From: Argopecten irradians
Lineage: Eukaryota; Mollusca; Bivalvia; Pectinida; Pectinidae
Reading direction: 5' to 3'
DNA length: 64,000 bases
NCBI RefSeq assembly: GCF_041381155.1
Contig: NC_091135.1
Coordinates: forward strand, 6,005,620-6,069,619
Position 1 is the stretch's first letter. Every line of letters starts with the position of its first letter. Positions 1-64,000 of the stretch are shown here, one piece after another. Under the pieces are notes generated by a model. The model did not search any database, was not told the origin of the DNA, and saw only the letters and a program-made list of their open reading frames with translations. A program made the translations under genes and the position numbers.

Positions 1-165
1 CTTGGTGGAGTGTGCTGTTCGATGTATTTGGCGGCATACGGAAGTGAGATGACGCTTTAAAAAGGACAAAGATCCATTGCGTTAAAAAGAAACCAACAAA
101 TATACCGCAGCCTGCCAAAACATACATATATTAACATACGCAATACATTGCAGAGAAAGAAGATC
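1..165 (+). repeat. Dispersed repeat family D, copy cut by window edge
   Basis: The opening bases match the second half of the element at 6180-6660: the GGTGGAGTGTGCTGTT-like motif, the GGCGGCATACG block, the (A)TATACCGCAG...CCAAAACA block and the ACGCAA.ACA block come in the same order. It is therefore a 3' portion of a dispersed, non-coding mollusc repeat in plus orientation. Its right end is blurred. Confidence 0.6.
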
Positions 166-1215
166 GTCTTTAAATACACATGCTGTTAAATTAAATTCAT
201 TGATCTTTCTTAATATTTTTTATGGATTCAAGGACCATCTTTCAAGATGTAGAAATATTTAGATATACATGTACGACCGTTAAGTATATTTTTTACCACT
301 GTAAGATAACAATTAATATAGTTTTAAGTGTAAATCATAATATGCTTCATTAAAAGTCTTTCCTGTTATTACAGAGAAATGAAGATACTGAAAATATGTT
401 ATGTGTTATTAAACCAATGACAACTATATAGCTTGCTTTGTTGACGTCTTGTATCAAGAAAGACAACTCGAACGTGTTACCGAGTCATCTAGAAAAGACT
501 TTGTTCGAGCTATAGTAGTTTAACAACGGAACTTGATTAAGATCCGTCTCCTTTTATCACCAATTTGCTTATCTTATGTTTAAAACGTCACCTTTGAATG
601 GTTGATAAAATGGCATAACGTTTTTATAGAGAGAAAACTCCATCTGAGATATATAATGTAACGGAATTAGATTGAAGTATAAGGATTACTTTGACCAGAA
701 TGTTTAATATCACAGAAACCAATGTAATTTTGTCAAAGAATATAGTAAACATTGGTTATACCTCAATAACGTAACACTATTCTGATTAATTTTGAAATAA
801 TGTTGTTCATCTCGATTTGATTAGTTTATCGCTCACTGATGAAGTAGATAACGTTTGCTCTTACATGTAGATCTTTTTCTCGGAAGATGACAAGACAGCG
901 TCTTACATTCATGAATATTTATCAAATAGTTGCATTAATATGTTAACATAAATATGTTAATGAGATGAAAATATGGTAATGATCAGAGGACCAGATCAGA
1001 AAAAGAAAGCAAGACTAAAACGATACTATATCAGTCTACTCCAGAAATGTAAATGAAAACTAGATATCTCTTTCACGTTTGCGTGTTTTGTAGGTCACGT
1101 GTTGTTATTAAGCGTTCATAGTTATCCAAGCATTTGACTGCTTTCAGTTGACATTTATAGCCAGATTTATTCGCCTGTGATAATTGATTAAAATTTACAG
1201 CGTGAAATAGGTCAA
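166..1215. other. Intergenic, no recognised feature
   Basis: AT-rich sequence with stops in all frames. I see no exon-like segment, array or inverted repeat that I can support. Confidence 0.5.
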
Positions 1216-1221
1216 TATATA

Positions 1222-1460
1222 TTGTATACTGTAGTTCTTAAATTTCGCGGTTTATTGTTTGAAACTTATTCGCGGGGGTTCATGATCTAGCGAATCATAT
1301 TTGTGACTTTTGAAAGTGACATTTCCATGACAAACTGTGATATGTGAAATCATGAGCTTGATCAATTTCGCGAAGCATTAAATTTCGAGCTTTTGGACGA
1401 GCCGCGAATTTAGTGAAATTAAAACTTCCGCAAATATTAGCAATTATACAGTACTCGTAC
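1222..1460. mobile_element. MITE-like inverted-repeat element with CGCG-rich arms
   Basis: The left end reads TATACTGTAGTTCTTAAATT followed by TCGCGG. The right end carries GCGAATTTAGTGAAATT and then TATACAGTAC, so TACTGTA/TACAGTA and the AATTTCGCG-type blocks are inverted about 230 bp apart. There is no coding capacity. A related arrangement occurs at about 40055-40280. Boundaries are approximate. Confidence 0.45.
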
Positions 1461-1969
1461 CAAATTAATGTATTTAAACATGATACACTCTGTATTTATT
1501 TTAAAAATGTAACAAGATACTTTCGTGATCATCTCCATGATAAAGAATATACATGTCACAATTGTCAAAAACTGTAATGTTTGATTTTAATGCACTAACT
1601 TTGCACCAACCAATCTGTAGGGTATCGATTTGCAACAACAATTTCTATTCCATTCAGAAAAAAACCGTATTACGTCAGTTAAGACTAAATATCTCAACTG
1701 GAACACCCGCGAAAACCACAGTGTCTAAACTCCACTCTGCTCCGTTTATCAGACCACGACTAATAGGTGTAGGAGGATTACGTGGGTAACTGATGATGCA
1801 CCAGGACAGATAGTAATACTTGACATATTTTTTTCGAGGACTAGTTTGTTTGTTGTGATAATCAATAATATATACTGAAAGTTATGTGATTGTTTATAGA
1901 TATAAATTGTCCATTTTAGTTGTGTAAATTTAGTAGCTACGAAAATAGGTGGCATGAATGATAAAAAAA

Positions 1970-3345
1970 ATAAACTGACCCCATCCCCAGAGGGTATACG
2001 TGAGAAAAAAAAATCATGTAGTGACTTTTAATTAAACCAATAATTTATAAATATAAATAGTTGATTTTTAATATTTCAAGTGTCATAGTGTAAGATTTGC
2101 AGAAAGACAAACCATAGGCCCAAGGGAGGACAGATGCTGGCCTAAAAATTGTTAATCATTTGACCCATTTGAAATCCAGCCCCTGCGGTCCCCAGGGGGT
2201 CATCGAGACAGAATATGGATGTTAAAATACTATAACTTAGCTAATAATGTAATCAGTATTTGACTAATTTCCTACGAAAATTGGGCAAATAATGTTCACA
2301 AATATGTTTTTTCCTATATAAACTAAAGTAAACTTGACCCCTCCCCAGGGGGTAACGTGAGATCCCAAGGTCATATAAGTCACAATTTTTATAAAACACC
2401 TTAAGACCATCTATAATTATTTGATTCAACTATATCTAGAATTTTAGAAGATTTCTGAAGTTTTTAGACGATTTGACCCCTTTGTAGCCCCGCCCCTCTG
2501 CCCCCAGGGGGTCGGCCTGGACCAATATGGATATGATATTAAAATGCTATCTCAGGCTAATAATTCTAACCAAGTTTGACTCATTTCCAATGAAAATTGA
2601 GCAAAACATGCTCATAAATGTGTTTCCAAATATAAACTATAGTAAACTTGACCCCCTCCCCAAGGGGAAACCTGAGAACCCAGGGTCATATAATTCGCAA
2701 TTTTTGTAAAGGACCTTGAGACCTTTCTATTTATGAAGAGTATTTGATTCTACCATTTCCAGAATTTCAGAAGAAGATTTTTGAAGTTTTAGCCTATTTG
2801 ACCCTTTTTTAGCCCCGCCCGAAGGTACCTGGGGGTCAGTCATAGAAAATTTGTTAATAGGATTAAATGGCCATCTCATTCTGATAATTCTGACAACATT
2901 TGACTCATTTCTTATTACAATTGACCAAATCATGCGCAAAAAAGTGTTTTTCCCAATATAAACTATAGTAAACTTAACCCCCTCCCCAGGGGGAAATTAG
3001 AGACCCCAGGGTCATATAATTCACAATTTTTGTAAGGGACCTTAAGACTTTTCTATCTATGAAGAGTATTTGATTCTACCACATCTGTGAGTAGAGAAGA
3101 AGATTTTTGAAATTTTACTCAATTTTACCCCTTTTGGCCCCTCCCACAGCCCCCTGGGGGGTGGAGACCACATAATTCACAATTTTGATTGGCCTTAATG
3201 CCTGAGAAGGTTTTTACGCAAAATTTCATTGAAATTGCTTCAAGTTTTGGAGAAGAAGTCGAAAATGTAAATTGTTTACGGACATACGACGCACGACGCA
3301 CGACGCACGACCGACGGACAAAAGCGATTAGAATAGGTCACTTGA
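1970..3345 (+). mobile_element. Pearl-like satellite-bearing non-autonomous element
   Basis: Four diverged tandem units of about 315-330 bp repeat the pattern AACTTGACCCC(C)TCCCC.GGGG, then GGTCATATAA.TC.CAATTTT and a CTTAAGAC block; the GACCCC motif recurs near 1975, 2333, 2648 and 2975. The last unit runs into a 3' tail with repeats of GACGCACGACGCACGAC and ACGGACAAAAGCGATTAGAA. Tandem core units plus an ACGG-type microsatellite tail is the layout of bivalve pearl elements (non-autonomous relatives of Helitrons/Helentrons). The orientation is inferred from the tail. A reverse partial copy sits at 32435-32790. Confidence 0.65.
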
Positions 3346-3399
3346 CTTCGTCTCACTCACAGAAAGATGAACGAAAATTTCAGTAAACATGTTCGTGTT

Positions 3400-4985
3400 G
3401 CGTTTGAAACTACTTATTTTTGTTTTGTTTGGTTTTAACTTTTTCACGGTGACAATCCATTGTTACGATGATAATTCGTATACATTATGTTAAAATGCCC
3501 CTTGTCGCTATAAATGCCTTCCAAAATCAGTTAAAACCTGGCATATTTGACACCGTTAATATCCAACACACATATTGATATACGTTTCTCCTACGCCCTT
3601 CATTACTGCGGTATTAATTAGGCATGCCTATAGCAAAGACACGCATGCAAAGTTAAACCCCCAGATGGTATATTCTAGACTCTCGAGAAATGTGACTTCA
3701 CTCGTACTTAAATGAAAGTTACATGGTATACTTAATTTACACAGAAACGTTCATGAATACTTATTTTTATGATGATCACGCGAAACAACAACAACAACAA
3801 CAACAAATTAATACAAAACCCATACAAAAAATAACCATGTTTAGAACTTGTTATCAAATAGCTGTTTCGTCCTTTTATCATACTACACGATACCATGAGC
3901 CATTTTCTCATATGACAATGGTTCTTGGTAACGTGTACTTTTGTATGTTAATCATGCAAAAGCCAAACTAAAAAATAACAACAAAAGCAAAAAAGAAGAC
4001 ATACGAAATAATAACCATGTTTAGAACTGTTTCGTTCAACACACTGCACGAAACCTAGAACCAATTCATATGAGAGTCGACTACATATTGTATGAGGGAA
4101 GAATAAAAAGTGCAAAAAGCATGAATGGTTGTTGCAAGTCATTCTGATTTACATATGGAAAGTGAAAACACTACAACGCCAGACCACGCCCCTAGAGTGT
4201 GCTAATGTAGTGGTTTTACAACTGAATGTATGTAGATTGTCTTTGTCTTTGACACTTCGTGCCATCCTCTAAGTACGTGCTCTTGTGTGTATGACTCCCG
4301 AGTCCGGTTGTTTAAAGGATGACTAGCTTAATATCTTGACTAGTGAAATTTCCTTTTCTCATTTGCTACAAAACCTTTACTTATTTCTTCACTAAAATAT
4401 GTATGTAGGTTAAGATTAGAGTTCTTAAGAGTCCTGTGAAGGATTTTTGAAGTTAGTATTACGAGAAATTATTTTATTTTGATTTGCAAAGTGTTGTTAA
4501 AGCTAATCAATCTTTCACAAAAGGACCCTAGTAATACGTTATATTACAGTTGCGATTCGTGCTTTCAAAGCTAATCAAAACTCATGCGAACATACAGAAT
4601 GTATATGATATACTAGATCAGAATTTTAAAAAAAATCGTTTCACGATATACACTTATTATGATCAGACGATAATCTTTGCTATATAAATGTGTAAAACAT
4701 ATTAATATATCATAGGAAGATATTATTAACGGATAATTTATTTTTGTTATCTCGAAGTCGATTCTAAGTGTACCGTTGTGAAGATTCTGATATTCGAGTC
4801 AACTGTGTTAACTGCGAAATAAATGTAATACTTCGAGTATAATGTAATACTTCGAGTTTAACACGATCTCGATTTCTATCTTTACATTTAAATCGTAGGT
4901 ACGGGCAATTTTTTAATAATTTCTCAGACGTTCCGGGGTGCAAGCGTCCTCTGTTATTGAAGATATTAGTATTACAAATCTAAGT
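3400..4985. other. Intergenic, only a short CAA microsatellite
   Basis: No gene recognised. There is a (CAA)n run near 3785-3806. Two loosely similar segments (about 3830-3960 and 4010-4080) share TAACCATGTTTAGAACT and ATATGA.A, suggesting an old local duplication. Confidence 0.4.
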
Positions 4986-4999
4986 CTAATCCGAAGTTC

Positions 5000-5170
5000 A
5001 AAGATACCATTTATTCTGTATCTATATTTTATAGAGTAATCTACTTTTGCGAGTATATGATGATTGTGACGTCATGTGTTTGTGAGTGTCACGCAAGAAA
5101 ACGACGTGAGTTTCGTTCCAAAACATCCTAACACAATGACGTCACAATGGATAACAACCCATATGTGAGG
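5000..5170. mobile_element. Diverged copy of MITE family A (TGACGTCA arms)
   Basis: Contains TGATTGTGACGTCATGTGTT, and about 75 bp later AATGACGTCACAATGG, with AGAAAACGACGT between them, in the same order as the intact copy at 11595-11783 (including GAGAAAACGACGTAAATT). The outer terminal inverted repeats are decayed. Non-coding. Confidence 0.5.
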
Positions 5171-6179
5171 CAAATTTGTGTTATGTGAAGACAGAGTACA
5201 CCATAGCAGCTTTGTGTTTAAAGCATATCAAAAATATGTTCCCATTATTGCATAAATTATCTTAGACAGCTACAGTACCGGAAGTTTTGTGAAAACCAGA
5301 CCATCCCAAGAAAACAAGCAGGCTAAAGGTGTTAACTACGTCATCATATTACCACATGACGCCAGTGACGTCAGCTAAATTTGATTTCCGCTGAAGGTAC
5401 TCTGCGGTAAATACAAATATCACATGAAATATAAACAATATTTGAGCAAATATATATTAATATTGTTAGTGCGAAGGTGCGTGTAAATTATTCGTTATTT
5501 GTTTACAAAAAATGTAAAAACAATGATTAAATCAATGGACGTGTTGTACACTTTTTTTCATTTTTTTGCCCCAACGGAAACCGGTATTTTATTTGTTGTC
5601 AGAAGTTTGGTAAACAATACGTCAGTCGCCCATGAATTAACACAACAGTTAAAAAGCGTCACAAAACCTATACTAGAATGAATCATTAAATTTTTTGAAT
5701 TTGTCTACCTGCAAATCGTGTTATGACCGTGAAAAAGTAAACACAAGAGAAAATTCAAACCCACATAATACTATTCTGGTTTTGATAATGTTTAATTTTA
5801 TTCATATGATTATCATGGTGTATACACGACAAAGATATTGACATTAATACATGTATACATATCCGAATGCTAATCTCTATACTAAAGCTTTACCGAGTGT
5901 AGAATATATTGATATTGTAATGAAGTGGTTTTATCTTTATTAATTAGGTCAATATGAGGAAAACACATTGAATATCTATCCTACATAAATGCTTTATTCT
6001 TCATCATTTCAATGCATTAAAACACTGTTTATCATTTTGCGTAATTGTTTGAGATTTTTGTATTTACATTATTGACACAACGTGTATATATACTGATGGT
6101 AAAAATAATCTAAACGTTGACGTGTTGACAAAATTCAGTGGTAAGAGGAATAACATTAAATACCTTAAATTGGTTCAAC
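5171..6179. other. Intergenic, nothing recognised
   Basis: AT-rich. One short open frame (5499-5681) has no recognisable family, signal peptide or splice context and is not called. Confidence 0.4.
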
Positions 6180-6660
6180 AGGTAGGGCTTTGTTGTACTT
6201 GCTGTCCCTTTGGCATAATCGTAAAAGGCGACTAAATTTAGGTTCTTATCTTTTCTTTCTTCCTAACGTCTCCCTTGACACCGCCTCACCTTTGGCCTTC
6301 GGTTGAGCGGTCGTTGGTCCCTGGAGACACACCAAAGTCTATAAAAATGGCAGTTTCTGCTCCTGCTTAGCGTTCTGTATACATGACGACTGATTCCCCC
6401 GTTGTCAGTATAATTTGGCCGGGTGGGGTGTGTTGCTTGGTGTTTCCGGCAGCATGGTTCAATGATATAGCACTATAAAAAAGCCCAAGGGTTCCACTAT
6501 ACAAAAAGACACAACACGAATATACCACAGTCTCCCAAAACACGCACCAGGTATATCATACACGCAACAGAAATCATACATGGGAGCCCATCCTTACATG
6601 ACACTGACTGTTAATAGGACAAATTTATTGAATCAAACAAATATACAAATCAACATATGA
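6180..6660 (+). repeat. Dispersed repeat family D, most complete copy
   Basis: Ordered blocks: GGTAGGGCTTTGTTGTACTT, CGTAAAAGGCGACTAAATTT, CTTCCTAACGTCTCC, GGTCCCTGGAGACACACCAA, GTTTCTGCTCCTGCTTAGCG, TATAGCACTATAAAAAAGC, AACACGAATATACCACAGTC, and a 3' end CTGTTAATAGGACAAATTTA. The same blocks recur at 1-165, 21060-21240, 28965-29235 and 30938-31770, so this is an interspersed, non-coding family. From memory similar blocks are common in scallop DNA; that memory is the basis for the taxon guess. Mechanism of spread unknown; a LINE-type 3' end is possible. Confidence 0.6.
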
Positions 6661-7444
6661 TTCAATGCACAGTTTGCCTTATTACCCACTAATCAGATGT
6701 GACATAATCACAAAAACAAATGAATTAATTATATAAGAAATATCCATATGATAGCATCAAACTACCGTTGTTAGTTGCTGGATATTTGTAATGATGGGGA
6801 ACGGAAACGTCTCGAAGCTGGTAGGCAAAAGTATCTAAATATGTTTTATTTACTCTCACCTCTTGCTCAGAAGTTCCAGATGTTGATTTTCCCCATGCAG
6901 ATCATGTTGTTATTATTTTAACAAATATGCACTTTTGTTTGTCTATGGTATGCATTTGTATTAAAACAACTAAAAATAGTTACATCCGAAGGTTATATAG
7001 AAGTAGACTATTTAAGCAAAAAACAAAACATAAACATATCAAGGACGGAATCGTCTGTATGTGAATACTTCGAGTGGTGAGGGTGTTTTAGGATGGTGCT
7101 GTATGTGTGTAGTGTCTCCTTGTAATAATTGAATTCTTGTCATTTCATTGAAGCATGTTGCTAAAATACCGAACAACACACAAACCAGTCGTCCCATTCC
7201 CTTTATATTGAGTTCTTAGTGGAGTAAACATTTCCATTTTTAAAGACTATGGTGTGTTTCGACCAGGGAAGATAAAGAACATCGACCCTTCGATCCCTGC
7301 AAGTGTCCAAGTGCGAATGTACAATTCATTCTCAAAACTGTTGGTAACATAACAAATCAGAAAAAAATACATTCCAAATTTAGTCGCCTTTTACGACCGA
7401 AAAGAATGGGGACAGAGGAAATTCTGCCACTGAATCTGAGGTAG
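6661..7444. other. Intergenic with a reverse fragment of repeat family D
   Basis: Near 7378-7400 the string TTTAGTCGCCTTTTACGACC is the reverse complement of the GGCGACTAAA block of family D, so a minus-strand fragment lies here. Nothing else recognised. Confidence 0.4.
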
Positions 7445-7680
7445 TACGTTTAGTTTTGGTTAGATTAGTTTAACGTCCTATTAAAAGCGCTAGTCATCTA
7501 ATGGCATGTCAGGTTTGTTGCTGGAGGAAAGTCTTAGAAAATGGAGAAAAGCCACCGACCAGCGGCCAGGACCTAGCTACTGTCCCATATTGGATTCGAA
7601 CACGCATCCATGAGTTGGAGGGCTTCTGGAAATATTTAGGGATATCTTAACCACGCGGCAACCACAGCCCCCTTAAAGGT
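7445..7680 (-). mobile_element. tRNA-derived SINE (Leu/Ser-type head)
   Basis: Read on the minus strand from about 7680, GGTTGCCGCGTGGTTAAG resembles a class II tRNA A box, and TGTTCGAATCC about 55 bp on is a near-perfect B box. After these come a body with the motif TTTTCTCCATTTTC and TTCCTCCAGCAAC and a 3' end GGACGTTAAACTAATC. This is the order of a Pol III SINE: tRNA head, body, LINE-like tail. It is not a tRNA gene because no acceptor stem or anticodon arm forms. Likely old. Confidence 0.65.
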
Positions 7681-7689
7681 ATGAAGTTG

Positions 7690-9500
7690 TAGAATGTTAG
7701 AGAAAACACATTAAAATCAGCTGTGTATTCTTGCATATACTCTCCTGCAGAACGTTACATCGAAGATCATTTTGAATCTTGGAATCTCGAATCTTGATCA
7801 AACTTCAGATTTAAAATTATAATCTGATTTGAACCCATCGACTGCGAAATTGGGAATCAAGCTCAAACACGTCATGTAAGTTAAACGAAAATATATCAAT
7901 GATGGACAAAAATATGTTGGAAGATAGCGGGCTCTACTACTTTAGCATTCGAGATATACATTGAGAATAAATTGCTTATGAAACCACAAAAGTCAAATAT
8001 AAAATACATCAGCCTAATTTTGTCAATCGTTTGATATAACTTGAGCTCTTGTTAAATTGACATGGGACGTGATTAACACGTAAAGTACAATAATTAGCTA
8101 GCATGATGAATACGATTCAGAGGATGATAAAGCACTGTCGATCACTACTAGGCGTTACCGATCATATATTTATAGGTTAAATGTTTTATCTATATACCAT
8201 CTCAAGTATATACGGTATAAGACATTCCGTTAAATTAATCAGTGGAGGTGTTTTATCAATTTCAGGTAACACTTATAGATTTTGACACCAATACATCTTT
8301 TTTATGTTAATTAAAAAAATCAGGTGTCAACGTAATATAAGTATTTTGACGTGCTCCGACACTTTAGTCTTAACACTGGAAAAAATTATAGAATTAAAGT
8401 ATAACTGATAAATATGTGTGATCAAATTTACTTAAAATTCCAGTATGACCAGTTTGATGCAAGGCTGAATAAAGAGCACATGTACATGTTTGTATGGAGT
8501 AATAACTAGAATACACATTTATCTATAATATTATAACCGTAAAGAAAAATTTAAGCGTTAAGAGGACATTATTTATTTGAATATTGATCATAAAAACCTC
8601 TAGCAAATTATTAATAAAAAGATGTATTATAACTTTGTAAATTTTACAGCGCAATCCCACCGGAAAAACAAACAAAACACAGAGTTATCTATGTGGAGTT
8701 TCACATCTTTCACACTCATTTGCAAATGTATTATTTAATTTTGTTTTAAATTAACAATACTGCATGAATCTAAGGCAAAACAAGTACCAAAAAGATCATT
8801 ATAGATATATTTTTTTACTATTTCAGCATACTCATACAAGAAAGTTGACTCTTCAACATTTTAATATAATTGTTTTGGGATTTTGACCTGTCAGATCATG
8901 CATGAACATGTATTAAAAACGTCCCATTGTGCACACCCTTAATGACTAAAAGGCGATACCTTTTAACATGACATGGTGAATTAAGATACCTTTGTTTCAA
9001 TGTTATGGTTGGTATAGTGTTCAGCCAACTGTAACGGTCGGCGTTGGGGCGATACTACAAGACAACAGTGTGGACGGCGTCACCGCATCCGTCTTTAAGA
9101 TGAATGTATAAAATTTAGTCCAAAAAGAATGACAAACTTGTTGTATCACTCAATAAACCCTCTAAATACCCTTTACCAGTACGACAAATAATTATTTTAT
9201 AACTTAATTAGTGTTTGGTTGTCATGCATCAAGATGTTATTTTTTTGCAATTTTTTATGGAGTAATAATAAAAATATGTTGAATATGTAAAAATTTATAG
9301 TATGTAATAATGCTGACAGGGCTTTGTTTAAAGTCATCATCAGACCGTTTTAACTCATTAACTGTATGAACATTCCTTTCGTTGTCTTTTACCTGTGCTG
9401 ACGACGTCATATCAATAATCTTCACTCCTCGCTCCCTAGAGCAGCAAACCTATAGCTACATCCCCTGTTGATAAACGATGACCCGTGTCTGTAATTACGT
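7690..9500. other. Intergenic, upstream of the lectin-like gene
   Basis: AT-rich, with stops in every frame and no clear repeat unit. The last part (about 9390-9480) is slightly GC-richer and contains GACGACGTCATATC, which may belong to the promoter region of the next gene, but I cannot assign it. Confidence 0.4.
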
Positions 9501-9509
9501 ATGAGGCGT

Positions 9510-9517
9510 TATAAATA
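9510..9517 (+). promoter_or_regulatory. TATA box of the CBM14/SUEL/LamG gene
   Basis: TATAAATA lies about 30 bp upstream of a short putative first exon that ends at 9568 in AAG|GTGAGT. A TATA-driven promoter is common for strongly or tissue-specifically expressed secreted proteins. The start site near 9540 is inferred. Confidence 0.6.
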
Positions 9518-9539
9518 AGACAAAGGGCCAGCAACGACA

Positions 9540-9568
9540 CACGTAGAAGGAACGCTCACAAAGGAAAG
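9540..9568 (+). other. Putative non-coding exon 1 (5' UTR)
   Basis: Short segment between the TATA box and the consensus donor AAG|GTGAGT (GT at 9569). No ATG inside. It would splice to the acceptor TTTCAG before 9989. Start is inferred, end is seen. Confidence 0.5.
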
Positions 9569-10023
9569 GTGAGTCTTCATTTATTTATTTATCAATTTCA
9601 AAAATTAATTCAAATTGATTTCATAAACCCAGAACATCAACTGTGTAATATGTAACTGATTGTATTTGCGTAGTTTTATATTAAATTCTGTTATTAAACG
9701 ATATGTTCTCGTAGTTAGGTGCATCATTATATTCGTTTATTATTTAAATTTTAGTTTTATTTGCATACTGTTTTTGTAATAGCTATCACGTGTGCATGTA
9801 AATATCATAGGCATTTCACAACATGAAGATAAATGGTTATAAAATATGAAATATATAGATAATGCTGATTAATAATGGTTGTAATAAGGTATTGGCATAA
9901 CTGATTTTCAAACTTTCAAACTTTTTTCAAATAGGGCGAATGATTTTAATTCCAAATTCATTTCTCAGCCATCTTGTTTGACTTTCAGCATTTTTGAAGA
10001 CTGTGAGTCCACATCCAGCAGTG

Positions 10024-10078
10024 ATGTATTATAGTCTGCTGGTATTACTTGCACTACTGCCAGTGCTTTACGGCCAAG
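10024..10078 (+). CDS. Lectin-like gene, exon 2: start codon and signal peptide
   Basis: The non-coding part of the exon starts at 9989 after TTTCAG. The ATG opens MYYSLLVLLALLPVLYGQ, a compact hydrophobic signal peptide. The exon ends in phase 1 at CAAG|GTTGGT. Confidence 0.85.
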
Positions 10079-13000
10079 GTTGGTATTACACAGGGAACTC
10101 TGGATGTAACCATTTGCAATGTTTTTAAATGTTGAAAAACATATCTCAAAAGCTATTGTTATTAAACATTTAATTGGGTTTCTCGTATTTAAAAAACACG
10201 TGTGATGTTACTGCATACATTTTTGCGTTTGTATTCTCGTGAAGTAGAGTATATATAGATATACCTGATTATCAAATTATTACCTATATGTAGTCTAATA
10301 CATGTTGTGAAGAAGCAAAAGAAGGACTGCGTTACTCTATCTTTTTAGAGAAATAATAATCCGAGATTATCTGTCGACAAAGGATATAATACCATTACTT
10401 AAGTGCAAGCCGCACTTACTTTGTTATTCAAATCCCATAGTTTTCCATAATGCAGTATACATTAATTAAAATTCTGTATTGTTTTTACTTGCTTGATCTT
10501 TGAAGGTAAGACTGATTTGCATACATTTATACCATGCATGCTTACTGCTTTTGTTACATGGGATATCTATTTTTTATCTAATTTTATGATAATGATTTAG
10601 TATATATCTTAACCTTAAACAAGGTGACAATAGACTAAACATCAGCTATATCTAACTGTTAACAATATTTATTATAGTGTACGTCGGCCGAGAGAGAAAA
10701 CAAAAAAGTATATGTTCTACAAATTACAATAGCTATATATCAACGAAGGTAATCGCCCCGGGCCTTCCGTGTTTAACATACGAAATGTGAGATAATACAA
10801 TTGTCATTATAGGCGAAGCCTAATAAAATGTAAATCATGTATTTAAAGTCTCCTGTCGTCTTTAATGCATGTGCTTAATATACTGTAACCTGCTTCTAAC
10901 TATGTAGTTGGTTTGTGTGTACGTTTTACAAATGTTAAGACATGCCCATATAATTGTATATATGTGTGTCTTTCTTGGAATAGAATCATCTTTTTCGATG
11001 ATGGATTCAAATCGGCCATAGAACCACCAAAATAATTATGTATTTAGTTTTGTGTACATATTGCCTTCATGATTTGCTCAGTTACTGCAACTATATGCCT
11101 TTTCACGGTAACGAAATTTTCCTATGAACAATTAAACTTTCTAATGGGTGATATTAGTGATTAATCATTCCGTGATCTGTTCATTTACTAAAAAACATTT
11201 TAGCGGTTAAGTTTTTTTGGTAACGACTTATATTGCTATTTAGTATTTATGTATATTCGTCCATTTCTTACCATGCCTACATGTAATAGTACAAATAGTT
11301 TAAAGTTGAGCTCAACATTTCAGCGAGCAAAATCGCCAAATATATGTATCTAACACATGTATACTTTAGATTCGAGAGATATTATGTGCCACATATGTTA
11401 CTAAAACATAATAGGTATCACAATAATATTTTTGCAATTATCTTTTTCAGATGTTTTACTGTTTTGATTGTTGAACTATTACATATTGCTTTACTGCTTC
11501 TAGTTCTTTAAATCAATAATCATAATAATTCAATTAATAATTAAAATGAAAAATAATTCAAGACGATATAATAATAAGATTTTGACATCAATACTATTCC
11601 GAATTTGCATATTACAGAGTTATCTGCACTTGCGGGTAGGTATTGATTGTGACGTCATGTGTTTGCTAGCGTAACCTCATACGTTTCGGAGAAAACGACG
11701 TAAATTGCGCTCACAAAATAATGACGTAACAATCGAAACTTACCCGCAAGGGAGTTAACTCTGTAATATGCAAAGACGGAATAAGTTTCTTTCGAATACA
11801 TGATTACATCATACATGTATAATATTTTTCAGATATTTGCAGACGATGCAGAGGTCCCAATGTATGCTTCTTTCCTGACTCGAGGGATTGCCGAATGTAC
11901 AATATATGTCACAGTAAAAGGCAACAGGCGATGCGCTGTCCGTTCGGAACATTTTTCGATGTTGGCAATAATATATGTAACTATCCATCCCGTGTAAACT
12001 GTGGAAGTGGTAAGTAACCATATCATACAGCTTGTACGATATACTACTATCCAGAAATGGATAATTAATTTCATGTTGGAATTGAAGTATTTCATTTAAA
12101 CCATGGGCCAATTACATGTGCCATAACAACTACAAAGTATGACCCGTAGTTTTTTTTGTTCGAGACATATTTCATGTTGGGATCAAAGTCTTTCATTTAA
12201 ACCATGGGCCAATTACATGTGCCATAACAACTACAAAGTATGACCCGTAGTTTTTTGTTCGAGACATATTTCATGTTGGGATCAAAGTCTTTCATTTAAA
12301 CAATGGGCCAATTACATGTGCCATAACAACTACAAAGTATGACCCGTAGTTTTTTTTGTTCGAGACATATTTCATGTTGGGATTGAAGTCTTTCATTTAA
12401 ACCATGGGCCAATTACATGTGCCATAACAACTACAAAGTATGACCCGTAGTTTTTTGTTCGAGACATATTTCATGTTGGGATTGAAGTCTTTCATTTAAA
12501 ACAAGGGCCAATTACATGTGCCATAACAACTACAAAGTATGACCCGTAGTTTTTTGTTCGAGACATATTTCATGTTGGGATTGAAGTCTTCCATTTAAAA
12601 CAAGGACCAATTACATGTGCCATAACAACTACAAAGCATGACCCGTAGGCTTTTGTTCGAGACATATTAAAACCCTTAAGTTGTAATGAAGTAACCTGTA
12701 GAAAGACAAAATGCTAACTACAAGTGACGTAGGTAATTACAAGGTAAGATGATCATTGGTTACAAGTGACTACATTTATAGTTGCATAGATTATAAACAG
12801 GTTATATGATTTATTGCACATGTCTTACTAGTATTGAGTATGGATTCAACAGAAGTTATTTCCTTATACAAACATGTTACGGTTATATTGCATTGTAAAT
12901 AATGATTTGATGGAATCAGTCTTTAACGCTATTGCGGATTTAAAGCCCGCTAAAAAGCTATCAAAATCTGAGCTTTCACGTAGTTATTGTTGTCCCACTT

Positions 13001-16000
13001 CTACAAAGACCACTCTCTATTGTTTCAAAGTAAAAGCAATTCGATTTATCATTTTATTCGTTCATGTTTATCCTATTACTATATAAAAAATGTCAATCTC
13101 GCCAATCAGACCCCTGCAGAATTAACCCCACATTGACGTCCTACGCTGATGGTCATGGAAACTGCCGCCATTACTGGAAATGTATCGATAGACTGTCCAC
13201 CGCTATTTGTTGTCCGTTCGGAACTGGATATGACAGTGAACGACGCCAGTGTACCGAAAACGCCAGGTGCAATTCGACATGTTCACTGTATGTCAAGACT
13301 GACGGACCAACAGGTAAGTTGTCTCTTCAATCTAAGGGGAAAGGACAAGATTGAAATTAATTAAGATTGATTTAAAATACCTTGTCGTTATGTTTAAAAT
13401 ATATTTACATCACTCCAAAGACGGAATATGCGAAACATGGGTAAACAAAGTCCTTTTAATTTAAATGTGATTTGGAGAAAAATATAATAAGATAATTTCA
13501 TCGATTGATTTAGACATTTTCCTTACTATGCTAAAATACTGCAAAGACGGACTATGCAAGTTACTTTCATGATGACTACTAGTAGTTTGGTACTAGTTAC
13601 AAATTGCAGAACGTTGATTACGTTACTCAAAAATCTAAGTTCTAATATTATAAATGAACTTATCTTCCCTCAAAATTCCGGCAGGCCACATCGAAAACCC
13701 TTTTGTAGTTACCAATGTTTATAATGCTCAAACTATTTTACTGAAAATGTTCGTTTCAAGAATATATGTATGTTTATTTTGCTTTAAAATGTTTAGCAAA
13801 TTATACCGTTTCTATACTCAATCGGGTTATGAGATCACGTAAAATTTGATGAATACGATGACAATATCAATCATAACCATATTGCATTTTTGCTTAAAGA
13901 TGCTCCACCGCCGACAGAGCATAAATGATATTAATCATTTGAACAATAATTGGTGTTTAATCGTGTATATATATGCCTAATTAACACAAAAAAAAATAAA
14001 AATAATTATTTCGCCTTGGTGCATGCGCAATCAGTACTTCATTCCATATAGGATAGTGACATTTTTCGGGATGCAATAATTATTTTCAAATTTTTAACTT
14101 GAAGTAAAATTAGTAGCTCAAACTTTTCAATGGTGGTAATGGTGTAAAGTAAGTAACTTTTGTAACTGAAGAAAATACTAAATCGTCTGCTACCGTTTTT
14201 TATAGTGAAAAAATACCATTTTTGCATCTTTAATATTTTGCGAGTAGAAGGTCTTATTTTGCCTGTACAATGTGTATAATTGTTGTACTTCGTCATTTTG
14301 CGATTAAGTCTGTGTTGACATTTTATAGTTGAATGCATTAGCAGACGACAGAATGGGCGATAATTACGATGGATTGAGATGTATTTTATCGCCCTTTGTC
14401 GAAGTTAATGAATAGAGGTCAATGTATTGAACCCATACATTTCTATCATATCAGGTCAGACTAGTTTTTTTTAACTCTGTAGGCGGAAAGTGGGGGAGTG
14501 TGACTTACGTATGTATGGTTAATGTATTATACCATCACACATGTCGGAGACACCTTTCTGTGTTCGATTACAGAGACATATGTCTTTGTTCGATAACTTA
14601 TAACATGCCCCATTTATATAGGAATCATACTTTTAATTCAATCAGTAATAGAAACACTGGGGACTATTTCTCTAACTGTATAGAATAAATGAGTATAACC
14701 ATATTTGTCATCAGAAACACATTTCTAAGTTCTTTATTTATTTAATTATTTATTTATTTTGCTTATAGTATACCAAAAATTTCTGTTCACTACTTAGTAA
14801 CACTGAAGATTATTTTCCTATTTGCATTACATAAATGAGTACATTATATAACAACATTTCACGTCAGAGACACTTTTCAACGTTCTTTAACTTATGATAA
14901 ACCGAATTACATAGTGTTTATACTCTAAATTAACTGGAAATGGTTTGACTATTTCTGCATGCAGTTTTCAAAGGCACCGCTAACCAAAAAGGTTAACGTA
15001 GCAGTGTTGAGAAAATCTCTGTTTCTACTGGTTACTGTACATTACAATAGGAAAATATTTAAATCATAAAAGAAAGGCTACTAATACATTTTCTATCCCT
15101 GGATGATGTGACGGAATCCCGCTCCTAAATAGTTTGATCTGAAGAGCTCCTTTATAACCACAGTTAAGGCTGTAAAAGATACCTAAGTAGTTACCGAAAG
15201 TTACCACAGTTAGGGTTGAAGAAGGTTATATGTGGTTTGAGAAATTTACCACAGCTAGCGCTGATGAAAGTAACTAGGTGGTTTCCGAAAGTCACCACGG
15301 TTAAGGTTGAAGAAGGTAATTACATTTTATAGATGGTTGTCGAAACCTGTGAATAAACATTTTGTTGAGAGACTATGATTATGTGACATCTATTATAACA
15401 TTTCTTTTTTTTCTACTCCTTTTTTTCCAGAGAGCAGCAGATCCCAGGTGGTGTGTAGGAATGAGAAGGACGTGTTACGTTGTCCATCAGGGGACGTTAT
15501 TCGCGTAAGAGAAGCCATTTATGGCGGAGCTGATCCGATGACATGCAGGATTGAACAGGACACGACATCGTGTACGAATGTAGACGCCACCAAAGTTATC
15601 GCACAGGAGTGCAATCGTAAACAGACATGTGAAATCAGTATCGGTAGACTCCTGTCTGACCACTGTCCACGGATCGCCAAGCAAATCGATGTTCGCTACG
15701 TGTGTGAAGCAGGTATTTATAGACAGTAGATGGTGTTAATTGAAATGTCAATTCATTAATTAAGATACATTTACGTATGCATGGTTATACTTATCGGAAG
15801 AAAATCACGTGCAGTAAAACCTCTATGAGCCAAACTCTGACAATTAATCTATTTTCTCCCTAATTGCTTCACTGTATTACACTCTCAATGAAACCCATCA
15901 CCTTATATAACATTTTACAAATACAAGTTTTAGTTGTGTCGAACTCTTCCTATGGACCGTAAGATATGATTGCATGGGTTTTTTGCTTTACTTAACTATT

Positions 16001-19000
16001 CTCCTATTAAAGTTATCCGGAAATTTGTTTTCCGCACACTGTGCATTACATTTACTTGTACATTTCCTTTTCGCGATAGGATGCAAACTGAGGCCAGATC
16101 TCAAAAATAGAGACCGTTTCTATAATCTGGCTAGCAAAGGAACTGTCATGACATGTGGGACCGGCACTAGGTTTGACCAGGCCTCCTGTTCCTGTATTGG
16201 CACTGGAGAAGCTCCACGTATGTACACTAAAAGTCTTATTTTGTCGAGAATTATACTTTTGCAACTTCGCGGGTCATCGCCGTTGTCACGAATCTGTGGT
16301 CTGTAAAATAATAATAAGAATAGATTGAATTTTATATACAATTGAAGTCAAATCGCAAAAATGTGATGCGCATAAGTTTTATTTTGTCACGAAAATAGTC
16401 GGCTATACGTTTTAATATAAATCCTACATACTATGTAATATCATGTCCAGAAAACTAAATATGAATTGAAACATGACGGGAATGAAATACAGTAGAGGAA
16501 AAATCGACAAGTAAAGTCTTAGAATGAAAGTAAAACAAAGAGCAAACATAAAGCTTCTCCTAAGTTATTTTGAAAAAATATTTGATTTTAAAATAATTTG
16601 TACATGGATATTTTTTATACAATGAATTATATAATGAGCAGAAAATAGCTATTCTTGAATCACATGTGATAAAGTGTTCAATAATACCCTAGTAGGTTAC
16701 ATCCTGACATTACAGTAAAGGCGCCTAATATAGAGGTAAATGGATAGAAAGATGCAAGTGTTTGAAAGTAAAAAGTGGTCTTGATTTGCAGTGGTTATGG
16801 GTCAGTTAAGTATTTAGTAGAAAATGTTTTCTCGTACAAATAGTTACCCTTTCCTGCCATTAACACAATGTGTTTAATTCTTGAATATATTTTTCAGAGT
16901 GTCGTCTGGAAGTACAAGTGCTTTTTGGTAATGTAGGCGAGAGCCAGATAAAAAATATGGCAGATTCAGGAATTCATATTTACGGTCATCAAGTCAAACA
17001 AATGTCTGGATACGGACGATTTTTAGGAAGCTCCTGGATCGCAATTCCGTTTTACGACAACAACGATCGTATGTCTAGGATGTTTGGATTTCAGTTGAGA
17101 GTCTATCCTCTGCCCAAGGACGCCAACAGTCCAGAGAAGGAAGTCCTTCTGTCGAACTGTCAGACTGACAATAACGTTGAAGATTCTCCTTCCCTCGAAG
17201 TGTATCTTAACACTGTCGAAAAGAATATTTACTTCCGCGCCGTCAACTCTCTCGGAGAGTCTAGTGTGATATCCGTACCGTACAAGGTAGGTTTTATGAA
17301 ATTATCAGATGCATTTGGGAACACAGTTTACAATATTTACATTATTTTATTTGTATTATTTGTATTGTTGCGTAACAAAAAAAAAAAAAAAAAAAAAAAC
17401 CATCCCAAATAATTGTATCTTTGTATTTTTGATAAATGTTTGAATTTTGAATACATGTTTGAATCCAGTCCATCAAAAATACCATAGCTTTGTCTTTTGC
17501 TAGCATCAGCAAGCCTCGTACTGAAAATCAATTAAAATACCTGGTTAAGCGTTTTATAGCTACGGAACTTATTCATTTGAAATGATTTTTTTTTACTTCC
17601 TGGTAAATCACGATATCAATGCCATTTAAGTGAGTTGGTCATTTTTTTCGCCACAGACGTCACGTATTGACCAATTATCTCTCCAGTCAGTCAACCGTTG
17701 CTTAGGTGATGATGACTATTAATAATAATTAATAATGATAATTAATATTATACTGTGTAACATAAAATGTTAGTGGGTACTTATATACTTTAGTGGTTTA
17801 CAGTATTTCCTGAAGAAACATTCGTGGTTGGCCCAGTAAAAACAAGTAGTCTATTCGAATAACGTACACACAATTCGTTGTTTTATATCCGGGTTCAATA
17901 TCAACTATGAAAACAAAAGAAGTTTCAACACAATAAACATTTTTATGTAATACAGTACAGAAAAACATTCATTCAAACACAAATAATTGTATGTTTGAAT
18001 CAGCAGGACACTTTTCAAAGAATTTTTAAATGTTCCTTTTGACATATAATTTTCATTTATTATTCACGATTAAAAACTCCTTACTTTGATCTATCTACAG
18101 GATGAGACCTGGAGTAACGTACTGTTCTTGTTCAATGGACAGTCCATGTTTGCCAAGTTGCAGTTTGTTGACAAAAAAGATGGCAATCTGTTGGAATCTA
18201 CAGATAAAGCCCCATTCTCAGGTATTCAAACAAAACGTCAAAAAAGAATTCTAGTAACTAATGCTTACACTTCCTTATACTTAGTTATTTATTCTGTGAT
18301 AATGAACTTCAATTTCTATTATCTAAAACAATCTATCAAATGATGAAACGAAGAAAGCTAATTTTAAGAATATCAAAAAATTGTTTTAAATGATACCTTG
18401 ATGAAATTTTACTTTTGTGCTTCACATGTGATTTTTAACATAGTTTTAATATGTATAACAATGAGGATTTTTAACTCCATGTACATTTTCATAAGTGTCT
18501 CATAAGCCGATATCGGCTGGGCATCAAAAATTACTTGTACATTTATTTTATCAATGGCTGTATATTTTTACGATGCGTGACACTAAAATAAAATATTGAT
18601 TGATTGATTGATTGGTATGACGAATTGTTACATTGATTTCGTATAAAAATTTAACAGGTAAAATCAAACCAGGATTCGGCCCTCTGAAGATTGGAGGATG
18701 TAGACCTAACCATGGGGTAAAGGCATACATCGACGAGGTAGGAATTATCATTGGTTTCCATAATAAACTTTTAAAGATGCTCCACCGCCAACAGAGCATA
18801 AAATATATTGGTTATTTGAACAATAATTGGTGTTTAATCGTGTATGTATATATCTAATTAACACACAAAAAAAAAAAAAAAATTATTTTGCCTTTAGTGC
18901 ATGCGTAATCAGTACTTCATTCCATATAGGACATAGTGCCATGGAATTCTTTCGGGATGCAATTAATTATTTATCATATTAACTTGAAGTAAAATTAGAA

Positions 19001-19494
19001 GCTCAAACTTTTCAATGGTGGTGATGGTGTAAACTAAGTAACTTGTATAACGGAAGAAACATACTAAATCATCTGATCCTGTTTTTATAGAGAAAAAGTA
19101 CCATTTGTCAGCGGTGGAGAATCTTTAAAAACACAAAACACAAAAAAAAATAAGAATTATATCAAATTATGTCTTGTTACAAAACTTTTGTGGGATCATC
19201 AAAATTATCAAAAAAAAAAAAAAAAAAAAAAAAATCTTGCCAAAGTCATTGTATTCATCACTTCAGGAATATTGTGTGAAAACTATTGCGCCGTTGATTT
19301 AGAGATACATTTAGTCAATGACAGTTATAAATGCATTACAGTATCTAATGAAGGTCCTTTATTCTGTCAAACTACAAGGAATGTATTTTATTCAGATCCA
19401 AATGTCCTTCTGTAAGACCCGATTCCCGGATGCCTCTGCGAAAAAGCCAAAAACACGCGGTGGGCCGAAACGTGAAACAGCGGCTGCACCGTAA
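10024..19494 (+). CDS. Secreted CBM14-CBM14-SUEL lectin-LamG protein (whole gene, introns included)
   Basis: Nine coding exons (10024-10078, 11833-12009, 13110-13313, 15431-15712, 16080-16217, 16898-17286, 18101-18221, 18658-18737, 19396-19494) join to 1545 nt, a stop-terminated frame of 514 residues. Order: hydrophobic signal peptide (1-18), chitin-binding type 2 domain (about 21-75), second CBM14 (about 79-135), SUEL/galactose-binding lectin domain with eight cysteines (about 150-239), a short Cys-rich CBM14-like module (about 240-280), then a LamG/concanavalin-like domain to about 495 and a basic tail. The ATG follows an acceptor and opens the signal peptide. Chitin-binding plus LamG is known from mollusc shell-matrix proteins such as Pif and BMSP, and SUEL domains bind rhamnose or galactose. 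A shell-matrix, mucosal or haemolymph pattern-recognition role is inferred. All donors are GT and all acceptors AG. Confidence 0.9.
11595..11783. mobile_element. MITE family A, intact copy in intron 2
   Basis: 189 bp with inverted arms of about 65 bp. The left end is TTCCGAATTTGCATATTACA; the right end, reversed, is TTCCGTCTTTGCATATTACA, and both continue through GAGTTA, CTTGCGGGTA and a TGACGTCAT/TTACGTCAT block. TA lies outside each end, suggesting a Tc1/mariner-type TA target duplication. Other copies: 5000-5170 (decayed) and 34369-38776 (split by a later insertion). Confidence 0.8.
11833..12009 (+). CDS. Lectin-like gene, exon 3: first CBM14 chitin-binding domain
   Basis: Acceptor TTTTTCAG, donor AGTG|GTAAGT, phase 1-1, 59 codons. 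The six-cysteine peritrophin-A pattern is visible: CRGPNVC, then DSRDCRMYNIC, RCPFGTFFDV and NICNYPSRVNC. The aromatic residues around the third and fourth cysteines that line a chitin-binding face are present. Confidence 0.88.
12070..12665. repeat. 100-bp tandem array in intron 3
   Basis: Six units of 99-101 bp; the marker CCATAACAACTACAAAGTAT starts at 12121, 12222, 12321, 12422, 12521 and (one base changed) 12620. Each unit also holds TTTTTGTTCGAGACATATT and CATGTTGGGAT.GAAGTCTT. Units are nearly identical, so the array is young or homogenised. Not coding. Confidence 0.95.
13110..13313 (+). CDS. Lectin-like gene, exon 4: second CBM14 domain
   Basis: Acceptor CAATCAG, donor ACAG|GTAAGT, phase 1-1, 68 codons. 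Pattern: DPCRINPTLTSYADGHGNC, HYWKCID, ICCPFGTGYDSE, QCTENARCNSTC. It keeps the CBM14 spacing and the HYWKC aromatic motif, and it differs enough from the first domain to be an old duplication. Confidence 0.88.
13898..14229 (+). mobile_element. TTAA-flanked MITE family H, copy 1 (intron 4)
   Basis: The left end AGATGCTCCACCGCC follows TTAA; the right end is TTTTTGCATCT before TTAA. Compared with copy 2 (18769-19130) the right terminal repeat has lost most of GCGGTGGAGA. Shared interior blocks include GAACAATAATTGGTGTTTAA, AATCAGTACTTCATTCCATA and CTCAAACTTTTCAATGGTGG. TTAA target sites are known for piggyBac and Kolobok; the family here is not decided. Confidence 0.75.
15431..15712 (+). CDS. 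Lectin-like gene, exon 5: SUEL/rhamnose-binding lectin domain
   Basis: Acceptor TTTTTTTCCAG, donor GCAG|GTATTT, phase 1-1, 94 codons, so the whole domain is one exon. Eight cysteines are spaced as in Gal_Lectin domains: VVC, LRC, MTC, TSC, QEC, QTC, DHC and YVC. AIYGG stands for the usual (A/N)YGR motif and DHCP for the DPC motif, so the sugar-contact residues are partly changed and the binding preference may differ from classical rhamnose lectins. Confidence 0.9.
16080..16217 (+). CDS. Lectin-like gene, exon 6: short Cys-rich module
   Basis: Acceptor GCGATAG, donor CCAC|GTATGT, phase 1-1, 46 codons. The module reads GCKLRPDLKNRDRFYNL, then TVMTCGTGTRFDQASCSC. The FYNL and C.xGT.FD...C.C pattern resembles the truncated chitin-binding-like module that precedes LamG in shell-matrix proteins. 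This is my reading, not a database hit. Confidence 0.75.
16898..17286 (+). CDS. Lectin-like gene, exon 7: LamG-like domain, first part
   Basis: Acceptor TTTTTCAG, donor TACAAG|GTAGGT, phase 1 to 0, about 130 codons. It opens with CRLEVQVLFGNV and contains SSWIAIPFYDNND, MFGFQLRVYPLP and NIYFRAVNSLGESS, consistent with a beta-sandwich. It continues in exons 8-10. Confidence 0.85.
17376..17399. repeat. Poly-A tract in intron 7
   Basis: A run of A of over 20 bases about 90 bp past the donor. It creates a spurious run of lysines in one open frame. Could be the tail of an old insertion, but no body is visible. Confidence 0.7.
18101..18221 (+). CDS. Lectin-like gene, exon 8: LamG middle
   Basis: Acceptor CTATCTACAG, donor TCAG|GTATTC, phase 0 to 1. 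The peptide DETWSNVLFLFNGQSMF has the LamG W..v.l..nG signature, followed by DKAPFSG. Confidence 0.85.
18658..18737 (+). CDS. Lectin-like gene, exon 9: LamG late strands
   Basis: Acceptor TTTAACAG, donor GACGAG|GTAGGA, phase 1 to 0. The peptide KIKPGFGPLKIGG and then HGVKAYIDE matches the LamG motif IG......F.G.IDE. Confidence 0.85.
18769..19130 (+). mobile_element. TTAA-flanked MITE family H, copy 2 (intron 9)
   Basis: Terminal inverted repeats are TTTTAAAGATGCTCCACCGC and, reversed, TTTTAAAGATTCTCCACCGC (one mismatch). TTAA sits at both ends as likely target duplication. 362 bp, non-coding. It shares its interior with copy 1 in another intron of the same gene and with a decayed copy at 27925-28310. 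Confidence 0.85.
19396..19494 (+). CDS. Lectin-like gene, exon 10: LamG end, basic tail and stop
   Basis: Acceptor TTTTATTCAG. The exon completes the LamG fold (YIDE|IQMSFC) and adds a Lys/Arg/Pro-rich tail, KKPKTRGGPKRETAAAP, ending at TAA 19492-19494. A basic C-terminal tail is unusual after LamG and may help bind acidic polysaccharide or matrix; that is inference. Confidence 0.85.
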   Translation: MQMSFCKTRFPDASAKKPKTRGGPKRETAAAP

Positions 19495-19652
19495 AACAGA
19501 ATTGTGCCCATCACATGTTTTGTCTCTGTGTATAATGTAATTATTTGTAATATATTCGTGTTTCTGTGAATTTTAATTTTATTTTCATTTTAATATAAGT
19601 TCGTGTGTATCACTGTAAAAGTAAATTAACACATTATGCAGGTTACGTTTTC

Positions 19653-19658
19653 AATAAA
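19653..19658 (+). terminator. Polyadenylation signal of the lectin-like gene
   Basis: AATAAA about 160 bp after the stop codon. A second AATAAA near 19800 could serve a longer transcript. Confidence 0.6.
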
Positions 19659-19848
19659 TGTTTTATGATTCCATTTCAGTACCCATAACATTGTTTATTG
19701 TTTTTTTTTTATTCATACCTGATGTTATGTGAAACTATCAACTATATATTGTTACCGTGAACAGAATGTATCTGACGATAATGTCCTAATACAGAATTAT
19801 AATAAAGTGCGGCAATTTAAAAAAAAACAAAAAAACATAGTCATTCAG

Positions 19849-20656
19849 ATCCCCCGCCAATGGAGATATCAAAGCTGAAGTAAGTTTGATTGTGGAGACT
19901 TATGTGTATGAAAAAAAACCAGGAAAAAAGGAAGTTGAGCTACAGAAAGATGGAGTATAATTCAAGTAGAGCGGGGCTGCAATTGTTGAATCGGGTATAC
20001 AGCCTTGACATTTATATTAAGACTATATATACACAAAGATGGGTGGAGTTTTGCAAAGAAACATTTACCATTTACCATGATATTTTCAGCAATGTTTCCA
20101 TGGTAACGGAAAAAGTGCAAAAAATGAAAACCTAAAAATAGCAAAAGGTACTACTAGACCATAAAAAGAATGTGTCTATGAAGTTTCATGGAAATATCTC
20201 TGCTGGTTTTAGAGTTGTGCTCCGGAAACGATACCTACACAAAAATCTGCCATTTTCAGCAATGTTTCCATGGTTACAGAAAAAAGCACAAAAAGTGAAA
20301 ACCTTAAAATAGCAAAAGGCACTACTAGACCATAAGACGAATGTGTCTATGAAGTTTCGTGCAAATATCTCTTCTAGTTTTAGAGTTATGCTCCGGAAAC
20401 GAACCTGGTACAAAAATATGATATTTTCAGCAATGTTTCCATGGTTACGGAAAAAATGCAAAAAATGAAAACCTAAAAATAGCAAAAGGCACTACTAGAC
20501 CATAAGACCAATGTGTGTATGAAGTTTCGTGGAAATATCTCTACTGGTTTTAGAGTTATGCTCCGGAAACCATTCGTACGGACGGACGGACGGACGGACG
20601 GACGGACGGACGGAACCCATTTGTATATCCCCCGCCAACTTCGTTGGGCGGGGGAT
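19849..20656 (+). mobile_element. Pearl-like element with three core repeats and hairpin end
   Basis: The left end ATCCCCCGCCAA and right end TTGGGCGGGGGAT form a 12-13 bp inverted pair. The core is three units of about 178 bp (marker TTTTCAGCAATGTTTCCATG at about 20084, 20251 and 20426, with AAATAGCAAAAGG and GTTTTAGAGTT.TGCTCCGGA in each). It is followed by a (GGAC)n run at about 20577-20613 and a terminal hairpin CCCCCGCCAACTTCGTTGGG. This is the pearl layout: terminal repeats, satellite-like core, ACGG microsatellite. It lies directly behind gene 1. No coding capacity. Confidence 0.8.
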
Positions 20657-21059
20657 AAAAATATTCGCCGAGCAATAATAATCCCATAATTAATCGCTTT
20701 AAATCTTTCATATACATAAGATATCAAAGGAAAAGTTTCTTTACGGATAATTAGAACGTCTAATGAATACTCCAAATGTCAATGATGTTTTTTTCATTAA
20801 TTTACGTCCGATTATGCAGCGGTAAAACTTGCACTTACAATAATTGTAACATTGCCACCAGGTGAACAAAGTTAAAACTACCACACCGATGTACATTAAC
20901 AGTCAACCAATACCTTAGTCAGTATATTTCAAATATCATCAATGGCACAAAAGTGGACATAACAGAATCCAGTAAGTATAAAAAAAAACTTAAACTTCCT
21001 ATGTTTGCACTGCTTCGCTTGTGATTTAAGTAGATCATTTCCACGACAGAGCACATTTT
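20657..21059. other. Intergenic, nothing recognised
   Basis: AT-rich sequence without exon or repeat signals that I can support. Confidence 0.4.
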
Positions 21060-21240
21060 TATACTGTTTAGATTTCAAACATATACACAACACGACTATA
21101 TCACAGCCTCCTAAAACACACATACATTCACACACAAGCAACACATTATAAGTCTTTTACATATGGGAACCTTCCCTAAGTGGTCTTACATAATGTAGTT
21201 ATTATTATAGGACATCTAATGTATTCAACCAACCAATTAA
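21060..21240 (+). repeat. Dispersed repeat family D, 3' fragment
   Basis: ACACAACACGACTATATCAC, CAGCCTCC.AAAACACACA, ACACGCAA-like CACAAGCAACACA, and an ATAGGACATCTAATG end align with the last third of the 6180-6660 copy. Confidence 0.55.
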
Positions 21241-21895
21241 TAGTCTAGATTAATATTGCAATGTTTCGGACATGTTAACTTAATTCAATATAATTCAATG
21301 TTGCTTGTTATTTCATTTTCATTGGCTTAAAAATTAACTTTATCAGCCCATAAAGGAAAAAATGGCGTCGTCGTTTGTAACGTTGCTTCTGATTGGCTGA
21401 GATGACGGCGAAATGATTTCATAGACAAAAGAGCCCCAAAATGAATTTTGAATTTTGAAGAGATTATCTTTAGTAAATTGAATTATAAGGATTAATTTGA
21501 ATAGATTTTTTATGTTATTCGCGGTTTATGATGAGAGTACACTCAGATTTTTGTGTTATATCTCCATTACATAAAAAATTCCATTCAAGTTAATCCTTAA
21601 ACATTGAGAATCGATACTGATGTTAACTTATCTTCGTGTACGATTAAATTTCGCGTATATCTCGGATGATATCAGTCGCGAAAATCAATATACCAATTGG
21701 AATGCATCATTGACAGTGAAAATATCATTTTGATTGTTTTTCATGAGTTTGTGCGCGAAAATGATGTCATGTTTTATATGACATTACGCTTACAAAGTAA
21801 TAATTGGAAGGGCAAATAAATCTGTACAATACAATGGCGGAGCTAGTAGTGATGGTCTTCTGTAAATGAAAGTGTGAAAACACATGTTATAAATA
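21241..21895. other. Intergenic, possible decayed CGCG-type MITE
   Basis: Contains TTATTCGCGGTTTATGATGA and TCAGTCGCGAAAATCAATAT in opposite sense about 150 bp apart, which may be a worn relative of the element at 1222-1460. Otherwise nothing recognised. Confidence 0.3.
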
Positions 21896-22013
21896 GAATA
21901 TTCCTTGTTTCTTGATGAATACCAGTAATATTTCATCTCGCGAGGTGGAAACTGATATTTTCAACTCACTCGATGAAATATAACTGGTATTCATCAAGAA
22001 ACAAGGAATATTC
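21896..22013. mobile_element. 118-bp fold-back element with 42-bp arms
   Basis: The left arm (21896-21937) starts GAATATTCCTTGTTTCTTGA; the right arm (21972-22013) is its reverse complement with one mismatch in 42 bases. The loop is 34 bases. Nothing is coded. Such a near-perfect stem is either a young fold-back MITE or a functional hairpin if transcribed. Confidence 0.85.
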
Positions 22014-23680
22014 TCCATATATTTGCCTGTCTACACTTCAATAATTAAACACTGAGAGAAAGTGATTAGACTTGACAACGCGAAATTATGTTTGGTCTAT
22101 ACCTGTAGTATCATCATATCGACTTAATTCACAAGGTTTGAATCTTAATTAAAATCAAATGACGTCAAAATTCTCAAGATATCATTGGTGTCAATGGTTC
22201 TCACATTTATTTTAACCTGTAATTACTTCCTATGGCAAATTCTAAATTAGGAAAGCATTACAGATTTTAAGGAAGGCTCCTTTAACTTAAGATTTTTTCC
22301 TTAAGTTTTGTAAAGCTTTTCTATGGGGAAATTTAAGTTAAGGAATTCCTTAAATTTAAGAAATATTCGTGAAATTGGGCCCTGGAAGAACGAAAACACG
22401 TCTTGTATTTTAAAATGCTCTTGGCAGACTGTAAATGGTTAGGCCGAACAAAACGATTCATCTAGATAAGATATTAGATTACGACAATTTTGTGTTTACG
22501 TTTATAGAAATTGTTTGGGCTTAAATGACAACTCAAAGTTAATGGATTCGTTTTTAGCCGTTTAATTAATTCTATGAAAAAAAAGTGTTTCGATAAAAAA
22601 GTTATCTTACGTAGTTTAGTTCAAGGTCGTACGTCGCTCCATTATTAAAAGGTTTCATAACATATCACATTTCGATCTCCGTTCCCTTGCTTGAAGATAT
22701 TGATAGAGAGACGACGTCCTTTGACATGAGGGCGATATAGACTATGATATGGTGTATGCATTACTTATATTATATGGACAGATTTCTTTAATTGATTAAG
22801 GTGAATGCTCTAGTTGAAGTGAACCAGTCATTACAGAGCAAGTTTTCATGTTTATTGGTAACAAAATGCCAGAGGCGTAATAAGTAATACAATTACAAAC
22901 TGTAATGGTCAATAGACCTAAACACAGATGATCATAAACGCCTAGAAGAGGTCTTCGTGTTCAGCTGTTGACGATATCATCATCGAATCAGCATAGCATT
23001 TGCTCTGTAAGTATAGCACACTGCAATCATACTCCGAACTTCAATATATATATTTTCTTTCTTTTTTGATATGAATTGTAACCATTATATACAAACTAAA
23101 TCCTATTCATTACATATGTATATACAAACCAAATCCATTATGGTTTTCCTGCAATTTTTTATCGAACGCTAAAGGTTCGCGGTAGTCTTGAAGAAAAAAA
23201 ATCATAAGGTCGAATGTGTGATATGAAGGTCCGCAAATATTTCGAAGCAAGTGATCTTGTCAAATTTTACACTATATTATTATATTTATTCATGACACGT
23301 ACATTTAACGTTATTTTTTGGATAACTTTTGACTGAGTGATTGATGGGGCTTTACGTTCTTGTACCGGCTAACACACTCACTCGTTTTCCTGTCGACTTC
23401 GAGGTAATGACATGTGACATGTAAAGATATTTAATTAGAGCAAAAATATTCAGATTAAAAATTCCTCTTTAAACAAACTTTGGTAAATAAAATATAATAT
23501 ATACCAATTTATCCCTGTTGACAAAGAAATCCATTTTTTCAAAAGCTTTAAATATTGTTTTCGGTAACGTTTTCAAGAGTTGATGTTGGTAATTGATTAT
23601 TAATTCGCAACGCATACTTTTTCTTTTCATTCGCACCATGTTAGAATGTAAGAAACCATGTCTGGTTATATATTTCAGCG
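22014..23680. other. Upstream region of the small secreted peptide gene
   Basis: No coding sequence. A donor-like TTTGCTCT|GTAAGTATAG at 23006/23007 could end a 5' UTR exon that joins the acceptor ATATTTCAG before 23680. That link is a guess. TTAAG-rich segment at 22270-22360. Confidence 0.35.
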
Positions 23681-23716
23681 TTGCTGGCGTTTGGATCAAG
23701 TATTTATAGTAAAACC

Positions 23717-23965
23717 ATGCTAATTCGTATAGTATGTCTATTACTATTGATTGTAATGGTAGCCTCTAAGCCAAGTCGCTTTCCAGAGGAAATAGACGTA
23801 TCTGCTATACTAAATCATTTGAAACAGGAAGGATTGGCGGGAGGAAATGTCAAAATTCATCATGTCCAGTCGGAAAGACCCATAGACGATGCAAAACCCT
23901 TCTCCGAGAGTGACATTTCGGAACTAGTTGCCCAGCTTCAAGGGTATCTACAAAATTTAAACTAG
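23717..23965 (+). CDS. Small secreted peptide, 82 residues, unknown family
   Basis: The ATG at 23717 sits in AAAACCATGC and opens MLIRIVCLLLLIVMVAS, a strong signal peptide. An acceptor-like TATATTTCAG ends at 23679, just upstream, so the frame before the ATG is probably 5' UTR; a longer frame can only start with TTG. The mature part of about 65 residues has no cysteine, is acidic, and contains two similar amphipathic stretches, IDVSAILNHLKQEGL and ESDISELVAQLQGYL, separated by a turn-rich middle. It has no obvious dibasic cleavage site, so a classical neuropeptide precursor is not indicated. I do not recognise the family. The stop is TAG; poly-A signal at 24297. Confidence 0.65.
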   Translation: MLIRIVCLLLLIVMVASKPSRFPEEIDVSAILNHLKQEGLAGGNVKIHHVQSERPIDDAKPFSESDISELVAQLQGYLQNLN

Positions 23966-24020
23966 CTTGATTGGACGAGGAGAGGCGTTCGGATAAGGAG
24001 CTGGATAACTATATTATTAG

Positions 24021-24123
24021 ACTCGATTGCCTGCCGTAGTTTTTCTACTCTCCGCTAGGCTTCGCTCCGAAAATGAGCGCAACCTAGCGGTGAGAATTGG
24101 TACTAAGGCAGGTAATCCAGTCT
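24021..24123. mobile_element. Fold-back MITE in the 3' UTR of the small peptide gene
   Basis: 103 bp whose two ends are about 40-base inverted arms: the left has GATTGCCTGCCGTAGT and TCCGCTAGG; the right has CCTAGCGGTGAGAATT and ACTAAGGCAGGTAATC. It is flanked by a 13-bp direct repeat ACTATATTATTAG at 24008-24020 and 24124-24136, the likely target duplication. It lies between the stop codon and the poly-A signal, so it would be transcribed. Confidence 0.8.
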
Positions 24124-24296
24124 ACTATATTATTAGTACACGAAACTTACATCTTTGTATATATAATAATAAATTAGTTCTTTTACTACTGTCATATTTG
24201 AATACACACAAAAAACATCCTATCCATTGATTGATAAAGAGAACATTTAGTTTTCCGAAAGTGATGTAAATGACATTGATATGTTTGTTTTTGACG

Positions 24297-24302
24297 AATA
24301 AA
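24297..24302 (+). terminator. Polyadenylation signal of the small peptide gene
   Basis: AATAAA about 330 bp after the stop, with an A-rich stretch 15 bp later; a second AATAAA near 24345. Confidence 0.5.
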
Positions 24303-24430
24303 AGCTCTTCCGTAAAAAAAAACCGTTGATTCAACTATACGTGTACAATAAAGCTAGAATCTACAGCAGCGCACAATAAGACATTGGAGCAATGCAGTCT
24401 TCCAAGTGGAGTTTGAACGATCGAAATTCA

Positions 24431-25062
24431 TGGGTGTCCCGTAAATTAAGTTACACTTTCAAAATTTAATGATTTATTGAATACAGCTAGAAGGCAAAGA
24501 ACCAAGAATTAATTTACAAAAAACCGACAACCAAACATTTTGTTTTCTTCATAAAACATCTTAACAAATTGATATATGTAATCTTAGCAACAATCCTTTT
24601 AGAAGACGCATTTTTTGTAAAATGCGGTCCAAATTACGCTATCCTTGACATCTGAGCAAGTGAAGAACACTAGTATTGAAGATTCATTCTTATTCTCTTA
24701 TGCCTAATTGGACCACGTTTTCTGGTGTTGGTGATTACTTTCTGCAATTCTGGTAATACTCACACAGATATGATTTTTTTAAAGAAATTGGACATTATAG
24801 AACCAAAGTCACCGTGCCGTACAAAGTATGGAAAAATTCTCAATATGTGTAAATATTAATGTCCTCGTGACGTGCCGATGTCCTAAAAGTAATGACACCA
24901 ATGCTTTTTAGCAGGATCAAATTATTTCTTTATATTATCAAAACAAAAATTTTAACTGTATGCATATATGCCTTCATATACCCTTAATTTCTTTTTGGGG
25001 CTCATGTATGTCAAAAGTTATAACTTTCTGAACGTGTAACATGAATTATGGGACATCCTGTA
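24431..25062. mobile_element. Decayed mariner-like MITE
   Basis: The left end TGGGTGTCCCGTAAATTAAG and the right end, reversed, AGGATGTCCCATAATTCATG are similar for about 30 bases (both continue GTTACAC.TTCA). A GTGTCCC-type end is common in mariner-like elements. The interior has no transposase frame. About 630 bp. Confidence 0.5.
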
Positions 25063-25884
25063 CAACCAACACATTGTTATGATCCCAAATTTTAGTATTG
25101 AATGAATATCCAGAATTAGAAAAATGTTAGGTCGAATTCCGTTTCATCTTCATTTTTATGTCAGTTTGGGAAATGCTTAATTAAGTTTACAGATAAATAC
25201 TAATATACAATTATTTAAATACTGAATCAACTTTTAAAATGTGTTCATGTGTTGGCCTATTTTGAAGTGTTTTCTTTTCATAATACCAGATATACTCTAA
25301 AACGTTGGGCTATCACAAGGTTCCATGCTTAGTGATTGATTTTTCCATATTCTAAAAAAGTATTTAAAATAATTAATGATATCAAGGAAAAAAACCAACA
25401 ACATGGCACTACATCGTATACTACATATGGAATGGGGTACTAATTGTGCAGACAACAAAGCAAAATCAGATACATGTATTTCAAATATACACGATTAAAC
25501 ATCAATTATGCCCCGTCGGCAGTGGAACATCTTAACGTGAACTTATGCCAGTGTGTCGAGAGAAACGTACAAAATGAATTGAACCCCCTCCCCTCCTACT
25601 TGAGGTGTCGATTTACGGATTTGTTAACATGGGATACTATCCCTTATAACAGTTTCGTGTTTGACGAGTTGTACATTTTTGTACCTTTGGGAGTTTTAAG
25701 TTCTGTCTTTAGCATTCCAGGAACTGGGCGCCTACCCATGGTTTACCCGTTATAAGAGTCAGTGACAGAAAGTTTGTTTGTTTGCTTACAATATATTTGT
25801 ATTGGCAACGAGAAAACAGTTTTATCATATTTTACCTCTTTATGCTGAACGTCAAAGCAAAAGTAGAGTCTTGTTTGTCGGCTC
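25063..25884. other. Intergenic, nothing recognised
   Basis: One open frame of about 100 codons (25444-25755) lacks a family resemblance or splice context and is not called. Confidence 0.4.
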
Positions 25885-26792
25885 CGGAACTGAAGTCAAG
25901 GTTCATTACAAGAACGATGCTCATCTCTGGAATTGAAGTCAAGGTTTTCATTACAAGAACGACGCTCTTCTCTGGAACTGAAGTCAATGTTTTCATTACA
26001 AGAACGACGCTCTTCTCTGGAACTGAAGTCAAGGTTTTCATTACAAGAACGACGCTCTTCTCTGGAACTGAAGTCAAGGTTTTCATTACAAGAACGACGC
26101 TCTTCTCTGGAGCTGAAGTCAAGGTTTTCATTACAAGAACGACGCTCATCTCTGGAACTGAAGTCAAGGTTTTCATTACAAGAACGACGCTCATCTCTGG
26201 AACTGAAGTCAAGGTTTTCATTACAAGAACGACGCTCTTCTCTGGAACTGAAGTCAAGGTTTTCATTACAAGAACGACGCTCATCTCCGGAACTGAAGTC
26301 AATGTTTTCATAACAAAGACGACGCTCATCTCCGGAACTGAAGTCAAGGTTTTCATTACAAGAACGACGCTCATCTCTGGAACTGAAGTCAAGGTTTTCA
26401 TTACAAGAACGACGCTCATCTCCGGAACTGAAGTCAATGTTTTCATAACAAAGACGACGCTCATCTCCGGAACTGAAGTCAATGTTTTCATTACAAGAAC
26501 GACGCTCATCTCTGGAACTGAAGTCAAGGTTTTCATTACAAGAACGACGCTCATCAAGGTTTTCTGGAACTGAAGTCAAGGTTTTCATTACAAGAACGAC
26601 GCTCATCTCTGGAACTGAAGTCAATGTTTTTCATAACAAAGACGACGCTCATCTCCGGAACTGAAGTCAAGGTTTTCATTACAAGAACGACGCTCATCTC
26701 TGGAAATGAAGTCAAGGTTTTCATTACAAGAACGACGCTCATCTCCGGAACTGAAATCAATGTTTTCATAACAAAGACGACAATCATCTCCA
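25885..26792. repeat. 45-bp minisatellite array, about 20 units
   Basis: The unit contains GAACTGAAGTCAAGGTTTTC, ATTACAAGAACGACGCTCAT and CTCTG. Variants: CTCTTCTCTGG in the first third, CTCATCTCTGG and CTCATCTCCGG later, and a CATAACAAAGACG version paired with TCAATG. Because 45 is a multiple of three and the unit lacks stops, several frames on both strands stay open as 15-residue repeats. That is expected from the array and is not evidence of a protein. Confidence 0.92.
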
Positions 26793-26953
26793 GGCCAAAA
26801 GTTAGGCAGTGACAAGGGAAAAATATATTCCTGATTTATTCGCCTTTTGTGATTGGAATAAGCTTCTCGTTGTCTCTGGTATATGCATCGGTGATATGAA
26901 ATACTAAAATAGGCGATGTTTCGCGTGTACATATACATGGACATGGAATAATA

Positions 26954-27113
26954 GAATATTTCACTCCCTTTGGGGTGAGACAGGAGAATCTCAACCCAAG
27001 GGGTAAGATTCTTAAGTTGTCAAACACGAGGCTTTGTCGAGTGTTTGACAGCTTAGGAATCTTATCCCGAGGGTTGAGATCTCCTGTCTCACCCCAAAGA
27101 GGATGAATGATTC
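26954..27113. mobile_element. 160-bp inverted-repeat element (fold-back)
   Basis: The left arm CTTTGGGGTGAGACAGGAGA pairs with the right arm ending CTCCTGTCTCACCCCAAAG; pairing continues through AATCTCAACCC/GGGTTGAGAT and TTGTCAAACAC/GTGTTTGACAG. Outer bases GAATATTTCACTCC pair with GGATGAATGATTC. Loop of only a few bases. Non-coding. Confidence 0.85.
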
Positions 27114-27177
27114 TTTTTCTCTCACCCCGTGCACCACTTTGTGTCTCTAATAAACGTGTCGCTTTTGCAAGCGAGGG

Positions 27178-27290
27178 TGACGTAACTTCAATGAGTCGCC
27201 GTCTTCGCCGTCTTTGTGACGTCATTTCATTGTTGTCGTGACGTTATAATACTATTACCGCGACGTCATGATACTGATGTGGTGACGTCA
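27178..27290. promoter_or_regulatory. Cluster of five CRE-like sites, last four 22 bp apart
   Basis: TGACGTAA at 27178, TGACGTCA at 27217, TGACGTTA at 27239, CGACGTCA at 27261 and TGACGTCA at 27283. The last four steps are exactly 22 bp, so this is also a diverged 22-bp tandem repeat. The full palindrome is the CREB/ATF site. No gene start is visible nearby, so function is unproven. Confidence 0.6.
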
Positions 27291-27348
27291 TACTATTGTT
27301 GGGCACGTGCAAAGATCTCGTCTAGCTTGTCTTTACCCTAGGGTGAGA

Positions 27349-27802
27349 GTACAACTTAGTATCTTGTACGTACAAGTTAGTATCTTGTACGTACAACTTA
27401 GTATCTTGTACGTACAAGATAGTATCTTGTACGTACAAGTTAGTATCTTGTACGTACAACTTAGTATCTTGTACGTACAAGTTAGTATCTTGTACGTACA
27501 ACTTAGTATCTTGTACGTACAACTTAGTATCTTGTACGTACAAGATAGTATCTTGTACGTACAAGTTAGTATCTTGTACGTACAACTTAGTATCTTGTAC
27601 GTACAACTTAGTATCTTGTACGTACAAGATAGTATCTTGTACGTACAAGTTAGTATCTTGTACGTACAACTTAGTATCTTGTACGTACAAGATAGTATCT
27701 TGTACGTACAACTTAGTATCTTGTACGTACAAGTTAGTATCTTGTACGTACAAGATAGTATCTTGTACGTACAAGTTAGTATCTTGTACGTACAAGATAG
27801 TA
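27349..27802. repeat. 21-bp array 1 (22 units, TTGTACGTACAA palindrome)
   Basis: Units of 21 bp, AGTATCTTGTACGTACAA plus three variable bases. Only three versions of those bases occur: CTT, GTT and GAT. In order they read C,G,C,D,G,C,G,C,C,D,G,C,C,D,G,C,D,C,G,D,G,D (C=CTT, G=GTT, D=GAT). Frames stay open because 21 is divisible by three. It is the inverted partner of the array at 28629. Confidence 0.95.
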
Positions 27803-27924
27803 TAATGTTGAAACTCTCGGTATTAAAGGCTGTGGCTGGTTTACGTCACCATGGTATCGCATGAAGCTATACGTATATTACGTACCCTTTGTTTAAGCCA
27901 AAGGGAAAAAAGAATATCTTGCGA

Positions 27925-28310
27925 CATGTTGTGGATTTGTAATGCTGTGATAAGTTTCCGAACATATATATATGTAAATGTTTATAACAGAGTATTAACT
28001 ATGATCATCATTTTGACAATAATTGATGTGTGTATGTCTAATAAACACAAAAACATATATGAAATAATTTGTTTTGCTTTTGTTGTCTGTGCAATCAGTA
28101 AATCATTCGAATTAGGGCATAATGCCTCAGATTGTTTTCGGAGGCAGTTAATTATTTTCAATACTACTATTCTAAAGTAAAATAAATGCTCAAACTTTTC
28201 CAATAATGGCACAAGTGTGAAGTATTTAACTTTTATTACTGAAGAAAATTACGAATTTGTTTGCTCCTCTTTTTAATAGATAAAACTTATCATTCATCGG
28301 AAATGTATCA
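27925..28310 (+). mobile_element. Decayed MITE family H copy between the 21-bp arrays
   Basis: Blocks ACAATAATTGATGTGTGTAT, GTGCAATCAGTAAATCATTC, GGCAGTTAATTATTTTCAAT, ATGCTCAAACTTTTCCAATA and ACTGAAGAAAATTACGAATT follow the order of the copies at 13898 and 18769. The termini are lost. Confidence 0.6.
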
Positions 28311-28628
28311 TATCCATTTTATCACTAAATGTATCTTATCTATAAAACAAGCGACTATACAGTTTCCTCGAAAGGAACTATACAGTGTCAGTTTCAAAAT
28401 AATGCAAGTGACTATACAGTTTCAACTCATAATCCGGCAATTTCAAACTACGATTGGGAAAAAAAGATATTGTCCTCATTAATATATATTTATATTTTTC
28501 ATATTGTCAAATAAGTTAATAAACCTGTGATCGTACTAAGCAATGCAAAGTAGACCGACTATCTTTAATTACGAAAAATATCAGGCGGGTGACTCAATTC
28601 TGCGGTGATGAACAGCAGTTCAACTCAA

Positions 28629-28939
28629 CTTGTATGTACAAAATACTAAGTTGTACGTACAAGATACTATCTTGTACGTACAAGATACTATCTTGTACGT
28701 ACAAGATACTAAGTTGTACGTACAAGATAATAACTTGTACGTACAAGATACTAAGTTGTACGTACAAGATACTATCTTGTACGTACAAGATACTAACTTG
28801 TACGTACAAGATACTAACTTGTACGTACAAGATACTAACTTGTACGTACAAGATACTAAGTTGTACGTACAAGATACTAAGTTGTACGTACAAGATACTA
28901 TCTTGTACGTACAAGATACTAACTTGTACGTACAAGATA
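28629..28939. repeat. 21-bp array 2 (about 14 units, inverted to array 1)
   Basis: The unit is AAGATACTA, three variable bases, and GTACGTAC in this strand; it is the reverse complement of array 1, with the same three variants only. One unit has AAGATAATAAC. Together with array 1 it flanks about 830 bp in inverted orientation. Confidence 0.95.
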
Positions 28940-28964
28940 AATTAAATTATATAGTGGCCCTAAT

Positions 28965-29235
28965 ACGCCGCCGTACTTTTACACACCGCTCGGCCCGTAT
29001 AAGTAATTATCTGGACCAATTCCCCCTGACCGACACACCATAGTCTATGCAAAAGATAGTTTCTGCTCCTGCCTAGCTGCCTAGCGCTCAGCATACAATG
29101 AGTGGGACGACTGGTTCGGCCGTTGTTAGTATAATATGAAAGGGCGGGTTGTGTTCTTCGGTGTCTTCGGTTTTACGATTCAGTGATCATGAGTTAGCAC
29201 TATAAAAAAGCAGGATTTTCATGTTACTTTTACAA
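28965..29235 (+). repeat. Dispersed repeat family D, middle part
   Basis: GACACACCATAGTCTATG, GTTTCTGCTCCTGCCTAGC, GACGACTGGTTCGGCCGTTG, and TAGCACTATAAAAAAGCA align with 6320-6490. Confidence 0.6.
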
Positions 29236-29700
29236 GAAGGGTTGTAGTAATTAACTCACATGTTTTCATTTTATTTTCTAAGAATAATATTTCTAAAATA
29301 CTTCTCTCTCACTGGTGGCTACTACAAGGTTCCAATCTATAGTCATTATTGTGTCTATAATATTCGACACATTTTGATATTCCGTGGTATAGCTATAGGC
29401 TATATATAGTGTCAGAGTGACCGATGATATCAGTCATTGCAGTGGCTTTACACATACATTGTATGTGTTTAACAGTTAAACTTATAGGCCTATCTCAGCT
29501 ACTATAGGCTACATGTAGCTGTGGCAAAACACCTAGTCTATATATATAATGCGTTTTTTTTATTCTTACATACAAATCCAAAATATGTATTGTTAAAAAA
29601 AAGACGGAATAAAAATAACTGCATGTGCGACGGACATGTTCAGTCACTCTGTCGATTTTATCCGGTATGATCTGTCGATTTTATCCGCGGTTCTTATCCG
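29236..29700. other. Upstream region of DUSP19
   Basis: Non-coding. A 16-bp direct repeat CTGTCGATTTTATCCG occurs twice near 29650-29685, just before the probable promoter. Confidence 0.45.
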
Positions 29701-29723
29701 AACTTTAGCCCTCGTGCAACAAA

Positions 29724-29731
29724 CCGGAAGT
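29724..29731 (+). promoter_or_regulatory. ETS-type promoter motif upstream of DUSP19
   Basis: CCGGAAGT lies about 90 bp before a donor-like GAGAG|GTAAGTAG (29816/29817). ETS motifs are usual in TATA-less housekeeping promoters. No TATA box is seen. The assignment to DUSP19 rests on distance and direction. Confidence 0.45.
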
Positions 29732-29749
29732 TGGGTTTCTCAACAACAT

Positions 29750-29816
29750 TAGTTTCGATTTGTCTATTTTTGGACGTGACAATCAGTCTGAAGATGTTTT
29801 AAGCATACGCTGAGAG
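29750..29816 (+). other. Putative DUSP19 5' UTR exon with a two-codon upstream ORF
   Basis: Ends in the consensus donor GAGAG|GTAAGT and would splice to the acceptor CCTATAG before 32041. It holds ATGTTTTAA at 29794-29802, a start-Phe-stop upstream ORF that could lower translation. Start is inferred. Confidence 0.4.
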
Positions 29817-30189
29817 GTAAGTAGAGTTAGCTTATGAAGCAAAATACATTATGACATTGAAATACAATGGAGTGGTAATGGTATTATGATCTACATGTAA
29901 CAGTTACTAAAAGGCTTAATCAGAATTTGATAAATTAATTTATGATGTGTGATTCTCCTAACATCACTCAACTAAAATCAAAACAAGAAATCCAATGTGA
30001 ATTGAAAATTGGCCGTTTTATTACCACACAAAACGACTTGAATAAAAATATATAAAACATATATTGCATAACAATGACCCATAACAACAAATTGTCATTA
30101 AACAAAGAAAACCATTCACAACATATGCAGGTGGGGTGCAAACTTAACGCCAAACTTTACGCCTTGCGATCCCACCAAATACATACATG

Positions 30190-30580
30190 TACATTAAAAA
30201 GTGGTGCAAAACCACAGAAGAACAGACTTCAAATACATACATAAAAAAACATACATTAAAAAGTGGTGCAAAACCACAGAAGAACAGACTTCAAATACAT
30301 ACATTAAAAAACATACATTAAAAAGTGGTGCAAAACCACAGAAGACCAGATGTAAATTGATAGAAATTGGCGCCAAAAGCCCAGAAATTTGTATTAACAC
30401 CAAAATAAAAATTTGTATTAACACCAAAAACCACAGAAGAACAGACTTCAAATACATACATTAAAAAGTGGTGCAAAACCACAGAAGACCCGATGTAAAT
30501 TGATAGAAATTGGCGCCAAAAGCCCAGAAATTTGTATTAACACCAAATTAAAATTTTGTATTAACACCAAAAATAAAATT
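30190..30580. repeat. Composite tandem repeat in the probable DUSP19 first intron
   Basis: A roughly 61-bp unit with AAAAAGTGGTGCAAAACCAC and GAACAGACTTCAAATACATA occurs near 30197, 30258, 30320 and 30463. A second block with TTGGCGCCAAAAGCCCAGAA and TTTGTATTAACACCAAA occurs at about 30368 and 30509. The pair repeats as a 141-bp unit. Confidence 0.85.
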
Positions 30581-30937
30581 CTTGGAAGGCGCTTAAGGGG
30601 ATGGAGGTGGGTAAAACATGAAAAGGGGATTCTTACCTATGGCCTCTGCGCTGATATATGAAGTGACGCTAACCGCAGTCACGTGATCGGAATTCATGCG
30701 CTCAAACGGTAAAGAGGCTAGATCCCTTACAGAGTACCAAAGGCAAGAAATCCCTCCGCGAAGAAAATAGTGTAATATAAACATGTAAAAATACAACATT
30801 ACATATGTAATCCACATCATAAATGTAATTAAATTGACTTCGTATTTAATTATGATTTTAATAAATTATTTATAAGCTAGGCTACAGTAACGTGTAACAG
30901 TAGATAGCCTAGAGTCTATCTAGGAACATACGTACAT

Positions 30938-31117
30938 TGTACCAGCTGCCCCTATTGCATGATCAAAAAAGGCGACAAAAATTAGAATACTTTATTTTCT
31001 CTCTTCCTAACCGAATTTTTTTCTTCCTAATGTCTCTTTTGATGCCTCCTCACACATTGCCTTGAGTTGATACCCCTGTGAGGCTCTGGGTAAAAATATC
31101 TGTCACCAAGCCAAGAC
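30938..31117 (+). repeat. Dispersed repeat family D, left piece
   Basis: TGTACCAGCTGCCCCTATTG, AAAAGGCGACAAAAATTAGA, CTTCCTAATGTCTCTTTTGA and CCTCCTCAC match the left third of family D. The piece is followed by an inserted MITE; the right piece resumes near 31595. Confidence 0.6.
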
Positions 31118-31439
31118 CATTCTCGATACTCCAGGGGTTCCGATCACTTACGGTATCTACACTCCTGGACTATTGCATAGTAAAATTTAAGGCAACAGAA
31201 CAAAACATGTAATTTAGTCGTTTGATATACATCAAAAGAGCCGTTGAACGGTACACTGTGGTTGGCTGTGTGGCTTTGATGTTGAACATCACACTGGATC
31301 TCTGTAGTCTTCAAAGGAAATATTTGCACACCTGTGATTGGCTCAGCTGTTTTCCTCTGAGCTGCCTTCAATTTTACTATGAGATAGTCCAGGTTTGTAG
31401 AGATCGTAAGTGATCGAAACCCCTGGAGTATTGAGGATG
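31118..31439. mobile_element. MITE with ~75-bp terminal inverted repeats
   Basis: The left arm TACTCCAGGGGTTCCGATCA and the reversed right arm TACTCCAGGGGTTTCGATCA continue as CTTACG.TCTACA and CCTGGACTAT..CATAGTAAAA. About 320 bp, no coding. It sits inside the family D copy, so it is younger than that copy. Confidence 0.85.
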
Positions 31440-31589
31440 AGCAGAGACACACCATTTGTAAAGTGGTAAAGATTCTGATCATGTGTAGCGCTGCATGGGT
31501 GTAGAGCCATAGCCCCTTCATTAACTAAGAACATAATTTTTTTGTTAGACTGGCCACCAGTCTTTAGAATATTGAAAAAAAAATCACTA

Positions 31590-31770
31590 AAATTTGGTTC
31601 CACTATTCAAGAAGACACAATATGAATATAACGTAGTCTCCCGAGACCCACACCCGCACTTCATACACGCAACACACCACATAAGTGGGAGGCCGTCATT
31701 ACATGACCTTGGCTGTTCATAGGACGTAAATAGATAAACCAAACCAAATCAAACACTAAAATTTAGATTG
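31590..31770 (+). repeat. Dispersed repeat family D, right piece
   Basis: GGTTCCACTATTCAAGAAGA, CACAATATGAATATAACG, CATACACGCAACACACCACA, GGAGGCCGTCATTACATGAC and CTGTTCATAGGACGTAAATA: the 3' part of the family. Confidence 0.65.
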
Positions 31771-32061
31771 ATTATTTTTGTCTCCACTACATGTCTGACT
31801 TAGATAGGTTTAAAACTAGGGGGAGATAATCTAGTAAAAACCTTTGCTGAAAGTCTTATTAACAACTAAGGGTCTGGTGGCTAGTCTATTTGTTTGTGGA
31901 TAAAGTCATCTTCTGGTAGAAAATGCTACCATGCAGGTTTCCACAATTTTGTTTCAGGAAATTAACGTTTATCTGTAATCATACAAATACACATTTAGTG
32001 AAAATTAGTACATTAGCTATTAGTATTTTATATCCTATAGGACTTATTGCACGTTGACATC

Positions 32062-32305
32062 ATGGCAAGTGGAAAGAAGAAATCATTCTGTGGCTCACTG
32101 AAAGATTCCTTAACTGGTTTTAAGAAGAGTAACCTGAAAAAGACAGACACCAAAGTCATCACAGTGGGAGGGGAGTCTTATATTGAAAGCCATGACGAGG
32201 ATGGAAAGGTTGTGTCCCAAAAAAGTGTCGGCCAGACATACGGGTTTGTAGGCTGGGGTATTCCGGACATGCAGGTAGGAGAAATCCTACCAGGACTTCT
32301 ATTAA
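32062..32305 (+). CDS. DUSP19: DUSP19 coding exon 1
   Basis: The exon begins at 32041 after CCTATAG; codons 1-81 end in GLLL with donor TTAA|GTAAGT, phase 1. The residue completed across the junction is Ser82 (A|GC), giving LLLSSQDVA, a usual DSP motif. Confidence 0.9.
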
Positions 32306-33647
32306 GTAAGTCTTCTTCTCAAAATAGTGAAAATCTGATTTATTTATAGGAAAACTGGTTGAATTTTCATGAATTTTCAATGAATTTGAATGGCTTTAGA
32401 GATATCAATAGATTTATATTTATGTTCACCAATTTACATTTTTGACTTCTTCAGAAGTAATTTCAATGAAATTTTGCACAAACCTTCTAAGGCAAAAGGC
32501 CAATCAAAATGGTGAATCATATAATCCCCACCCCAAAGGGCAATCATGGAGGGGCCAAAGGGGTAAAATTGACTAAAATTTCAAAAATCTTCTCCACTCC
32601 CAGATGTGGTAGAATCAAATACTATTCATAGATAGAAAGGTCTTAAAAGGTCCTTTACAAAAATTATGAATTATATGACCCAAGGGTTTCATGTTTCCCT
32701 CTGGGGAGGGAGGTAAATTTACTATAGTTCATTTAGGGAAAACACATTTTTAAGCATTATTTGGTCATTTGTAATTAGTAATGAGTCAAATGTTGTAAGA
32801 ATTATCAGTTTGAAATGGCCATTATATTCACAGATTTGATGGAACAAATACTCTTTATAGATTAAAATGTCAAATTTATAAAATCACTGACTGACTTCAA
32901 AGGCTTGATGGGCCAATATATATTGTGTACATGTCTTTGTTTCATTCTGAATCCGAACTCAGGTGACCGGTAAGGTCCATAGGCCTCTTGCTTATACATT
33001 GTATGTGTAATAAGTTTATAAATCCCACTTGAGGTAGACTCAGTTGCCAGACACTGACTGCAGGTTGGTGTTTTTATCACAGGAACTCTGCATTTTTCCA
33101 CTTCCTGAAGCTTGCACATATCCTTAAATGACCCGTACTGGGAGGTGAAACAAAAAAAAAACAAAGAAACTAATAAATTGTTCAATATTTTGATTTTGTC
33201 TGAAGCCTGCTATATGGATAATCTGCCCTTGGTTTATATTTAGGCTCTCAGGATGTGGCCTGTGATGAAGAAACACTACACAAGTACAATGTTACACATA
33301 TCTTAAATGTGGCGTCATTTGTGGATGAACATTTCCCAAAAAGCTTCACCTACAAATCTATAAAGATAGACGACCACCCTGATTTTGAAATTACTAGAAC
33401 ATTTGACAGAGCTTTTCAGTTCATCGATCAAGGTCGTGCTTCAGAGAATGGTGTTGTGCTTGTCCATTGTAATGCCGGAGTTTCTCGAGCTGCGACCATC
33501 GTCATTGCTTACCTGATGAGCAGCGAGGGAATGACTCTTACACATGCCTATAGTCATGTCAAAGATAAACGTCCCGCGATTCGCCCCAATGATGGATTCC
33601 AAAGTAAGCTGAAAGCTTATGAAGAAGAACTGAAAAGACAGAATTGA
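32062..33647 (+). CDS. DUSP19: Dual-specificity phosphatase 19 (whole gene, one intron)
   Basis: Coding exons 32062-32305 and 33244-33647 join to 648 nt, 215 residues. The ATG at 32062 lies in CATCATGG (A at -3, G at +4) and gives MASGKKKSFCGSL. The N-terminal part (SNLKKTDTKVITVGGESYIE, then DMQVGEILPGLLL) resembles the leader of DUSP19. The catalytic domain follows: HILNVASFVDEHFP, YKSIKIDDHPDFEI with the likely general-acid Asp (124, 125 or 128), and HCNAGVSRAA with catalytic Cys157 and Arg163. All key residues are present. DUSP19 (SKRP1) is a small atypical phosphatase linked to JNK pathway control through MKK7. It lacks a MAPK-binding CH2 domain, as expected. Gene order around it gives no functional hint. 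Confidence 0.93.
32435..32790 (-). mobile_element. Pearl-like element fragment in the DUSP19 intron
   Basis: Reverse complement of the 2900-3260 region: CAATCAAAATGGTGAATCAT, AGATGTGGTAGAATCAAATA, GGTCCTTTACAAAAATTATG and CTCTGGGGAGGGAGG match in order on the other strand. It lacks the ACGG tail and terminal repeats. Likely an old fragment. Confidence 0.7.
33244..33647 (+). CDS. DUSP19: DUSP19 coding exon 2 (catalytic)
   Basis: Acceptor TATATTTAG. Encodes residues 82-215 with the HCxxGxxR loop HCNAGVSR and the AYLMSSEGMT helix. Stop TGA at 33645-33647. Confidence 0.92.
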
Positions 33648-34188
33648 TATTTTTCAGATTTTTTTTCTTTGCATCACCTTCAGTGTTCTTATTTATTTTG
33701 ATGATTAATTTATGTTGTTATTTACAGAATATTTATGTAACCCTTAATTCTAGTCTTATATAACAGACATTATCACATTATAAGATAGATGTCTTGTGAC
33801 TCACATGAGTAATATATTTTTGCATATGTCACTACTGTTATATAACCTGGGGTGGTTTTCATTGGCTTTGCTATCTTGGAGGAAATCAATTGTGATGTCA
33901 TGAATGTCATGACAGAAGCAAGAAAATGACGTCAAGAAAATTGACTTGATATCGGGATTCAAGGACAGCTGTACAAAATTACCGACTTGCTCTGCTGGAA
34001 TTTTGCAGCACATTTTGGCATTGACGTTCTTTAAGATGTAGGTTGTTGTAGTTATGTGATAAAAAGTATCCTTTGTTTATGTTAATTTCATATGAGATTT
34101 CATACAAATTGTCTGAGGTTTTTATTTTTGCTGCCCAAGGCTCCAAAAACAAATACTTTTAAGAAATGTTTTATAAAACTGCATATGA

Positions 34189-34194
34189 AATAAA
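34189..34194 (+). terminator. DUSP19 polyadenylation signal
   Basis: AATAAA about 540 bp after the stop codon. The 3' UTR between contains a weak inverted pair around TGTGATGTCAT and ATGACGTCAAG (33892-33935). Confidence 0.55.
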
Positions 34195-34473
34195 CACTCA
34201 TTTAAACTAAGATTCTATATTCATTAGATTTTTTATACATTGTATTTTTTTAATTTTTAACTGGATTATAAACACCTCAAGATACAAATTATTTCAGTAG
34301 GTTTGATAATGTATTGCTAACATACCCAGTAATTGTAATCTACATGTAATCATCTGCATAATATTACATATTCCCATATTAGAGAGTTATCTGCCCTTGT
34401 GTGTATATAGGTATTGATTGTGACGTAATGTTTTTGCAAGGCGGATCGTAACATCATGCTTTTCAGAGAAAAT

Positions 34474-34490
34474 GACACAAGTTCACTAAA
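34474..34490 (+). repeat. 17-bp target-site duplication, left copy
   Basis: GACACAAGTTCACTAAA, repeated exactly at 38687-38703 on the far side of the insertion. Confidence 0.85.
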
Positions 34491-37400
34491 CAAGAGGCCC
34501 ATGGGCCTTAACGGTCATCTGACTCATTGCACACAAACAACAAAGTCACAGTATAAAGTATTGGTTAACGATTAATATAAACAATACAAGGAACTCCTTA
34601 GTTGAATATGTAAGTTTCTGAAATAGGTAAATGTCATTCGTTGAACAAACTTGGTAGCCCTTCATCCATATATGGTTGTAACCCATTTTACGAATTTTAA
34701 AGCCAAATTTCAGCAAAGCTTCCATTTTGGACATCCGCCATACTATCCCCATGGGTCTTAGTTCGGTCCTTTATAAAAATATGATTGTCCTCACCTAAAG
34801 TTCCCCTTCAGAATCAATTAAAACCCCTATAGACCAATTTCCTCTGAGATTGGAGACCGAAATCTGAAAACAGGAAGTGGGCGAGCAGCTAAATTTAAGA
34901 AAATTTGCCCTTTTGGGGCCCCGCACCTCAGCCCCAAGGGGTCTGACCAGAGACTCATATATATAAAATAGGATTGTCCTTCCCCAATGATGTTTCACAC
35001 CAAATATGGATGAAATCCATCCAAGGATGAAGGACTAGTAGGATTTCAAAGCTTAGATTAAGAAAATTTCCCCTTTTTAGGCCCCGTCCCTCTGCCCTAG
35101 GGGGTCGGACCAGGCTCATTTATATAAAATATGATTGTCCTTCCCCAATGATGTTTCCACACCAAAATATGGATGAAATCCATCCAAGGATGAAGGAGGA
35201 GTAGGATCTAGCTTAAATTAAGAAAATTTGACCTTTTGGAGCCCCGCCCCTCTGCCCATAGTGGTCGGATCTATTTCATTTATATAAAATATGATTGTCC
35301 TTCCCCACTGATGTTTCACACCAAATATGGATGAAATCCATTCAAGGATGAAGGAGGAGTAGGATTTTTAAAGCTTAAATTAAGAAAATTTCCCCTTTTG
35401 GAGCCCCGCCCCTCTGCCCCCTAGGGGTCGACCAGGCTCATATTATATAAAATATGATTGTCCTTCCCCAATGATGTTTCACACCAAATATGGATGAAAT
35501 TCATACAAGGATGAAGGAGGAGTAGGATTTTAAATCTTAAATTAATAAAATTTTTCCTCTTTTGGAGCCCCGCCCCTCTGCCCCTAGGGGTCACCAGGCT
35601 CATTTATATAAAATATGATTGTCCATCCCCAACGATGTTTCACACCAAATATGGATGATATCACCATCCAAGGATGAAGGAGAAGTAGGATTTTAAAGCT
35701 AAAATTAAGAAAATTTGCCCTTTCGGGGCCCCACCCCTCAGCCCCTAGGGTTCGGACCAGGCTCATTTTATATATAATATGATTTTCCTTCCCCAATGAT
35801 AATTTTACACCAAATATAGATGAAATCCATTCAAGGATGAAAGAGGAGTAGGATTTTAAAGCTTACATTAAGAAAATTTGCCCTTTTGGGGCCCCACCCC
35901 TCAGCCCCTAGGGGTCGGACAAGGCTCATTTATATAAAATATGATTGTCCATCCCCAATGATGTTTCACACCTAATATGGATGAAATCCATCCAAGGATG
36001 AAGGAGGAGTAGGATTTTAAAGCTAAAATTAAGAAAATTTGCCCTTTGGGGCCCCATCCCTCAGCCCCAAGGGGTCGGACCAGGCTCATTTATATATAAA
36101 ATATGATTGTCCTTCCTCAATGATATTTTACACCAAATATAGATGAAAATCCATTCAAGGATGGAAAGAGGAGTAGGATTTTAAAGCTTTTAAATTAAGA
36201 AAATTTGCCTTTTTGGAGCCCCACCCCTCAGCCCCTAGGGGTCGGACAAGGCTCATTTATATAAAATATGATTGTCCATCCCCAATGATGTTTTCACACA
36301 CCAAATATGGATGAAATCCATCCAAGGATGAAGGAGGAGTAGGATTTTAAAGCTAAAATTAAGAAAATTTGCCCTTTTGGGGCCCCACCCCTCAGCCCCA
36401 AGGGGTCAGACCAGGCTCATTTATATAAAAATATGATTGTCCTTCCCCCAATGATGTTTCACACCAAATATGGATGAAATCCATTCAAGGATGAAGGAGG
36501 AGTAGGATTTTAAAGCTTAAATTAAGAAAATTTCCTCTTTTGGGCCCCATCCCTCAGCCCCTAGGGGTCGGACCAGGCTCATTTATATAAAATATGATTG
36601 TCCTTCCCCAACGATGTTTTACACCAAATATGGATGAAATCCATCCAAGGATGAAAGAGGAGTAGGATTTTAAAGCTTAAATTAAGAAAATTTGCCCTTT
36701 TGGGGCCCCACCCATCAGCCCTAGGGGTCGGACCAGGCTCATTTATATATAAAATATGATTGTCCTTCCCCAATGATGTTTCACACCAAATATGGATGAA
36801 AATCCATCCAAGGATGAAGGAGGAGTAGGATCTAGCTTAAATTAAGAAAATTTGACCTTTTGGAGCCCCGCCCCTCTGCCCATAGTTGGTCAGATCTATT
36901 TCATTTATATAAAATATGATTGTCCTTCCCCACTGATGTTTCACACCAAATATGGATGAAATCCATTCAAGGATGAAGGAGGAGTAGGATTTTAAAGCTT
37001 AAATTAAGAAAATTTCCCCTTTTGGAGCCCCGCCCCTCTGCCCCTAGGGGTAGGACCAGGCTCATTTATATAAAATATGATTGTCCTTCCCCAATGATGT
37101 TTCACACCAAATATGGATGAAATTCATACAAGGATGAAGGAGGAGTAGGATTTTAAATCTTAAATTAATAAAATTTCCTCTTTTGGAGCCCCGCCCCTCT
37201 GCCCCCTAGGGGTCACCAGGCTCATTTATATAAAATATGATTGTCCATCCCCAACGATGTTTCACACCAAATATGGATGATATCCATCCAAGGATGAAGG
37301 AGAAGTAGGATTTTAAAGCTAAAATTAAGAAAAAATTTGCCCTTTCGGGGGCCCCACCCCTCAGCCCCTAGGGTTTCGGACCAGGCTCATTTATATATAA

Positions 37401-38686
37401 TATGATTTTCCTTCCCCAATGATATTTTACACCAAAATATAGATGAAATCCATTCAAGGATGAAAGAGGAGTAGGATTTTAAAGCTTACATTAAGAAAAT
37501 TTGCCCTTTTGGGGCCCCACCCCTCAGCCCCTAGGGGTCGACAAGGCTCATTTATATAAAATATGATTGTCCATCCCCAATGATGTTTCACACCTAATAT
37601 GGATGAAATCCATCCAAGGATGAAGGAGGAGTAGGATTTTAAAGCTAAAATTAAGAAAATTTGCCCTTTGGGGCCCCACCCCTCAGCCCCAAGGGGTCGG
37701 ACCAGGCTCATTTATATAAAATATGATTGTCCTTCCCCAATGATATTTTACACCAAATATAGATGAAATCCATTCAAGGATGAAAGAGGAGTAGGATTTT
37801 AAAAGCTTAAATTAAGAAAATTTGCCTTTTTGGGGCCCCACCCCTCAGCCCCTAGGGGTCGGACAAGGCTCATTTATATAAATAAATATGATTGTCCATC
37901 CCCAATGATGTTTCACACCAAATATGGATGAAATCCATCCAAGGATGAAGGAGGAGTAGGATTTTAAAGCTAAAATTAAGAAAATTTGCCCTTTTGGGGC
38001 CCCACCCCTCAGCCCCTAGGGGTCAGACCAGGCTCATTTATATAAAATATGATTGTCCATTCCCCAATGATGTTTCACACCCAAATATGGATGAAATCCA
38101 TTCAAGGATGAAGGAGGAGTAGGATTTTAAAGCTTAAATTAAGAAAATTTCCTCTTTTGGGCCCCATCCCTCAGCCCCTAGGGGTCGGACCAGGCTCATT
38201 TATATAAAATATGATTGTCCTTCCCCAACGATGTTTTACACCAAATATGGATGAAATCCATCCAAGGATGAAAGAGGAGTAGGATTTTTAAAGCTTAAAT
38301 TAAGAAAATTTGCCCTTTTGGGGCCCCACCCATCAGCCCCTAGGGGTCGGACAAGGCTCATTTTATATAAAATATGATTGTCCATCCCCAATGATGTTTT
38401 ACAACCAAATATGGATGAAATCCATCTAAGGATGAAGGAGGAGTAGGATTTTAAAGCTGAAATTAAGAAAATTTGCCCTTTTGGGGCCCCCACCCCTCAG
38501 CGCTAAGGGGTCGGACCAGGCTCATTTATATAAAATATGATTGTCCTTCCCCAATGATGTTTCACACCAAATATGGATGTAATCCGCTCAAGGGTTAAGG
38601 AGGAGTAGGCTTTTGTATAAATAGTCTTACGCACGACGCACGGCGCACGGCGGACGGCGGACGGCGCACGGCGCACGGAGCACGAC
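34491..38686 (+). mobile_element. 4.2-kb satellite-bearing element (pearl-like)
   Basis: The leader CAAGAGGCCCATGGGCCTTA is followed by AACGGTCATCTGACTC; from memory this start is very common in bivalve genomes. Next come a unique ~300 bp, about 24 satellite units of about 162 bp, and a tail of ACGGCGCACGGCGGACGG type repeats. Leader, satellite core and ACRG tail match the pearl plan, but the 17-bp flanking duplication is not typical of Helitron-type insertion. No coding capacity. Confidence 0.8.
34880..38610 (+). repeat. 162-bp satellite array, about 24 units, with 1.62-kb higher-order repeat
   Basis: Each unit has ATATGATTGTCCTTCCCCAA, TGATGTTTCACACCAAATAT, AAGGATGAAGGAGGAGTAGG, TTAAATTAAGAAAATTTG and GGGGCCCCACCCCTCAGCCC. 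Marker variants recur at a distance of 1617-1627 bp: GGATCTAGCTTAAATT (35205, 36829), CCATAG.GGTC.GATCTATTT (35254, 36880), TTTCGGGGCCCC-type (35722, 37343), GCTTACATTAAG (35859, 37481), CCCACCCATCAGCC (36709, 38327). So ten monomers were duplicated as a block. Confidence 0.9.
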
Positions 38687-38703
38687 GACACAAGTTCACT
38701 AAA
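38687..38703 (+). repeat. 17-bp target-site duplication, right copy
   Basis: GACACAAGTTCACTAAA, identical to 34474-34490. Confidence 0.85.
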
Positions 38704-38776
38704 TAATGACGTCATAATGGATGCCTATATATATATCCACAAGGGAGGTAACTCTGCAATATGCAAAGACAGAATA

Positions 38777-40050
38777 AAACTTTATTTGTTTTATATTAGA
38801 CTGTTTTCAGTTGAATCCTCATTTTTACTTAAGATCTGACTAACCAGCTCAGACAATCACCTTCTAAATCAAATTTATGAATTTGTTTTTTTAATTAACT
38901 ATAGAAAAGTCACTTTAATTTTTTTATTAAATCTGGTAAATGTTGTGGAACCATTAATTCATCAGGACTGCAGTAAATTGGGATGTTTTAGTGTGAGGAA
39001 ATTTTGACTTTGTTGTATCGAAATTAGGTGGTTAAATTTTGGTATGTTTAAATTTGGCGTTTCCATATGTTCTTTCAAGTTTTGACCCATAACTTTGATC
39101 AGAAGAAAAAAATACAATTTTGAAGTTGTATTTGTGCTTCATAACGCAATGACCCTTTTGTCTATATGCATATAGATCAACAGATGTGATTGAAGTCATA
39201 TCATCTTGAAACTAACACAACCCTTTAGAATATTGACTTCAATAGAAAATTAGAAGTGCTTAATATTCACATACCTACATGTATAAATACATTTTTTCAC
39301 AAAAGAAAGAAGAGATCGTACAGATAACCATATTTTCTGGTTGACAGAGCATACCATTTATGTTTACGTAATATGATAAGATACTTATCCATGCAGGCGT
39401 ACATGATCATATTAGTAACTAACCTCATATAGTTATTGATACATGAAGTCAAATTTTTGTGTGTTAAATTTTTTGTCCTTTCATATCAAAGGACAACTAA
39501 GCCAAAATATGACCACATCACAAATATCCCAATTTACGGTATTCATGTAGCTTTTAAACATATTTATTGTTGTGCATATTTTTCAAATTATGAAATTACG
39601 ATTGAATTATTTTATTAATTACAGAACCTGTAATTTGTTATCTAGTGAGGGACATACTGTAACAATACTTCTAAGTGTAATATGATTGCCTGGTATAATA
39701 AAATGATAGGACAAAAGCATGATGAAGTCAGGAACGGGAGATAGTAGCAAATTAAAAAGCAAATTTCTTATCTTAACTTTTAATCATGAAACGTTTTTAA
39801 GCATGTGATTATGTATAATCTTAAGATTGCTATTGTTTCTGAAATACAAAATCTAATATGAACACTCACTTGTGACTAAACTATATTAAAGTATTATCAT
39901 TTATAAGCAATATGTTGGATATATGACTTTCAAATGCCAACATAAAAAAGTTTCAAACAATTATGAGTGGTGCATGCTCTTTGAAATATCCATACCCTTG
40001 AATACAGAGTATTTGATGGTCGGTAGTAACATATACATACATGTTACATA
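38777..40050. other. Intergenic, nothing recognised
   Basis: AT-rich. The short open frames here have no family resemblance. Confidence 0.4.
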
Positions 40051-40054
40051 TCGT

Positions 40055-40285
40055 ATAGCCAGTTATTTTCATGGACCAAAATTTTCACAATTTGATCTAA
40101 AAAGGAGAATATCATATGTTAGTGATTTTAAATTTTCACGATATGGATTGAATTAAAGAAAGATATCATTCAACCATTTTTCAATATTTCACAGATTCAA
40201 TTTTTTGTGATCCTAGTAATGTCCCGCAAAATCGCGAAAATTTCATCTCACAAAAATAACCGGCAATTTAGTGCTAGCTGCTGGA
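40055..40285. mobile_element. MITE-like element related to 1222-1460
   Basis: The left end ATAGCCAGTTATTTTCATGG and the right end AAAAATAACCGGCAATTTAG are inverted (TAGCCAGTTATTTT against AAAATAACCGGC). The interior holds TTTTCACGATATGGATTG and ATCGCGAAAATTTCATCTC. Boundaries approximate. Confidence 0.5.
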
Positions 40286-40289
40286 CAGT

Positions 40290-43200
40290 TAACACAATGC
40301 AATCTCTTTGTAATGAGTTCTTTTTTTCCACTGAGCTGTTTATAATGCACAGGGGAGATAACTCTAAAGCCAGGAGCAGATAACTCTAGAGAAAAGTTTG
40401 TTTTTATTCTCCTTTCTATTTTCTTATTGTTATGTGCAAAACTAATCCTGTGCAATATTTTGTTGTGTAAAGCAAACAGTGCAATTGTACTTTACATGTA
40501 CATCTAAATCCATTTTAAATACTGTAGTTGTAAAACTTTATTTATTTAACTTTAAATGCTTTTTATATATAAAAATAAATTGATATCTGTGATAACTTGA
40601 AGAATGTGTTTGTTTGTTTCATTATCAAATATATTAGCATTTAAAACATATCTTACAGGAAAACTATTTAAGTATAAGTCAGCAGTCGTCCATTGGAAAG
40701 CTTGGCAATGCTATATAGTCAAAATTGCCTCTTAACTAGAAAAACATTGCCTGGTGTGCTTGATACAGTGCTCAAGATCAATTTTTGGAAGGGTTAATTG
40801 GGGTAATTGCACCTGTACTTGCACTTTTGAAAAGGGAGGGTAAAACTCCATACAAACAAAACTTTTAACAGATATAATGGTTAACAGTAAAAAATATTTA
40901 AGGACTTTTGAAAAAGACCTTTTTGTCATTTATGATTGAAATCAAATTTAGTTCAATCGATATGAATATCAAATGTTCTGTGCTACAACTTTGGAACAAT
41001 AGCTAACTGATCATTTACCATCACTAATGATTTGAAGTAATAATTCATTAAATTGAGATATGTCTGAATCAGAACAGAACACGGTCCAGAGTCGAATTAA
41101 AAAATATGGATTTCAGGTAATTCCCACAATACCTCTGCCTCAAGTCTGATCAAATTTCATGTTCATTTCATGCATAATACAATTTTTGAATGAGGAATCA
41201 AATATCATTTTAAAACAAAATTGAGATTTTTCAAGGCTGTTTAGTGAATCTCAAGGACTTTTCGAGGCCAAACTCTTAATTTACGGACTTTCAATTTAAG
41301 GCCAACACATAAATTCAAGGATTTTCAAGGCCTGTACCCACCATGTATCATATAATATGTTTGAAAAAGTTGTATGATTACAGTGTTAAGTAATAAATGA
41401 TTTTACTAAATTTCTTCTGATTTTGTTTCTGGATGCATATGGAAGCGCTCATAATTGGGTGGGGTATTTTGTAGGGGTAATTTGTACACGTTCATACAAT
41501 TTTTAGAGGAAATTGACAGATTTTCAATGGGTATTTTACCCGTGTACCCATCTGAACTAACTGGAGCACTATTGATGTATCTCTATCGACCACTGAGGAT
41601 GTACATTGTAGATAGATCTATACATGCAAAGGGAATTAACTCTGATATATGAAAATAGATTCCAGACAATTGCCTATCTGAAGTCCTAGATGGGACAATG
41701 CTAGTGGTATATATCTACAAAGTTACAAGTTGTTTATTGTTTCAATATGTTTACTCATTTGTAACAGAGTACAGTATAATGGCTAAGACCTTTATATATA
41801 CGTTGTACATGTATACATACTTTTTTTTTCAAAAGACAACCATAAACCAACATTCATTTTTAAATTCATAATTTATTCAACTTTCTTTTATACTGGAGAC
41901 AAATTTTCTAGGGTTTCTAAACACTTACACGTTATTGTCATTGTCAGTTCGAGCAAGTTTTAAAAACTTTTCTCCCCGACAACCCTACAGGTTAATGGAA
42001 CGAGCTATAGAGGAATCCATTTTCCCATCATGGGGTTGGCAGGTGTTGAGTACGCAGTTTTTGAGATGTAATATGTCGACAATGACGTTCTCACTCATCC
42101 CCACATGTTCCAACATATACAAAGAATTCGCCTGTAAAGCTATGGATAATCATTATATAAAAATGATAGATTTTTTTCTTTTCTTCTAACAATGTATATA
42201 TTTTTTCGTATATAACTTGATTTGATCTCTATCATGTACGTATATAATGAGACATATATGAGCAGATTGGTTTCTCCCTGTGCTAACTAATTAGCACATA
42301 CACAACTGGCAAGACCCAGTGAGAGTCATTACCATATAACCAGTCATTTTTGCAGAGAGGATAATATTTTTGCCATTTTGATGGACATAATTGTAATAGA
42401 GAAAATATAATAACGAAATCATAAGTGATGAGCAAAAATATATACATATATACTCCTGCTTTGTGTGGAAATTTTAAATCATTAGAATTTAATTTTCTGG
42501 CTTTAAGTCAAAATCGTAATATTTTCAACCTGCAAACATACCTGGCTATACAATGTATATGGTGACAGGCCGAGCTAGCTGATTGGTTAATACAGGGGAA
42601 AGTGACCATGATCTGTCTGATATGTCAATTATAAATATGGGACTTGCGCAAGAAAAAGAAACTCTTTCAAGTTAATACATAGACAGCTACAGGAAATATA
42701 CACAAAATGCAACCGATTATGCATGAAACTCTTCCAAAAAGAGGTACAAAAAGAAGCAAGTTAAACTTGTCGGGGTAAATGTAGTACCACTATATTTAGA
42801 AGCTTAAGTCAAACAGAATTTCACAAATACACGTACATTCCAATAATATATTAAACACCAATTGACTAGCAAGTTTCGTATCATCGAAACCTTGTAAAAT
42901 AAACAATTAAAACATCTGATACCAATGGGGTAAAATTGGTTAAAACACGTACAAACAGGAAATAGGTGGACACATTTTCACACTAAAGGGGGACAACTCT
43001 TCAGAAGTTACCATGCCAACAAGGGTAGAATTAAAAGGAGAATCAAAGATGAAAAGCTCTGATGTGGGATTATGCTCTCATACACATACAATCTAAACAA
43101 GTCAGCTTCATTTTATTACAGCAATACATCCTACTAAATATAACTCAAAATCTGTATCTCAGAATTATAAAATTAAAATCTATAAATTTTTGCATTGATA

Positions 43201-43965
43201 AAATTGTGGCTGATAACTAATTATAAGCTGGTATCAAAAGTCCTGATGTGAATAAAACTAAGTAAAAATCATGTTAAAACAGCATTTATGATTTTGTATT
43301 TGCTTTAACATTCTGAAAAATACTTTTTTTCGAACATGATTGTAAATTACCAGTATGCCAACGATGAGAAATGAAATTTTGACACATGTAAAATGTTAAC
43401 TGGCATATCATAAATGTAGCATCTGGATCTGCTAAACACTACCTGCATTTTTTCAAACAATTACGACTTACATATACCATATTCTTGGTAAAATATGGTA
43501 ACACACATACAGCATCTAATGGTTTCTCTCTACAAAACAAATAATCACAATCTTACCATGTAAACAAGTCATTATATCAGAGACAGAAATATCTTTGTAA
43601 TATGAACTTTAACCAGCAGTATATTTTCTTAAAATTGCTTTCGCCAGTCAAATTGCCTTTTAATACTTTGTTCATACAATTTGGAAGGGCAAAATTGTCA
43701 AAGTTATCTTTCTCAACACTATTGGTAAATTATGTCAAAATACCTTGCATGAAATGCTGATTTAAAGAATAATATCAGATTAATTGACCGTAAAAAATAC
43801 TTTAATTTCCCATGTTGCTTTATTCCCCCTAAAAGATTGTTAAATAAAAGAACATTTATCATAAATGTTTCATACTGATTATGTATAGGCAGACAACCAG
43901 AAAGTTTGCATCATGGTTTCAAGCGATAAATTGTCTAATCTTTGAAAACACCAACTTATAAAAAA
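40290..43965. other. Non-coding stretch between DUSP19 and the MRL gene
   Basis: No exon or array found. Several short open frames (for example 41455-41652 and 41935-42189) look random. Part of this may be downstream sequence of the minus-strand MRL gene. Confidence 0.4.
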
Positions 43966-43969
43966 ATAG

Positions 43970-44275
43970 ACTTGTAATTCTGCTCCATTACGTTCAATAC
44001 TCTACCATACATTCCAATACATGATCCAACAACTCCACATTCAGGGTCATGATCACCTCAGCATGACCCTTGACCTAAAATCAGAACATCTCATGTAGTA
44101 GTAGTCGTTAAAACATTCGAGAGATGCAATCACACCAAAAGTTTCATAAGTGGCATACACATTGGCTAACTATATATAGGGGTCAGGCTAAGGTGACCCA
44201 CAACAGGGAGTTTTTACCTGTAAATCTTGTATTGGAGCGTATCACAGAGCATCAAAGTGGAGCAGAATTACAAGT
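43970..44275. mobile_element. MITE with ~50-bp diverged terminal inverted repeats
   Basis: The left end ACTTGTAATTCTGCTCCA pairs with the right end TGGAGCAGAATTACAAGT exactly for 18 bases. Weaker pairing continues to ATTCCAATAC/GTATTGGAGC. About 306 bp. The interior has GGGTCATGATCACC and AGCATGACCCTTGACC. Non-coding. Confidence 0.75.
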
Positions 44276-44468
44276 TAAATTTTAATAAGATTGGGAAAGT
44301 GCATAAAACTAGCTTGTCAGACAATTGGGATTATTGATACTCCAAGTACTCTAACAAAATTGAATTATTAGGAAATTATTAAATGTATTGTACTTTTGAA
44401 ATTGCGTGATGGCATCAATTTTTGTGAAACTGAATTATTCATATAGAAGATTACGCTGTATTTGATGT

Positions 44469-44644
44469 ACTGTATTAGACCCTATAAGTGCCCCTCCTCT
44501 TTTTAGGCCTAATTTCAATTGTCGGGCATAAGACCAAAACTATCAAAACTGTATAGATTTGCAATAATTTCGTCTTATTAAGCACCATCTCATTTTTTTC
44601 AATTTTTTAAACGCCCTGGGCGCTTATTAGGTCAAATATGGTAT
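44469..44644 (+). mobile_element. MITE family G, copy 1
   Basis: The left end ACTGTATTAGACCCTATAAG and the right end, reversed, CCATATTTGACCTAATAAGC give about 25 bp of imperfect inverted repeat with GTGCCC/GCGCCC. The interior CCAAAACTATCAAAACTGTA and TTTGCAATAATTTCGTCTTA is shared, reversed, with 61465-61633. Confidence 0.75.
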
Positions 44645-47262
44645 ATAACTTTTGGTGAGAATCAACTTTGGCTTTTATGTTGTATGAATTCTAGGTATGA
44701 TTTAGACCATTGTTTTCCCCCATAGAATTTTCTTTGAATTTTTGATTGACTAATGTTAAAGAATTACCTCGGTGTAAAAAACAATGATGATAAAAGAGTT
44801 GTTCGATGGAATCATATATCTTTTAGTATCAAAAAGTATAAATAGAAAAAAGTATAAATAGCTGATTCAATAAGAATGTTTTTGAAAAGAAACATTTTAA
44901 AATACTTAATGATTTTAGATTAATACCAACACATATGGCACATACTTATATAAAATTGAAAAGTAAAAACCTTGACTCCCTGAAACTTATATCCATAGTT
45001 TATTTTTTGTTCAGTTGTTTTTACAAAAAAAAATTTAAAAAAATACACACTGGTAAATCTGGTTTATGACTCAAGTCTATGAATACGAAAGTAAAATAGC
45101 TAGATTATCAATTCGGAGTGTGAGATGTGTCCTTTAATTTGGGGTCAAATAATCAACTGCAATAAAGCTTGATCAGAGACAATAAACTTTTACATACAGA
45201 GCCAGATAGATGAATTCATTAACCAGCTGCAATTTAAAATTCATTTGGAGGAATAGAAGTTCTTCAATTTGTAAGTAGAATGATACAAGTTTGTTCGTTT
45301 TGAAATTGGTCAGTATATACACATAATATGCCTTGGCAAACAGCATATTTTTAAAAATAATATCAAAATCTGCATAATATAGGGTAATTATTAATACATT
45401 GTATATCACTTTTCATACAAATTGGTTGAAACGCAAACAACTTTCAAAACATGATTTTTCAAACATGGTTATGGCAATACAATGAACTCAATCAATGTAA
45501 TGCAAATGGAAACTTACAAAGCTGTCGTTCATTATAGACAAAATAAGTGGCACGTCTATATCCTACATGTTTCTCCCTATTACAAGTTTTTTGAGAGATT
45601 TGGCATCGAATTACCTCCCTTGACCCATAACAAAACTCTCTAACAGGATTCGTCACATATTTTCAAAAAAAATTATCATCTTCAAGTATGTTCTGTCATT
45701 TAATCAATTACTTTTAGTATCTTAATTGAAAGAGTCAGCTCTTAATTTTGGAAACATTTTCAAATTTATTTAAATTTTATTTTACAAATTCACTTTGTTA
45801 GTGGTATAATTATTTTTAATTTGCACTCAAACTCTCATTTAGGTTAAGATAACATGCAGGATAATTGTACAAAAACGCACCACTCAAAATATTAGCACTA
45901 TAATTTTACATCAACATTTTCATCACATAAAATTTAAAAAAAATTATTGAATATTGCAGGGCAAATGAGCACACTTCTCTTTATATTATAATTAGCACAC
46001 ACAGTTTCACAACACTTGCTAGAAATACATGGAGTGTCCCTCACTGTATATATATATATTCAACACTGATGGCATTTATCATAACTGACACTGCATCTTA
46101 AATAACGACAATAATCACAACAATTATAATTAAAGAAGTTGTATATCTTCCTAAGTGAGTAACATGAGAGTTAAATATATTCGTAGATAAAATCTTATTT
46201 TGATTGAGGTGTTCAAGTTTTTCACTATTTTTTGTATAAATATATAACAGGAAAGTGGCGATCCTTGAGACATCTTCAGGCTGAATTTTTTATCTAATCT
46301 GAATTATAAACTACAGCATTCATGAACATTTCAGTATGGGTCAAATCTATGCATGGAAAAAAGTTGTATAATTAGAGAACCTGGCTAAACTGGCCAATAA
46401 TGCTGAAGCAGGTTGTATACTGTTTATAGACAAGTTGATCCATCGATATTAAGGGCAAGATACCAAAACAAAAACAAATCCCAGATTTTTCAGTACTCAT
46501 AAGAATAATTAGTGTTTGGATCCTGTTTCTTATATAGACACCTGTCGGTCAGCTTTAACTTAACACCAAACAACGTGAATGTTTGGATCCAGATGAAGGA
46601 CAATCCATGGAATTCTACCATTTATAAATATAAATGCAATTTACATAAAATGCTTGCAGTTTGATGATGCATTCCAGATGCAAAATGAACAATGAGTAAT
46701 ATATGATGAAGTAATTTCAATCCCCTTTCGACTATAACACAATAAAATGTAATCCTCAGGAGCACTATCGGCGCTCCTCGAGAAATAGCACACGTTTGTA
46801 TCTCACAGCACAAGTTGATATCTCATTAACCTCCTATCAGATGCAATAACACTTCAAAAAATAACTTTACACAATTCCATTTATCTCCCTTGGAAATACC
46901 TGACTCATCTTTGTGCGTAGAATTAATGCTATTTTTATAGATATTTCGAAATATAATGGTGCATCAACTCCGTTTACAATTTAAAAAGTCTACATCAAAA
47001 TGTTCTAAATTTCTTCCCAAATTGCTATAAGCTACTACTATTTTTTTTCAGAGATGAATTTGATATCTAGATCTTGGAATGTTGGTAAACCACTGAAGTT
47101 ACCTAAGATTTCTGTTACAAAGAGGATTAATTTAATGCAGGTACGGTAGATTAGATTGTCAGTTTGATTTTTTTATGAAGTGCATTTGGCATCTTGAAAT
47201 AGGTAAATATCTTGATTGAACATAATAAACGAGTTAAAAATAATTGATTAGCACTTTTCATA
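44645..47262 (-). other. Probable 3' UTR and flank of the MRL gene
   Basis: Non-coding sequence directly downstream of the MRL stop codon. TTTATT (AATAAA on the minus strand) occurs near 45000 and elsewhere, so the exact end of the transcript cannot be set. Confidence 0.45.
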
Positions 47263-50112
47263 TCATTGCACTGATAATTGCGTATCCTTGTTACGCTTGG
47301 GTGGCGGAGGGGGTGGTTTCCCCTTTTTACCTACGGATCCCTCCTTTGGGTTGTCTAACCCAGCTAAGAGTTCTGGAGGGGGTGGGGGTAGGTCATTTAT
47401 ATCCATCATTCCATCACATTCCTCAAACGTTTCGTAAATAGGATCAATATGAGTCGTCACTGCCGAACTATCACTTTGGCCTGGAAGTTCACTAGATAAA
47501 CGCGTTGTTTCACTCCGTTTCGGGGGCGGAGGTGGATACATTTTTTTATTGTCGATGGTTCCCCCTTTATTGGAGTTGACAGAGTTTGGCCTAGGGGGCA
47601 CTGCTGGTCCATTCGAAGGATGGTGGTGTCCCCCCTGGGGCTGCCCCTGGTGATGGGGCTCCCCATGTGGGAATCCTTGGTGTGCATGACCTTGTCCATG
47701 TGAATACAAAGGCTCCCCATGGGGGTGACCTTGATGATTTGGGCCCCCATGAGGACCTCCATGATAACTAGCACCGTTAGAAGATGTTTTTGATTGGCTT
47801 TGATCTGTAGGTTTCGGCAGCGTTGCTGGTGGAATTTTCCCGTTGGATCCTCGATTTTGGTGAGGTCTCTTAGACAGTTCTGCTATAAATGGAAGTGGTT
47901 GTTGCTGTGCATATATTCCTTCCTCCTGTGATGGTGACAATGGAGTGGAGTGCTCCGAGTGGGATGATTGGATCCGTACTCCGGCAGAACTGTGGGGGCG
48001 GGGCATCGCCATGGAGACAGGTGGAGGGGGTGGGGGGACATTACACGAGTGGGTGGATCTGGCCTGTGGACCAGGGCGTACACGTATTTGGTCGTACATC
48101 GTATTATCCTGCTGGGACGCTGTGGAGTAGGGCACCTGTTGTCCACCTGGATGTGGTCCACCCTGATGGGGACCCTGGTGACTACTTTGATATGACCCCT
48201 GGTGTCCTCCATATACATGTTGAGGTATCTGAGGGGAGGAGGACGACTCCGGGAGGGAGGTTCTTACCCCACCGCCACCCATCATAGGGTCAGATGTCGA
48301 CATGACCTGGGTGTGTTTGGGATTCTTGACAGTTGGTGAGGACACCGAGTGGTTGATGACAATCGGCGGAGTGGGAGGTGCCACCGGAATGGCGGCTTTA
48401 CTTGGTGAGGCTCCAACTGTCTCGGATCCGGACTTCGATGATCGACGAATATGCCCCATACCAGAAGCAGACTGACCCCCGACATACTGGTTTTGTAGGA
48501 GAGGCATGGGAGGGGGCATGGGTACCATCCCCTTTGGAGTGGAAGGGGACGACATGCTGGAGGGGGTAGGAGAACCAGAACCCATATGAGTAGATGGGCT
48601 ATCTGCAAGATTACTTTGGGCCATGGATATATGTGTCTGAAGCATGGAAGTGGGTGGAGGGGGCAAAGGTGGCTGTGACAGGGGTAAGGGGGATGGGGGT
48701 TTGGTCATGTGTCCAGGTGGAGGCATTGGAGGGGGCGGGCTTTTATTTGCAGAAACAGGAGGAGAGGGCATGGGGGCTGGGGATGGGGGTTGGGGGAAGT
48801 GCTGTGAGGGGTAATTTGAATGTTGTGGATAATTCTGATGTGGTGGTTGGGGAGGGGCAGGACGGGATTTCACTGGGGGCGACATCAATGGCTGCGGCAT
48901 CCTTATATTAGATGGGGCTGGTGGCACAGGTGGAGCCCTGCCCTGGGACTTTCCATAGTAAGGAAGGGGTGGAGGAGACATCATCTCATCCCGACTGTAC
49001 GGGGGATGAGGCGGGGGAGACATCATGTCCCTGTAGGGGGGCGGAGAAGACACCATCTCTCGCTGTGGGGGTGGGGATGTTGGCATCATAAGTTTGAGGG
49101 GTGGGGCCTGACTTGAGGATGAAGGGGAGGGTGGAATCACGGGATGACAAGTTGGATAGGGCTGGGTGGGGCATTTAAGTGGAGGTGGGGAGGGGGGAAC
49201 CTTATTGAGAGCGTGAAGGTTTTGTGGAGATGTGTTCTTTGACGATGGATTTGAGGGTATTGTTGTGTAATCCAGGGACTGAGACAGCGACTTCGAGTCT
49301 CGACTATCTCGACTCTCACGACTATCTCGGCTACCGTCCGAACCTTTTCTTTCATGTCGCCTTATGCGATCCTCGTGTAATGCTGGAGCAGATTTTCTCC
49401 GCTCTTTGTCCTGCGTTTGTACCGGACTTGTTATTGAGGGCTTGCGTTCGTGGCCCATAGAATCACAGGACGACACACTACTGCCCTCCATGGCCGTTTG
49501 ATACATTTCAGAAATCTGCTTTGTGGTGCCTGTTGTAACAGGAAGTTTAGCGCGCATCTTACTCCTGGATGATGTCATGGTGTGTCTGTTTTCTCCACTA
49601 GAATTGGAATCCTCACTGGAGTCCGTCGATGCACTGGTGATTGAATCACGATGTCTTACATGAACCAACTCTTCCCCAGAGTCTGCGTTTATTACACTAT
49701 GGGTATTGCTGAAGGAGACACGTTTAACAGGCTGTTTGGGCATACCGCCCATTTCCATAGAATGCTGTCCTGTTAATGAAGATTTCCTCTCATGATGATG
49801 ATGGTGATGGTGATGATGCGATGAAGACGATGAGGATGATGTCACTTCTAACGAGACTACATCATCTTCTACGATTGTGCTATCACTTCCTGAACTATTT
49901 CGCACTAAATTAGTATTTTTCACAGCAACTATAGAATGTCGTGATCCAGGCTCTGGCATAGAAATACGACTGTCATTTAAATTTCCCTCTGTGTTTAAAT
50001 TAAGAATGGTTTCCCCAGAATCGTCGGATATGCTGCTCCGAAGGTCACGAGTATCCCAGGATGCCACTTCCCTTTGAAGACGTTCATAGTTGGCCAAGAG
50101 TTGCTTCCCATA
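47263..50112 (-). CDS. RAPH1: MRL last exon: proline-rich tail and stop
   Basis: Acceptor CTGTTTCAG; begins [20 protein letters not shown], the end of the RA-PH unit, and runs 949 codons to the stop at 47263. Contains Ser runs followed by ten His (about 49800-49820), long Pro-rich stretches with PPPP motifs, a Gly/His/Pro segment with [12 protein letters not shown] and [13 protein letters not shown], and a C-terminus [18 protein letters not shown]. Candidate EVH1 ligands: [16 protein letters not shown] and DLPPPPPE. Other PxxP sites may bind SH3 domains. The open frame extends upstream to 50202, but that part is intron. Confidence 0.94.
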   Translation of the reverse strand, partial: YGKQLLANYERLQREVASWDTRDLRSSISDDSGETILNLNTEGNLNDSRISMPEPGSRHSIVAVKNTNLVRNSSGSDSTIVEDDVVSLEVTSSSSSSSHHHHHHHHHERKSSLTGQHSMEMGGMPKQPVKRVSFSNTHSVINADSGEELVHVRHRDSITSASTDSSEDSNSSGENRHTMTSSRSKMRAKLPVTTGTTKQISEMYQTAMEGSSVSSCDSMGHERKPSITSPVQTQDKERRKSAPALHEDRIRRHERKGSDGSRDSRESRDSRDSKSLSQSLDYTTIPSNPSSKNTSPQNLHALNKVPPSPPPLKCPTQPYPTCHPVIPPSPSSSSQAPPLKLMMPTSPPPQREMVSSPPPYRDMMSPPPHPPYSRDEMMSPPPLPYYGKSQGRAPPVPPAPSNIRMPQPLMSPPVKSRPAPPQPPHQNYPQHSNYPSQHFPQPPSPAPMPSPPVSANKSPPPPMPPPGHMTKPPSPLPLSQPPLPPPPTSMLQTHISMAQSNLADSPSTHMGSGSPTPSSMSSPSTPKGMVPMPPPMPLLQNQYVGGQSASGMGHIRRSSKSGSETVGASPSKAAIPVAPPTPPIVINHSVSSPTVKNPKHTQVMSTSDPMMGGGGVRTSLPESSSSPQIPQHVYGGHQGSYQSSHQGPHQGGPHPGGQQVPYSTASQQDNTMYDQIRVRPGPQARSTHSCNVPPPPPPVSMAMPRPHSSAGVRIQSSHSEHSTPLSPSQEEGIYAQQQPLPFIAELSKRPHQNRGSNGKIPPATLPKPTDQSQSKTSSNGASYHGGPHGGPNHQGHPHGEPLYSHGQGHAHQGFPHGEPHHQGQPQGGHHHPSNGPAVPPRPNSVNSNKGGTIDNKKMYPPPPPKRSETTRLSSELPGQSDSSAVTTHIDPIYETFEECDGMMDINDLPPPPPELLAGLDNPKEGSVGKKGKPPPPPPKRNKDTQLSVQ

Positions 50113-53100
50113 CTGAAACAGATAAGTTAAGCGCTTAATTTTACTGTAGCGTATGGAGATAACTAATGGTTTAACAGACATAATTATCTGACATAATATC
50201 ATGCCTTTTTTTGTTTTAAATACAATTTAATTTCGGGAATTTTCAATTTGTTATTTCTTTTAATTTAAATTGCTCTGGTTCTACTTAACATGTATAAGTA
50301 CTTGATTTTACAGGTAAGTTTGCCCTATTCCACTAGTCCTTAGCATCAGAGTTGACCTCCGAGTCTAGGGTCAAGGACAAGAAAACGAACAATAGTAAAC
50401 TTCATATTATCTAAAGAGTATTTAGTCTAGAGAAAATTATTGACACATATTTGACCGTTGACCATAATGTCAAGGTCACAGTGACCTTATGCAATGACAA
50501 TGCACTGCACATCCTCTGTAAGTGATGCAAGTTCCACATCTTTGATATATTTTAGAGAGTTTATATGACATGAACAGTAAATTGTAAGAACCTTTGCAAA
50601 TGACAAATTTCCCCTTCATTTGAAAAGACCATAATATATCATCAAAATGTGTATGAATCTGTAATCCAATTATAAGTCCCATTGACTTCCAAGTTAACAA
50701 AGCTTCAGTGTATACTTAATAGCTTAAAGGTCACGAGATTGACACAAAATAACTTGACCCAGATACACACATGTTTGTGATTGTAAAAATCTCTACACAA
50801 TTTCCTTAAAACAGACTATAGCTCATTAAATACTTAACTTAAATTAAACTAAAAACCACCATACCATACTTGTAAGGGCACACAACTATACATCTAACAT
50901 ACAGTGCTCTGGATATGAAACCACTGTCTAGATTTTATACAGAGAAGATAGCAGCAACGCAACAAATGTAATTTGTACATCTGATCATTCAAATTATATC
51001 TAAAAAGTCTACAAAATTTCTTGAAATTATTTTACGATATATAATTGATTACATTGAGTACATCACTACGGTGACATTTATATAAGCCTTACAATCCAGA
51101 CCAATGGTCAGACGTGCTCACCTTGGCTATACGAATTCCCATCACCCACTGGTCCAGAGCAGCTTTATTCTCCGTACAGAAGTAGCGGATATATTTTGAC
51201 GTCTTCTTCTGAATCTGAGGATGCTGCACAGATAGAGAAAAGCACAATATCAATTTTCATCTTCAAAAGCGCCTTTTTTGTTAGTGATAAGCGAGATAGT
51301 TACAAGATCCCAACTGTACCCTGTAGGGGCATGGTCTCTCCTATCAGACATCTGATAAGGGATAATTGTTTATAATGAGACTGCCTGCCTACCCTATTTA
51401 GAAAATGTGGTTTGTCCCATGATGTACGCATAAGTGAAAGCTTAGAGACAGTTAAACTTGTGTTCCAACTGAAGGTCAAGGCCAGTCAAATGTCACGACA
51501 CTTTTTAAAATTCATCTCAGATTTGCTGTTGGAAAATCACAGCACATGATCTCCCAGGAAAACTGGACACTTCAGAAAGTTCATCTTTAAGTGGACGTGC
51601 TACAGTACATCTGTGTCCCTCTGTGTTATTATATAGGCAGGGGTGATGTGTCTACCGGGGGACTTAGCAGCCAAAACACTGCTACACTTTATAATGGATC
51701 TCACAGTATGAAACACAAGAGCACACATACAAAATCTGGCTAAAATTAAACTTGTGATTACGATAAGCCGGGACTGAAGGATGTGAACTTGCTTTCTCAT
51801 AATGATTAAGTCACGGACCAAAAACAAAGTAAAACGTGTATTATTTCTTGGGTGATTTCATCGATACTTATGTTGTTAAGGTTTTTGTTACATTTATCAG
51901 GTTACACCCACCCCACCTAAATGAACCCTCCCTAAAAAATGTCACTTATAATGACCTCTCCCTTAGTGCATGATTAATTTATTACTCACGTTTTGAAGGT
52001 TTCAGAATCAAGACTAGCCTTATCTTATATATCAGATCAGTGTGGAATTCATCAGAGCATATTAGTGAAGCCAGCAATTATCTTAGTACCAAAAGGTGCA
52101 AACATGAAATTATACCATGTTAACTGCATTTTAATCATCTTATCACTCATTAAAAAAAAAAAATAGCTAAAACTGTACCAAGCATTGAGGAATTTTTCTA
52201 CTGGGATCTTCATTCTAGAGTAATTTATTTGATAACACTAAAGAATGCGTAAATGTTAGAATATAGCATGACCTTGCTTGATAATTTCTTCATTTTATCA
52301 GAACACAACATATATAATTGAGTTTTCAAATCTCAAAATATCATGGTACTAAATAGGACCATCTTCATCTGATTTAGAACAGTTGTCATTGAACAAAATC
52401 ATCTTAACATCTGAGCGATGATTTGGATGATCTATCAAAATATCAGTCTTAATCAGAATCAATTTTTCGGAATTATATTGTCAATACTGTCTCATCTCAA
52501 CCTTGAGTGGAAGTAATATCTTCATATACCATCCTAACCTTTATTAAATTGATACATATTTTTTTTATCTAAATAATAAATGGATTGCCTTTAGGATAAA
52601 ATGGAGATCTCTTAACATTGTTTGAAATGATATGAAGAGATCTGAACAAAATAATGTTTTATCCGTAAATCCTAAATGTGATGATTTTATGCTCTTAACA
52701 TATTTTAAGATTACTCCATGGCCTCAAATTATCCTTTAACTTAAGATCTTAACATTGAAAGAACTGTCGTCCAGGAGGCCAATGGTTTATCTAGATAAAC
52801 AGACAGACAGACAGATGGACAGACAGACAGACGAACATTACACAGACATTACACAGACCAACATATAGATAGATAAACAGACAGACAGACAGACGGACAA
52901 ACAGATATTGGTATAATTAACTTTAGCTACCAATATCTCCTATTGTAAAATACATCATTAGTTGAAGTTTAATTCAGACAGGACATTTAGGTGATTATGT
53001 CCAGACTGACCATTCCAATTGATGAAAATACATCTTTATTATCAATAATGGGAAAATGGGGAATATAACCAATGACAAAATTAGACAGGAAGCAAATTCA

Positions 53101-56100
53101 CTTGTGAAAGAGGATAGGAAATCGGGGATAGATATGAAAACTAGGAAGTTTACGAAAGGGTCAAAGTCTATAAACTATGTATCATAAATATTCATTTCCT
53201 GCCCCAAATCTGAGTCAATATGTGGCTAATATCAAGCTGGACTGGTTTGTACACAACTAACTGAACTCATATATATTCCAAGGAAAATTTTATCCTAGGA
53301 TATATAAACCACTTTAATAAGAATTTGTATAAAGAAATTAATATCAATTATATATAGATAAAATCCTAAATTAGCTAAATCTCTCATATTTTGTAACCCT
53401 TTGATGATTTTTTGAAGTCCCATGGGATTTACAATGGTAAACAAGCTTAACTCTCACTTGATGTTTAAAATGATGGACACCTTAACCACTTTGCTACCAC
53501 CGCTACGAGTCGGTAACGGGATGCTTACCTTGAGGGCGAAACAGTGATCAGTAGGAGCATGGTATTTCTTTTTCCAGCCAAGGCCAAAGTACACATCCAC
53601 AAAGTCAAACTGAACGAGACAGGTTAAGTCCTTGGACGACTGAAACAAAAATTAATAGTAAATAACAGTTATCTCCCTTTCAAAATGGCAGTTTAATTAG
53701 CTCCCCTTACAATTCATCTTGTATATCTATTTCAATTATATCCTCATGGTCATCTTCCTTTTCAGTATTTCTTATCATGTAGCATTTTGTAAAAAATATT
53801 TGAGATACACAAAGCAAATTAATATGATTAACTAAAGTATTGAGATTTCTCAGCTAACATTGTAACACTTCAGACAGAAAATGAAAACTTCCAAACAGGA
53901 CAGAAAAAAACTTCCACAGTAAGTTCTGATGGCCAGCTTCACCATAAAGTTGAAATTTACCAGTGTGTAATACAAGTTTATATTCGTCAGCTCAAACAAT
54001 CTGCCATGGAAACTTCAGCGTGCCATCTACCTTGATGTAATAAATGCATCAGACGTGCCACACTCAACTTCCTCACTACCAACACGATCATAAGATCTGC
54101 TTCCCCTGAAAGTTTGAATCCTTTGCAATGCATCAGAATGCAATTTGAGCTTTTTCATGACTGAGTTCACTTGGTATATAATATGTACATATATATCACA
54201 TTTAAAGCAGCCATGTTGTTTTCCCATTCTGACTTGGCTACACAAAAAGTAGAGAGGTTTTTGAACAGTTGCCAATGCATTTTACATTAACTACCCATAG
54301 TTATGTAACTTAAAACAAACAGGTTAGCTGAGCAGTGAAGAGCTCCAACGTCACCGAACACTTGGTGCGAGCCTTTGATAGAATGTTGTTTAGTCTCCAC
54401 CACTAGACTGAAGTAGGAATAGGAAATAGCACTATCTATAAATACTGACTATTGTTTAGGTTTAACTTAATTGTTTATTTTATACAAAGGTATTCCAAAA
54501 TAGAAAGGTTACTCAATAATGTTAAATATGCAGCATGAAGCAGCTCCAATTTCTCTGTGATGAGATAGATACAGTGAGATTCATTTTTCTCTATATAAAT
54601 AACATTACCATCCTCTGTCATTTTGTTATGTTAAAGTGTAATTTAGAAGCCTTTAAATTCTAAGATCAAAGAATGCTCATCTTATAGACTGATTTTGAAT
54701 CACAAGAACAAAAGATCTAATTAACATCTAATGACTAATTGCCTTTAGTGAAAAAGTCAGAAAACATTCCATAGAAAGGTTTCTCATAGACTAGACCTAA
54801 GAATATCAAAAGCTCTGACGTAGTCTTGTTATCGAGGCTTCAATTTCTTGAACAGGTGAAGTGTTTTTGTGTCTTGAATGACTTATGTTTTGCTAATGGG
54901 TAAGGCATCAGTAAGAGATTGCTTCCCTTGTCTTGTAACTAATCTGTAATTCCTCGTATGTCTATAAATGTATAGTCCACAGACCAAAACATAAGGACTA
55001 TTTTGTGTCTCAATGCTTTCAGAAAAAAAATACAAGCAAATCCTTAAAAATCTGAAGTTAGTGATTTTGCCCTTGAAGTTGATAGAAGACCTGACACCCT
55101 CAGAACTAACACCCACCTCATGCACCTTACTGATTTTGCCCTTTGGGTTATAGTAGAGACCAGACGCCCTCAGAACTTACACCCACCTCAATCACCTTAC
55201 TGATTTTGCCCTTTGGGTTATAGTAGAGACCAGACACCCTCAGAACTAACACCCAACCTCACCTTACTGATTTTGCCCTTTGGGTTATAGTAGAGACCCG
55301 ACACCCTCAGAACTAACACCCAACCTCACCTTACTGATTTTGCCCTTTGGGTTATAGTAGAGACCCCACACCCTCAGAACTAACACCCAACCTCACCTTA
55401 CTGATTTTGCCCTTTGGGTTATAGTAGAGACCCGACACCCTCAGAACTTACACTCACCTCGATCACCTTACTGATTTTGCCCTTTGGGTTATAGTAGAGA
55501 CCCGACACCCTCAGAACTAACACCCAACCTCACCTTACTGATTTTGCCCTTTGGGTTATAGTAGAGACCCCACACCCTCAGAACTAACACCCAACCTCAC
55601 CTTACTGATTTTGCCCTTTGGGTTATAGTAGAGACCCGACACCCTCAGAACTAACACCCAACCTCACCTTACTGATTTTGCCCTTTGGGTTATAGTAGAG
55701 ACCAGACGCCCTCAGAACAAAGAAGTATTTTTTCCAGGCCTTTTTCCCATCAGACTTTAAGTACATCACACCCTCAACCTCTGGCACCTGGGCACCTCCT
55801 GTGAAAAATTCCTGAAAGTCAAAAAGAGGAAACGGTTGATTATCTTCAAATTTCAAACATACATGCTTATTCTTGAATTACATGTAAGAAATTCCCCTCT
55901 GCTTTATGGCATAAATGGCCATTGAAACACCATTTTGATTAAGAATGCATTTGCCTTCTCTTTACTTTAATATGTTTAAAAAGTTATACCATTATTGTCT
56001 TTTAATTAAAGGTCAGCCCTAAACGACCCTGGTTGTTGATTGGCCTTTAATCTAAACTAAACAAACAAGCTTTAAGACTCTATAGTGAAATAAAAATGTC

Positions 56101-59100
56101 TGTGTCTTTGAAAAAGTTCCTAAAAAGCAGGAATTTTAGTTTGCTGGACTTTTCTTGTCCACAGAAATAGACAATGAGTTTAGGAAGAAGATAAGCTTTT
56201 AAATTACTTACTTCATACAACCATGAAGAAACCAGCCTTATATATATACTGACAAAGTTTTATCATTTTCAAGGAACATATTTGCAGACAGACTTTGCAG
56301 ATTGTCTCGCATGTGAAAAAATGCTCGGGTTTTATTTAAATATACACTGACATACAAAAACATATATCATTGATATAAAACTCACATAAATAAGTCTTTG
56401 GCGTTTACTAGGATCGAGTGAGGCTCCTTTCTCTGATGAAGAACTAACAAGCAAGTATTTCTGTGAAAAAATATGTATAATATAACATACAAAATTAACA
56501 ACAATCAATATCATGGTAACAGAATTGCAATTCATAATTGAACAATAAAATAAATATATAATTTTGATTTGAACAGATATGTCCTAAAAGTGTAGAGAGG
56601 ATAGACCCAGGAGCTCTGAGAGGTAAAGCAACCTCTTCTTTATGGACAAACTTTAGCATACAAACCTATAATCGTATTCAAAAGTAGTCAAAACAGCATC
56701 AACAACATTGTTGGCGATGGAGATAAGAAATTCTCTATAAAATATACGTGTTTTAAGAGATAACAGAGAGACAATACATATTGCTTTTTTGAAACCTTAA
56801 CAAATATGACATGAGTTACAAAAGCAGTTCTTACCTCTGGTCTACGAAATAAGTCGTATTTTTCCTGCCGTTCCTCGAACATGATTTTATTTTTACTGTC
56901 GCGGGTCCACATCACCATATTCTCCACCAACGAGTCGTGATCCTCTAATATCCGCTCTGAAATGTCGCAAGGGGAGATAATCCAATATAGAATTGTTTCT
57001 AAAAGTTAAGTATATTGGGACAAGACTATGCCGCTTTCATTCATAATGCTAATCAATGGATACCAAGCTTTACCACATTCAGACGAGATGAAAAAATTAA
57101 ACCAAATAACTTGTAAAGATATTTCTATGTATGTCAAAAACATCCTAGTTCTGAGATACAATGAATGGATCGTTTCCAAATTGCAAATGATTTTTGCTTA
57201 CATGGAATATTGAACTTCGTCCACACTTTGGTGTTAAGTGTTTGGTATCAAATGATTACCATGCTCTTCACTAGAACTCACATAGTTAAGTTTCTCTCCA
57301 GTCCATTAAAATTACACAAACATACAAAGTGTTACAGTAAAATATACAGTAATAAGCCTGAACCACAATAGATATGATTCAGCTGAGAAACCATTAGAAC
57401 AATGCTATAAGAACTATTGCACCAGGATGCTGTAGCTAAACCAGAATCATGTGCCAACCTAAGACTGTTTTGTTGCATAACAGTGAGGATTTCCTCTCTA
57501 TCAATAAAACTTTTCGTTTTTCCCGTTTCAAATTCATCCGACACAGCTGTCTTCAGCACTTTAGAAGTTAAGAGTGACTTCCTGTTTTAACTACATACCA
57601 TGGCAGGAGCACTGCCAGGTTTTCAGTGACAGCTTTAACATATATCATCTGGTTTTTACATTTCAGATTTTACATTGAACAAATCCAAACAATATCGCAA
57701 CATCTCTTGAAGTTGAATAAACAAGAATTAAAGTAATTCATGTTAGATCGTAACTTTATCAAAAGATTAGAATACAGCTACTTTGGAACAGTTCAGGGTA
57801 AACGTGCATCGAACCATGTTGAGATCCTCATTTTAAATCTACTTATTACATAATTAAAGCCATCTGGTGGTGTGTTTTACATGACATTCTAAAACAAGGT
57901 TGCTTTCACAAACTGGAAAAAGGTACAAGGTAATTACTACACATTTCAGATTAGTTACAGGAACTCGACTGAAACTTGAAACCCCAAATAGCCATTAGGT
58001 CTTCCTTACCAGTTAGCCTGCAGCAGGTTATTTTTGCCAATGGTGTTATTTGGAAGTATATCATATGTACTGTACACACTTAAGTTAAACTATAAACAAG
58101 TATGTTATACTTTTCCAGAAACATTCAAATTGGGCAAGCTACACAGACAACTGCTTTATATCTGTAATGATGTCAGAGGTTAAAATATAGGTCACAGTGA
58201 CTATAAATATAGGTCACAGTGACTATAAATATAGGTCACACTGACTATAAAAACAGGTCACAATTAAGACACTAAATATTATTTACAGTGACTAAATATA
58301 TATCATGTTTGCATGTGAATCATGACTTTATTTTTAAGTTCAAAATATACCCCTGGTAATCTTATTTAGTTTTTGTCCACATAAAAGTAGCGGCTAATAC
58401 TCCGGGAAATATGGTAAGTCACAGTGACCATAGCACATGCATGACACACCTAGGTGGTTCTGTTACTGAAGTATGAAGTTCAAATAGTTACAATTAGTGT
58501 TGGAGATAGTGATAGGACAAGATAATGTGTGGAAAATGGAAGGATATGGGCAGAAAAAAGAATGGATACAATATGAATCTGACATTTTAGAGTGGCAAAG
58601 TATTTTTACCATTCCTTGTTAATTTAAGCTACTGGTGGAGTTAAGTTGACCCAGGACTGGGAATTTGTTTGATTGCTTCACACCTTACAGGAGAGTTTAT
58701 CTCCAAGGTCTGCCACTAATTACAAGACGCGGTAATAAAGGAAACTGGTTATCCCCCCCATTCCTGTGATGTTTTATACTGTAATTAACTAGCCAGGCTA
58801 AATACAGAATCGACATTTCAAACGAGACAAAAACACTTGAACGCTCTCTTAACAAGAATGCTCTTTACAATGGCTTTCTACAAGAATCTGTTTTACTTTT
58901 AGAACAACTACTTAACATAAGATCATGCAATGCAGAGAGACAGATTTTGTTTATCTTTGAAAGCAATTTCAGAGAAAAATATATGAATAAAAATCTTCTT
59001 TATTGAGATTTTGAATACGTCATCTTAGAATCTTGTGAAAGGTTCATGTTATCAACCAAAAAAAATAAAGTGATAGACATTTCAACTTTAATTTTTTCCC

Positions 59101-62100
59101 TACAGCATGATAACAGTTTTTAGGTAAGAAACAGCATGATAACAGTTTTTAGGTAAGAAACAACATGATAACAGTTTTTAGGTGATCAAGATACAGCATG
59201 ATAACAGTTTTTTAGGTAAGAAAACAACATGATAACATTTTTAGGTGAGATACAGCATGATAACAATTTTCGGTGAGATACAGCAGCATGATAACAGTTT
59301 TAGGTGAGATGATACAGTATGATAGCAGTTTTTAGGTGAGATACAGCATGATAACAGTTTTTTAGGTGAGATACAGTATATAACAGTTTTTAGGTGCGAT
59401 ACAGCATGATAGCAGTTTTTAGGTGAGATACAGCATGATAACAGTTTTTAGGTAAGAAACAGCATGATAACAGTTTTTAGGTAAGGAAACAACATGATAA
59501 CAGTTTTTAGGTGATCAAGATACAGCATGATAACAGTTTTTAGGTGATCGAGATACAGCATGATAACAGTTTTTAGGTGATCGAGATACAGCATGATAAC
59601 AATTTTTAGGTGAGATACAGCATGATAACAGTTTTTAGGTGATCGAGATACAGCATGATAACAGTTTTTAGGAGATCGAGATACAGCATGATAATAGTTT
59701 CTAGGTGAGATACGTACAGCATGAATAATAGTTTCTAGGTGAGATACGTACAGCATGATAACAGTTTTTAGGTGATCGAGATACAGCATGATAACAGTTT
59801 TTAGGTGAGATACAGCATGATAACAGTTTTTAGGCGAGATACAGTATGATAACAGTTTTTAGGTGCGATACAGCATGATAACAGTTTTTAGGTGATCGAG
59901 ATACAGCATGATAACAGTTTTTAGGTGAGATATATTATACTGTCGTGGTATTGACCATATGTCATTGCTCTTCAGGACTGCATTGTGACAGATTATATTT
60001 GACGAACATGAATATTCATGAGGCTATAATTCTGGATTGAATCACACCCTAACCCTGACACTGGACAGTAATTAGCCCTAGGAGCCAAACACAGCCCTTT
60101 ACTGGCTACGTCTTCCACAACACAATCTAATTCCCCTTGAAGGATACGGTCTGTGACACGTAATTGACATGCCAGTCGGAATCATTTTCACTAATTCATA
60201 AATCACATAATGACATAGAATGGCTATAAAACATTTACACAGAGGGGTATTTCAAACCGTAATCCAGACAAAACATGGCATTAAATATTCCAATGGTATC
60301 ATGGTAGTCATTGTTCGTCTGGTGCATTTGAAGCCATGAGCTTTCATACCCAGGAGAATTGTTACATTGTAACATTTTTTTAACATATTTTTTGTATATA
60401 TATTATCCATGTGGGAAATGGATAAAAAATGCTACAATTTATATCAGGGTATAACAAAACATTATTCTGACACTACAACTGACACTAAAATATGCATGTA
60501 TATTCAAAAAACTCTTGTGCACTCTGTCGCCCTTAAAACACTCCTGCTCACTAATTCTTACTTTCGAAATATCCACGATCAACCTTAAAAATTGCACATA
60601 TATTCAAGTGTAGAAAAAATTGAGATAATAATGATAGAAAAATGTCTTTTGTTTTGTCGATGGCAATGCAAATATCCAACTCTGATGAAGGCATGATCTC
60701 AAAAGGATTGAAAACAAGGGTAGGAAAAATTATCAATTGATCAACCACTGACGCTTCATATCACATGACTTTCGAATGTATTTATGAAATGTTTTTGCAT
60801 AACATGTCCATCATTTTTTCAATTTGCTTATAGAATTTGACATGAAAACACTAACTTACCCATAAACAGATCAGGCATATGTTCCACCACAGACAGCTTT
60901 GAGTTGACCCTAACGTGGTTTTTGTCAGCCAGCGTACTACAAACTTGACCAATGGACATCTTTTCATCCACCAGAATGCTTTTACTGCTTCCATCTTTGG
61001 CAAACGCTCGAACAAACAGCTGCAAGACCAGGGTCAAAGGTGACTAGCATAATTATCATAAGTCATACTTTCGTATCACAAATTTTTTTTTGTAATTATC
61101 TTGTTTACTGTAAAATGTATATGTGCAGCAATTTGATTATTTCTGTAAAAAGGAAGTGCCACGATTCAGATTTGGAAGAAATCCAGATTCCCAGGTGAGA
61201 TATCAGCACACACCAATGAAAACAAAATGCCATGGAAAATCAAAAGTTTGATATGAATTTATTTTTTTATATTTATGAAATTTACTTTACATCTGATGTT
61301 GAATGAAACATCGGGGCCATGATCAAGCACGACTCAATATTATAAGTAATCCTTTGGTGTGTTTTTATAGCCATATATCAAATCACAAAGATTGGTAGTT
61401 TTCAGGTTCAATTGAAATTGTTTTAATTCTTCCTTAAGTCTACTTTCATTATATCACAGAAAGTATACTGCATTCGACCCACTAAGCACCCAGGGCATTT
61501 AAAAAAAATGAAATTGTGCTTACTAAGACAAAATTATTGCAAATCCATAAAGTTTTGATAGTTTTGGTCTAATGCCTGGGCTAAGAATGAGGCCTCAAAA
61601 AGGGGAGAGGCGATAATTGGGCGTTTATTGGGTTGCATACAGTACTACACCACTGTTAAATTTTTTTAAACGATCTTAATCTCATAGCTTCAAAACCCAA
61701 ATAAAAGTAGTATGCAAAAGGTTATATCTCCCCATTAGCTGATGATATCTACCCATTTGTACATGATTGTCCAGGTTCTGTAACCTACCTTTCGTATCTT
61801 GGCTTCTTTAATTTTTTCTAAAGCAATGCGAATCTTTTCTGCTTTTAAGCGAGCTCTCTGTTCTTCCTGTAAGAGGAAATATAATTTAAAAATTAATATA
61901 AGATAATGTTACCAAGAAAAATAAAAACACAGGAAAACATGCAAAATCTTCAAGTTTAAATATTGTATACATTGTAAATACTTCAACACACAACAAAATC
62001 GTTTGCTATATATATTATTACCACATGTACATCAAAAACATTCCGAGACATTTAGAAATACATGCAATACACACAACATTGCAGAAATTTAAAAATGTTT

Positions 62101-63151
62101 TAGCTGAAGATTTTCAGAGATCATCCTTTTCTTTTTATTTCATTTTTTTAATTAATTGTTGCTTTCTTGTGGAGATAGCTTCCTTAACAGTATGTGTATT
62201 CAACATGCAAATAGCTATATACACAGTAGCATTTTTTGCCTCTTTGTTTTTTGAAAACAGGCGCTATTTGCATATTTAACCCTGTCACATGCATCAATTA
62301 AAAGATCAATATGTGAATTAACAAACTTAATAGCCCTATACATCCGCATGCTAAAAGCCAATATATCTAGTGAGTACCACTTAAATGTAATATTTTATTC
62401 AAAAGAGTTTCTTTCTTCCTCTTCTGAAAGTTTTAGCATACTGAGCCATTTTGAACTTGAACACTTTATATATTGTCAAGGTCATCTATTTGAACAAAAT
62501 AGCCTTTCACCATACTACAAACATGCTATTGACATGGGATCATGTTTCTGCTGGGCATATTGATCTTGGTCATGTGACCCCCATGACCTTTAATGAAGGT
62601 CAAGGTGATACATATTTTACAAACTTAGAATCCCTTTCACCAAAGTATGCTACAGGCCATGTCTAGGATCATATCTTAATTACTTCTTTTTTTAATAAAC
62701 ATGTATACCATTTGATCCAAAGATAAAGGTAATTTCACTTGATCAAAATTGGAAGTCTATTACTTGAATATGCAATAGATTTTCCTTCAGGATTACATGC
62801 CTTTTTTTTAAATTTTATGAGTAGAAATTATATTTAATGTTGACTATGACCAGACATTGCATGCAATATCATGGCCATTTAAAGTTTATTTTTCATTATA
62901 GATCTATGGAATAAGGAATTAATATTTACATCTGTACTAAAGGTAGCTATATAGAGGTCCCATATAAGGGTTTGGCTATAATGATAGAGAATGTCCCATG
63001 TCCCATGCTGAAGAGAATAGAGACTATACAAGTCCCAGCTGGTATACATAAGAGAAAGGGATTCGTTACATGTCCCACTTACAAGGGGGTGATTTTCCAA
63101 TTCTAGCTGCTCCTCATACAAACTTAATTGTGACATCAGCATCTCATGCAT
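47263..63151 (-). CDS. RAPH1: MRL-family adaptor (lamellipodin/RIAM/MIG-10 type), 5' end outside window
   Basis: Coding exons on the minus strand: 63083-63151 (uncertain), 61789-61866, 60860-61019, 56835-56956, 56386-56460, 55668-55811, 53529-53639, 51122-51223 and 47263-50112. All join in frame with GT-AG junctions to about 1236 codons. Order: a coiled coil just before RA ([19 protein letters not shown]), an RA domain ([10 protein letters not shown] to [11 protein letters not shown]), a linker, a PH domain ([20 protein letters not shown] to [13 protein letters not shown]), then a 949-residue tail of Ser-rich, His-rich and proline-rich sequence with Ena/VASP EVH1-type motifs (LPPPP, YPPPP). 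The family links Ras-like GTPases and phosphoinositides to actin assembly at the cell edge. The symbol is by family; bivalves may have a single MRL gene. N-terminal exons lie beyond 64 kb. Confidence 0.94.
50473..50487. promoter_or_regulatory. Perfect AGGTCA inverted repeat (IR3)
   Basis: AGGTCACAGTGACCT is the consensus palindrome for oestrogen-type nuclear receptors. It lies in the last MRL intron. Part of a wider GTCAAGGTCACAGTGACC motif that may be repeat-derived, so function is doubtful. Confidence 0.35.
51122..51223 (-). CDS. RAPH1: MRL exon: PH domain C-terminal helix
   Basis: Acceptor TGTGCAG, donor GCCAAG|GTGAGC, 34 codons, phase 0-0. [16 protein letters not shown] and [13 protein letters not shown]; the invariant PH Trp is in DQWV. 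Confidence 0.93.
52798..52905. repeat. ACAG/ACGG microsatellite clusters in an MRL intron
   Basis: Two runs of AGACAGACAGACAG separated by about 45 bp, in the intron 51224-53528. The rest of that 2.3-kb intron shows no exon. Confidence 0.8.
53529..53639 (-). CDS. RAPH1: MRL exon: PH domain middle
   Basis: Acceptor TTTGTTTCAG, donor CTCAAG|GTAAGC, 37 codons, phase 0-0. [19 protein letters not shown] and [15 protein letters not shown] align with the lamellipodin PH strands. Confidence 0.94.
55056..55667 (-). repeat. Tandem array of duplicated exon-end plus 5' splice site
   Basis: Nine extra copies (one worn) of a 67- or 70-bp unit lie directly after the PH exon that ends at 55668. Each unit, on the minus strand, holds about 45 nt of the exon end (TCTGAGGGTGTC, CTCTACTATAACCC, GGGCAAAATCAGTAAG) and the start of the intron (GTGAGGTTGGGTGTTAG). 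Junction copies are at 55601, 55534, 55467, 55397, 55330, 55263, 55196, 55126 and about 55056. Five have GTGAGG like the real donor; the others have GTGATC, GTGATT and GTGCAT or are decayed. Confidence 0.92.
55668..55811 (-). CDS. RAPH1: MRL exon: PH domain N-terminal strands
   Basis: Acceptor TTGACTTTCAG, donor AGTAAG|GTGAGG, 48 codons, phase 0-0. [20 protein letters not shown], then [18 protein letters not shown]. The Lys-rich KKAWKK loop is the usual phosphoinositide-contact region. Its last 45 nt and donor are copied in the following array. Confidence 0.94.
56386..56460 (-). CDS. RAPH1: MRL exon: RA-PH linker
   Basis: Acceptor TTTTTTCACAG, donor ATTTAT|GTGAGT, 25 codons, phase 0-0. [20 protein letters not shown]; Ser-rich linker. 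It could be alternatively used because it is a symmetric phase-0 exon. Confidence 0.88.
56835..56956 (-). CDS. RAPH1: MRL exon: second half of RA region
   Basis: Acceptor GACATTTCAG, donor CCAGAG|GTAAGA, phase 1 to 0. [20 protein letters not shown] and [15 protein letters not shown] align closely with the lamellipodin segment after RA. Confidence 0.94.
58186..58265. repeat. 22-bp tandem repeat with AGGTCACAGTGAC
   Basis: ATAGGTCACAGTGACTATAA occurs three to four times in a row (one with CACTGAC, one worn). Each unit holds an imperfect AGGTCA...TGAC palindrome. It lies in the intron 56957-60859. Confidence 0.8.
59100..59935. repeat. Minisatellite array of 27 units, 28-36 bp
   Basis: Core TACAGCATGATAACAGTTTT, then TAGGT and one of three linkers: GAGA, GATCGAGA or AAGAAAC. 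Length changes come from the linker. In MRL intron 56957-60859. No other content was recognised in the rest of this 3.9-kb intron. Confidence 0.93.
60860..61019 (-). CDS. RAPH1: MRL exon: RA (Ras-association) domain
   Basis: Acceptor GGTCTTGCAG, donor TATGG|GTAAGT, phase 0 to 1. [20 protein letters not shown], then [15 protein letters not shown]; ubiquitin-like fold with the VDE(K) and VVE motifs of MRL RA domains. Confidence 0.94.
61465..61633 (-). mobile_element. MITE family G, copy 2
   Basis: Reverse orientation relative to 44469-44644. Ends TATACTGCATTCGACCCAC and, reversed, GTACTGTATGCAACCCAATA. Shared interior TTATTGCAAATCCATAAAGT and TTGATAGTTTTGGTCTAATG. In the MRL intron 61020-61788. 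Confidence 0.75.
61789..61866 (-). CDS. RAPH1: MRL exon: coiled coil before RA
   Basis: Acceptor TCTTACAG, donor CGAAAG|GTAGGT, 26 codons, phase 0-0. [20 protein letters not shown]: the most conserved helix of the family, coupled to RA. Confidence 0.95.
61867..63082 (-). other. MRL intron, nothing further recognised
   Basis: AT-rich intronic sequence. Short open frames at 62025-62666 have no splice context. Confidence 0.4.
63083..63151 (-). CDS. RAPH1: Possible MRL exon upstream of the coiled coil
   Basis: Bounded by TTGTTGTAG and CCCCTT|GTAAGT; 23 codons, phase 0-0, [20 protein letters not shown]. The charged helical sequence would extend the coiled coil that follows, but I cannot align it to vertebrate proteins. 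It could be an alternative exon, or its ATG could start a short isoform. Confidence 0.5.
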
Positions 63152-63800
63152 CTACAACAACATCAAAGTTCAAAGGTTAAAACAAAACTTGACCTTCAGA
63201 GGTCAAATGTTAAAACAAAGGTTGACCTTACGAGATCAAACGCAAAATAAAAGGGGGAAAATCAGTAAAATTCAAATACAGATAAAACAAAATACGAAAA
63301 AAAAAATAAAAAATAAAACTGAAATGTGATTTAATAAATGCTGTTAATAGTTGCAATTTAAGATCGCATGCACCTAAATACTACAAAGGTTAAAGGTCAA
63401 ATTAAAGTATAAGCCAACAACAATTACACAGGACAAAACTTTACACACGCCATGCAGTTCAATTGGTACATTATTTGATATATACAGGCACATCATCTTC
63501 ATTTCAATGATGAATTCTCCCTTTATGATAGCTGTAACGTAAGTAATAACTGAACACTCCACACCCACTGGTTGTCGAATGGCATTCATTGGCCTATAAA
63601 CTGGACTACAACAAAGTTATGAGGGAGTTTCATAGCGCTTTTTGCAGCTGGATGCATACATAGCACTAATTGGTCTAGCTCTTTACCGTTTATTATATAC
63701 AAGGAATGTGATGTAAATATAGACTACATGTTGTATGGGCATCAAACATCTCAATCAGATAAATTTGTTTCTGGACATCAAACAGTAGTGAAACAGGAGA
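63152..63800. other. Non-coding, probably MRL intron
   Basis: No exon recognised. GGTCAAATGTTAAAAC-like stretches repeat near 63170-63240 and 63385-63400. Confidence 0.4.
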
Positions 63801-63804
63801 GAAC

Positions 63805-63925
63805 AAAATGTAGCTGCCAGACTGGGACTCGAACCTGGGACCTCTGAACACTAGGCGAACGCTCTACTTACTGAGCTACCAGCTGGTCACTGATGAATGA
63901 CACAGTCCAAATCCGCTACATTAGC
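63805..63925 (-). mobile_element. tRNA-derived SINE head or tRNA pseudogene
   Basis: On the minus strand, TAGCTCAGTAAGTAGAGC (63860-63877) is an A box with a complete D-stem (GCTC/GAGC), and GGTTCGAGTCC (about 63828-63838) is a canonical B box. The anticodon stem and the T-stem do not pair well and the acceptor stem fails. AATGTAGC at about 63807 and GCTACATT at about 63917 form an 8-bp inverted pair around it. So not a functional tRNA. Confidence 0.65.
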
Positions 63926-64000
63926 TCAACACTAATTAGATGAATGAAAACATATGAGTAACACATAATTTTTAACCTCTCACCCAATTTTATGCCACAG

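Follow-up and report, generated by a model that had tools for sequence, protein, structure and literature searches.

When the 3′ end of a coding exon is repeated, together with its 5′ splice site, many times over in the intron that follows, which of the resulting donors serves the gene, and what do the others do to it? The question is raised by a locus in the window, the whole 64,000-nucleotide stretch of Argopecten irradians DNA analyzed here, in which a 144-nt exon on the minus strand runs into a tandem array (55717-55052) of head-to-tail units of 67 or 70 bp. TRF, run on the window, delimits this array as 55058-55718, with a period of 67, 9.7 copies and a score of 1092. Units 1 to 9 each consist of the last 50 nt of the exon followed by intron sequence, 17 nt in copies 1, 2, 3, 5, 6 and 7 and 20 nt in copies 4, 8 and 9, which corrects the division into about 45 and 22 nt given in the initial annotation. 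The nine further repeats that it described do exist, but the ninth is diverged and partial and has lost its donor, so that the ten copies comprise the genuine junction (copy 1), the near-identical copies 2 to 9, and a relic, copy 10. The exon and the copies are as follows, a slash marking the exon-intron junction and each donor being given by its last exon or exon-like base:

55668 to 55811, minus strand: exon PH1 of an MRL gene (RIAM/lamellipodin-type), 144 nt, phase 0-0, ending AAG/GTGAGG; its last 50 nt also form the exon portion of copy 1
55651 to 55717, minus strand: copy 1, the genuine exon end, donor AAG/GTGAGG, last exon base 55668, 17 nt of intron
55584 to 55650, minus strand: copy 2, 67 bp, donor 55601; holds the premature TAA met by any later donor
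55517 to 55583, minus strand: copy 3, 67 bp, donor 55534
55447 to 55516, minus strand: copy 4, 70 bp, two donors, a weaker one at 55467 (GTGATC) and, at 55458 (GAG/GTGAGT), the strongest in the array
55380 to 55446, minus strand: copy 5, 67 bp, donor 55397; copies 5-6 equal copies 2-3 (134 bp identical)
55313 to 55379, minus strand: copy 6, 67 bp, donor 55330
55246 to 55312, minus strand: copy 7, 67 bp, donor 55263; same sequence as copy 2
55176 to 55245, minus strand: copy 8, 70 bp, donors 55196 (GTGATT) and 55187 (GAG/GTGGGT)
55106 to 55175, minus strand: copy 9, 70 bp, donors 55126 (GTGCAT) and 55117 (GAG/GTGGGT); exon part as in copy 1
55052 to 55105, minus strand: copy 10, a 54-nt partial, diverged relic, whose donor region reads ACTAACTTC

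Over the 50-nt exon part, copies 1 to 9 differ among themselves by 0-3 letters, and when bases 1-30 of the unit (taken from copy 2) were compared without gaps to sequence outside the array, the best match had 12 mismatches in 30, against 0-2 for copies 1-9, which excludes chance similarity. The junction CAGTAAG/GTG is present in nine of the ten copies and takes the GTGAGG form in six; five of the nine extra copies carry the complete CAGTAAG/GTGAGG (last exon-like bases 55601, 55534, 55397, 55330 and 55263), exactly the number first counted. Copies 4, 8 and 9 have GTGATC, GTGATT and GTGCAT instead, and each bears a second donor 9 nt downstream, GAG/GTGAGT at 55458 and GAG/GTGGGT at 55187 and 55117, respectively. 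Every position in the earlier list of donors carries one, but that list missed 55196 in copy 8, 55126 in copy 9, and the second donors at 55458, 55187 and 55117.

The exon belongs to a recognizable gene, whose neighboring parts lie on either side of the array:

56386 to 56460, minus strand: preceding exon (linker), 75 nt, donor TAT/GTGAGT
53529 to 53639, minus strand: next exon, PH2, acceptor after tttgtttcag, donor AAG/GTAAGC
donor at 51122, minus strand: PH3 exon
from 50112, minus strand: PH4 exon

The PH1 product covers the start of the PH domain and matches both lamellipodin (4gn1, E 1.8e-15) and RIAM (4kvg, E 1.3e-14). The joined product of the linker and PH1 to PH4 aligns over query residues 10-156 with RIAM (4kvg, E 1.1e-52), as well as with lamellipodin (4gn1, E 7e-51), and is assigned a PH domain by Pfam (E 1.1e-10); these matches uphold the original reading of a PH-domain exon, and the domain has the sequence of the MRL (RIAM/lamellipodin) family. 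An open frame that can be aligned with RIAM is maintained from PH1 to PH4, the joined product having one residue more than RIAM at the array junction. By eye only, RA-like exons can be made out near 61013 and 56957, and the last exon, which lies within 47263-50112, looks proline-rich.

Donor choice at this locus has a sharply divided outcome. Donor 55668 keeps the frame through the PH domain, whereas splicing from any of the eight later CAGTAAG/GTG donors would lengthen the exon by 67 to 542 nt and bring in one shared TAA preceded by 14 extra codons (codon 63 of the exon plus insert), so that the in-frame stop and the truncation within the PH domain, both anticipated in the initial annotation, are borne out for each of them. 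This stop ends at 55623, upstream of all three second donors (55458, 55187 and 55117). Exons ending at later donors would be 211-695 nt long, compared to 144 nt for the normal one. At the level of sequence, the array has one trait of poison-exon regulation, an alternative splice choice that would bring in an early stop. Two other views of the units were considered. That the copies act as small exons was rejected: an AG precedes TTCTGAGGG in each unit, but the sequence upstream of it is, by eye, G-rich and without a pyrimidine tract, no usable acceptor was seen by eye within the unit, and no new intron is evident. An ancestral exon 9 nt longer, ending GAG/GTGGGT, may have existed; it would be in frame, but would add three residues at a point at which RIAM already lacks one.

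Where donors are duplicated, earlier work reportedly favors the intron-proximal site, which would count against the first donor, and Eperon and colleagues reportedly used laboratory substrates with duplicated 5′ splice sites, in which identical donors compete upstream of one acceptor; those were engineered test RNAs, whereas the present locus offers a natural series of nine. Its donors had been described as equal, and five later copies do match copy 1 in U1 pairing energy, but the best value by both U1 pairing and weight matrix belongs to 55458. For pairing with the U1 5′ end, duplex energies are -10.1 kcal/mol for copies 1, 2, 3, 5, 6 and 7, -6.7 for GTGATC (copy 4) and GTGATT (copy 8), and -5.3 for GTGCAT (copy 9), while the second donors are stronger than the first donor, at -13.4 (55458) and -11.9 (55187 and 55117). 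U1 energy gives only a rough guide: a site within the exon (last base 55788, CAG/GTGCCA) also reaches -10.1 kcal/mol, but scores -0.47 by the weight matrix. That matrix gives 7.34 for 55458, 7.0 for the GTGAGG sites and 4.77 for 55187 and 55117, in agreement with U1 energy on the first of these and in disagreement on the last two.

Nor does predicted structure single out the first donor. Under local folding at 120/80, the predicted accessibility of the 9-nt site is 0.064 for copy 1 against 0.068-0.154 for the sites of copies 2 to 7; at 200/150 the values are 0.050 and 0.036-0.111, copy 1 being more open, among those sites, only than 55467 and 55263. On these values, the notion that folding hides the later donors was discarded; at 120/80, copy 1 is less open than all the sites of copies 2 to 7. 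The site at 55458 is predicted to be more open than copy 1 under both settings and the four sites of copies 8 and 9 less open under both (0.0004-0.054; 0.022 at 55187 and 0.0007 at 55117 versus 0.064 at the first donor), and predicted structure may weaken these last two copies. The best 25-nt score of a G4Hunter-type check, 1.48, is no more than suggestive of a G-quadruplex. Little in the sequence, therefore, marks out copy 1 as the preferred donor.

An array of this form was initially thought to be without a described example, a view that does not hold, for amphioxus “mirages” (PMC3087553, PMC3902484) and human boundary repeats (PMC2812944) precede it. Mirages are reported as minisatellite-like tandem duplications at 5′ and 3′ exon-intron boundaries (PMC3087553), with units that carry duplicated splice signals (PMC3087553, PMC3902484). 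Both traits are found here, the units of copies 1 to 9 spanning 50 nt of exon and 17 or 20 nt of intron and CAGTAAG/GTG recurring in nine of ten copies. Cases are described in Adh3, TnC and the globins BflGb6 and BflGb9, with something similar in PGBD5, and unit sizes are comparable to those of the scallop array (10-72 bp in Adh3 (PMC3087553), 60 and 108 bp in PGBD5, 150-160 bp in globins). Mirages are also dynamic by these accounts, with somatic instability at Adh3, one globin gene whose haplotypes carry 6 and 3 units (PMC3087553), and a copy number that differs between two versions of one lancelet gene (PMC3902484), and the draft assembly of one of them appears aberrant (PMC3087553). Adh3 data and globin RT-PCR are reported to reveal no interference with regular splicing (PMC3087553; also PMC3902484), and the repeats, it is suggested, might serve as cryptic splice sites (PMC3087553). 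The scallop array differs in its gene, of which it affects an MRL PH exon, and in its ten copies, against up to seven in the amphioxus cases compared here. Among human genes in segmental duplications, 27 intron modifications by tandem repeats are reported (De Grassi and Ciccarelli, 2009; PMC2812944); these internal repeats are likewise expanded boundary minisatellites able to alter splicing, but they concern segmentally duplicated primate genes, where they can give rise to coding repeats or new introns, whereas in the scallop array no unit but the first seems to encode protein. A further reported case (PMC2891723) resembles ours in a tandem duplication that bears splice signals and has a premature stop in the duplicated piece, and differs in that here the duplicated piece holds an existing donor and no new intron is evident. 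The structure of the array has thus already been described, and the locus is a striking instance of an established type of repeat.

The copies also record something of their history. Copies 2-3 are identical to copies 5-6 over 134 bp, a block duplication, and copy 7 is identical to copy 2, whereas copy 10 differs from copy 1 by several mismatches and gaps and lacks the donor. A homogenized interior with excluded edges is also reported for mirage repeats (PMC3087553), and the identity of copies 2-3 with 5-6, together with the diverged copy 10, conforms to it. With 0-3 differences per 50 nt among copies 1 to 9, the array looks very young. Variable alignment columns among these copies are fewer in the exon-derived part (3 of 50) than in the intron-derived part (8 of 20; Fisher p = 0.001), also when substitutions alone are counted (6 of 20 intron-derived columns; p = 0.013), the columns of such a test not being independent. 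Simple neutrality would not explain the lower variation of the exon part unless breakpoints cluster in the intron part. At the protein level, copies 1 and 9 encode LRASG, as do the RIAM and lamellipodin chains, and seven of the eight extra copies 2 to 9 encode LRVSG or LRVWG, a difference that would be expected if copy 1 alone were coding. Judged from the sequence, this pattern fits selection on copy 1 as the sole coding copy, with copy 9 perhaps retaining an older form.

The position of the array across an exon edge can be accounted for without invoking anything special. Tandem arrays, 14 in number, make up 15% of the window, and of 20,000 random placements 63% had at least one of the 14, the focal one included, covering an edge from a set of 12 in the MRL gene, with a mean of 0.93 arrays on an MRL edge against one observed; the 14 intervals were merged by hand from TRF rows with a score of at least 86 (37 TRF rows, lower-scoring ones being omitted), one of the 12 edges is approximate, and selection is ignored. 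Exon edges were also scanned for local duplicates, each with an 81-nt query against 1,200 nt on either side of the same strand and three plain shuffles, some edges being approximate. One of 18 edges, that of the array, had a duplicate (local score 76 versus 9 when shuffled), and none was found at the other 17 (scores of 8-14 versus shuffled maxima of 10-14). A general habit of forming mirages in this window was accordingly rejected, 17 of 18 edges having no duplicate and only one of 14 arrays, the focal one, covering any of the 12 MRL edges. More interesting than the position of the array is that the MRL gene tolerates it.

The window contains further repeats and coding stretches. A near-palindromic 21-bp unit (GTACAAG...CTTGTAC) forms two arrays about 0.8 kb apart (27349-27803 and 28627-28939), which match better inverted than direct (local scores of 281 and 173). 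About 20 repeats of a 45-bp unit, a multiple of three, occupy 25882-26790; stop-to-stop ORFs of 286 and 247 aa overlap this array, giving long open stretches on both strands, and over its full length there are stops in every frame. A satellite-like array of 23 copies of 163 bp spans 3.7 kb (34887-38614), directly followed by a CGCACGG repeat (38630-38684). Coding matches comprise a dual-specificity phosphatase exon (33222-33647; Pfam DSPc, E 4.2e-36), an exon for a SUEL-type galactose/rhamnose-binding lectin (15379-15729; E 4.3e-16), and a chitin-binding CBM_14 stretch near threshold (13034-13354; 22.0 bits versus a cut-off of 22.1). When the window is divided into 32 bins of 2 kb, 31 of them have a GC content of 0.30-0.40.

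What, then, is the array? It is very probably a young minisatellite of the mirage type, of which the first donor is used and the rest is a mild liability. A tandem duplication unit would have happened to span the 3′ end of the exon and its 5′ splice site and would have multiplied into the intron through unequal exchange or slippage. In the normal message, donor 55668 would be spliced to the acceptor at 53639, since no other join leaves the MRL PH domain intact; the remaining copies would be an intronic passenger that grows and shrinks and is normally excised with the intron. Exon definition (144 nt versus 211-695 nt) and the amphioxus parallel both suggest that the first donor dominates. If a later donor were used on occasion, the mRNA would carry a stop after 14 added codons and would give a truncated protein or undergo nonsense-mediated decay; some such leakage is plausible, since SRSF1 is reported to shift the choice among competing donors in human cells, with hnRNP A1 cited for the opposite shift (PMC5585400). 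The copy number probably varies between individuals, and the effect on the gene is presumably nearly neutral or mildly harmful. The combination of a decayed edge, copy 10, with a homogeneous interior is the pattern reported for mirages (PMC3087553).

It is unlikely that the array is instead a regulated poison device, its copies being kept because later donors divert a controlled share of MRL message into nonsense-mediated decay, a share set by copy number or by the levels of splicing factors. One early stop does serve all eight later copied donors, five of these equal the first, 55458 exceeds it by both measures, and variation is lower in the exon-derived part than in the intron-derived one; yet the array looks very young, with its 0-3 differences in 50 nt among copies 1 to 9, no donor survives in the copy that has diverged most, and comparable amphioxus arrays are reported to be harmless to splicing (PMC3087553). 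Quite unlikely is the bolder form of this idea, in which copy number, through nine donor-bearing copies and a fixed stop, would act as a heritable, quickly mutating rheostat of the wastage of mRNA for MRL, an actin/adhesion regulator. An assembly or haplotype artefact, in which misassembly has produced the array or altered its copy number, is likewise unlikely. Near-identical repeats are often misassembled, and the aberrant draft assembly of one mirage (PMC3087553) and the differing copy numbers of one lancelet gene (PMC3902484) are reminders of this, but two unit lengths in mixed order and a decayed edge copy are hard to obtain by misassembly alone, even if the exact number of copies is uncertain. 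Very unlikely, lastly, is a damaged allele in which the inner donors, above all 55458, are chosen and mostly truncated protein results, making the allele null or low in expression: 55458, 55187 and 55117 outrank the first donor in U1 energy, and the predicted accessibility of 55458 is higher as well, but the open frame from PH1 to PH4 aligns with RIAM, LRASG is retained only in copies 1 and 9, and an exon of at least 354 nt would be disfavored by exon definition.

Read as a young mirage-type minisatellite, the locus is an unusually clean one at an exon boundary, in which nine copies bear donors at a spacing of 67-70 nt, a single stop serves as a readout of misuse, and stronger decoy donors lie inside. 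The scallop MRL gene provides a natural test of how the first donor is chosen among many and of how far tandem repeats are tolerated at splice sites.
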